39,367 nucleotides of DNA from Acidobacteriota bacterium (GTDB lineage: Bacteria > Acidobacteriota > Thermoanaerobaculia > UBA5066): NCBI GenBank assembly GCA_029567505.1, contig JAKPXO010000323.1:1-39367 (forward strand), written 5' to 3'. How positions within the stretch are numbered: the first letter of the stretch is position 1; each line of letters opens with the position of its first letter. This document shows positions 1 to 39,367 of the stretch, piece by piece. The notes under the pieces are model-generated. The model was not told the DNA's origin. It did not search any database and was given only the letters and a program-made list of their open reading frames with translations. The position numbers were made by a program, and so were the translations under genes.

Positions 1-68
1 CGGGCCAGGACGTAGCTGTCGACGGCGAGGGCGACGACGATGGTGAGGACGACGAAGAGAGCGACCAT
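1..68 (-). CDS. N-terminal start of a small membrane-anchored protein (partial)
   Basis: Only the first 22 codons lie in the window, and the gene runs off the left edge. The visible residues (MVALFVVLTIVVALAVDSYV, then LA) form one strongly hydrophobic helix of about 15 residues, so the protein probably begins with an uncleaved membrane anchor. The ATG at 66-68 has a clear Shine-Dalgarno sequence (GGGAGG) seven bases upstream on the minus strand. Bases 69-556 separate it from queE, so it probably has its own promoter. I cannot name the family: short anchors like this head many proteins, and the rest of the gene is outside the window. Confidence 0.6.
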   Translation of the reverse strand, partial: MVALFVVLTIVVALAVDSYVLA

Positions 69-139
69 TTCGAACCTCCCTGCGGGTTGTTCCGATTTCT
101 CTCGGCCCGCTTCGCCCGGAGATATCGCAAGGGCGCTGC

Positions 140-153
140 CAGAACCGGTTCTG
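140..153. repeat. Perfect 14-bp palindrome in the first intergenic region
   Basis: CAGAACCGGTTCTG equals its own reverse complement. It lies 72 bases upstream of the left-edge gene and inside a stretch with no convincing coding potential, where a dimeric repressor or activator could bind. The half-sites (AGAAC/GTTCT) are separated by only CG, so this is not a GAAC-N4-GTTC LexA box. Confidence 0.45.
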
Positions 154-299
154 TCGGCGTAAGTAGTTGCTTTTGTAGCGCCTTGTGCGGGATGAGCGGT
201 GCGAGCATGGTCCCGGGGCGTGCTGAACTCCTCTACGCACGGCGGGAGCCGTTCTGTTTGTGAAAGTCACTCTGTCTGCAACTGTTATGTGGAGATGAT

Positions 300-317
300 G
301 GGCTCGAAAGCGAGCCC
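300..317. repeat. Perfect 7-bp hairpin with AAAG loop
   Basis: GGGCTCG (300-306), loop AAAG (307-310), CGAGCCC (311-317). There is no T-run on either side, so it is a structural element or protein site rather than a clear intrinsic terminator. Confidence 0.4.
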
Positions 318-504
318 GTTGCGGTGTGTTGAATTTCGCAGCGGCTTGAGTCGGCTACGGCGAAGGGGGCGGGCGAGAACGCGGAACCTTTGTCCGGACG
401 CTCCGTACCTAGCGGCTGAAGCCCTTCGCGGAAGACCCGGGAGTCCGTCGTCGCGCACGCCCTCGCTCTCCTCGCCCTCGCCGCGCGGCGCCGAGACCCG
501 GTCG

Positions 505-523
505 GAAGCGCGGGGCTTCTTTT
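505..523 (+). terminator. Terminator-like hairpin with T-tail on the plus strand
   Basis: GAAGC (505-509), loop GCGGG (510-514), GCTTC (515-519), then TTTT (520-523). The stem is only 5 bp, but this is one of very few T-tailed hairpins in the window. It faces plus-strand transcription, although no plus-strand gene precedes it, so it is either fortuitous or marks the end of an unannotated RNA. Confidence 0.3.
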
Positions 524-556
524 CCTGCTCTCCGCTCCCGTTCCGCGGGACGGTGG

Positions 557-1198
557 TCAGCGCAGGCCGGCGAGCTTGTGCGTCTGCAGACCGAGCCGCC
601 AGCGCGGGTGAGCGAGGCACCAGGCCGCGGCGGCGGCCGTGTTCCGCTCGCGGTCCGGCCCGTCCATCGGCTGGAGGACGAACGCCCGGAACGCGAGCCG
701 CTCGTAGCGCTCCGGCTCGGCCCCCTCCTGCGGGAAGACGAGCTTCAGCTCGTCTCCGGCCGTCAGGAGCAGCTCTGCTCCGGCCTTGGGGCTGACGGTG
801 ATCCAGTCGAGGCCCGGGGGAGGCGTCCGGGTGCCGTTCGTCTCGACCGCCACGTCGAACCCCTCGGTGTGGAGGGTTTCGACGAGCGCCGCGTCGAGCT
901 GCAGGAGAGGCTCCCCCCCGGTGCAGACGACCAGCCGCCGGCCCTCGCCGGGGAGCGGCGCTTCCCAGGTTCGCCGGACCGCGGCCGCGAGGGAGGCCGC
1001 GTCGGCGAAGCGGCCTCCCCCGGGGCCGTCGACGCCGACGAAGTCGGTGTCGCAGAAGCGGCACCTCGCGGAGGCGCGGTCCTCCTCTCGTCCCGACCAG
1101 AGGTTGCAGCCCGCGAAGCGGAGGAAGACGGCGGCGCGCCCCGTCTGCAGGCCCTCTCCCTGGAGCGTGTAGTAGATCTCCTTGACGGCGTAGCTCAT
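557..1198 (-). CDS. queE: 7-carboxy-7-deazaguanine synthase QueE
   Basis: Radical SAM enzyme that converts 6-carboxy-tetrahydropterin to 7-carboxy-7-deazaguanine, the ring contraction in preQ0/queuosine synthesis. The 213-residue product opens [16 protein letters not shown]. It carries cluster cysteines at about 31, 46 and 49 (C-x14-C-x2-C), the extended spacing known from Burkholderia-type QueE rather than the standard C-x3-C-x2-C. The CTGGEP motif and the Gly-rich SAM-binding segments are present. The start at 1198 is chosen because MSYAVKE is where the family begins and because ATG and the queC stop share bases in an ATGA overlap. Upstream in-frame codons only extend into queC. It is the last gene of a queC-queE pair. 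Confidence 0.93.
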
Positions 1199-1899
1199 GC
1201 GGTCCGCGGGCGCTCGAGGGCCGGGTCGGGGACGCCCGCCTCGCGGAAGCCCTTCGCCCGCAGGAGACAGGCGTCGCAGCGAAGGCACGGGGCGCCGCCG
1301 GCCGAAGGGTCGTAGCAGCTCAGCGTGAGGCCGTAGTCGACGCCGAGGGCGAGGCCGGTCCGGACGATCTCGGCCTTCGTCATCGAGAGGAGCGGCGCGC
1401 GGACGCGGAAGCGTCCGGCGCCCTCGACTCCGGCGCGCGTCGCGAGGTTCGCCATCGCCTCGAACGCCGCGACGAACTCGGGACGGCAGTCGGGGTAGCC
1501 GCTGTAGTCGAGGGCGTTCACGCCGACGAAGATGTCGAACGCCCCGAGGACCTCGGCCCAGGCGAGCGCGAACGAGAGGAAGACGGCATTGCGTGCCGGG
1601 ACGTACGTCACCGGGATCCCGTGCGCGATCGCGTCGTCGGCGCGGTCCTTCGGGACGTCGAGGTCGGCCGTGAGCGCCGAGCCTCCGAAAAGTCCGAGGT
1701 CGATCGACGCGACGACGTGGCGCTCGGCGCCGAGCGCCGCGGCGACGCGTCCGGCCGCGGCGAGCTCGGGGGCATGCCTCTGGCCGTAGCGGAAGCTGAG
1801 GGCGTAGGGCGCGAAGCCTTCGTCCTTCGCGATCGCGAGGCAGGTGGCCGAGTCGAGGCCGCCCGAGAGGAGGACGACGGCGGAGGGGCGGGGCGTCAC
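1195..1899 (-). CDS. queC: 7-cyano-7-deazaguanine synthase QueC
   Basis: ATP-dependent enzyme that converts 7-carboxy-7-deazaguanine to preQ0. The 234-residue product has the PP-loop SGGLDS at 12-17 near its N-terminus and the C-terminal zinc-site cysteines (CYDP...PCLRCDAC). I chose the GTG at 1897-1899 because it places the PP-loop at the usual distance. An in-frame ATG lies further upstream, but using it would run the start back into the HD-GYP gene and add unconserved residues. It overlaps queE by four bases (ATGA). QueD, QueF and QueA are not in this window, but tgt is at the right edge. Confidence 0.92.
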
Positions 1900-1936
1900 G
1901 GCGGTTTCATACCACGGGCCGTTGCCGTATGCGGGC

Positions 1937-3235
1937 TCAGCCGGACGGAGGCGCTTCGCCGCGTCCCTCCTGATCATCGAGCGTGGCGGCGCGGAAGCAC
2001 TCCTCGAGGTTCGCGGCGACGAGCTCGACGCCGCGCGGGTCGAGCTTTCCCGTCTCGACGAAGCGGCGAAGATGGTCGAGGATCGCCTCCGGTCCGAGCG
2101 GGCCGCGGTAGGGGCGTCGCTGTGCGAGGGCCTGGAAGACGTCCGCGATCGCGAGGAGCCGGGCGGGAAGGGGGATCTCCTCTCCGCGCCGGTGGAACGG
2201 GTAGCCCTTCCCCGAGAGCCCCTCGTGGTGATAGCCGGCCCAGGCGGCGATCTCTCGAAGCGGCTCGACCCGGCGGAGGATCTGGAACGTCTCGAACGCG
2301 TGCCGCTCGATGGCGGCGAACTCCCCCGCGTCGAGCGGCGCCTGCTTGTCGAGGACCTCGTCGGGGACACGGAGCTTGCCGAGGTCGTGGAGGAGGCCGG
2401 CGACCCGGAGGTGGGCGGAGGTCCGCGGGTCGAGGCCGGCGAGGCGGCCGAGGAGCGCGGCGAGCCGGGCGACGGCGACGGAGTGGGCGGCCGTGTAGGG
2501 GCTCTTCGCGTCGACGATCTCCGCGAAGACGAGGGCGAGGTCCTCGAGCGCGGAGGCGGGCACGGTCCGGCTCCTCTCGAGGCGCATCTCGTCCCGCAGG
2601 GCCCTCTCGAGGTGGTGCGCCTCGAGAGTGAGCCAGAAGGCCTCCGCCGCCGACGCCGCCAGGAAGGCGCCGACGGTCTCCTCGGCGAACAGACCTCCCG
2701 AGCGGGCGAAGACCCAGCGGCGCATCTCGTCCGTCGCGAGGAGGGGGTCGGAGCCCCGACGGGCCTGGAGGAGAGCGTCCACGCGGTCGGCGAGGAAGAC
2801 GAGGTTCGCCAGGAGGGCGATGCGAGGGTCGGCGGCTCGGCGCTCGTCCGAGTCCCAGGGCGTGTGGTGGAGGCCGACGATCGCCGCGACCCGGGAGAGG
2901 GGGTCGAAGCGGCGGAGGAGGCCCGCGCCGGCCTCCGCATGGCCGCGGGCCTCCTCGAACGCGAAGTCGGCCTCGAGGAGCCTCGCGTGGAGGCGCGTCG
3001 ACGAGACGCCGCAGTCGTGCAGGACGGCCGCGAGGAGGAGGTCGCTTCTCTCGTCCTCCTCGAGCGCGAGCGATCGGCCGCACGAGGCCGCCATGAACGC
3101 GACACGCTTGCCGTGCTGGACGACGTGCGTCCCGACGAGGTCGAGGGCGTCGGAGAGGGCGAGGACGACCTCGTTCAGGTCGATCCGCTCGGGGTCGGAG
3201 CCGTCGGCAGGCCGGGTCTCGCCTTCCGTCCTCAT
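1937..3235 (-). CDS. HD-GYP-type protein with two HD domains
   Basis: Probable cyclic-di-GMP phosphodiesterase or related phosphohydrolase, 432 residues, with no membrane segment. The N-terminal half (about 30-200) is a first HD-like domain with HD at 73-74 and HH at 123-124 but no GYP. The C-terminal half (about 235-420) is a full HD-GYP domain with H251, HD 283-284, H312, HH 336-337, GKGYP near 342-346 and D365. The ATG at 3235 follows an AGGGAG ribosome-binding site. It is co-directional with queC (37-base gap) and divergent from the lipid-modification operon. It has no receiver or GAF domain, so any input may come through the first HD unit. c-di-GMP activity is inferred from motifs. Confidence 0.88.
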
Positions 3236-3410
3236 CGTCGCTCCCTTCGGGACCCCGCGAGGCGGGAGTCCGATCGACCGTTTCCCGTGGCCGGCCTCGA
3301 GCTGCTCGGGAATCGTACGCCCGGGCGGGTCGCGACACTCGCCGTCCGGTCCGGGCTGCAATCCCATCCGCCGATCCGTTACGTAGGACGGCTGCGGAGG
3401 ACGAGGGAGG

Positions 3411-4667
3411 ATGAACCTGGCGATCGTGGGTACGGGGATCTCGGGCCTCGGGGCCGCCTGGCGGCTCCACGAGAGGCACGACGTCCGCGTCTTCGAGAGG
3501 GAGCGACGCCCCGGAGGCCACAGCCACACGGTGGACGTCCCCGGCTCACGCGGCGCGGTCCCCGTCGACACCGGCTTCCTCGTCTACAACGAGGTGACCT
3601 ACCCGAACCTCGTGAAGCTCTTCGCGACGCTTGGCGTCCCGACGAAGGAGAGCGACATGTCGTTCTCCGTCCGCTGCGAGCGCTGCGACCTCGAATGGTG
3701 CGGGACGGGGCTGTCGGGCGTGTTCGCCCAGCCGGCGAACCTCCTGAAGCCCTCGTTCCACGGGATGCTCCTCGAGATCGCCCGCTTCAACCGCGAGGCG
3801 CCCCGTCTCCTCGAGGAGAGAGGGGCCGAGACGCTCACGCTCGCCGCGTACCTCGACCGCGAGCGGTACGGTGCCGCGTTCCGGAACCACTACCTGATCC
3901 CGATGGCCGCCTCCGTCTGGTCCTCCGGCCCCGCGGCGATGGAGACCTTGCCCTCGGCGACGCTCGTCCGCTTCTTCCGGAACCACGGCTTCCTCGGGGT
4001 GACGACGCAGCTCCGGTGGCGGACGGTCGACGGCGGAAGCCGCGAGTACGTGAAGCGCCTGACGGAGCCGTTCCGCGACCGGCTCCATCTCGGGAACGGC
4101 GTGACGAGAGTCCGGCGGGACGCGCACGGCGTCGAGCTCGTCTTCGCGGACGGCGGGAGCCAGCGGTTCGACGGCGTCCTGATCGCGACGCATGCCGACG
4201 AGGCGCTCGCGATGCTCGAGGGGCCGACGGCGGACGAGAAACGCCTCCTCGGCGCGTGGAGCTTCTCGAGCAACGAGACGCTGCTCCACTCCGACCGTAC
4301 GTTCCTCCCGCTCCGGCGCGGCGCCCGCGCCTCCTGGAACTACCACCTCGAGGACTGCGAACGGCCCTGGGGCTCGGCGACGCTCCACTATTTTCTCAAC
4401 CGTCTCCAGGGGCTCCCGACGGAGACGGACTGGATCGTCTCCCTGAACCCGCGGCGCGAGCCGGCGGAGGGGACGGTCGCGCGGCGCCTCCTCTACACCC
4501 ACCCGGTCTACACCCCGGCGAGCGTCGCGACGCAGGCCGAGCTCCCGTCGCTGAACGGGAAGCGGCGGACCTGGTTCGCGGGCGCCTGGTTCGGCTACGG
4601 TTTCCACGAGGACGGGCTGCGGTCGGGCCTCGAGGCCGCCGTCTCGCTCGGCGCGGAGCCGCTGTGA
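3411..4667 (+). CDS. FAD-dependent amine-oxidase-like oxidoreductase of a lipid-modification operon
   Basis: Cytosolic flavoprotein of 418 residues with an N-terminal dinucleotide fold (GTGISG at 7-12, then ERERRPGGHSHT) and a C-terminal GAWFGYGFHEDGLRSG segment that closes the FAD site. It belongs to the NAD(P)/FAD-dependent oxidoreductase family typically found beside DUF1365 and cyclopropane-fatty-acid synthase genes. The likely role is oxidation or desaturation of a lipid or methylated acyl chain, but the substrate is not visible from sequence. The start is supported by purine-rich GGAGGAC and GGGAGG just upstream. It is the first gene of a five-gene cascade, and its stop overlaps the next GTG start (GTGA). 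Confidence 0.87.
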   Translation: MNLAIVGTGISGLGAAWRLHERHDVRVFERERRPGGHSHTVDVPGSRGAVPVDTGFLVYNEVTYPNLVKLFATLGVPTKESDMSFSVRCERCDLEWCGTGLSGVFAQPANLLKPSFHGMLLEIARFNREAPRLLEERGAETLTLAAYLDRERYGAAFRNHYLIPMAASVWSSGPAAMETLPSATLVRFFRNHGFLGVTTQLRWRTVDGGSREYVKRLTEPFRDRLHLGNGVTRVRRDAHGVELVFADGGSQRFDGVLIATHADEALAMLEGPTADEKRLLGAWSFSSNETLLHSDRTFLPLRRGARASWNYHLEDCERPWGSATLHYFLNRLQGLPTETDWIVSLNPRREPAEGTVARRLLYTHPVYTPASVATQAELPSLNGKRRTWFAGAWFGYGFHEDGLRSGLEAAVSLGAEPL

Positions 4668-5461
4668 CCGGACGGGAGACGAAGAGGCCGCTTGCCTCGG
4701 CCCTCTACGTCGGCACGGTCCGCCACCGGCGGCTCACGCCGAAGCCCCACGCCTTCTCGTACCGGGTGTGGCAGCTCCTCCTCGACCTCGACGAGCTGCC
4801 CCGGATCGAGGAAGAGGTCGGCCTCTTCCGGCACAACCGGAGCGGCTGGACCGCGCTCTTCGACCGCGACTACCTCGGGCCGGCGGAGAGGCCGGTCAAG
4901 GAGAAGCTCCGCGACTGGCTCGCCGCGCGCGGCCACGTCCTCGGCGAGCGGCGCGTCCTCCTCCTGACCCACGCCCGCGTCCTCGGCTACGCCTTCAACC
5001 CGGTGAGCTACTACTACGTCCTCGGGGCGGACGGACGGCTGGACCTCGCCGTCGCCGAGATCAACAACACCTTCGGCGAGACGTTCGGGTACGTCCTCGA
5101 GCGGCGCGGGGACGAGCCGGGAATCCGGACTCCCCGTTTCCCGAAGGTCTTCCACGTCTCGCCCTTCCTCCCGATGGACCTCGAGTACGAGTTCCACCTC
5201 TCGGTCCCGGGAGACGGCCTCGTCGTCCACGTCGACGACTTCGAGAGCGGCGTCAAGGTCTTCGACGCGACGTTCTCGGCGCGGCGGCGGCCGCTGACGA
5301 CGGCGAGCCTGGCGCGGGCCCTCCTCGCGAACCCGCTGATGCCGGCGATGGTGATCGCCTGGATCCACTGGCAGGCGCTGAAGCTCTGGCTCAGGGAGCT
5401 CCCCGTCTACACCCGACCCGAGCCCCCGGCCGGGCTGATCCACACGAGGAGAGCCGCGTGA
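4664..5461 (+). CDS. DUF1365 family protein
   Basis: 265-residue protein of the DUF1365 family, whose biochemistry is not established. Family hallmarks are LYVGTVRHRRLTPKPHAFSY at the N-terminus, GYAFNPVSYYY in the middle, then INNTFGETFGYVL and KVFHVSPFLPM, and a hydrophobic segment near the C-terminus (PLMPAMVIAWIHWQALKLW) that may touch the membrane. The GTG start at 4664 overlaps the upstream stop as GTGA, and its own stop overlaps the CFA synthase start the same way, so the three products are probably made in fixed proportion. Its constant association with CFA-type enzymes suggests a role in membrane fatty-acid modification. Confidence 0.9.
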   Translation: MTGRETKRPLASALYVGTVRHRRLTPKPHAFSYRVWQLLLDLDELPRIEEEVGLFRHNRSGWTALFDRDYLGPAERPVKEKLRDWLAARGHVLGERRVLLLTHARVLGYAFNPVSYYYVLGADGRLDLAVAEINNTFGETFGYVLERRGDEPGIRTPRFPKVFHVSPFLPMDLEYEFHLSVPGDGLVVHVDDFESGVKVFDATFSARRRPLTTASLARALLANPLMPAMVIAWIHWQALKLWLRELPVYTRPEPPAGLIHTRRAA

Positions 5462-6747
5462 CCACTCTCGAGTCGACTTCCGACGCCCTCGTCTCCGGGG
5501 CCCCTTCGCCGGGGCTCCTCGACCGCCTCGCCGCGCGGCTCGCTCTTCGCGCGCTCGAGGGGATTCGGGAAGGGGCCGTCCTCCTGACGCTCCCGGACGG
5601 GACGACGCGCCGCTTCGGAGCGGAGGAGGCCCGCCCCGTTCGCCTCTTCGCGCGCTCCTGGAGGCCGTTCCGGGCGCTCCTCGCGGCCGGCGACCTCGGC
5701 GCCGCGGAGGCCTACCTCGACGGCGAGTGGACGGCCGACGACCTTCCGGGCCTCGTGAGGCTCTTCGCGAGGAACGCCGACCTCCTCGACCGCGAGACCT
5801 GGGCGACCCGCCTCACGAACGTGGCGAACCGGCTCCTGCATGCCCGGAATCGGAACAGCCGGGCCGGCTCGCGGCGGAACGTGCCGGTGCATTACGACCT
5901 CGGCAACGACCTCTACGAAACCTTCCTCGACCCCTCGATGACGTACTCCTGCGCTCTCTTCGAGACGGGGGACGAGACTCTCGAAGAGGCACAGGAGAAG
6001 AAGCTCCGCAGGATTGCCGAGAAGGCCCGGATCCGGCCCGGCGACCACGTCCTCGAGATCGGCTGCGGGTGGGGCGCCTTCGCCCTCCTCGCCGCGCGGG
6101 AGTACGGAGCCCGTGTCACCGGGATCACCCTCTCCACGGAGCAGGCGGCCCGGGCGCGGGAGCGGGTGGCGCGGGAAGGGCTCGCGGATCGCGTCGAGAT
6201 CCGGCTCGTCGACTACCGCGACCTCCCGGCCGAGGGAAGGACGTACGATCGGGTCGTGTCGGTCGAGATGCTCGAGGCGGTGGGGGAGGAGTTCCTCCCG
6301 GGCTATTTCGAGGTCGTCGACCGGCTCCTCGCGCCCGACGGGATCGCGGTGATCCAGTCGATCACCGTTCCCGACGACCGCTACGCCCGCTACCGCCGAC
6401 GCCCCGACTTCATCCAGAAGTACGTCTTTCCGGGGAGCCACTGCCCCTCCGTCGGGGCGATCGTTTCGGCCGTCTCCGCCCGTTCCCGCCTCCTCGTCCA
6501 CCACCTCGAGGACGTCGGGGCGCACTACGCCGAGACGCTGCGGCGGTGGCGGGAGGCGTTCCTCGCGAACCGGCCGCGGGTGCGCCAGCTCGGCTACGAC
6601 GAGCGATTCACGCGCCTCTGGGACTTCTACCTGGCTTACTGCGAGGGAGGCTTCGCCGAGCGTCATATCGGGGACGTCCAGGTCGTCCTGACCCGCTCGG
6701 GAAACCACGCCCTCGGCCCCGCGCCCGGCTACCGGGGAGAGGCGTGA
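5458..6747 (+). CDS. Cyclopropane-fatty-acyl-phospholipid synthase family methyltransferase
   Basis: SAM-dependent enzyme acting on double bonds of membrane phospholipid acyl chains, 429 residues. The N-terminal lipid-binding region is followed by HYDLGNDLYETFLDPSMTYS, then the conserved Cys at about 165 (YSCALFE), the SAM loop VLEIGCGWG (198-206) and VSVEMLEAVG. The position that is His in E. coli Cfa reads Gln here (VIQSIT). The downstream DFIQKYVFPGS and HYAETLRRW motifs are intact. The product could be a cyclopropane or a methylated chain. The GTG start at 5458 is set by the GTGA overlap with DUF1365. Confidence 0.92.
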   Translation: MTTLESTSDALVSGAPSPGLLDRLAARLALRALEGIREGAVLLTLPDGTTRRFGAEEARPVRLFARSWRPFRALLAAGDLGAAEAYLDGEWTADDLPGLVRLFARNADLLDRETWATRLTNVANRLLHARNRNSRAGSRRNVPVHYDLGNDLYETFLDPSMTYSCALFETGDETLEEAQEKKLRRIAEKARIRPGDHVLEIGCGWGAFALLAAREYGARVTGITLSTEQAARARERVAREGLADRVEIRLVDYRDLPAEGRTYDRVVSVEMLEAVGEEFLPGYFEVVDRLLAPDGIAVIQSITVPDDRYARYRRRPDFIQKYVFPGSHCPSVGAIVSAVSARSRLLVHHLEDVGAHYAETLRRWREAFLANRPRVRQLGYDERFTRLWDFYLAYCEGGFAERHIGDVQVVLTRSGNHALGPAPGYRGEA

Positions 6748-7301
6748 TCGAGGTCCTGCGCCGGCGGCTCGTCCGCCCGATCCTCGAGCAGCTGACGCAG
6801 GGGCTCTCCCCGGACGCGATCGCCCTGACGATCGCGATCGGCCTCGCGATCGCCGTGATCCCGATCGTCGGGACGACGACGATCCTCTGTACGACGGCGG
6901 CGATCGTCCTCCGGCTCAACCAGCCGCTCATCCAGGCGATCAACTACCTCTCGTTCCCGCTCCAGCTCGCGTTCATACTCCCGTACCTGAAGCTCGGTCG
7001 GCTCCTCTTCGGCGGACCGGCCGTCCGGATGTCGGCCGAGGAGCTCGCGGCCTTCGTGACGTCGCGGCCCGGGGAGGCGATCGAGGCGCTCTGGCGCGTG
7101 ACGCTCCAGGCCGTCGGCGCCTGGGCCCTGACGGCCCCTCTGATCGGCGCGGCGGTCTACTTCGCGGTGCGCCCCGCCCTGCGCGCCGCCGCGCGGCGGC
7201 TCCGGCCGACGAAGGGGGCGGACGCCCCGACCGGACCGGCGGCCGGGGCGAAGCTCGCCACGGTGCCGGTCCCGGCCGCCGAGGAGAGCGATGCCCGTTG
7301 A
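6744..7301 (+). CDS. DUF2062 membrane protein
   Basis: Small integral membrane protein of 185 residues with the DUF2062 pattern: an N-terminal basic segment, a hydrophobic pair around [20 protein letters not shown] and the conserved [19 protein letters not shown] further helix lies near 130-150, and the C-terminal tail is rich in Ala, Pro and Arg. Its biochemical role is unknown. It begins with GTG overlapping the CFA synthase stop (GTGA), and its end overlaps the next gene by 11 bases, which ties it into the lipid-modification operon. A membrane scaffold or lipid-handling role is inference from context. Confidence 0.85.
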
Positions 7302-8346
7302 GCACGGCTGGGCGCAGCTCGCCCTCGAGCGGGGACTCGTCCCGGACGTCCTCGTCCGGCGCAGGATCCGCGAGCTCCTGCGCCGGCGGCTCGCCGAGGA
7401 GCGGGCCGGCGACGCCGAGGCGGCGCTCGAGCGCGAGGAGCGGCTCGTCGCCCAGATGCGGGAGAGCCCGGTGGCGCTCGCGACGGCCGAGGCGAACGAG
7501 CAGCACTACGAAGTCCCTCCCGAGTTCTTCGAGCTCGTCCTCGGCGCGTACCGTAAGTACTCCTCCGGCCTCTGGTCGGACGGGGTGACGACCCTCGACG
7601 CCGCCGAGGCGGCGATGCTCGCCCTCACCTGCGCGCGCGCCCGCCTCGAGGACGGGCAGAACGTCCTCGAGCTCGGCTGCGGGTGGGGCTCGCTGACGCT
7701 CTGGATGGCCGAGCGCTACCCCGCGTCCCGGATCGTCGCCGTCTCGAACTCGAGGAGCCAGCGCGAGTACGTCGAGGCCCGGGCGGCGGAGCGGAACCTC
7801 TCGAACGTGAAGGTCGTCACCTGCGACATGAACGTCTTCGACCCGGCGACCGGCCCGGCCTTCGACCGCGTCGTCTCCGTGGAGATGTTCGAGCACATGC
7901 GCAACTGGCCCGAGCTCCTCGGCCGGATCGCCTCGTGGCTGAAGCCCGACGGACGGCTCTTCGTCCACGTCTTCTCGCACCGCGACGTCTCGTACCCGTT
8001 CGTCGCGAGGGACGAGAGCGACTGGATGGCCCGGAGCTTCTTCACCGGAGGCCTCATGCCTTCGGACCACCTCCTCCTCCGCTTCCCCGAGCACCTCTTC
8101 GTCGAGGAGCGCTGGCGGGTGAACGGAACGCACTACGCGCGGACGGCGGAGGCGTGGCTCGAGAACCTGGACCGGAGACGCGCCGGAGCGCGGAAGCTCT
8201 TCGAGAAGGCGTACGGGCCCGCCCTCGCGCGCCGCAAGCTCGCCGAGTGGCGCGTCTTCCTCATGGCCTGCGCGGAGCTCTGGGCGTTCGGGGGCGGGAA
8301 CGAGTGGATGGTCTCCCACTATCGCCTGCGCCGCCGGTACGTCTAA
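7291..8346 (+). CDS. CFA/coclaurine N-methyltransferase-like SAM methyltransferase
   Basis: Second SAM-dependent enzyme of the cyclopropane-fatty-acid synthase superfamily, 351 residues, closest in style to the coclaurine N-methyltransferase-like branch. Visible motifs are [23 protein letters not shown] (125-133), [13 protein letters not shown] and [10 protein letters not shown]. The segment that is YSCAYW in E. coli Cfa reads YSSGLW (90-95), so the conserved Cys is missing. That argues against a simple duplicate of the preceding synthase. It starts 11 bases inside DUF2062 and closes the operon. The acceptor is unknown: a lipid intermediate made by the upstream enzymes is the obvious candidate. 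Confidence 0.88.
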
Positions 8347-8369
8347 GGCGCGCGGCGGGTCGCCCCGGC

Positions 8370-8375
8370 TACACT
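8370..8375 (+). promoter_or_regulatory. Candidate -10 hexamer TACACT for msrA
   Basis: TACACT stands out in this GC-rich gap, 26 bases before the msrA GTG and after the previous operon's stop. No -35 box is evident. Confidence 0.4.
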
Positions 8376-8401
8376 CCGGACGAACGACCCGGAGGTGAAC
8401 C

Positions 8402-9055
8402 GTGCTGTTCGACAAGAGCAAGCTCCGCCTTCCCGATTCGGAGGACGCGCTGGAGGGGCGCCCGACGCCGCTCGCCGTGACGAACCGCCACTTCGTGAAC
8501 GGTCGCGAGATCCTCCCGCCGTTCCCGGCCGGCCTCGAGAGGGCCGTCTTCGGGATGGGCTGCTTCTGGGGCGCCGAGAAGGCGTTCTGGGCTCTTCCCG
8601 GCGTCCACACCACGGCCGTCGGCTACTCCGGCGGCCTGACCCCGAACCCGACCTACAAGGAGGTCTGCACCGGCCGCACGGGGCACGCCGAGGTCGTCCT
8701 CGTCGTCTTCGACCCGGCGGCGGTCTCGTACGAGGCGCTCCTGAAGCTCTTCTTCGAGAAGCACGACCCGACGCAGGGGATGCGGCAGGGGAACGACGTC
8801 GGGACGCAGTACCGCTCCCTGGTCCTCACGCACTCCGCGGAGCAGGACCGGCTCGCCACCGCGATCCGGGACGTCTACCAGGCGGTCCTCTCGGCGCGGG
8901 GCTTCGACCCCATCACGACCGGGATCCGGCCGGCGGGGCCGTTCTACTACGCCGAGGACGCCCACCAGCAATACCTCGCGAAGAACCCGGGCGGCTACTG
9001 CGGTCTCGGCGGGATCGGGATCGCCTGCCCGGTGGGCCTCGGCGTCGACGGGTAG
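8402..9055 (+). CDS. msrA: Peptide-methionine (S)-S-oxide reductase MsrA
   Basis: Repairs oxidised methionine by reducing the S-epimer of methionine sulfoxide in proteins, 217 residues, no signal peptide. The catalytic motif GCFWG has its Cys at 54. Other family blocks follow: [43 protein letters not shown] and [12 protein letters not shown]. Candidate resolving cysteines sit in GGYCG and IACPVG near the C-terminus. The start is GTG, preceded by a strong GGAGGTGA ribosome-binding site. The roughly 45 residues before the catalytic domain match cytosolic MsrA proteins of this type. It is convergent with the RND transporter gene. Confidence 0.95.
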
Positions 9056-9063
9056 GCGCCCGG

Positions 9064-9087
9064 GGGGCGCGGCGTCAGCCGCGCCCC
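9064..9087. terminator. Perfect 10-bp hairpin between msrA and the RND gene
   Basis: GGGGCGCGGC (9064-9073), loop GTCA (9074-9077), GCCGCGCCCC (9078-9087). It separates two convergent genes and is symmetric, so it can terminate or stabilise both transcripts. The RND stop codon (TCA on this strand) occupies three of the four loop bases. There is no T-tract. Confidence 0.6.
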
Positions 9088-11420
9088 TGGTGGGTGTCCC
9101 CGAGCAGTCCGCGGGCGAGCGCCGGAAGCAGGACGAGGGCTCCGACCATGTTCATCAGGAAGAGGAAGCAGAGGAGCAGCCCCATGTCGGCCTGGAACTT
9201 CAGCGGCGAGAAGATCCACGTCGCGACGCCGAGCCCGAGGGTGATGCCGGTGAAGAGGACGCCGTTCCCGGTGATCGCGAGCGTCTTCCGGTAGGCCTCG
9301 GTCAGCGGAGCGCCGTCCCGGTAGAGCGACCGGAAGCGGGCGAAGATGTAGATGCCGTAGTCGACGCCGACGCCGACGCCGAGCGCCACGACGGGGAGCG
9401 TCGACACCTTCAGACCGATCTTCAGCCACGCCATGAGCGCGTAGGCGAGGAGGGAGACGAGGGCGAGCGGGACGAGGATGCAGAGCGTCCCGCGGAGCGA
9501 GCGGAACGAGACGAGGCAGAGGACGACGACGGCCCCGAAGACCCACGCGAGGATGGGGAACTGGGCCGAGGAGACCGCCTCGTTCGTGGCCGCCATGACG
9601 CCGACGTTGCCGGTCGCGAGGCGGAACCTCACGTCGGGGTGGCCGTGGTCGGTCTCGAAGCGCTTCACCTCCGCGACGATCCGCTCGATCGTGTCGGCCT
9701 TGTGGTCGGCTGTGAACATCATCACCGGTATGACGCTGCAGTCGGAGTTGAGGAGGCCGGAGGTCGTCGGGACGTAGGTGACGGACTGCTGGAGGACGGA
9801 CTGGTTGCGCGAGAGGACCCGCCACTTCGGGGACCCTTCGTTCCACCCCGCGTTGAGCATCTTCGCGATCGCGGGGAGGGCGATCGTGGACTGGACCCCC
9901 TCGACGTTCTCCATGTGCCACGCGAAGTCGTCGATCGTCGTCATGACGGAGTGGTCGACGCACCCCTCGGGCTTCGTCTCGACGATGGCGGTGAGGATGT
10001 CGACGCCGATCGAGAACTTCGACGTGATGACGGCGCTGTCGACGTTGTAGCGCGAATCGGCTCGCAGCTCGGGGACGCCCCGGTGGAGGTCGCCGACCTT
10101 CACGTCGCGTCCCTTCCAGAGGCCGAGGCCGAAGAGGAGGGCCGCCACGGCGACGATCACGGCGGCGGGCCTCGGGGCGGAGACCTGCGCGAGCCGGCGC
10201 CAGAGGCCGGACATGTGCTCGGCCCGGCGGTGGAGGCGGGCGTTGTAGTCGGCGGGGTAGTGTAGGTACGAGAGGACGACCGGGATCAGGAAGAGGTTCG
10301 TCAGGATGATGACGGCCACGCCGAGGCTCGCCGTGATCGCGATCTCCTGGATGACCCGGATCTTGATGAGGAGGATCGTCAGGAACCCGATCGTGTCGGA
10401 CGCGAGCGCGATGAAGCCCGGCACGAGGAGGCGCCGGAAGCTGTTTCGCGCGGCGGTCATCGGGTCGGCGCCGTCGAAGATCTCGGCGCCGTTCGCGCTG
10501 ATCATCTGGACGGCGTGGCTGACGCCGATCGCGAAGATGAGGAACGGGACGAGGATCGACATCGGGTCGATCCCGAAGCCGAGGAGCGTGAGGAGGCCGA
10601 GCTGCCAGACGACGGCGATCGTCGAGCAGCCGAGCGCCACGAGCGAGAGCCGGTGCGACTGGGAGTAGAGGTAGACCAGGAGGCCCGTGAGGGCGTACGC
10701 GACGAGGAAGAAGAGGATGACGCGGCGGGTGCCGGCGGAGATCGCGCCGACGACCTTCGCAAAGCCGATGATCCGCACGTCCACCTTGGAGCTCGGGACG
10801 AACTCCGCGTCGAACTGTCGGCGGACCTTCTCCTCGAGCACGTTCGAGACGGCGATGAAGTCGAGCTTCTGCCCGGTCGAAGGGTCGACCTCGAGGAGCT
10901 CGGCGCTGATGATCGTCCCCGAGAAGTCGTTCGCCACGAGCCGTCCGACGATGCCGGCCTTCAGGACGTTGCGGCGGACCTGGGCGAGCCCCTCGGCGTC
11001 CGGCGCGAAGTCGTCGGGGATGACGTTCCCGGCGGCGATGCCGTCCTCGACGACCTCGGTGTAGCGGACGTTCGGCGTGAAGAGCGACTGGACGCGGCTC
11101 CGGTCGACGCCGGGGATGAAGAAGACCTCGTCGGTCGCCTTCTTCAGCGCGTCGAGGAACTCGGGCGTGAAGATGTCGCCTTCCCGCGCCATCATCGCCA
11201 CGAGGACCCTGTTCGCCCCGCCGAACTCCTGCTGGTGCTTCAGGAACGTCTCCATGTAGGGATGGGCGTGCGGGAGGTTCTTCTGGAAGCCCGCGTCGAC
11301 CTTCAGGTGCGCCGCCGACCAGGCCATGAAGAGCGTGGCCGCGGCGAAGAAGCCGAGGACGACGGGCCGGTGGCCGAAAACCGCTTTCTCCAGGAAGCTC
11401 GTGATCCGTTCCTTCGTCAT
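9075..11420 (-). CDS. MMPL/RND-family transporter
   Basis: Inner-membrane proton-driven transporter of 781 residues in two homologous halves, each with a leading helix (VVLGFFAAATLFMAWSAAHL; AAVIVAVAALLFGLGLW), a large periplasmic loop and a helix bundle. The second bundle carries the GVGVGVDYGIYIFARF segment typical of MMPL-type RND permeases. This branch handles lipids and other hydrophobic cargo, unlike tripartite drug pumps, and no membrane-fusion protein gene is adjacent. It is the last gene of a minus-strand module with DUF1302, DUF1329 and a YCF48 propeller, 55 bases after the propeller gene with a hairpin (11448-11465) between. The cargo is unknown. Confidence 0.9.
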   Translation of the reverse strand: MTKERITSFLEKAVFGHRPVVLGFFAAATLFMAWSAAHLKVDAGFQKNLPHAHPYMETFLKHQQEFGGANRVLVAMMAREGDIFTPEFLDALKKATDEVFFIPGVDRSRVQSLFTPNVRYTEVVEDGIAAGNVIPDDFAPDAEGLAQVRRNVLKAGIVGRLVANDFSGTIISAELLEVDPSTGQKLDFIAVSNVLEEKVRRQFDAEFVPSSKVDVRIIGFAKVVGAISAGTRRVILFFLVAYALTGLLVYLYSQSHRLSLVALGCSTIAVVWQLGLLTLLGFGIDPMSILVPFLIFAIGVSHAVQMISANGAEIFDGADPMTAARNSFRRLLVPGFIALASDTIGFLTILLIKIRVIQEIAITASLGVAVIILTNLFLIPVVLSYLHYPADYNARLHRRAEHMSGLWRRLAQVSAPRPAAVIVAVAALLFGLGLWKGRDVKVGDLHRGVPELRADSRYNVDSAVITSKFSIGVDILTAIVETKPEGCVDHSVMTTIDDFAWHMENVEGVQSTIALPAIAKMLNAGWNEGSPKWRVLSRNQSVLQQSVTYVPTTSGLLNSDCSVIPVMMFTADHKADTIERIVAEVKRFETDHGHPDVRFRLATGNVGVMAATNEAVSSAQFPILAWVFGAVVVLCLVSFRSLRGTLCILVPLALVSLLAYALMAWLKIGLKVSTLPVVALGVGVGVDYGIYIFARFRSLYRDGAPLTEAYRKTLAITGNGVLFTGITLGLGVATWIFSPLKFQADMGLLLCFLFLMNMVGALVLLPALARGLLGDTHQGRG

Positions 11421-11447
11421 CTCGTCCCCTCACCCCTCCGCCGGCGC

Positions 11448-11465
11448 CCCGGGCCCGAGCCCGGG
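11448..11465. repeat. 7-bp hairpin between propeller and RND genes
   Basis: CCCGGGC (11448-11454), loop CCGA, GCCCGGG (11459-11465). It sits inside the operon, between the propeller stop and the RND start, where it could attenuate or protect the message and set different amounts of the two products. Confidence 0.4.
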
Positions 11466-11475
11466 AGCGCCCGCC

Positions 11476-12435
11476 CTAGAACGGCTTCTCGATCGGCCGG
11501 ACCCCGCCCTCTCCGAGGAGGACGATCCCGCCCGCGCCTCCCGGAAGGATCGCCAGCGAGGCCTTTCGGTCTTCCTGCTCCCGGGCCCGGAACGTGCGGC
11601 CGGCGTCTTCGCTGAAGAGGAGGACGCCGGCCAGGCCCGCCACGACGACCCGGCCGCCGCCGAGCTCCCGGCCGGTCATCAGCGTCGCTTCGGTGCCGGA
11701 AGCGACGCCGGTCCAGGTCGTCCCTCGATCCTCGCTGCGGAAGAGGTGCCCCCGGAGCCCGAAGGCCAGGAGGCCCCCGTCGGAGAGCGAAAGCAGGCCG
11801 AAGAACGAGCCCTCGTAGGGGGACGGGAGCGCCTTCCAGCTCTCGCCCCCGTCGTCGGAGCGGTAGAGGGAGCCCGCCTCTCCGGCGAGAATGAGCGCGC
11901 CGTCCGCCTCCGCGATCGCGTTCAGGTGCGTGTCGTCCCCCGCGACGACCGTCCGGCTCTCCCACGTGTCGCCGCCGTCCCCGGTCGCGAGGAGGAGGCC
12001 GTAAGCGCCGATCGCGAAGCCCTGTCTTTCGTCACGGAACCAGACGTCGAGGAGCGGCCTCTCCTCCTCGGGAGCGTGGCGGACGCGCTGCCAGGTCGCC
12101 CCGCCGTCGCGCGTCCGGAGGATGGTCTCGTCGTGTCCGACCGCCCACCCGAGGCGGGAGTCGTGCAGGAAGACGCCGGTGAGGAGCGCTCGCGTCGGCG
12201 CCTCGGCCTGGGTCCACGACGCCCCGCCGTCGCGGGAGACGAGGATGTGCCCTCGCTCGCCGACCGCGACGGCGAGGCCGTCGCGGTCGGCGACGTCGAG
12301 GAGGAGCGAACGAGCGGCGAGCCGGGCGGGCGTCGACCGTTCGGACGCGGCGGGAGGCTCCGCCGCGCCCGCAGGGGCCAGGGTCGCCAGGGCGAGCAGG
12401 GCCGCGCCGAGCGCGGGAACGGACTTCTCACGCAT
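11476..12435 (-). CDS. Secreted YCF48/BNR-type beta-propeller protein
   Basis: 319 residues with a signal peptide (MREKSVPALGAALLALATLA, cleavage after about AGA) followed by repeated propeller blades. At least six Asp-box or related turns are visible: SRDGGASW, TRDGGATW, TGDGGDTW, SDDGGESW, SEDRGTTW and SEDAGRTF. The family is named after the photosystem II assembly factor YCF48, but outside phototrophs the same fold is found beside DUF1329/DUF1302 and RND genes, where its task is unknown. It would act in the periplasm, probably as an assembly scaffold for its neighbours. It lies 16 bases after DUF1329 and starts behind a GGAGG site. Confidence 0.88.
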   Translation of the reverse strand: MREKSVPALGAALLALATLAPAGAAEPPAASERSTPARLAARSLLLDVADRDGLAVAVGERGHILVSRDGGASWTQAEAPTRALLTGVFLHDSRLGWAVGHDETILRTRDGGATWQRVRHAPEEERPLLDVWFRDERQGFAIGAYGLLLATGDGGDTWESRTVVAGDDTHLNAIAEADGALILAGEAGSLYRSDDGGESWKALPSPYEGSFFGLLSLSDGGLLAFGLRGHLFRSEDRGTTWTGVASGTEATLMTGRELGGGRVVVAGLAGVLLFSEDAGRTFRAREQEDRKASLAILPGGAGGIVLLGEGGVRPIEKPF

Positions 12436-12451
12436 GGCGCGGCCCTCCGGG

Positions 12452-13813
12452 TCAGCGGACGCCTTCGCGCCGGAGAGCGTCCGGCATGAAGTCGCCCTCG
12501 CTCCGCTTGATCTTGAAGTCGTGCGGCGCGTTCTCGCTGTTCAGGCCCATGACGAGGTAGCGCCCCGCCTGGAGGTCGGTGTGGGACTCGGCGGAGGTCC
12601 AGATCGTCGGCAGATCGTAGTAGGCGATGGCGTGCCCTTCCGAGACGCGCCAGAGCTGGTCACGGTTGTCGTACTGGTCGACGACGAGGATCTGCCAGCT
12701 GTCCTCGTCGATGTAGAAGGTCCGACGCTTGTAGATGTGCCTCTCGCCCTTCTTCAGAGTCGCGTCGACGACCCAGACCCGGTGCAGCTCGTAACGGGTG
12801 TGGTCGGGGTTCATGTGGAGCGGCGTGAGGATGTCCTTGTACTTGACCTTCGGGTCCTGGAGCCGGTAGGCGTTGTAGGGGACGTAGATCTCCTTCTTCC
12901 CGACGAGCGTCCAGTCGTACTTGTCCGGCGCGCCGTTGAACATGTCGAGCTGGTCGCTCGTCCTCATGTTGTCGGCGGCCGTGCCAGGGTTGTCGTAGGC
13001 GACCTGCGGGGCGCGCCTCACGCGCCGCTGGCCCGGGTTGTAGAGCCAGGCGTCGCGGGGCTGCGCGACCTGGTTCATCGACTCGTGGACGAGGAGGATG
13101 CCTCCCGCGAGGCGCGCCGGCGCGGTGACCGCCTGCTTGAAGTTGAGGAGGCGGTTCTTCATCGAGGCCTCGGTCGTGCCGGGGAGGTGGTAGACGAACA
13201 TCGTCTCCTCCTCGAACTGCACGAGCGTGTACTGGCCTCCACGCGTCGGGGCCGCCTGCGCGACGGTGCGCCCCGCGATCTCCGCCCGGTAACGGAGGAG
13301 GTGGTTCCAGATGACCTCGATGCCGCTCTTCGGGATCGGGAACGGGATGCCGCCGACGGCGCCGGTCACTCCGTTCCCCCCTTCCGCGAGCTTCGCGGTC
13401 GTGGCGACCTTCTTCGTGGCGTCGTAGATCCGCTGCGGCGCCGCGCCGGTCCGGTGCGTCGGGTAGACCGGCATCCGGAAGGAGGGGTACGCCTTCAGCA
13501 TCGCCTTGTGCCCTTCGGAGAGCTTCGCGGCGTGCTGCGCGGCGTTCTTGCCGTCGATCGTGAAGAGGGGCTTCTCCCCGGCGAAGGGGTCGGCGTAGTG
13601 GGTGCCCGGCTTCCAGCCCGCCGGCGCCTTCGTCAGGCCGCCGTCCCAGGCCGGGATCGAGCCGTCGGCGTTCCCGGCCTTCTCGCCGCCGAGCGGTGTG
13701 AGGGACGCGCCGAGCTTCGCGGCGTCCTGCGGGGAGAGCTGGGCGAGGGCGCTCCCGCCGAGGAGGGCGGAGAGTGTCAGCGTGCAGAGGAGGATTCGGG
13801 TGTTCCTTCGCAT
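12452..13813 (-). CDS. DUF1329 periplasmic protein (LolB-like fold family)
   Basis: 453-residue DUF1329 protein with a cleavable signal peptide (MRRNTRILLCTLTLSALLGG, ending near ALA-Q). Conserved segments include GSIPAWDGGL near the N-terminus, the YNPGQRRVRRAPQVAYDNPG block and the long region about IYVPYNAYRL, RYELHRVWVVDATLK, RRTFYIDEDSWQI and YDNRDQLWR. DUF1329 members are predicted to share the curved beta-sheet fold of lipoprotein carriers LolA/LolB, which fits ferrying a hydrophobic ligand across the periplasm. It is 16 bases after DUF1302 and behind a good AAGGTGGAG site. The ligand is unknown. Confidence 0.92.
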   Translation of the reverse strand: MRRNTRILLCTLTLSALLGGSALAQLSPQDAAKLGASLTPLGGEKAGNADGSIPAWDGGLTKAPAGWKPGTHYADPFAGEKPLFTIDGKNAAQHAAKLSEGHKAMLKAYPSFRMPVYPTHRTGAAPQRIYDATKKVATTAKLAEGGNGVTGAVGGIPFPIPKSGIEVIWNHLLRYRAEIAGRTVAQAAPTRGGQYTLVQFEEETMFVYHLPGTTEASMKNRLLNFKQAVTAPARLAGGILLVHESMNQVAQPRDAWLYNPGQRRVRRAPQVAYDNPGTAADNMRTSDQLDMFNGAPDKYDWTLVGKKEIYVPYNAYRLQDPKVKYKDILTPLHMNPDHTRYELHRVWVVDATLKKGERHIYKRRTFYIDEDSWQILVVDQYDNRDQLWRVSEGHAIAYYDLPTIWTSAESHTDLQAGRYLVMGLNSENAPHDFKIKRSEGDFMPDALRREGVR

Positions 13814-13829
13814 TTCGGCTCCACCTTCT

Positions 13830-15650
13830 CTAGAAGGAGTACTTCACGTTGCCCGCGAGGAAGTCGCGGTCGTTGATCAGGTTGTACCGCCCCGCGCCGA
13901 AGTAGCGGGTGTAGCTCAGGTCCCACTCGACGTTGATCCGGTACTGGAAGCCGAGGCCGAGCGTCAGCGCCATCCGGTCCTCGATGAAGGAGCCGCCCGG
14001 TCCGGGCGAGACCCCGTTCACGTCGTGGGCGAAGGAGAAGCGCGGGGCGAGGTTGATCGCGCCGATGGCGTTGCTGTAGTCGAGCCGGCCGGCCACGACG
14101 TAGCCCCAGGACGAGCTCGTCGGGAACGCGGTGGAGGGCTCGGTGCCCGGCTGGACGCCCGCCTGCTGGTGGGCCGGGTTGCCGCTCGTGTAGGTGCCCG
14201 GCGCCTCGAGCCGGAGGACGGACTGCTCGGGGAGGTCGTGGACCTTGCTCCAGGCGCCCTCGGCGACGAGGACGAGCTGGTCGGCGCCGAGGACGCGGCC
14301 GAAGACCCGCGTCGCGGTGAGCTGGGCCTGAGTCGTGTCGAAGAGCCGATAGCCGCGAATCTCCTCGTCGAAGCCGTAGGCGCCGGCCTGGTTCGTCGCG
14401 GCCAGGAGCCCTCCGAGCTGCCGGAGCGGGGCGAGCTGCGGCGCCGCCGGAAGGAGCCGGAGGGGCGTGAGCGCCGCGTAGAGGATCTCGACGTCGTCGA
14501 CCTGGAGGGGGACGTCCTTGCGATGGGAGACCTCTCCCTGGAGCGCGACGCCGGTGCTTCTGAGCTGGGCGTTGAAGCTGAGGCCGTAGAGCTTGATGTC
14601 CTCCGGGTAGGAGAGGAAGTAGCTCGCGCTCGCCGCGTAGTTCCCCCGGGTGAGGAGGCCCGCCTGGGTCCCGGTGCGCGCCATGATGAGAGGCAGCCGG
14701 CTGTGGTAGTTCATGTAGAAGAGGCCGAACTCGGTCCCGCCGAGGGCGGGGACGAAGAGCCGGAACGCGGCGCCGTACTGGCCGGAGTCGTCGGCCTCCC
14801 GGTCGCCGTTGCGCGGGACGGCGACGCCGACCGGGTTGTTCGGGATGTTGAAGCCGACGGGGATGGAGTCCGGGGCGGAGCCGAACCCGAGCATGACCTT
14901 CGTGGCCCCGGCGCCCGCGAGGTCGGTCGTGGAGAAGTAGCTCCCGACCGGGTCGATCTTCGTCTGGGTCCAGGCGTACTGCCAGAACCCCTCGAGGGAC
15001 GTGTTCTTCGAGGGCTTCACGCTCAGGAGGACGGCGCCCACGGGGAGGAGGGCGTCGCGCAGCTCGGAGCCGGGGACGCGCAGGGCGCTCACGTCGACCG
15101 GGTTGATCGCGTTGATGCCGCCCTGGATGAACGTGCTCTCGCCCCAGTTGATGACCTGCCAGCCGGCTCGGATCTCTCCCGGGACGGGCCCGAGGTCGAA
15201 CTTCGCCCAGAGGAAGGCATCCCGGATCTCCGCCCGGCTGCCGACCCGGTCGAGGGCCTCGGGGCTCAGCGGGGTGCGGTCGCGGTCGCGCTCCTCGTTC
15301 TCGATGTCGTAGAAGCCGTAGGCCCTCACGAACGCGCCGATCCGCTTGTACGTCAGCTCGAGCTCGGTCGTCGCCTTGAAGGCGCTGCTCGCGAGGCCCG
15401 TGTCGTAGTTGAGGTTCCCGTCGTCGCCGTTCACGGAGAACGCCGTCCCTCCGGACGCGAGGCCGACGAGCGCACGGTCCCTCTTCTCGACTCGAGCGAA
15501 GAGACCGTACGACACCGTCGTGTCCCAGCTCCAGGAGAAGTCCCCCTGCTTCCCGTCGATCGCGGGTGCCGTCCGGGCCAGGGGGGCCAGGAAGGCCGCG
15601 GCGAGTGCCGCAATCGCGGCACTCCGTGTCGTCATTCGAAATGCGCTCAT
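13830..15650 (-). CDS. DUF1302 outer-membrane beta-barrel protein
   Basis: 606-residue protein of the DUF1302 family with a signal peptide (MSAFRMTTRSAAIAALAAAF, cleavage near APA-I). Alternating hydrophobic/polar strands run through the whole mature part, and the chain ends in KYSF, the C-terminal aromatic expected of barrel proteins inserted by the Bam machine. Family segments include WSWDTTVSYG, GWQVINWGES and INAINPVDV. The ATG at 15650 is preceded by AAGGGGG, and the 29 residues further upstream in frame look non-coding. First gene of the DUF1302-DUF1329-propeller-RND module, where it would form the outer-membrane pore or receptor. The substrate is unknown. Confidence 0.9.
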   Translation of the reverse strand: MSAFRMTTRSAAIAALAAAFLAPLARTAPAIDGKQGDFSWSWDTTVSYGLFARVEKRDRALVGLASGGTAFSVNGDDGNLNYDTGLASSAFKATTELELTYKRIGAFVRAYGFYDIENEERDRDRTPLSPEALDRVGSRAEIRDAFLWAKFDLGPVPGEIRAGWQVINWGESTFIQGGINAINPVDVSALRVPGSELRDALLPVGAVLLSVKPSKNTSLEGFWQYAWTQTKIDPVGSYFSTTDLAGAGATKVMLGFGSAPDSIPVGFNIPNNPVGVAVPRNGDREADDSGQYGAAFRLFVPALGGTEFGLFYMNYHSRLPLIMARTGTQAGLLTRGNYAASASYFLSYPEDIKLYGLSFNAQLRSTGVALQGEVSHRKDVPLQVDDVEILYAALTPLRLLPAAPQLAPLRQLGGLLAATNQAGAYGFDEEIRGYRLFDTTQAQLTATRVFGRVLGADQLVLVAEGAWSKVHDLPEQSVLRLEAPGTYTSGNPAHQQAGVQPGTEPSTAFPTSSSWGYVVAGRLDYSNAIGAINLAPRFSFAHDVNGVSPGPGGSFIEDRMALTLGLGFQYRINVEWDLSYTRYFGAGRYNLINDRDFLAGNVKYSF

Positions 15651-15767
15651 CGGATCCCCCTTCGCCAATCTGCGGGCTTGGCGCGGAGGGTAACCCAGGG
15701 GACTCGGATTTCGCACAGAAACCGTGCTCGGCGTCACAAACGCGCTAACGCGCGACCAAAGAGATGT

Positions 15768-15783
15768 GCTGCGTTTACGCAGC
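15768..15783. repeat. 6-bp hairpin with TTTA loop upstream of DUF1302
   Basis: GCTGCG (15768-15773), loop TTTA, CGCAGC (15778-15783), about 120 bases before the DUF1302 start. A second small inverted repeat, CGCGC-TAAC-GCGCG, lies at 15741-15754. Both sit where the module's promoter and operator should be. Confidence 0.4.
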
Positions 15784-15793
15784 GAGGGGACGC

Positions 15794-15822
15794 GGTCCGG
15801 GCCGCCGGGTGCGGCCCGGACC
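15794..15822 (-). terminator. Strong 12-bp hairpin after the M64 peptidase gene
   Basis: GGTCCGGGCCGC (15794-15805), loop CGGGT, GCGGCCCGGACC (15811-15822): a perfect 12-bp GC-rich stem starting 11 bases past the M64 stop. There is no T-run, as for most hairpins in this window. It should insulate the DUF1302 promoter from readthrough. Confidence 0.65.
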
Positions 15823-15833
15823 GGACGCCCGCC

Positions 15834-17288
15834 TCAGGGGCGCGCGTAGCTGTCGATGACCTTCTCGATCGCCTTGCGACAAACGGGGCAGAAGCCGCCT
15901 GTCGTCCGGGTGAACATGATGCAGTCGGCCGAGGAGCGGTAGAGCCCCTTCGCCTCGTAGGCGGCCCCCTCGAAGGCGCCGACCTTCCCGGCAAACCTCT
16001 CCTTCGCGAAGAAGGCCGCCTCCGCCTTCTGCTGCTCGCGGAAGAGGGCGTCGATCTCGGAGGGCGGGACGCCCTTCGCGAGGAGGGCCTTCCTCCGGGC
16101 CTGGAACTCGCGGGAGGCCTTTTCGAACGCGTCCTTCGACCAGGGCGTCGGGAGCGGCGTCCCCGCCTCGACGAGCTCCTTCCACTTCGGGTTCGCCGGG
16201 TCCTTCAGCGCCGTCACGTTCATCTCCCACGGCTCGGGGAGGTCGGCGGCGCCCGTCTCGTAGGCGACGTCGGAGGTGTAGTACTCGTCGGCGAGGGCGG
16301 CGAAGTGGTGGCCGAACTCGTGGACGAAGACGTAGTCCGCGAACGCGGTGTCGGCCGAGGCGGTCGCCTGGTTGTTGTAGATGCCGCCGCCTCCGTACTG
16401 CGCGTCGTTCACGAGGATCTCGAGGACGTCGTACGGGGCCTGGGCCGCCGCGTCGCGCAGGGCGCGGTCGTCGTACGTCAGGACGTAGCGCTCGGAGCCG
16501 AAGACGTTGTACTGAACCTGGAGCGGCGTCCGCCGGAAGATGCTCGACTGCGGCCGATGCGCCCCACCGTCGCCAGAGGGGAGGTCGAGGGCCCGGACGT
16601 TGAAGTCCCCCTTCCGCGACGTGAACGGCTCGAATCGGAAGAGCGCGTCGACCATTCGCTTCACGTCCGCCCGGAACTTCGGGAGGTCCTTCTCCGCGTA
16701 TCCCTCGCCGAGGACGAGGAGGTCGACCTTCTCCGTGGCGGGACCGTTCTCGAAAACGGTCCAGACCGTCCCGGCCTTCGGCGGGGGCGCCGGGTTCACG
16801 TCGGGCGAGGCGGGGTCAACGAGCGTTCCCCAGACCTCCCGAAAGAGGTTCCGCCGGTCGCGCTTCTTCAGGACGACCTGGACGGGACGGAGCGGCCAGG
16901 GGAAGCGGAGCGACTCGCGGAACGTCCGGTGCGTCGCCTTCGCCTCGGGGGTCGTCTCCCATTCGGCGTAGATCGAGGAATAGCCGCGGGCATAGAGGAG
17001 GCGGCCCGTCGACGGGTCGAGGACCTCGAAGCGATACGAGCCGAGGCCGAGGCCGTCGTCCGCCTTCGTGAGGGTCCCGGCCCAGGGGCCGTCGTTCACG
17101 ACGCGGTCGACGACGACGATCTCGGCTCCCTTCCCTCCGGTGTGGAGCAGGTCGACCCGCATCGTCTGCGGCGTGAAGTCGTCCAGGAGGGCGGGCGCGG
17201 CGCCGCTTCCCGGGGCGGAGAGAGGGGCGAGCAGGAGGAAGGCCGCCCCGAAGGCGGCGCCGTGGACGTGCAGGGGGGTGCGTCTCAT
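15834..17288 (-). CDS. Secreted peptidase M64 (IgA-peptidase-M64 family)
   Basis: Zinc metallopeptidase of 484 residues with a signal peptide (MRRTPLHVHGAAFGAAFLLL, then APLSAPGSGA). A roughly 160-residue N-terminal domain precedes the catalytic domain, which opens with VDLLVLGEGYAEKDLPKF (about 188-205). The zinc motif is HEFGH at 323-327, followed by HFAALADEYY. Four-cysteine-type sequence near the C-terminus (CIMF...FCPVC) is typical of this family. It would act in the periplasm or outside the cell, and its substrate cannot be told from sequence. The gene stands alone, divergent from thpR by 45 bases and closed by a strong hairpin. The family name does not imply it cuts immunoglobulin. Confidence 0.92.
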   Translation of the reverse strand: MRRTPLHVHGAAFGAAFLLLAPLSAPGSGAAPALLDDFTPQTMRVDLLHTGGKGAEIVVVDRVVNDGPWAGTLTKADDGLGLGSYRFEVLDPSTGRLLYARGYSSIYAEWETTPEAKATHRTFRESLRFPWPLRPVQVVLKKRDRRNLFREVWGTLVDPASPDVNPAPPPKAGTVWTVFENGPATEKVDLLVLGEGYAEKDLPKFRADVKRMVDALFRFEPFTSRKGDFNVRALDLPSGDGGAHRPQSSIFRRTPLQVQYNVFGSERYVLTYDDRALRDAAAQAPYDVLEILVNDAQYGGGGIYNNQATASADTAFADYVFVHEFGHHFAALADEYYTSDVAYETGAADLPEPWEMNVTALKDPANPKWKELVEAGTPLPTPWSKDAFEKASREFQARRKALLAKGVPPSEIDALFREQQKAEAAFFAKERFAGKVGAFEGAAYEAKGLYRSSADCIMFTRTTGGFCPVCRKAIEKVIDSYARP

Positions 17289-17321
17289 GCGGACCTCGCG
17301 AGGATCGTAGCGGAGCGGGGC

Positions 17322-17327
17322 TATTCT
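17322..17327 (+). promoter_or_regulatory. Candidate -10 hexamer TATTCT for thpR (leaderless spacing)
   Basis: TATTCT ends exactly six bases before the GTG start of thpR, so transcription would begin at or next to the start codon. No ribosome-binding site is visible in between. Confidence 0.5.
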
Positions 17328-17333
17328 GACGCC

Positions 17334-17915
17334 GTGATTCGGACGTTCGTCGCGGTCCCGGTCGAGGACGCGGTCGTGAGGCGCCGCCTCGCCGGCGCGC
17401 GGAGCCTCCTTCCCGATCTCCGGGGCGTGCGCTGGGCGGCGGAGAGACAGCTCCACTTCACCCTCAAGTTCCTGGGCGACGTCGAGGAGGAGCGGATCGA
17501 GGCCGCCCGGCGGGCCACGGCGGCGGCGGCGCGCGGGGGGCCGGGCTCGTTCCGGCTCGCGCTCGAGGGGCTCGGGGCCTTTCCGCCGAAGGGCGCCGCG
17601 CGCGTCGTCTGGGCCGGCTGCGGGGCCGGCGCAGAGGCGCTCGCCTCGCTCGCGGCCACCGTCGAGGAAGCGTTCGACGCCGCGGGGTTTCCACGCGAGG
17701 AGCGGCCGTTCTCGCCCCACCTGACGCTCGCCCGGGTGAGGGACCCTCTCTCCGGGCGGCGCCTCGCGCAGGCGCTCCCTTCGGTGCCGGAAGAGCCGTT
17801 CGGAACGGTCCTGGTCGGGTCGATCGTCCTCTACAGGAGCGATCTCTCCCCGGCCGGTCCCGACTACTCCGAGCTCCTTCGCGTGGCGCTAGAATCGAAC
17901 GCTGCAACGCAATAG
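17334..17915 (+). CDS. thpR: RNA 2',3'-cyclic phosphodiesterase ThpR
   Basis: 2H phosphoesterase of 193 residues that opens 2',3'-cyclic phosphate ends of RNA (formerly called 2'-5' RNA ligase). The two catalytic HxT motifs are plain: HFTLKFLG in the first half and HLTLARV in the second. The GTG start gives the usual N-terminus VIRTFVAVPVED and is supported by a -10-like TATTCT with leaderless spacing and by the absence of any in-frame ATG nearby. It is divergent from the M64 peptidase. The acyl-CoA dehydrogenase gene follows 33 bases later with its own ribosome-binding site and may be co-transcribed or served by a TAGAAT inside the end of this gene (17890-17895). Confidence 0.92.
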   Translation: MIRTFVAVPVEDAVVRRRLAGARSLLPDLRGVRWAAERQLHFTLKFLGDVEEERIEAARRATAAAARGGPGSFRLALEGLGAFPPKGAARVVWAGCGAGAEALASLAATVEEAFDAAGFPREERPFSPHLTLARVRDPLSGRRLAQALPSVPEEPFGTVLVGSIVLYRSDLSPAGPDYSELLRVALESNAATQ

Positions 17916-17948
17916 AGGCCCCCTCCGGGCCGGATGAAGGAGAGAACG

Positions 17949-19091
17949 ATGATCGACTTCTCCCTGACCGAGGAGCAGCAGGCGCTGCAGGAGCTGGCCC
18001 GGAAGTTCGCGCGCGAGGAGATGGCCCCGAAGGCGGCGCACCACGACGAGACGGGCGAGTTCCCCGCCGAGATCGCCAAGAAGGCGTGGGAGCTCGGCCT
18101 GATGAACACCCACGTCCCGCCGGAGTACGGCGGAATGGGGCTCGGCGTCCTCGACGGCTGCATCATCACCGAGGAGCTCGCCTGGGGCTGCACGGGCATC
18201 GCCACGGCGATGGAGGCGAACGCCCTCGCCGCGGCGCCCGTCATCGTCGCGGGGAGCGACGAGCAGAAGAAGGAGTTCCTCGGCCGGCTCACCTCCGAGC
18301 CGCTCTTCGCCGCCTACGCCGTGACGGAGCCGGGGGCCGGCTCGGACGTCGCGGGGATTCGGACGAAGGCGCGGAAGGTGGGCGACGAGTACGTGATCGA
18401 CGGGGCGAAGATGTGGATCACGAACGGCGGTGTCGCGAACTGGTACTTCGTCCTCGCCTACACCGACCCCGAGAAGAAGCACAAGGGGATGTCGGGCTTC
18501 CTCGTCCCGCGCGACACGCCGGGGATCACCGTCGGCAAGAAGGAGCAGAACCTCGGGCAGAGGGCGAGCGACACGCGCGGCCTGACGTTCGAGGAGGTGA
18601 AGGTCCCTGCGAAGTACCGCCTCGGCAACGAGGGGGACGGCTTCCGGATCGCGATGGCCGCGTTCGACCACACCCGCCCGCCGGTCGCCTCCGGGGCGGT
18701 CGGCCTCGCGCAGAGGGCGATGGACGAGTCTGTGAAGTACGCGAAGGAGCGGAAGACGTTCGGCCTGCCGATCGCCGCCTACCAGTCGATCAGCTTCATG
18801 ATCGCGGAGATGGCGATGAACATCGAGGCGGGACGCCACCTCGTCCGCCTCGCCGCGTGGGCGATCGACGCCGGGAAGCGGAACACGAAATACGCGGCGA
18901 TGGCGAAGGCCTTCTGCGCCGACATGGCGATGAAAGTCGCGACCGACGCGGTCCAGGTCCACGGCGGCTACGGCTACTCGCACGAGTACCCGGTCGAGAA
19001 GCTGATGCGCGACGCGAAGATCTACCAGATCTACGAGGGGACGAGCCAGATCCAGCGGCTCATCATCGCCAAGGAGACGTTCGAGCGCTGA
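17949..19091 (+). CDS. Acyl-CoA dehydrogenase (short/medium-chain type)
   Basis: FAD flavoprotein of 380 residues for the first alpha,beta-dehydrogenation of acyl-CoA. Signatures: [14 protein letters not shown] (substrate/FAD site), [32 protein letters not shown] and the C-terminal [10 protein letters not shown] with the catalytic-base Glu at about 363, the position used by short- and medium-chain enzymes. The start [10 protein letters not shown] at 17949 is preferred over a Met five codons earlier because AAGGAG lies six bases upstream and the family begins here. Its stop overlaps the start of the acyl-CoA synthetase gene, so the two are coupled. Electron-transfer flavoprotein genes are not in the window. 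Confidence 0.95.
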
Positions 19092-20587
19092 GCCTCCTCG
19101 AGAGGATTGGCGCGCACGGGGAGCGGGCCGCCGTCGTCGACCGCCACGGGCGGACGACGTACGGCGGCCTCCTCGCGTCCGCGGACGCCGTCGCCTCGGC
19201 GCTCCTCGCCGGTCGCGCCTCGCTCGAGGGGGAGCGCGTCGCGATCCTCGTCGGGCCGGGCGCTCCCTTCGTCGCGGCGCTCCTCGGCGCCTGGCGCGCC
19301 GGGGGCGTCGCGGTCCCGCTCGCGCTGTCGCACCCTCCCGCGGAGCATGCGCACGTCCTCGACGACGCGGGGGTGACGCTCGTCCTCGCCGACCCGGAGA
19401 ACGTCGGGCGCCTCGCGCCCCTCGCGGCGGAGCGCGGAGCCCGCCTCCTCCCGCTCGAGGAGGCCGCACGCCCGTCCGCGGCGCGGCGAACGGCGCCGCC
19501 CCCGGCCGCGGAGGACCGGGCGCTCATCCTCTACACGAGCGGGACGACGGGGAGGCCGAAGGGGGCCGTCCACACGCACGGGAGCCTCGCGGCCCAGGTG
19601 GCCTCGCTCTCCGCGGCGTGGGAATGGAGCTCGGACGACGCTCTCCCGAACGTCCTCCCGCTCCACCACACGCACGGCCTCGTGAACGTGACGCTCTGCG
19701 CCCTCGCGAACGGCGCCCGCGTCGAGATGCTCTCCGGCTTCGACGCGGAGGCGTGCTGGCGGCGGCTCGAGGAGGGCGGCCTCTCGCTCTTCATGGCGGT
19801 CCCGACCGTCTACGCGAGGCTCGCCGCCGCGTGGGAGGCGGCCGACGCCGCGGCGCGCGCGAGGCGGAGCGAGGCCTGCCGCCGGCTCCGGCTGATGGTC
19901 TCCGGATCGGCGGCGCTCCCGGCACCGCTCTTCGAGACGTGGGAGAGGCTCTCGGGCCACCGGCTCCTCGAGCGCTACGGCATGACCGAGATCGGGATGG
20001 CGCTCGGGAACCCGCTCCGCGGCGAAAGGGTCGCGGGGACGGTCGGAGCGCCTCTCCCGCTCGTCGAGGTCGCGCTCGTGGACGAGTCGGGCGGGGCGTG
20101 TCCCGACGGCGCGCCCGGCGAGCTGCGCGTGAAGGGGCCGACGCTCTTCCTGGAGTACCACGGGCGGCCGGAGGAGACGGGGAAGGCGTTCGCCGACGGC
20201 TGGTTCCTCACGGGCGACGTCGCGGCGCGCGAGGCGGGCCGGTTCCGGATCCTCGGCCGCGCGTCGAGCGACATCCTGAAGACGGGGGGCTACAAGGTCT
20301 CAGCGCTCGAGATCGAGGACGTCCTGCGGCTTCACTCCGCCGTGAAGGACGCCGCGGTCGTGGGCCTCCCCGACGAGGAGTGGGGCGAGCGCGTCGCGGC
20401 TGCGGTCGTGACGGGCGGCGCGCCGCTCTCCCTCGACTCCCTCCGGGCGTTCGCCCGCGAGCGGCTCGCTCCCTACAAGCTCCCGACGCGCCTGCTCGTC
20501 CTCGATGACCTCCCGCGGAACGCGATGGGGAAGGTGACGAAGGCGGCCGTCCGGACGCTCTTCGGCGCTCCGCCACCCGGCCGCTAG
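19088..20587 (+). CDS. ACSF3/MatB-like acyl-CoA (malonyl-CoA) synthetase, probable CTG start
   Basis: AMP-forming acyl-CoA ligase of 499 residues. The ATP motif [18 protein letters not shown], the A5-type motif [25 protein letters not shown], the hinge region [21 protein letters not shown] and the acylation-site Lys in PRNAMGKV are all present. [12 protein letters not shown] and the hinge wording resemble ACSF3 and malonyl-CoA synthetase MatB, so malonate or methylmalonate is a likely substrate. There is no in-frame ATG, GTG or TTG before the conserved N-terminus ([19 protein letters not shown]). The best start is CTG at 19088, overlapping the dehydrogenase stop as CTGA, with AAGGAG 11 bases upstream. 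Confidence 0.88.
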
Positions 20588-20590
20588 AAT
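20585..20590 (+). promoter_or_regulatory. Candidate -10 hexamer TAGAAT for the cyclase gene
   Basis: TAGAAT, whose first three bases are the synthetase stop codon, lies 11 bases before the cyclase ATG. It predicts a leader of only about four to five bases. Confidence 0.4.
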
Positions 20591-20601
20591 CCCGTGGAAC
20601 G

Positions 20602-22203
20602 ATGCCCTATCTCGTACGGTCCTCGGGCGCCGGAGCTCCCGACGAGCGCTTTCCGCTGAAGCCGGGCGGCAACACCGTCGGGCGCTCCCGCGAGAACGAC
20701 GTCGTCCTCCTCGACGCGAGCCTGTCGCGGGTCCACGCCCGGATCGACGTCGAGCCGGACGGGTCGAGCGTCCTCGACCTCGGAAGCCGCAACGGGACGT
20801 TCGTCGGCGGGCTCCGCGTCCTCCAATGCCGGCTCAAGCACGGAGACACGCTGCAGCTCGGGGAGCTCCCGCTCCGGTTCGAGGAGGAGACGTCCCCGGC
20901 CCGGTCGGGCTACTCCTCCCCGGAGATGACGCTCCACGGCCTGATCGGGGCGGGCGCGGAGATCGACAAGACGTCGGCGATCCAGCTCCGCGGCGCGCTG
21001 CCGATGCAGCGCTCCGAGGCGAAGCTGAAGATCCTGCTGACCGTCTCGCAGATCCTCTCCTCGCCCGAGCCGGTCGACGCGGTCCTGCCGCGGATCGTCG
21101 AGCTCCTCCTCCAGATCCTCGACGTCCACCGCGTCGCCCTCCTCCTCATGGAGGAGGGGTCGGACGAGCCGGTCGCGAAGGTCGTGCGGTCGCGGAAGAC
21201 GATGACCGAGAGCGACTCGTTCTTCAGCCGGAGCATCGTGCGGCACGTCTTCGAGCGGGGGGAGGGGCTCGTCAGCGACGACGCGCTCGTCGACCCGCGC
21301 TTCGCCGGCTCGGCGACGGTCGCCGGAGACTCCATCCGCTCCTCGATGGCGGCGCCCCTGAAGGCGGGCGAGCGGGTGATCGGCGTCCTCTACGTCGACC
21401 ACCGCTCGATCCCGAACCGCTACTCGAGGGAGGACCTCGAGTTCCTCGGCGCGTTCGGCAGCCAGGCCGCGCAGGCGATCGAGAACGCGCGGCTGACCGC
21501 GAAGCTCCAGGAGGAAGCCGTCCGGCGCTCGAGCCTCCTGCGCTTCTTCCCGCCGTCCGTCGTCGGTCCCCTCATGGGCTCGGCCGACTTCGGCGCCCGG
21601 GTGCGCGACGCCGACGTGACGGTCCTCTTCTCGGACATCAGCGGCTTCACGGCGATGTCCTCCGAGCTGGCGCCCCGCGAGGTCGTCGACCTCCTGAACC
21701 GCTACTTTCCCGTGATGGCCGACATCGTCTTCCGCCACGAGGGGACGCTCGAGAAGTACATCGGCGACGCGCTGATGGCGATCTGGGGCGTCCCCGCCCC
21801 GCACGACGACGACGCGGACCGGGCCCTCTCGGCCGCGCTCGAGATGCGCCGCGCGCTCGAGCGGCTGAACGCCGCCTGGGGCGAGGGGCGGCGGCTCGAG
21901 ATCCACGTCGGCCTCAACTCCGGCCCCGTCGCGTTCGGGAACATCGGCTCTCCGCAGTACGTCCAGTTCGCCGCGATCGGCGACACGACGAACGTCTCGG
22001 CGCGCGTCTGCACGGCCGCGCAGCCGGGCGAGGTCCTGATCTCGGATGCGACCCGGCGGCGCCTGACGACGTCGAGGTTCGCGCTCGAGCCGCTGCCGCC
22101 GGTCGCGGTCAAGGGGAAGACCGAGCCGCTCCTCCTCCACCGGGCCCGCTGGGCGGCGCCGGAGGAGACGCGGGAGATCGATCGGAGCGCGCCGCGGAGC
22201 TGA
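20602..22203 (+). CDS. FHA-GAF-class III adenylate cyclase
   Basis: Soluble signalling enzyme of 533 residues. An N-terminal FHA domain (about 5-95; VGRSRENDVVL, SRVHARI, GSRNGTF) binds phosphothreonine peptides. A GAF domain (about 140-300) follows, then a class III nucleotidyl cyclase domain (about 330-515). Metal-binding Asp residues are D345 (LFSDISGF) and D389 (YIGDALMA). The substrate-site K385, D461 (AIGD) and transition-state N464/R468 (NVSARV) are kept, so it is probably an active adenylate cyclase. It converges on a Ser/Thr kinase gene and overlaps its 3' end by 95 bases, and a kinase-FHA partnership is plausible. The ligand of the GAF domain is unknown. Confidence 0.92.
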   Translation: MPYLVRSSGAGAPDERFPLKPGGNTVGRSRENDVVLLDASLSRVHARIDVEPDGSSVLDLGSRNGTFVGGLRVLQCRLKHGDTLQLGELPLRFEEETSPARSGYSSPEMTLHGLIGAGAEIDKTSAIQLRGALPMQRSEAKLKILLTVSQILSSPEPVDAVLPRIVELLLQILDVHRVALLLMEEGSDEPVAKVVRSRKTMTESDSFFSRSIVRHVFERGEGLVSDDALVDPRFAGSATVAGDSIRSSMAAPLKAGERVIGVLYVDHRSIPNRYSREDLEFLGAFGSQAAQAIENARLTAKLQEEAVRRSSLLRFFPPSVVGPLMGSADFGARVRDADVTVLFSDISGFTAMSSELAPREVVDLLNRYFPVMADIVFRHEGTLEKYIGDALMAIWGVPAPHDDDADRALSAALEMRRALERLNAAWGEGRRLEIHVGLNSGPVAFGNIGSPQYVQFAAIGDTTNVSARVCTAAQPGEVLISDATRRRLTTSRFALEPLPPVAVKGKTEPLLLHRARWAAPEETREIDRSAPRS

Positions 22204-25200
22204 GGCCGAGGAGGCGTGGAAGGAGCGGGTTCAAGACGGAGCCCCGCGCCACCAGCCGCGCCGCGTCGTCGGCGGCGCCGAGCCGACCGGAGAAGAAGCC
22301 TGCGAGGAGAAACGCCTCGGCGGACGCGGGGTCGATCTCGAGCGCCGCGCGGGCGAGGTGGAGCCCCTCGCGCGCGTCGCCGGGCCTCGTCGCGGGCGTA
22401 TCCAGCCGGAAGCGGAGGAAGCGCGCGGAGCGCGAGAGGACGTGCGCGTTCGCGGGCGCGAGGCGGCGCGCCTCCGCGAACGCGGCCTGTCCGTCGGACC
22501 ACGAAGCGGTCCGGCCCGACCGCGCCGCGAGGAGGTGAGTCTCGGCGCGTACGAGCGCCGTTCCCCGTCCCTCCGCGCTCGTCGCGGAGGCCTCGACGAG
22601 GAGACGTCGCGCGGCCTCGAGCTCCTCCGTCGGGGCATCCCCGCGCAGGAGGCGGTCCTCGGCGACCGCGAGCGACGCCGTCGCGGCCTCCAGGAGGCCC
22701 GTCACCGCACCGGGGTTCACCCTCCGGAGTAGCTCCAGGCGCCGCGCCGCCTCGCCCGCGGCCGGACCGGGATCTCGCCCGGACAGCAGCGCCCACTGCG
22801 ACTCGACCGACGCGGAGACGACCCAGCCGAGAGCGTGGCAGAAGTGCTCGGCGAAGTCCTCCCCGCGCTCGAGCGCGCGCCGGGCCTCCGCGAGCAGGGG
22901 CGACGGGTCGCGCCCGCGGGAGAGACCGAACCGCGCCCGCGCGTTGAGCGTCTCCGCGAGGTTGCAGTGGACGGAGAAGAGGTTCGGGAACTCGACCGAG
23001 CAACGCCGGAACGCCTCCTCCGCCTTCGCGAAGGAGGGTGCGGGGTCGATGCCGTTCGCGGCCTCCCATTGGGCACGGTTGACCCAGGCGATGCCGACGT
23101 TGTCGAGGGCGTAGGAGAGGTCGAACCGCGAGGGAATCGTCCGCTCGGCGAGGGCGACCGCCTTCTCGAAGCGCGCGCGTGGGTCCTTCCCTTCGTTCGC
23201 GAGCTCGATGCCCCACTGCCATTCGACGTCCGAGGCACGGAGCAGGGCGAGGGCATTCGAGGGATCGACCTCGACCGCGCCCTCGCACCACCGGGCGGCC
23301 CCCTCGAGCTCCTTCGTTGCGGAGCGACCCCGGATCTGCGCGGTTTCAGCCCGGTCCCGGTAGAGCGAGCAGAGGCCCTGATAGCCGTCCGGAGCGCTCC
23401 GTGCGATCTCCACGGCCCCGCGATAGGCCTCCTCGGCGGCGTCCCAGTCGGGGAGCGCCTCTGCGTCCCGGCCCGCTTCCATCCGTTCCAGCCCGCGGCG
23501 CCGGAGCGCCCGGCCGAGGAGGAGGCGCGCCTCGTAGAGCCACGGTTTCGATTCGGCCGAAGAGCGGGCGAGGTCGATCGCACGGTCGAGGTCGCCCTGA
23601 AGCTCGGCCACGAGCGCCTCGGCGTACTCGGGAGAGTCCATCCGCGCGCCTCGCGCCTTCTCGAGGAAGTCGAGCGCCGGGTCGCGGAGAGCGGCGTCGG
23701 CCTCTTTCCGCCGCCGTTCCCGTTCCTGGGGCGTCGGCGCTGCGGAGAAGGAGCGGCGCTCCCGCTCGTAGAGGTGCGCGAGGTTGACGCCAAGGGCGTA
23801 GGCGGCCTCGGGTGTCCTCACCCCGCCGTCCCAGGCACGTTGGAGACGCTCCCGCGCCGCGTCGAGCTCGCCGAGGACGAGGTGCCCCCGGCCGAGGGCG
23901 TAGGCGCCCGGGGCGGCGGCGGCGGCGCCCATCGAAGGGAGGCGGGCCTCGAGGTCGCGCATCCGGTAGCGGACGATCGCCCGCTCGCGGTTCACGTCGT
24001 GAAGCGGCAGGAGGTGGGAGATCCAGCGGACGAGGATCTCGGTCTCCCGGACCTCCTCCCCGAGAGCCCGGGCGATCTCGGCGCGCCGCGCGGACTGGAC
24101 GCGCGCGCGGACGGCGAACGTCGCGAAGGAGACGAGGGCGAGGGTCAGTCCCGCCGCGAGGATGGCGAGCGCGGGGTTCCGCCGCGCCCGGCGGAGGAGG
24201 CGGGCGACGGGGCCCGTCGGACGGGCGGCGATCGGCTCGCCGTCGAGGAAGCGCCGGAGGTCGTCGGCGAGGGCCCGCGCGGAGTCGTACCGCCGCGCCG
24301 GCTCCTTCTCGAGGCATTTCAGGACGATCGTCTCGAGGTCGGCGGGAAGCCCCGGCGCGTGACGGGACGGGGGAGCGGGCTCCTCGGTCAGGACCCGGTT
24401 CATGACGTCGAAGGGCGTCTCGCCGGCGAACGGGAGCGTTCCCGCGAGGAGCTCGTAGAGCGTGACCCCGAGCGAGTAGACGTCGGAGCGGCGGTCGATC
24501 GCCGCCCTCCGTCCGAGCGCCTGCTCGGGCGGCATGTACCACGGTGTCCCGAGGGCGAGGCCGGTCACGGTCATCCCTTCGACGCTCGCGTCGCGGACGA
24601 GGCCGAAGTCCATGACCCACGGGCGGCTCTCGCCGTCGGGCGTCGTCTCGACGAGGACGTTCCCCGGCTTGACGTCGCGATGGACGAGACCGATCCGGTG
24701 CGCGGCGTGGAGGCCGTCCGCGACGCGCGCGACGACCTCGACGATCTGCTCGAGAGACATCCCCTTTGCGGCGTCCTTCAGGTTCCGGCCCTTCAGGAGC
24801 GGCATCGCGATGTAGAGGTGGCCCGCGACCTCGCCCACCTCCCAGACCGGACAGACGGAGGGGTGCTCGACGCGCGCCTGGGCCCGTGCCTCGACGAGGA
24901 AGCGCCGCGCGAGCTCGGGGTCCTCGTCCTTGAGGAACTTGAGGGCGACGTCCCGGCCGAGCCGCGGGTCGCGGGCGGAGAAGACGCGGCCCATTCCCCC
25001 CTCGCCGAGGAAGCCGACGAGCTCGTAACGGTCCCAGCCCGAGACGGGGAACGACGGGCATGCGCGGGTCGTCTCCGCCGGCGGGACTCCGGCCGTCGGC
25101 GGGGTGGCTCCGGCCGGGGCGTCGGGATCCGCGACGCCCACCGGCCGGACCAGGGTCTCGGCCTCGTGAGCGCCGCTCGCGTGGGCGCCGCCGTTCTCGG

Positions 25201-25213
25201 GCTCGCGGTCCAT
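22109..25213 (-). CDS. Transmembrane Ser/Thr protein kinase with long repeat-rich C-terminal region
   Basis: Hanks-type kinase of 1034 residues. A disordered N-terminus of about 60 residues is followed by the kinase domain (about 62-325) with glycine loop GEGGMG at 70-75, Lys 92 (VALKFL), HRDVKPGN at 178-185, DFG at 202-204 and the GTPWYMPPEQ activation segment. One membrane helix (about 347-369) follows. The outer roughly 650 residues are Ala/Leu/Arg-rich helical hairpins of TPR style and probably lie in the periplasm. The final 25 residues are a Pro/Gly/Ser tail that overlaps the cyclase gene on the other strand. It follows phosphofructokinase by 13 bases and is the last gene of its operon. 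Confidence 0.93.
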   Translation of the reverse strand: MDREPENGGAHASGAHEAETLVRPVGVADPDAPAGATPPTAGVPPAETTRACPSFPVSGWDRYELVGFLGEGGMGRVFSARDPRLGRDVALKFLKDEDPELARRFLVEARAQARVEHPSVCPVWEVGEVAGHLYIAMPLLKGRNLKDAAKGMSLEQIVEVVARVADGLHAAHRIGLVHRDVKPGNVLVETTPDGESRPWVMDFGLVRDASVEGMTVTGLALGTPWYMPPEQALGRRAAIDRRSDVYSLGVTLYELLAGTLPFAGETPFDVMNRVLTEEPAPPSRHAPGLPADLETIVLKCLEKEPARRYDSARALADDLRRFLDGEPIAARPTGPVARLLRRARRNPALAILAAGLTLALVSFATFAVRARVQSARRAEIARALGEEVRETEILVRWISHLLPLHDVNRERAIVRYRMRDLEARLPSMGAAAAAPGAYALGRGHLVLGELDAARERLQRAWDGGVRTPEAAYALGVNLAHLYERERRSFSAAPTPQERERRRKEADAALRDPALDFLEKARGARMDSPEYAEALVAELQGDLDRAIDLARSSAESKPWLYEARLLLGRALRRRGLERMEAGRDAEALPDWDAAEEAYRGAVEIARSAPDGYQGLCSLYRDRAETAQIRGRSATKELEGAARWCEGAVEVDPSNALALLRASDVEWQWGIELANEGKDPRARFEKAVALAERTIPSRFDLSYALDNVGIAWVNRAQWEAANGIDPAPSFAKAEEAFRRCSVEFPNLFSVHCNLAETLNARARFGLSRGRDPSPLLAEARRALERGEDFAEHFCHALGWVVSASVESQWALLSGRDPGPAAGEAARRLELLRRVNPGAVTGLLEAATASLAVAEDRLLRGDAPTEELEAARRLLVEASATSAEGRGTALVRAETHLLAARSGRTASWSDGQAAFAEARRLAPANAHVLSRSARFLRFRLDTPATRPGDAREGLHLARAALEIDPASAEAFLLAGFFSGRLGAADDAARLVARGSVLNPLLPRLLGLSSAARSDRSPASPPAPPSGPGGGGAARSSP

Positions 25214-25226
25214 CGCCGCCGGCGGC

Positions 25227-26336
25227 CTAGTCTCCGAAGCTGATGGCGAGGTCCCGCGCGGTCTTGATCGTGTCGCAGTCGAGCGGGACGGACTTCATGC
25301 GGCTCGTCGCCTCCTCGAGCGGGACGTAGTTCACCGTCGGCGGGGCGAGCGCGACCATGACGCCGCTCTGCCCCTCTTCGAGCGCCCGGACGGCGGCTGC
25401 GCCGAAGCGGAGCGCGAGGAGGCGGTCGAAGGAAGACGGCGTCCCGCCGCGGAGGAGGTGGCCGAGGACGACGGTCCGCACCTCGCGCCCCGTCAGCTCC
25501 TCGAGCCCCTTCATCACGCGCTCCCCGGCGCCCGCGAGCCGCTCCATCGCGCCCGCCTCGCGCGGGCCGAGCGTCGAGACCGTCCCCCCCTTCGGCTTCG
25601 CCCCCTCGGCGACGACGACGATGGCGTGGCGCTGGCCCGACTCCTCGGCGCGCCGCAGGTGTTCCGCCACCCTCTCGAGGTCGTACGGGATCTCGGGGAT
25701 CAGGATGGCGTCGGCGTTCCCGGCGACGCCCGAGTCGAGGGCGATCCACCCGGCGTAGCGCCCCATCACCTCGACGACCATGATCCGGCGGTGCGCCTCG
25801 GCCGTGGAGTGGAGCCGGTCGATCGCCTCCGTCGCGAACGAGCGCGCCGTGTCGAAGCCGAACGTGATGACGGTCCGGTCCAGGTCGTTGTCGATCGTCT
25901 TCGGGATGCCGACGACCCGGACCCCCTTCTTCGCGAGGACGTTCGCGATCGCGAGCGAGCCGTCGCCGCCGATCGAGACGAGGGCGTCGATCTCGTGGAG
26001 GGCGAAGGCGCGGACGAGCTCGTCTGTCCGGTCGACCTCGACTGTCGTCCCGTCGGGCTGCTTCACGGGGAACCGCAGGGGGTTCCCGCGGTTCGTCGTC
26101 CCGAGGATCGTCCCGCCGAGGGAGGCGATCCCCTCGACACGCGTCCGGCTGAGCGGGACGAGCCCCCCGTCGGGGAACTGCTCGGGGAAGAGCAGGCCGT
26201 TGTAGCCGTCCCGGATGCCGAAGCAGCGCCAGCCGCGGTTCAGGGCGGCGCTCACGACGCCGCAGATCACGGCGTTCAGGCCGGGGGCGTCGCCGCCCCC
26301 GGTGTTGATCGCGATGTTCCGGACTCGGGCCATCAT
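25227..26336 (-). CDS. 6-phosphofructokinase (PfkA family)
   Basis: Phosphorylates fructose 6-phosphate, the committed step of glycolysis, 369 residues. Motifs: NTGGGDAPGLNAV, GGDGSLAIA, PKTIDNDL with the catalytic Asp, and MGRYAGWIAL. The phosphoryl-donor positions read Gly in GGDGS (ATP-type) and Lys in PKTID (common in PPi-type), so the donor is not settled, although this combination also occurs in ATP-dependent members. Two ATGs stand in tandem. The first (26336) suits the AAGGGGG ribosome-binding site better. It lies between the PLP enzyme and the kinase gene, with short gaps on both sides. Confidence 0.93.
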   Translation of the reverse strand: MMARVRNIAINTGGGDAPGLNAVICGVVSAALNRGWRCFGIRDGYNGLLFPEQFPDGGLVPLSRTRVEGIASLGGTILGTTNRGNPLRFPVKQPDGTTVEVDRTDELVRAFALHEIDALVSIGGDGSLAIANVLAKKGVRVVGIPKTIDNDLDRTVITFGFDTARSFATEAIDRLHSTAEAHRRIMVVEVMGRYAGWIALDSGVAGNADAILIPEIPYDLERVAEHLRRAEESGQRHAIVVVAEGAKPKGGTVSTLGPREAGAMERLAGAGERVMKGLEELTGREVRTVVLGHLLRGGTPSSFDRLLALRFGAAAVRALEEGQSGVMVALAPPTVNYVPLEEATSRMKSVPLDCDTIKTARDLAISFGD

Positions 26337-26377
26337 GCGTCCCCCTTCCCGCCCCGCAGGGCGGACGAAGCGCGAGC

Positions 26378-27715
26378 TCAGGTCAGGTCGAGCGCCCTCC
26401 CGAGGTGCTCGGTGAGGACCTCCGCCCCCTCGAGCCCGACGGAGAGCCGGATCAGGCCGGGCGTGATCCCGCGGGCGAGCCGGTCCGCCTCCGGGACGAC
26501 GGCGTGCGTCATCGAGGCCGGGTGCTGGATGTAGGTGATGCAGGAGCCGAGGGAGACGGCGAGCTCCATCGGCGTGTCCTTGCGGCCGAAGTAGTTCATC
26601 ACCGTCTCGCCGGCGGCGACGCCCCCCTTCACCTCGAACGTCAGGATCGCCCCGCCGGAGCGCATCTGGCGGCGGACGAGGTCCGCCTGGGGGAAGTCCG
26701 GCAGGCCGGGGTAGCCGACCGACGCGACCTTCGGGTGCGTCGAGAGGAAGCGGGCGACCTCGAGCGCGGTGGCGCTCTGCTGGGCCTCCCGCGGGGCGAG
26801 GCTCTGGACCGTCATGCCGTTCAGCCACGAGTCGAACGGGGAAGGCGTGGCGCCGACGTCCTTGTACCAGGGGAAGAAGTCGGTCTTCATGAACCGGAAC
26901 GGCCCCAGGAGGGCGCCGCCGATCGAGGTCGAGTGGCCGTTCACGAACTTCGTCAGCGAGTGCATGACGAGGTCGGCGCCGAGCCGGAACGGCTGCTGGA
27001 GGTAGGGCGAGCAGAACGTGTTGTCGACGACGAGGAGGACTCCGCGCGGCTCGGTGAGGCGCGAGATCGCCTCGATGTCGGCGATCCGGAGCGTCGGGTT
27101 CTCCGGCGACTCCAGGAAGACCATCGCGACGTTCGGGTGCGCCTCGAGCGCGGCCTCGACGGCCGCGACGTTCCCCATGTCGCAGAAGACCGCCTCGACG
27201 CCGAACTTCCCGAGCCCCCGGAAGAGGCTGTCGGTGCAGCCGTAGACGTTCCCCGCGAGGATCGCGTCGCCGGCCCGGCAGACCGCGAGGGCGAGCGTCG
27301 AGATCGCCCCCATCCCCGAGCCGAAGATCAGGGCGCCGATCGTCGGCTCCTTCTCGTCCACCGCGAGGGCCTTCTCGATGACGTGGTGGGCCTCGAGCTG
27401 GAAGAGGACACGCTCGAGGTACTCGGTCGTCGGGTTCCCGAGGCGTGTGTAGATCCGGGCGTAGGGGCGCTCGCCTCCCTTCGCCATCCCGAGGAAGCGG
27501 TCGGCGCCGTCGCGGACGTCCTTGAACGGGAACGTGGAGCGCTGGTGGATCGCGGGGAGGCCGGTGCCCGCGGCGAGGGTCCGGAAGACCCCCTCGTCGA
27601 GCTGCTTCACCTCGTCCCGCACCCAGCGGGTCTTCCGTTCGAGCCACCACTCCCACCATTCCCAGCGGGCCGATCCGAGGAGGGGTCTGGGGGTCGCGCA
27701 CTCTGCAGTCAGCAT
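26378..27715 (-). CDS. Cys/Met-metabolism PLP-dependent enzyme
   Basis: Trans-sulfuration-family enzyme (cystathionine or methionine gamma-lyase or a gamma-synthase type), 445 residues, longer than usual because of a Trp-rich N-terminal extension (ARWEWWEWWLERKTRW). Family motifs: YTRLGNPTTEYLE, FGSGMGAIST, VDNTFCSPYLQQP and the PLP-binding Lys in SLTKFVNGHS, with SLGSCITYIQHPASMTH near the C-terminus. The exact reaction cannot be fixed by eye. The ATG at 27715 lies six bases after a TAAGAT hexamer on the minus strand and has no Shine-Dalgarno sequence, which suggests a leaderless transcript in addition to readthrough from the methyltransferase gene nine bases upstream. Confidence 0.9.
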   Translation of the reverse strand: MLTAECATPRPLLGSARWEWWEWWLERKTRWVRDEVKQLDEGVFRTLAAGTGLPAIHQRSTFPFKDVRDGADRFLGMAKGGERPYARIYTRLGNPTTEYLERVLFQLEAHHVIEKALAVDEKEPTIGALIFGSGMGAISTLALAVCRAGDAILAGNVYGCTDSLFRGLGKFGVEAVFCDMGNVAAVEAALEAHPNVAMVFLESPENPTLRIADIEAISRLTEPRGVLLVVDNTFCSPYLQQPFRLGADLVMHSLTKFVNGHSTSIGGALLGPFRFMKTDFFPWYKDVGATPSPFDSWLNGMTVQSLAPREAQQSATALEVARFLSTHPKVASVGYPGLPDFPQADLVRRQMRSGGAILTFEVKGGVAAGETVMNYFGRKDTPMELAVSLGSCITYIQHPASMTHAVVPEADRLARGITPGLIRLSVGLEGAEVLTEHLGRALDLT

Positions 27716-27721
27716 GGGGCG

Positions 27722-27727
27722 ATCTTA
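27722..27727 (-). promoter_or_regulatory. Candidate -10 hexamer TAAGAT for the PLP enzyme (leaderless spacing)
   Basis: TAAGAT on the minus strand ends six bases before the ATG and overlaps the stop codon of the methyltransferase gene. Confidence 0.45.
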
Positions 27728-28795
27728 GAACGCGGGACGAGCGTCCGTCTCCGCGCGGAGAGCCCATCGCAGCTTCGCGGGCCGCGCGCGCGGGTTCGCC
27801 CGGACCTCCTCCGGGCCCGGCCGAACCGGCTCGCGGGACCAGTCGGAGAAGACGCCGGCCCTCGCCCCGGCCTGGAACGCCTTCTTCACGAGCCGGTCCT
27901 CGCCGGAGTGGAACGTCAGGATGGCGGCGCGCCCGCCGGGCGCGAGGCACGCGGGGAGCGCCGTCAGCAGGGCGCGGAGGGCGCCGAGCTCGTCGTTCAC
28001 CTCGATCCGTAGCGCCTGGAACGTCCGCCGCACGGGGTCGTCCCCCTCCTCCTGCCGGACGCGCTCCGGTAGCGCGGCGAGGGCCCGACGGACGGCGTCC
28101 GCGAGGGCCGCGGTCGTGTCGACCGGTGAGGCCGCGCGTGTGGTGACGATCGCCCGGGCGATCGCCGCGGCGTGCGGCTCGTCGGCGTTTTCCTCGAGGA
28201 GCGCGGCGAGGCGCGCCTCGGAGACGCGCGCGAGGAGCTGCGCGGCGGAGAGGCCGCGGACGGGGTTCATCCGCATGTCGAGCGGGCCGTCCTCCCGGAA
28301 CGTGAAGCCGCGCGCGGGGTCGTCGAGCTGCATCGAGGAGACGCCGAGGTCGGCGAGGAGGAGGTCGACCGCGTCGAGCCCGAGGCTGGAAAGCACCTTC
28401 GGGAGCCCCGCGAAGCTCGAACGGCGGACGGTGAGGGCCTCCTCGGCGAACCCGAGGTCGCGCAGGCGCGCCTCGGTTCTGGGGAGCTCGACGGGGTCCG
28501 CGTCGAGGCCGACGAGCCGGCCGCCCGGGAGGAGGCGCGGCAGAAGCGCCGCGGCATGGCCGCCGTATCCGAGCGTCGCGTCGACGGCGATCTCGCCGGC
28601 TGCCGGGCGCAGCGCCGCGACGACCTCCTCGACCAGGACGGGGCGGTGCGTCCCGGCCGGCGTCTTGCCCGACGCGACGACCTTCGCGACCGTCTCCGGG
28701 AAGCGGGCCGGGTCACGCTCTTTGTACTTCTCCTCGAACCGGCGTGGGTTGCGTCCCGGGTAACGAGGTCGCCGGCGGGGTCGGGGCTCGTCCAC
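27725..28795 (-). CDS. rsmH: RsmH-type 16S rRNA (cytosine-1402-N4)-methyltransferase
   Basis: SAM-dependent methyltransferase of 356 residues. Signature blocks: HRPVLVEEVVAAL, VDATLGYGGHAAALL (SAM site), LLADLGVSSMQLDDPARGFTFREDGPLDMRM and TFHSGEDRLVKKAF. The family modifies C1402 in the decoding centre. The N-terminus carries a basic extension (RRPRYPGRNPRRFEEKYKER) absent from the classical MraW of the division cluster, and no mraZ, ftsL or ftsI gene is nearby, so this looks like the second, stand-alone RsmH branch. The start is a GTG at 28795 chosen as the first reasonable codon, with no clear ribosome-binding site; a CACAAT sits six bases upstream. The symbol is by family, and a paralogue may exist elsewhere. 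Confidence 0.88.
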   Translation of the reverse strand: MDEPRPRRRPRYPGRNPRRFEEKYKERDPARFPETVAKVVASGKTPAGTHRPVLVEEVVAALRPAAGEIAVDATLGYGGHAAALLPRLLPGGRLVGLDADPVELPRTEARLRDLGFAEEALTVRRSSFAGLPKVLSSLGLDAVDLLLADLGVSSMQLDDPARGFTFREDGPLDMRMNPVRGLSAAQLLARVSEARLAALLEENADEPHAAAIARAIVTTRAASPVDTTAALADAVRRALAALPERVRQEEGDDPVRRTFQALRIEVNDELGALRALLTALPACLAPGGRAAILTFHSGEDRLVKKAFQAGARAGVFSDWSREPVRPGPEEVRANPRARPAKLRWALRAETDARPAF

Positions 28796-28860
28796 GGTCC
28801 GATTGTGCGACGGCCGCGGTCCGGTCCGCCGCGACGGTTCCGTCGCAGCAGACCGCACTC

Positions 28861-30657
28861 TCAGGGCTTCGCGGTCTGGCGGGGAAGCTCGATCGCCGTC
28901 CCGACGGCGTCGGGAAGCGCCACGCCGAGCAGCTTCCCGACGGTCGGAGCGAAGTCGTACGGCGTTCGCTCGGCGTCGGAGACCCCGGCCGCGACGCCGC
29001 CGCCCCAGAAGAGGAGCGGGACGTGCGTGTCGTAGACGTAGTGGGAGCCGTGGGTCCCGCCGCGCGCGTCGGGGTAGAGGATCACGCCGCGCCGAGGGAT
29101 CAGGATCGCCTCGCCCGACCGCTCCGCGTCGTGGTCGTTCAGGGCGAAACGGACGTCGCGATCGCTTCGGTCCCAGCTCTCCTTCTTCGAGGCGAGGAGG
29201 ACCGTCCGGAACTCCTCGTGCCAGAGCCGGGCGATCGCCCCGGGGAGGACACGGTCGACGTCGTCCCGCGTCACGGGCCGCCCGGCCTCGCCGCACGGGC
29301 CCGCGACGGTCCGCATCGTCGGCAGGGCCGGGAGGTTGTACTTCACGTCGAAGCCCTCGTTCCCGAAGATCGGACGCGAGCCGGACGGGAGGCAGAGCTC
29401 CTCGCAGACGTAGCGGTTGAGGCGCTCCTCGAAGTTCGTCACGGCGCCGTTTCCCGTCAGGATCCGGCCGCCCGTGAACGTCTTGTCGACCCGGGCCTCG
29501 CGCTCGGGGATCGTCTGGAAGCCGTGGTCGGCGGAGAGCGCGAGGACGACCTTGCCGTCGGGGAAGGTACGCCCGAGCGTCTCGAGCAGGCGTCCGAGCT
29601 GGACGTCCAGCCGCCGGAGCGCGTCGAGGTTCTCCTCGGACTCGGCGCCGTACGCGTGGGAGACAGTGTCCTGCCCCGAGAGCGAGAGGCAGAGGATGTC
29701 GGGCTGCTCCTCGTGCCCGAGCTCGAGCTCCTTCGAGGCGAGGACCTCGAGGGCGAGGTCGATCGTCAGCTCGTCGATGAACGGGCTGTAGTAGAGGCCG
29801 TGGAAGTAGCCGTTCGAGGCGAGGGACATGTCCTTGTCCCAGCCGAGGCCGTTTACGGGGATCTGGAACGGACGCATCTCGAGCTCGGGGACCGGACGGG
29901 GCGTGCCCGGCGACGGCGGCGGGAGGCAGGCGGGGTCGGCCATCTTCCGCCAGGCGAGGCCGATCCGTCGCGGCAGGTGCCCGCCCGCCCGCGTCCGGTT
30001 GTAGCGATCGACGATCCCGGCGACGACGGCGCCCCCCGGCGAGCGGACGTCGTAGGCGGGGGAGCTGACGAAGCGTCCGGTCCTCTGGTCCCACCAGTAG
30101 ACGGCATGCTCCCGGCGCTTGCCGGCCATGAAGATCGCGCCGCGGTCCTTGCCCGAGAGCGAGACGACGCGCGCGGCGGGGTACTTCTCGAGCAGCCGGT
30201 CGCCGAGAGTCGGGACCCGCAGATTCGCCGGTCCGGGGCGGAAGCCCTCGATCCCGGTCTCCGGGTCGACGTGCGGCTGGTCGGTGCAGTAGACGGGGCG
30301 GAGGGAGCCGTCGGCGCGCGGCTGGAACCAGCGGTTCGCGACGATCCCAGTGACGCGGGGCGGGGCGCCGGTGCCGAGCGAGGCGTGCCCCGGCCCCGTT
30401 TCGGTGTTCAGGTGGGCGTAGTGCGCGTTCCTCTCGACGTGCCCTTCGTCGAGGAGCTGCTTCAGCCCGGCGACGAAGTAGGGCCGGTAGTCGAGGAGGC
30501 GCTTCATCTGGAGCCCGTCCACCGAGACGAGGACGGCGAGCCGCGGTGACCGGGCCGGGGGCGCGGAGGCTTCGCGGCGCGCGGCCTGGGCCAGCGCGAG
30601 GAACGAGACGACGAGCGAAAGCCCGAGGGCGAGGGAGGAGGCGCGGAGCTTCTTCAT
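28861..30657 (-). CDS. PafA-like secreted alkaline phosphatase
   Basis: Alkaline-phosphatase-superfamily phosphomonoesterase of 598 residues with an N-terminal signal sequence (KLRASSLALGLSLVVSFLAL). Key residues match the PafA type: metal ligand in SVDG (about 45-48), the Thr nucleophile in NTETGPGHASLGTG (T87), Asn 108 (IVANRW) and the phosphate-binding Lys/Arg in SGKDRG (170/172). Further metal ligands are in SADHGFQ and GTHGSH. It should release phosphate from phosphomonoesters in the periplasm. It begins the minus-strand series that continues with the methyltransferase 65 bases later and is divergent from the DUF4410-like gene. A TAGAAT lies 39 bases upstream of the ATG. Confidence 0.92.
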   Translation of the reverse strand: MKKLRASSLALGLSLVVSFLALAQAARREASAPPARSPRLAVLVSVDGLQMKRLLDYRPYFVAGLKQLLDEGHVERNAHYAHLNTETGPGHASLGTGAPPRVTGIVANRWFQPRADGSLRPVYCTDQPHVDPETGIEGFRPGPANLRVPTLGDRLLEKYPAARVVSLSGKDRGAIFMAGKRREHAVYWWDQRTGRFVSSPAYDVRSPGGAVVAGIVDRYNRTRAGGHLPRRIGLAWRKMADPACLPPPSPGTPRPVPELEMRPFQIPVNGLGWDKDMSLASNGYFHGLYYSPFIDELTIDLALEVLASKELELGHEEQPDILCLSLSGQDTVSHAYGAESEENLDALRRLDVQLGRLLETLGRTFPDGKVVLALSADHGFQTIPEREARVDKTFTGGRILTGNGAVTNFEERLNRYVCEELCLPSGSRPIFGNEGFDVKYNLPALPTMRTVAGPCGEAGRPVTRDDVDRVLPGAIARLWHEEFRTVLLASKKESWDRSDRDVRFALNDHDAERSGEAILIPRRGVILYPDARGGTHGSHYVYDTHVPLLFWGGGVAAGVSDAERTPYDFAPTVGKLLGVALPDAVGTAIELPRQTAKP

Positions 30658-30696
30658 CCTGCGGGGCGCGGTCCCGGAAGGGGGGCGCCGGGAGCG

Positions 30697-30702
30697 ATTC
30701 TA
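30697..30702 (-). promoter_or_regulatory. Candidate -10 hexamer TAGAAT for the PafA-like gene
   Basis: TAGAAT on the minus strand, 39 bases before the ATG, inside the 164-base divergent gap. No -35 is obvious. Confidence 0.35.
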
Positions 30703-30776
30703 AGCGCGCGAGCCGAGCGGACCCAGGGGGCACGCTCCGGAGGGCCGTCCGCTCCCGAAAACGCCGAAGCTGTTGC

Positions 30777-30782
30777 TAAGAT
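30777..30782 (+). promoter_or_regulatory. Candidate -10 hexamer TAAGAT for the DUF4410-like gene
   Basis: TAAGAT lies 39 bases before the ATG at 30822. The leader contains AAGGAG, so this message would have a normal ribosome-binding site. Confidence 0.4.
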
Positions 30783-30821
30783 CACCGAAGACCCGGGTCA
30801 GACTGAAGGAGCATTCGCGCC

Positions 30822-31409
30822 ATGAGAACGCACGCGCATTCGCCTCGGATGGGCATCCTCCTCCTCGCCGCCGCGCTCGTCGCGCTGCCGGCCTCCGCCG
30901 CCGAGAAGCGGTTCCAGAACGACGACGCCTCCCGCGAGAAGGACGAGCCGACGACCTGGCTCAAGGACTACGACAAGCTCGTCGAAGGGAAGGCGGCCGA
31001 CTGGGTCTTCTTCGACGGCTACTCGGCCGGCAGCTTCAAGAGCGTCGCCGTGAAGGACTTCTCCGGAACGGAGAAGGACAAGGAGGCGCGGCACGCCGCC
31101 GAGTACGGCCGGGAGTACCTCGAGCAGTGGATCCAGGAGTCGAAGAAGCTCGGCTGGGAGGTCGTGAAGGACGGCAAGGCCGACCTGACGATCGAAGGGA
31201 ACGTCGCGCACGCCTGGGAGCCGAGCGGCGCGGCCCGTTTCTGGGGCGGCTGGTACGCGAATCCGGGGGCAGTCCAGGAGCTGATCGGGAAGGACGCCTC
31301 GGGGAAGATCGTGTTCCAGATCCGCCACAAGTCCCGCGGTTCCACGGTGAAGGACGCGATCGAAAACGGCCTCGAGGACGTCGTCGAGTCGCTCGAGAAG
31401 GGGAAGTGA
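30822..31409 (+). CDS. Secreted protein, DUF4410-like (tentative)
   Basis: 195-residue exported protein with a signal peptide (hydrophobic MGILLLAAALVALPASAA; cleavage near ASA-A). The mature part is charged and soluble, with Trp-rich segments (WVFFDGYSAGSFKSVAVKDF; ARFWGGWYANPGAVQELI). The pattern of a buried strand, a KDFSGT segment and a late amphipathic helix (DAIENGLEDVVESLEKGK) resembles DUF4410 proteins, whose function is unknown. That assignment is weak. AAGGAG precedes the ATG. The gene stands alone: divergent from the PafA-like phosphatase, convergent with the PAS-LuxR regulator and followed by a double hairpin. Confidence 0.8.
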   Translation: MRTHAHSPRMGILLLAAALVALPASAAEKRFQNDDASREKDEPTTWLKDYDKLVEGKAADWVFFDGYSAGSFKSVAVKDFSGTEKDKEARHAAEYGREYLEQWIQESKKLGWEVVKDGKADLTIEGNVAHAWEPSGAARFWGGWYANPGAVQELIGKDASGKIVFQIRHKSRGSTVKDAIENGLEDVVESLEKGK

Positions 31410-31412
31410 GCC

Positions 31413-31434
31413 CCGGGCGCTGGAAAGCGCCCGG
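31413..31434 (+). terminator. 8-bp hairpin after the DUF4410-like gene
   Basis: CCGGGCGC (31413-31420), loop TGGAAA, GCGCCCGG (31427-31434): a perfect stem starting three bases after the stop codon. First of two tandem hairpins. Confidence 0.6.
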
Positions 31435-31444
31435 TCCGTGAGCG

Positions 31445-31468
31445 AAGCGGCGGCCTCGGCCGCCGCTT
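31445..31468 (+). terminator. Second tandem hairpin with short T-run
   Basis: AAGCGGCGG (31445-31453), loop CCTCGG, CCGCCGCTT (31460-31468), followed by TC. Allowing one bulged T, the stem extends three more pairs on each side (GCG at 31442-31444 with CGC at 31470-31472). With the hairpin just before it, this is the best terminator in the window. Confidence 0.6.
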
Positions 31469-31490
31469 TCGCGTTCATCGGAGGAATCTC

Positions 31491-31515
31491 CGCCGCGCCG
31501 CAGGCGCGGGGTCCC
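31491..31515. repeat. 25-bp direct repeat, copy 1, with internal inverted repeat
   Basis: The sequence beginning CGCCGCGCC and ending GGGGTCCC recurs without mismatch at 31581-31605, 90 bases away. Each copy contains CCGCGCC-GCA-GGCGCGG, a hairpin with a 3-base loop. The form is that of a REP-like intergenic element. Confidence 0.55.
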
Positions 31516-31580
31516 GCGGTGGATGCGGCGGGAGCGCGAAAGGAAATTGGACGGCTCGGAGGGGGTCCGGGGGGACCGGC

Positions 31581-31605
31581 CGCCGCGCCGCAGGCGCGGG
31601 GTCCC
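31581..31605. repeat. 25-bp direct repeat, copy 2
   Basis: Identical to 31491-31515, with the same internal inverted repeat. It lies 33 bases before the end of the convergent PAS-LuxR gene, so it would be in the 3' part of that transcript. Confidence 0.55.
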
Positions 31606-31637
31606 CCCGGGAACACGTCAGTCCTCCCGGGGACACC

Positions 31638-32303
31638 TCAGATCAGCTGGTTCTGGTACGCGTAGACGACCGCTTCGAGCTTCGAGTGGACGTTCAGCTT
31701 CCGGAGGATGTTCTGGATGTGGTTCCTCACGGTGACGTCGCTGATGAAGAGCTGCTCGCCCATCTCGTCGGTCTTCTTCCCCTCGGAGAGCAGCCGGAGG
31801 ACCTCCTGCTCACGCTTGGTCAGCGGAGAGGAGGCCGGGCGGGGCGGGACGAGCGGCGCGAGGCTCGGGTGCTGGACGGGACCGGAGAAGCGCTGGAAGA
31901 ACCCTCCCGGGTCGGGATGGGCTCCGTTCGTCTCGGCGAGGATGTGGACGAGCGTCGTCAGCTCCGGGCGCTGACCGGGAATCGAGAGGATCGAGCACCG
32001 GAGTCGCTTCGGCCCGGCGTCGCGGGACTCGAGGACGATCTCGAAGGGCTGGATGGTCTCGCCCCGGTCGCGCATCCGGAGGATCGGGCACTCCCCGAAG
32101 CAGTAGCGATTGCCGTAGACGTCCCGGCCCGACATCGCCTGATGACAGCTCCGCCCGAGGACGTCGGCGGCGGGGTAGCCGAGGAGCCTCTCGGCACCGG
32201 TGTTCCAGAGGACGATCCGGTCCGAGGAGTCGATCGCGAAGACGGCCTTGCCGCTCTTGGAGAGGAGCTCGAGGAGGTCCTCGTGGCTGTCGGGAGCTTC
32301 CAT
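31638..32303 (-). CDS. PAS-LuxR transcriptional regulator without receiver domain
   Basis: 221-residue one-component regulator: PAS domain (about 8-120) and C-terminal LuxR-type helix-turn-helix (about 155-215; LTKREQEVLRLLSEGKKTDEMGEQ, TVRNHIQNILRKLNVHSK). The PAS domain has cysteines in RSCHQA, NRYCFGECP, a spacing that could bind metal or sense redox state. I chose the ATG at 32303 over one 57 bases upstream: the extra 19 codons use ATT, ACT, GGT, GCA, TCA, GTA and GAA, unlike the GC-ending codons of real genes here, and contain a TAGAAT that fits a -10 box 11 bases before this ATG. The targets are unknown. Confidence 0.88.
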   Translation of the reverse strand: MEAPDSHEDLLELLSKSGKAVFAIDSSDRIVLWNTGAERLLGYPAADVLGRSCHQAMSGRDVYGNRYCFGECPILRMRDRGETIQPFEIVLESRDAGPKRLRCSILSIPGQRPELTTLVHILAETNGAHPDPGGFFQRFSGPVQHPSLAPLVPPRPASSPLTKREQEVLRLLSEGKKTDEMGEQLFISDVTVRNHIQNILRKLNVHSKLEAVVYAYQNQLI

Positions 32304-32314
32304 TCCGGGGGCGG

Positions 32315-32320
32315 ATTCTA
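32315..32320 (-). promoter_or_regulatory. Candidate -10 hexamer TAGAAT for the PAS-LuxR gene
   Basis: TAGAAT on the minus strand ends 11 bases before the chosen ATG and predicts a leader of a few bases. It also argues against the longer start at 32360. Confidence 0.45.
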
Positions 32321-32349
32321 CCCTCGGAGCTGATGCGAATGCACCAGTC

Positions 32350-32649
32350 TCAATCCCCATTTCTCATCAGACGATGCATCACTCCGGCCAGCTCGAGATC
32401 GAGCGCCGTGACGCCTCCTGCGTCGTGCGTCGTGAGCCTGACCGAGACGCGCGACCAGACGTTCGTCCACTCGGGGTGATGGTCCATCTTCTCGGCCACC
32501 AGGGCGACCCGGGTCATGAACGCGAACGCCTCCGGGAAGTCGGCGAAGACGAACTCGCGGCGGAGCGCGCCGTCGGTGAGAGTCCAGCCTGGAAGCGAGG
32601 CGAGGCGGTCGGTGATCTCGCCGGGGGAGAGCTGGGGGGGGCGGGGCAT
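32350..32649 (-). CDS. phhB: 4a-hydroxytetrahydrobiopterin dehydratase (PCD/PhhB)
   Basis: Pterin-4a-carbinolamine dehydratase of 99 residues, which recycles the pterin cofactor after aromatic amino-acid hydroxylation. The family core is unmistakable: [29 protein letters not shown] with the catalytic His pair, then [19 protein letters not shown]. The ATG at 32649 follows GGAGG at a good distance. No phenylalanine hydroxylase gene is in the window. It is divergent from mnmA with 48 bases between starts, and 46 bases upstream of the PAS-LuxR start. Confidence 0.95.
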
Positions 32650-32682
32650 CGGCACCTCCACGGGGCGCGTGGCCCCGGCACG

Positions 32683-32688
32683 TAAACT
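32683..32688 (+). promoter_or_regulatory. Candidate -10 hexamer TAAACT for mnmA
   Basis: TAAACT lies nine bases before the mnmA ATG. The same hexamer recurs before the AlkD-like gene (33962-33967). The predicted leader is two to three bases. Confidence 0.45.
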
Positions 32689-32697
32689 GCGGAGTCT

Positions 32698-33888
32698 ATG
32701 AGGATCGCGGTCGCCATGTCGGGTGGAGTCGATTCCTCGGTCGCGGCGCTCCTCCTCGCGAGGGAAGGGGCGGAGGTGATCGGGGTCTCGATGCACCTCT
32801 GGGATCACGACCGGGAGGGGACCGGGGCGGGCGAGGGACGCTGCTGCACCCTCGACGACCTCCGCACGGCGCGCCGGGCCGCCGAGGCGATCGGCGTGCC
32901 GCACTACACGCTCGACCTGCGGGAGAAGTTCCTCGACGCGGTTGTCCGCCCGTTCGTGGCGTCGTACCTGGCCGGCGAGACGCCCGTCCCGTGCCTCGCC
33001 TGCAACACGGAGGTGAAGTTCGACGCCCTGTTCCGGAAGGCGCGGGCGCTCGGATGCGAGGCGGTGGCCACGGGACACTACGCCCGCCTCGAGCGGGACG
33101 AGAGGACGGGAGAGCTCCGGCTTCTCAAGGCCCGCGACGCCGCGAAAGACCAGACCTACTTCCTCTACGAGCTGACGCCCGAGCAGCTCGCCGCGGCCCG
33201 ATTCCCGCTCGGCGATCTGACGAAGGCCGAGGTCCGCGAGCTCGCGCGCGAGGCGGGACTGCCGAACTGGGAGAAGCCCGACTCTCAGGAGATCTGCTTC
33301 GTCTCCGCCGAGGACGGGCCGGCGGGCTTCATCCGGAAGGAGGCGGCGAGCCTCGGCTTCGCGCTTCCGAGCCATCCGGCGGCGCTCCCCGGCGACCTCG
33401 TGAGGGCGGACGGCACGCCCCTCGGAGCCCATCCGGGAACGCTCGGCTTCACGGTGGGGCAGCGCCGGGGGCTGGGGGTGGCCGCCGGAGAGCCCCTCTA
33501 CGTCGTCGGGATTCGCGTCGAGGACCGGCAGCTCGTCGTCGGGAGCGGCGAAGAGCTCCTCTCGCGGGTGGTCTTCCTCCGGGACGTGAACCTGCAGGTC
33601 CCGCGCGCCGGCACGTCGTACCCGGTCCTCTCGCGGATCCGGTCCCGGCACCCGGACGTTCCGGCACGACTCGAGCTGCCGGACGGGGAGAGCCGGCGGG
33701 GGGGGCGGGCCCGACTGGTGTTCGAGGAGCCGGTTCGCGCCGCCGCGCCAGGCCAGTCGGCGGTCTTCTACGATCCGGACCGGCCCGAGCTCCTGCTCGG
33801 CGGAGGCCGGATCGACCGTGCCGTGTCGCCCGGGGGGACGGGAGGCGAGACCGGCGCTCAGGGTTGCGCGAAGGGGACGACGGTGTAG
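32698..33888 (+). CDS. mnmA: tRNA-specific 2-thiouridylase MnmA
   Basis: Adds the 2-thio group to wobble U34 of tRNAs for Lys, Glu and Gln, 396 residues. The PP-loop SGGVDSS is at 8-14. The catalytic Cys lies in [11 protein letters not shown] and the second active Cys in [21 protein letters not shown] and the [14 protein letters not shown] block are present. The last 30 residues (from [13 protein letters not shown]) extend beyond the beta-barrel domain and look disordered. The ATG has no clear ribosome-binding site and lies nine bases after TAAACT. The gene is monocistronic or leads into the AlkD-like gene 95 bases later, past a hairpin. Confidence 0.96.
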
Positions 33889-33910
33889 CATCGGCCGGGG
33901 AAGGTGGTGG

Positions 33911-33929
33911 CCGCCCGGCGCGCGGGCGG
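33911..33929 (+). terminator. 7-bp hairpin after mnmA
   Basis: CCGCCCG (33911-33917), loop GCGCG, CGGGCGG (33923-33929), starting 22 bases after the mnmA stop. There is no T-run. Confidence 0.45.
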
Positions 33930-33961
33930 TGCGTGAGGTGTCCGAACGCTCGCCGACGTGA

Positions 33962-33967
33962 TAAACT
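33962..33967 (+). promoter_or_regulatory. Candidate -10 hexamer TAAACT for the AlkD-like gene
   Basis: TAAACT ends 16 bases before the ATG. No Shine-Dalgarno sequence lies between, so the leader would be about ten bases. Confidence 0.4.
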
Positions 33968-33983
33968 CTCGCGTCGTCCGCGT

Positions 33984-34760
33984 ATGGCCAAGACCGCTTC
34001 CCCGCACGTCGCCTCCCTCCTAAAGGACATTCGAGCCGCTCTCGACGACAGAGTGGACGAGAAGGCGCGCTCGGTTCCCGTCGCCAAGGGGGCGCTGAAG
34101 GTGATCGGCGTCCGTCCCGGCAGCGTCAAGGCCGTGGCGCGGGAGATCGCGGTCAGGCACAAGGCGACGCTCGCCTATCCGCTCGTCGCCGAGCTGCTCG
34201 ACGCCGCCGCCTCCCGGAAGGTGCGCGAGGAGATTCTCGTCGCGGTGGAGCTCCTCGACAGGTTCCGCAAGGAGTTCGAGCCCGCGCTCCTCGTCCGGAT
34301 GGACAAGTGGAGCTCCGTCGCCGACGACCTCGAGGTCGCCGAGGCGTTGGGTGAGAAGGTGGCGGCCTTCGTCCTCGCGCTCGACCCGTCGAAGATCACG
34401 ACGATCCGCAAGTGGGCCCGGCTCCGCAGCGTCGGGCGGAAGCGCCTCGCGCTCCTGGCCGCCGCGGGCCTCGTCTCCGAGGGGAGGCGCGACGCGGCGC
34501 TGGCGCTCGACCTCTGCGAGATCCTCCTGAACGAGGACCACCCGGTCCTGGTGCGGGAGGTCGCGAGCCTCCTGCGCACGACGACGAAGATCGACGCGAA
34601 GGCCGTCCAGGACTTCCTGTTCCGGCGCTCGATCGACGGGAACCCCGCGATCCTCCGGGCCGGCTCGGAGAACCTCGACGCCGCTCGCCGCGCCGCGCTC
34701 ATCGCGAAGCTCGAGGCGCAGCAGGCGAGTCTCGGCGCGCTGGCCGCCGCCGGGCGCTGA
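33984..34760 (+). CDS. AlkD-like DNA alkylation repair family protein
   Basis: 258-residue all-helical protein that resembles the DNA_alkylation (AlkC/AlkD) family, HEAT-like repeats that wrap DNA and remove alkylated bases. Supporting features are the regular helical hairpins, the segment [13 protein letters not shown], the [21 protein letters not shown] block and [18 protein letters not shown], which fits the Arg-containing helix. In AlkD the catalytic Asp is four residues after a Trp (W..VD). Here that position appears to be Ala, with Asp at the next two positions, so activity is uncertain. It is convergent with the thioredoxin-like gene. Confidence 0.75.
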
Positions 34761-34789
34761 GCCCCGCGGCCTCCCTCCCTCCGAGCGCG

Positions 34790-34816
34790 CTCCCGGCGGG
34801 CCGCTCCGGCCGGGAG
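34790..34816. terminator. 8-bp hairpin between convergent genes
   Basis: CTCCCGGC (34790-34797), 11-base loop, GCCGGGAG (34809-34816), in the 96 bases between the AlkD-like and thioredoxin-like stops. It could serve both directions. Confidence 0.45.
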
Positions 34817-34856
34817 GAGGCGCCCGGCGACGCCGCCTCCCGGTCCGAGGGGACGA

Positions 34857-35348
34857 CTACTTCGGTGCGTCGGCCTTGAATCGCTTCAGGAGCCAGGCGC
34901 GGACTTCGTCCTTCCCCTTCGCGCCGAGCGCCGCGACCTCGCCGCCCTTCGTTACCTCCGCGACCTTGAGCGAGTCGTCGGAAAGGACGAGCGCCGGAAA
35001 CCCCTTCGCCGGGTCGATCCCGTAGCGCTCGAGGAGGGCCCGGTTCGGCGAGCCCGGCGCGACGTCGACGAAGACGGGGATGAACTGTCTGAAGAACGCC
35101 GAAAGGAAGGGCTCCTCGTAGATCGCGTCGTTCACGACGCGGCACGGCGCGCAGTCGTTGGTGCCGAAATTCACGAGCAGCCGCCGGCCGGACTCGGTGG
35201 CGGCCTTCGAGGCGGCGTCGATCGCCAGCGCGCCGACGCTCGTCGTGTCGTAGATCGGGAGGCCCTCCGGCGCAGGCGGCTCGGCGGCGAGGGCCAGCGG
35301 CGCGGCGGCGAGGAGGAAGACGGCGGCGAGGCGGGTGGTCGGTGTCAT
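34857..35348 (-). CDS. Secreted thioredoxin-like protein
   Basis: 163 residues with a signal peptide (MTPTTRLAAVFLLAAAPLAL, cleavage near ALA-A). A thioredoxin fold follows with the redox pair CAPC (66-69) in LLVNFGTNDCAPCRVVN, then FFRQFIPVFVDVAPG and the cis-Pro region GFPALVLSDD. It would act in the periplasm as a thiol oxidoreductase or a DUF255/thioredoxin_7-style protein, with an unknown partner. It lies 24 bases after the DUF3467 gene on the same strand and is probably co-transcribed with it. Confidence 0.9.
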   Translation of the reverse strand: MTPTTRLAAVFLLAAAPLALAAEPPAPEGLPIYDTTSVGALAIDAASKAATESGRRLLVNFGTNDCAPCRVVNDAIYEEPFLSAFFRQFIPVFVDVAPGSPNRALLERYGIDPAKGFPALVLSDDSLKVAEVTKGGEVAALGAKGKDEVRAWLLKRFKADAPK

Positions 35349-35372
35349 CGTTCCCTTTCCGTGCGCGGGTGT

Positions 35373-35699
35373 TCAGTTCGGTCGGACCGGTGCCCCGGCT
35401 CCGGGGCGCGGAGCCTCGAAGTCGACGCGGATCGGGCCGTAGCTCTTCTCGTAGACGGCGATGTTCTGCGCCAACGCGTTGAGCAGCTGCTTGGCGTGGA
35501 CGGGCGTCGTGAGGACCCTGGAGAGTATCCGCACGTCGTTCCGACCGGGGACGGTCCGGGCGAAGTCGAAGACGAACTCGGCCGGGTTGTGGATGATGTT
35601 GACGAAGTTCGCGTAGACGCCGCTCGCGACGGAGTCGTCCATCGAGAACTGCAGGGCCGGGGGAGCGGCCCCTTCGCCCTTTGGCGGGGCTTCAGCCAT
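35373..35699 (-). CDS. DUF3467 protein
   Basis: 108-residue cytosolic protein matching DUF3467, a small family of unknown function. The core reads GVYANFVNIIHNPAEFVFDF, then the segment around GRNDVRILSRVLTTPVHAKQLLNAL. The C-terminal 20 residues are Pro/Ala/Gly-rich. The ATG is preceded by GAGGTG, and further upstream by a perfect 9-bp inverted repeat (35715-35737) and a TAGAAT hexamer (35749-35754). It heads a pair with the secreted thioredoxin-like gene. Confidence 0.9.
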   Translation of the reverse strand: MAEAPPKGEGAAPPALQFSMDDSVASGVYANFVNIIHNPAEFVFDFARTVPGRNDVRILSRVLTTPVHAKQLLNALAQNIAVYEKSYGPIRVDFEAPRPGAGAPVRPN

Positions 35700-35714
35700 T
35701 GAGACACCTCACGA

Positions 35715-35737
35715 TGCGCATCCTCCCGGGATGCGCA
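35715..35737. promoter_or_regulatory. Perfect 9-bp inverted repeat upstream of DUF3467
   Basis: TGCGCATCC (35715-35723), spacer TCCCG, GGATGCGCA (35729-35737). It lies between the TAGAAT hexamer and the ATG of the DUF3467 gene, so it is either an operator overlapping the transcription start or a leader hairpin close to the ribosome-binding site. Confidence 0.5.
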
Positions 35738-35748
35738 AGAAGGATGCC

Positions 35749-35754
35749 ATTCTA
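35749..35754 (-). promoter_or_regulatory. Candidate -10 hexamer TAGAAT for DUF3467
   Basis: TAGAAT on the minus strand, 49 bases before the ATG and 11 bases before the inverted repeat at 35715-35737. Confidence 0.4.
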
Positions 35755-35804
35755 GCCGTCCGCCGGCACGCGCGCGGGACGGGTCCTGCGGGTCGCGACG
35801 AACG

Positions 35805-35810
35805 TAAGAT
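35805..35810 (+). promoter_or_regulatory. Candidate -10 hexamer TAAGAT for the TatT-like gene (leaderless spacing)
   Basis: TAAGAT ends six bases before the ATG at 35817, so the transcript would begin at or next to the start codon. The six bases between (CTGAAG) contain no proper ribosome-binding site. Confidence 0.5.
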
Positions 35811-35816
35811 CTGAAG

Positions 35817-36719
35817 ATGCAGCGTACGACCCGGGGCGTTCCGGCCTTCGTGATCCTCGTCTCTTTCCTCCTCGGTCCGGCGTCCGTCCTCGCGGCGGAC
35901 CCATCCGCGACGGTCGCGGCGGCCGACGCCGCCTGGGCGCGCCGGGCCGCCGGGGCGACGGGCGGGACCGCCGCGGATGCGGCCGCCCGGGACGTCGTCG
36001 CCGCGGCCCGCGCTGCCGTCGCCGCCGAGCCCGAGTCCGTCGGTGCCCGGTGGCGGCTGATGCGGGCGCTCTACTTCCTCGGGGAGCACGCCACGCCGGG
36101 GGAGGCGGCCAAGAAGGCCGTCTTCGACGAGGGGAAGCGGGTCGGTGAAGAGACGCTCGCGCTCCTCCGGCGAACCGCGGGAGCGTCGGCGGGCCGGGAC
36201 CTCACGAGCGCCTCGCCGGTCGAGCTGGCACCGTATCTCGCACAGACGCCGGACGCCGTCCCGGCGTTCCTCTGGGCCGGGGTGAACTGGGGGAAATGGG
36301 CGCTCGTCTTCGGCAAGACGGCGGCGGCCCGGCAGGGTGCGGCCGCGAAGATCCGCGACTACGCTGCCGCGGTCGTGGCGCTCGACCCGACGTGGGACGA
36401 AGGAGGCGGGTACCGCGTCCTCGGCCGGCTCCACCATCAGACGCCGTCGATCCCCTTCGTCACCGGCTGGGCGTCCCGGGCGGAGGCGCTCGCGAGCCTC
36501 CGGCGCGCCGTGGAGAAGGGGCCGCGGAACTTCGTCAACCGTCTCTACCTCGCCGAGGCGATCTGGGACTACGAGAAGGGGAAGAGGGACGAGGCGCGCG
36601 GGATGCTCGAGGCGCTCGTCCGCGAAGCGCCGACGCCGGGCCTCGAGGTGGAGGCCGCCCGGGCGCAGGAGGACGCGCGTGCCCTCCTGGCCGCGTGGGC
36701 CGGGAAGGGACGGCGATGA
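35817..36719 (+). CDS. Secreted helical-repeat protein, TatT-like (TRAP-associated) family
   Basis: 300 residues with a signal peptide ([20 protein letters not shown], cleavage near VLA-A). The mature part is all-helical TPR-like hairpins. The segment [20 protein letters not shown] resembles the signature of TatT proteins, periplasmic partners of some TRAP transporters. No TRAP permease gene is nearby, so the role is open. [29 protein letters not shown] near the C-terminus is a good TPR unit. The stop overlaps the serine acetyltransferase start as ATGA, so the two are translationally coupled. Confidence 0.75.
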
Positions 36720-37636
36720 AGGAGCGGATCCGGGGCGCGATGGCGCGCATCGTCGCGACCGCCGAGAGTCGCCCGCAGCTCTCCGCGGTGGAGGCCGCCC
36801 CCCGTCCCCAGAAGAAGGAGATCATCGAGATCCTCCGGCTCTTCCAGGAGGTAGTCTATCCCGGGTACTTCGGAGATACGGTCCTCTACCGGGACAACCT
36901 CCGCGACCACCTCGGCGACGTCCTGTTCCGGATCCACCTCCGGCTCTCCGCGGAGGTCGAGAAGGCGCTCGAGGCCTCCGAGGGCCGGCCGGCCGCGCGC
37001 CGCCACGCGCGGGAGGTCGTCACCGAGCTGTTCGAGCGGATGCCCGAGGTCGCCGACCGCGTCGCCGAGGACGTCCAGGCCGCGTACGACGGCGACCCTG
37101 CGGCCCAGGGTTTCGACGAGCTGATCCTCGCCTACCCGGGCGTGAAGGCCATCTTCACCTACCGGATCGCGCACGAGCTGCACCGGATGGGGGTGCGGCT
37201 GATCCCCAGGGTGATGACCGAGTTCGCGCACAACGAGACGGGGGTGGACATCCACCCCGGCGCGACGATCGGACGTTCGTTCTTCATCGACCACGGGACG
37301 GGCGTCGTCATCGGCGAGACGACGACGATCGGGGACCGGGTGAAGATCTACCAGGGGGTGACGCTCGGGGCGCTCTCTTTCCCGAAGAACGAGCACGGGG
37401 AGCTGATCCGCGGCGTCAAGCGCCATCCGACGGTGGAGGACGACGTCGTGATCTACGCGGGCGCGACGATCCTCGGCGGCTCCACCGTGATCGGGCGCGG
37501 CAGCGTCATCGGCGGGAGCGTCTGGCTGACGACCTCGGTGCCGGCTTTCACGCGCGTGACGCTCGCGGGGGAGCAGCTGCGGTTCGAGCCGCGGACCCCG
37601 CCCGCGCGCGGCAAGGGGCCGGGCGCGCCGGCCTGA
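36716..37636 (+). CDS. Serine O-acetyltransferase (CysE/EpsC type)
   Basis: Makes O-acetylserine, the acceptor for cysteine synthesis, 306 residues. The N-terminal helical domain (to about 160) includes [19 protein letters not shown] and [23 protein letters not shown]. The left-handed beta-helix then carries the hexapeptide repeats with the catalytic His segments ([39 protein letters not shown]). The long N-terminus matches the EpsC-like branch. The ATG overlaps the upstream stop (ATGA) with GGGAAGGG before it. The C-terminal tail is Pro/Gly/Ala-rich. It is convergent with folK, with only three bases between stops. Confidence 0.93.
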
Positions 37637-37639
37637 GGC

Positions 37640-38146
37640 TCAGTCCCCTGCGGTCGAGAGGCGCTCGACCCTCGCCGGCGGAGCCGCGGCGAGGAGGGCC
37701 GAGACCTTCTGCCCGGTGCCCGGCACGACGAGGTCGGGCCGCAGGTCCGCGAGCGGCGCGAGGACGAACCGCCGGCTCGCCATCCTCGGGTGCGGGAGGA
37801 CGAGCCCGGGGAGCTCGAGGACGAGGTCCCCGTAGAGGAGGAGGTCGAGGTCGAGCGGCCGCGGCCCGTCGCGGAGCGGGGAGCGCCTGCGGCCCGCCTC
37901 CGCCTCGAGACGCAGGAGGGTCGCGAGGAGCGCGACGGGCTCGAGCCTCGTCCGCCCGACGGCGACGGCGTTCAGGAAGTCGGGCTGGGGCGGCCCGCCG
38001 ACGGGGGCGGTCCGGTAGACCGGGGAGAGGACGAGGCCGTGGACGCTGGACGAGAGGCCCGCGAGGGCCGCTTCGAACGCGAGGCGTGGAGAGCCGACGT
38101 TCCCGCCGAGGCCGATCGCGACCTCGGCCGGCCCGTCAGTAGTCGT
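37640..38146 (-). CDS. folK: HPPK (FolK), reading frame without a canonical start codon
   Basis: 2-amino-4-hydroxy-6-hydroxymethyldihydropteridine pyrophosphokinase of the folate pathway, about 168 residues. The open frame reads [20 protein letters not shown], then [21 protein letters not shown], the family signature [15 protein letters not shown] and [19 protein letters not shown], ending STAGD. No ATG, GTG or TTG precedes the conserved region in this frame before an upstream stop. The best candidate is ACG at 38144-38146 (38146 given here), preceded by GGAGAG at good spacing and overlapping the last codons of the zinc-ribbon gene. A sequencing error converting ATG is equally possible. The first in-frame ATG is far too late, at RMASRR. 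Confidence 0.85.
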
Positions 38147-38468
38147 CTTCGCTCTCCGAATCGCCTGCCTCGAGGCTCGGCCCCTCTCCGAGAGGAAGCT
38201 CCTCGTCGTCCAAGGCCGCCTTGGCGTTCGGGTCCTCGGGCTCCGCGCCGAGGTCGTCCTCGTCGCGGTTCCTCTCGAAGAGATCCGGGTCTGCGAACTC
38301 GTCGCGCTTGGCGCGACGAGCTGCGATCAGCGCGGCCGGCGACGTGTCGCGCGGCGGCGCGTCCTTCTGGTCGGCTCCGCACTTCGGGCAGAAGACGGGA
38401 GTTCTCTTCAGGTCGTAGAACTTCGTCCCGCAGCGGAAGCACTCGTGTTTTTGGCCGAGATCGGGCAT
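38136..38468 (-). CDS. FYDLN-acid family zinc-ribbon protein
   Basis: 110-residue protein with an N-terminal zinc ribbon ([16 protein letters not shown], then FCPKCGADQ) that carries two CxxC pairs and the FYDL signature of the FYDLN_acid family, whose function is unknown. The remainder is highly acidic and low in complexity ([17 protein letters not shown], ending DSESEDDY). The ATG at 38468 has GAGGG upstream; an in-frame TTG four codons earlier overlaps that site and is rejected. The stop region overlaps the start of folK. It is divergent from tgt across 147 bases. Confidence 0.9.
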
Positions 38469-38550
38469 TCGTTCCCTCAAAAAAGACGCCGGAACATAGC
38501 ATCGGGTCCGAGGTCGGTCAACGAGATCCGGAGGCGTGGCGGGCGGCGCT

Positions 38551-38556
38551 TACACT
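38551..38556 (+). promoter_or_regulatory. Candidate -10 hexamer TACACT upstream of tgt
   Basis: TACACT lies 59 bases before the tgt GTG but exactly six bases before the GTG of a 19-codon open frame (38563-38622) whose stop overlaps the tgt start. Confidence 0.4.
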
Positions 38557-38562
38557 CGCCGT

Positions 38563-38622
38563 GTGAGCCGCTCCTTCCTCCCGCTCTCCCGGCGCTTCGC
38601 CCGTGCGGTGCGCACGTGCTGA
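38563..38622 (+). CDS. Possible leader peptide overlapping the tgt start
   Basis: GTG-initiated frame of 19 codons ([19 protein letters not shown]) that begins six bases after a TACACT hexamer and ends with a TGA that overlaps the tgt start (GTGCTGA). The peptide is basic and resembles no family known to me. If translated, it would be leaderless and couple ribosomes onto tgt. It may be fortuitous. Confidence 0.25.
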
Positions 38623-39367
38623 GCTTCGAGCTCCTCGCCGTGGACGGGGCCGCGCGGCGAGGTCGCGTGACGCTCGACCACGGGACCGTCGAGACGCCCG
38701 CCTTCATGCCGGTCGGCACGGCCGGTACGGTGAAGGCGGTCCGCTGGAGCGACGTCTCGGCCGCGGGCGCCGAGATCGTCCTCGCGAACACGTATCACCT
38801 GATGCTCCGGCCCGGCGGGGAGCTGATCCGCGAGATGGGCGGTCTCCACGCGTTCGTCGGCTGGGGACGACCGATCCTGACCGACTCCGGAGGGTTCCAG
38901 GTGATGTCGCTCGCGGCGAACCGCAAGCTGACGGAGGAAGGAGTCGTCTTCCGGAGCCACCTCGACGGCAGCGCGCACCTCCTGACACCGGAGCGGGCCG
39001 CAGAGCTCCAGCTCCGCGACTTCGGGGTCGACGTCGCGATGGCCCTCGACGAGTGCACCCCGTACCCGGCGACGAGGGACGACGCGGCCCGTTCGATGGC
39101 CCTCACGCACCGGTGGGCGCGCCGCGGGCGGGCGGCCTTCCTCGCGGCGCGCGAGGGGAGCGGCCGGGGCGCGCAGTTCGGCATCGTGCAGGGGGGGATG
39201 TACGCCGACCTGCGCCGCGAGAGCGCCGCCGCCGTCGCCGCGGAGGGTTTCGAGGGGATCGCGTGCGGCGGCGTCTCGGTGGGGGAGCCGAAGGAGGAGA
39301 TGCGCGCGATCGTCGAGGCCACCGGGCCGCTCCTTCCGCCCGGGCGTCCGCGCTACCTGATGGGCGT
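38616..39367 (+). CDS. tgt: tRNA-guanine transglycosylase Tgt (5' part)
   Basis: Exchanges G34 of GUN-anticodon tRNAs for preQ1 in queuosine synthesis. The window ends after about 250 residues, so the nucleophile region and zinc site are not visible. The N-terminal two-thirds is canonical: [72 protein letters not shown] and [16 protein letters not shown]. The GTG at 38616 gives the usual start ([20 protein letters not shown]). No ribosome-binding site is evident, and a short upstream frame overlaps the start. It shares a divergent 147-base region with the zinc-ribbon gene. queC and queE lie at the other end of the window. Confidence 0.95.

Follow-up and report, generated by a model that had tools for sequence, protein, structure and literature searches.

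An AmeABCD-type four-gene transport cassette in an Acidobacteriota contig and its possible role in the uptake of hydrophobic growth substrates

Genes and protein families of the cassette

The DNA considered here is a stretch of 39,367 nucleotides (contig JAKPXO010000323.1, assembly GCA_029567505.1) from an Acidobacteriota bacterium, and the term window refers to the whole of this stretch. Its six-frame ORFs and their Pfam matches place four genes on one strand with intergenic gaps of 16 (A/B), 16 (B/C) and 55 (C/D) bases, which we name after the AmeABCD cassette:

13830..15650, minus strand, AmeA-like outer-membrane beta-barrel (DUF1302), 606 aa, signal peptide, PF06980 with E 1.2e-161
12452..13813, minus strand, AmeB-like periplasmic carrier (DUF1329, LolA fold), 453 aa, signal peptide, PF07044 with E 1.3e-160
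11476..12435, minus strand, AmeC-like secreted YCF48/BNR propeller, 319 aa, signal peptide, PF14870 with E 4e-24
9075..11420, minus strand, AmeD-like MMPL/HAE3-type RND permease, 781 aa, PF03176 with E 1e-19

The initial annotation of this DNA had described four genes on one strand, separated by short gaps, with one component for each compartment of the envelope; the ORFs and Pfam matches confirm the former, and the latter is judged right too. As judged from sequence, AmeA, AmeB and AmeC each carry an N-terminal Sec-type signal peptide and lack a lipobox cysteine, and the hydrophobic segments of AmeD fit 12 TM helices and two large periplasmic loops. The ATG at 15650 (606 aa) was preferred over the GTG at 15737 as the start of the barrel because the signal peptide follows it directly and homologs align from there. 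Genes for a membrane-fusion protein (MFP) or TolC, which a tripartite HAE1 RND pump has at its locus, were seen neither at this locus nor among the scanned ORFs of the window, in agreement with the earlier view that this is not a standard tripartite pump. A scan for consensus promoters and terminators gave no match above chance. The cassette is flanked by MsrA and M64 peptidase genes (Pfam); the latter (15834-17300) lies just upstream, on the cassette strand, and its ORF as listed is too long, the real start probably being near an internal signal peptide.

The predicted LolA-like fold of the DUF1329 protein was confirmed by an AlphaFold2 model of AmeB (pLDDT 88), for which the top Foldseek matches are LolA3 9tp6 (TMt 0.82), 3bk5 (0.77), the DUF1329 structure 4z48 (0.74) and LolA. 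The closest PDB folds to the model of AmeA (pLDDT 84) are porin-type barrels (Occ/Opd family, BenF-like, AlgE). Assignment of AmeA as a FadL/Toluene_X porin (PF03349) is not supported: Pfam gives PF06980 only and FadL is absent from the 50 best folds. AmeC matches the Ycf48 structures 5ojp and 2xbg with E about 1e-20.

The best NCBIfam match of AmeD is TIGR00921 (HAE3), which covers the full length at 158.7 bits, below its cut-off of 351.9. Two HpnN models failed (72.2 bits against a cut-off of 751.85, and 24.6 against 1100), and the Patched and sterol-sensing Pfam models gave E values of 3-5e-4, under their cut-offs. In a comparison covering the RNDs of annotated plasmid cassettes, AmeD is 41-44% identical to these proteins and has the invariant motifs in common with them. 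Two of its TM motifs have the following positions:

10515-10520, minus strand, TM4 Ser301-His302 of AmeD
9357-9362, minus strand, TM10 Asp687-Tyr688 of AmeD

All 78 AmeD-type RNDs compared have Ser-His in TM4, where MmpL5 has Asp-Tyr, and all retain the Asp-Tyr of TM10; in five distant RNDs the TM10 Asp is present in 5/5 and TM4 is variable. This asymmetry between TM4 and TM10 is a mark of the AmeD subfamily, and it may bear on proton coupling. The invariant Ser-His that TM4 has instead of the usual Asp is new in this analysis.

Conservation and genomic neighborhoods

The four genes are a real unit. We examined the 80 best DUF1329 loci on GTDB genome contigs, drawn from Acidobacteriota, Desulfobacterota, Myxococcota, Nitrospirota, Verrucomicrobiota and Pseudomonadota, and found the A-B-C-D order on one strand in 54 of them, in at least five phyla, where a locus was counted if at least DUF1302, DUF1329 and RND genes were present in that order. 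The remaining loci are cut contigs or A-B pairs, chiefly from Pseudomonas and Marinobacter, and AmeD was found elsewhere in 8/8 of the A-B-only genomes tested. At each of the 11 RND loci of high similarity that were read, the propeller gene adjoins the RND gene. In a mirror-tree comparison over 61 cassettes, the four sets of pairwise protein distances correlate with r of 0.71-0.95, and none of 1000 permutations reached the observed r (permutation maxima 0.19-0.28). Plasmid records with both DUF1329 and RND proteins number 38, against 0.02 expected.

The cassette is rare within Acidobacteriota. The full-length A, B and D families are nearly all-or-none across 247 genomes of the phylum: G000 and G052 are the only genomes with strong matches to A and D, and strong matches to B are confined to these two and G203. 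The initial annotation had stated that the four families co-occur, and they do so beyond chance, Acidobacteriota included (A, B and D together in 2/247 genomes; p about 1e-4 for A with B). This count excludes weak DUF1329 matches elsewhere in the phylum (19-38 bits), which are LolA-like proteins. The G203 match (L032, G203:C550) is a fragment of DUF1329 at the edge of a contig, and YCF48 and RND are absent from the next 5 kb. Within Acidobacteriota, the relatives whose position could be established (L031, L041 and L043) group with the window (SH-aLRT 93), and this single group makes a very recent transfer into this species unlikely. A cassette remnant was noted in Comamonas sp. 7D-2 plasmid pBHB (L038), where an RND gene and a partial YCF48 gene lie behind a transposase and no DUF1329 match was found.

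In 19 other genomes among the 247, weak matches to DUF1329 and to DUF1302 are found no more than 2 kb apart, at 27 places in all. Roughly half of the loci of this kind that were read (L004-L030) also have the C-terminus of an RND protein next to the LolA-like gene, and no YCF48 was seen at any of these places. By these matches, an RND, a LolA-like protein and a DUF1302-like barrel seem to form a three-gene cousin of the cassette, distant and without the propeller; the presence of this cousin in other Acidobacteriota is new in this analysis.

The fatty-acid gene context of the cassette, a description of the loci that were read, is also new in this analysis. In L044, L045, L048 and L087, loci of Desulfuromonadales type, genes for an acyl-CoA synthetase and a 3-hydroxyacyl-CoA dehydrogenase come after the cassette on its own strand, joined by thiolase and acyl-CoA dehydrogenase genes if the contig is long enough to reach them. 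The Pseudomonas and Marinobacter A-B pairs, as well as members of the L066/L072/L100/L113 clade, are also flanked by acyl-CoA synthetase or thiolase genes, a lipase-N-domain protein is encoded ahead of the cassette in L049, and the annotated plasmid copies are set among aromatic degradation genes. About 30 Alteromonadales-type loci have a housekeeping neighborhood (pepN, gdhB, pyrD) from which fatty-acid genes are absent. The window itself holds two genes of this kind outside the cassette:

17934..19091, plus strand, acyl-CoA dehydrogenase, divergent neighbor of the cassette, PF00441/PF02771/PF02770
19100..20587, plus strand, AMP-binding acyl-CoA synthetase, PF00501 at 260 bits and NCBIfam acyl-CoA synthetase subfamilies (coordinates of the translated stretch; start approximate)

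The pair begins about 2.3 kb from the cassette start, is divergent from it and has the M64 peptidase gene in between, and the dehydrogenase is of short-chain type by its best match, below curated cut-offs. Relatives of both genes are held by L041, a contig 98% identical to the window. Acyl-CoA synthetase matches number 11 in 5.1 Mb, which makes one in the window moderately unusual and not more; the pair is possible metabolic context for the cassette. Beyond it, at 20602-25213, are convergent genes for an FHA-GAF-nucleotide cyclase and for a Ser/Thr kinase with TPR repeats.

Direction and cargo of transport

The initial annotation proposed that the module may export a hydrophobic molecule. A hydrophobic cargo is judged probable, in line with that annotation; export was an assumption, and the neighborhoods of relatives and the published phenotypes fit the uptake of a growth substrate at least equally well. 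We favor, with a probability of about one half, the reading that the cassette imports a hydrophobic growth substrate, probably fatty-acid-like in this lineage, with an NPC1-like AmeD; direction, cargo, order of hand-over and the role of the Ser-His are what we infer. A more specific and more tentative proposal is that AmeABCD systems carry out proton-driven import of fatty acids or hydrocarbons across the whole envelope, as a bacterial counterpart of NPC2-to-NPC1 transfer with an outer-membrane barrel in front, in which the RND protein, with Ser-His for Asp in TM4, works inward. In the path that we propose for uptake, the AmeA barrel would admit the molecule, either through the barrel or sideways into the outer membrane; AmeB, the LolA-fold carrier, would carry it over the periplasm; the AmeC propeller, docked to the periplasmic domains of the pump, would be the landing platform; and AmeD, with its conserved TM10 Asp-Tyr and TM4 Ser-His, would deliver it into the inner membrane on the proton gradient, by analogy with sterol in NPC1/NPC2.

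Uptake is weakened by the window's own acyl-CoA pair, which is divergent, separated from the cassette by the M64 gene and includes a dehydrogenase of short-chain type, and by the Alteromonadales-type housekeeping loci without fatty-acid genes. Also counting against it, characterized MmpL/HAE3 relatives (HpnN, MmpL3/4/5) export, and the genome carries a FadL homolog, so that an alternative fatty-acid route is possible; the absence of FadL had been considered as an argument for uptake and was dropped on finding this homolog. In support of uptake stand the catabolic neighborhoods of relatives, growth phenotypes on Tween 20 and limonene, the co-folding of the Pseudomonas putida proteins and the weak Patched and sterol-sensing matches of AmeD. 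The Pseudomonas putida homologs PP_0765/PP_0766 and PP_2018/PP_2019 are required for growth on Tween 20 (PMC10866462). A ΔameABCD mutant grows poorly on 3 mM limonene alone but keeps pace with the wild type when acetate is supplied, at limonene concentrations of up to 5 mM, and its real-time Nile Red efflux is almost identical to that of the wild type (PMC6394551). Impaired uptake explains these ΔameABCD results equally well as, or better than, impaired tolerance.

The authors of the AmeABCD study and of a paper on aromatic regulons favor efflux and tolerance (PMC6394551; PMC6449761): AmeD would extract toxic hydrophobics from the inner membrane for onward passage out of the cell by AmeC, AmeB and AmeA. 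RND relatives export, the ΔameABCD mutant copes less well with limonene above 5 mM and accumulates slightly more Nile Red when treated with CCCP (PMC6394551), and four genes of a further copy are under AphS/AphR/AphT control, interpreted as a solvent-stress response (PMC6449761). The published evidence for efflux is nevertheless thin in view of the Nile Red kinetics and the rescue by acetate; the Tween 20 requirement of the P. putida homologs points to nutrition more than tolerance, and beta-oxidation genes are co-directional with the cassette. On account of the near-identical Nile Red efflux and the limonene/acetate growth pattern we rank uptake first and regard efflux as rather unlikely.

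That the cassette moves ordinary lipids between the membranes for outer-membrane homeostasis, independently of catabolism, would suit the conserved housekeeping locus of the Alteromonadales-type genomes and the cousins with LolA-like protein, RND and barrel across other Acidobacteriota; the patchy presence (3/247 Acidobacteriota), the copies on catabolic plasmids and the substrate-conditional nature of the published phenotypes speak against it and make it improbable.

A lipid operon at 3411-8346 encodes an amine-oxidase-like flavoprotein and two CMAS-type methyltransferases, and on this side, convergent with the cassette, the next gene ends at 9055, 20 bases from the end of AmeD at 9075. The 98% identical contig L041 stops short of the operon side. 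On the minus strand at 1195-1880, QueC (queuosine biosynthesis) forms the C-terminal part of ORF 1195-3105. The suggested link between the lipid operon and the cassette fails, and the export of a lipid that carries a cyclopropane or some other modification, for which the enzymes of this operon and the 20-base spacing would argue, is highly improbable, given that the operon is convergent and not co-transcribed with the cassette, that CFA synthase relatives lie beside the cassette at 0/80 loci (62 of these >18 kb), that relatives of the flavoprotein and the second methyltransferase are absent from the flanks of the fetched loci, and that the cassette regularly occurs without the operon.

How very hydrophobic food crosses the periplasm of Gram-negative bacteria is an open question beyond the outer-membrane FadL. 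Import by the cassette, if correct, would make it a widespread, horizontally shared route for degraders of oil, terpenes, aromatics and fatty acids, and AmeD a rare bacterial RND protein operating inward. The conserved TM4 Ser-His offers a testable handle on the import reading.

Comparison with known systems

By its families, gene order and shared history, the locus in the window is almost certainly an AmeABCD-type four-gene transport cassette, a further member of a kind already known. The initial annotation took cargo and mechanism to be unestablished; the system itself is not undescribed, as AmeABCD (2018) and later papers cover the same cassette. AmeABCD of Castellaniella defragrans (Puentes-Cala and Harder 2018) consists of DUF1302, DUF1329, COG4447/YCF48 and RND proteins, the same families in the same order as in the window and likewise without MFP or TolC; that copy sits in a monoterpene island, and its likeness to the window is one of families and order (PMC6394551). 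The window AmeB groups with slowly evolving copies from Desulfobacterota, Nitrospirota, Verrucomicrobiota and gammaproteobacteria, several of them with a fatty-acid context. The P. putida set matches in barrel and carrier families and likewise has a periplasmic protein and an efflux-type transporter, but is divided over two loci whereas the four genes of the window are contiguous; co-folding of its proteins gave contacts A-B, B-D and C-D, which sets the AmeB-like protein between its AmeA-like and AmeD-like partners (PMC10866462). The nanopod cluster of the benzene degrader ORM2a, which is highly expressed, encodes DUF1329, YCF48 and MMPL proteins and a porin-like protein; unlike the window it includes a universal stress protein gene, and its proposed cargo is benzene, for which the authors do not commit themselves to a direction (PMC13101534). 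Delftia nanopod preparations contain DUF1302 and DUF1329 proteins.

Among eukaryotes, the RND protein NPC1 receives sterol from the soluble carrier NPC2. The passage from a soluble hydrophobic carrier to an RND protein is an analogy of mechanism only, as the carrier has the NPC2 fold there and the LolA fold here, and the cassette adds a propeller and an outer-membrane barrel. The hopanoid transporter HpnN is, like AmeD, an MMPL/HAE3-type RND with a hydrophobic cargo, but it functions without operon partners (PMC6394551).
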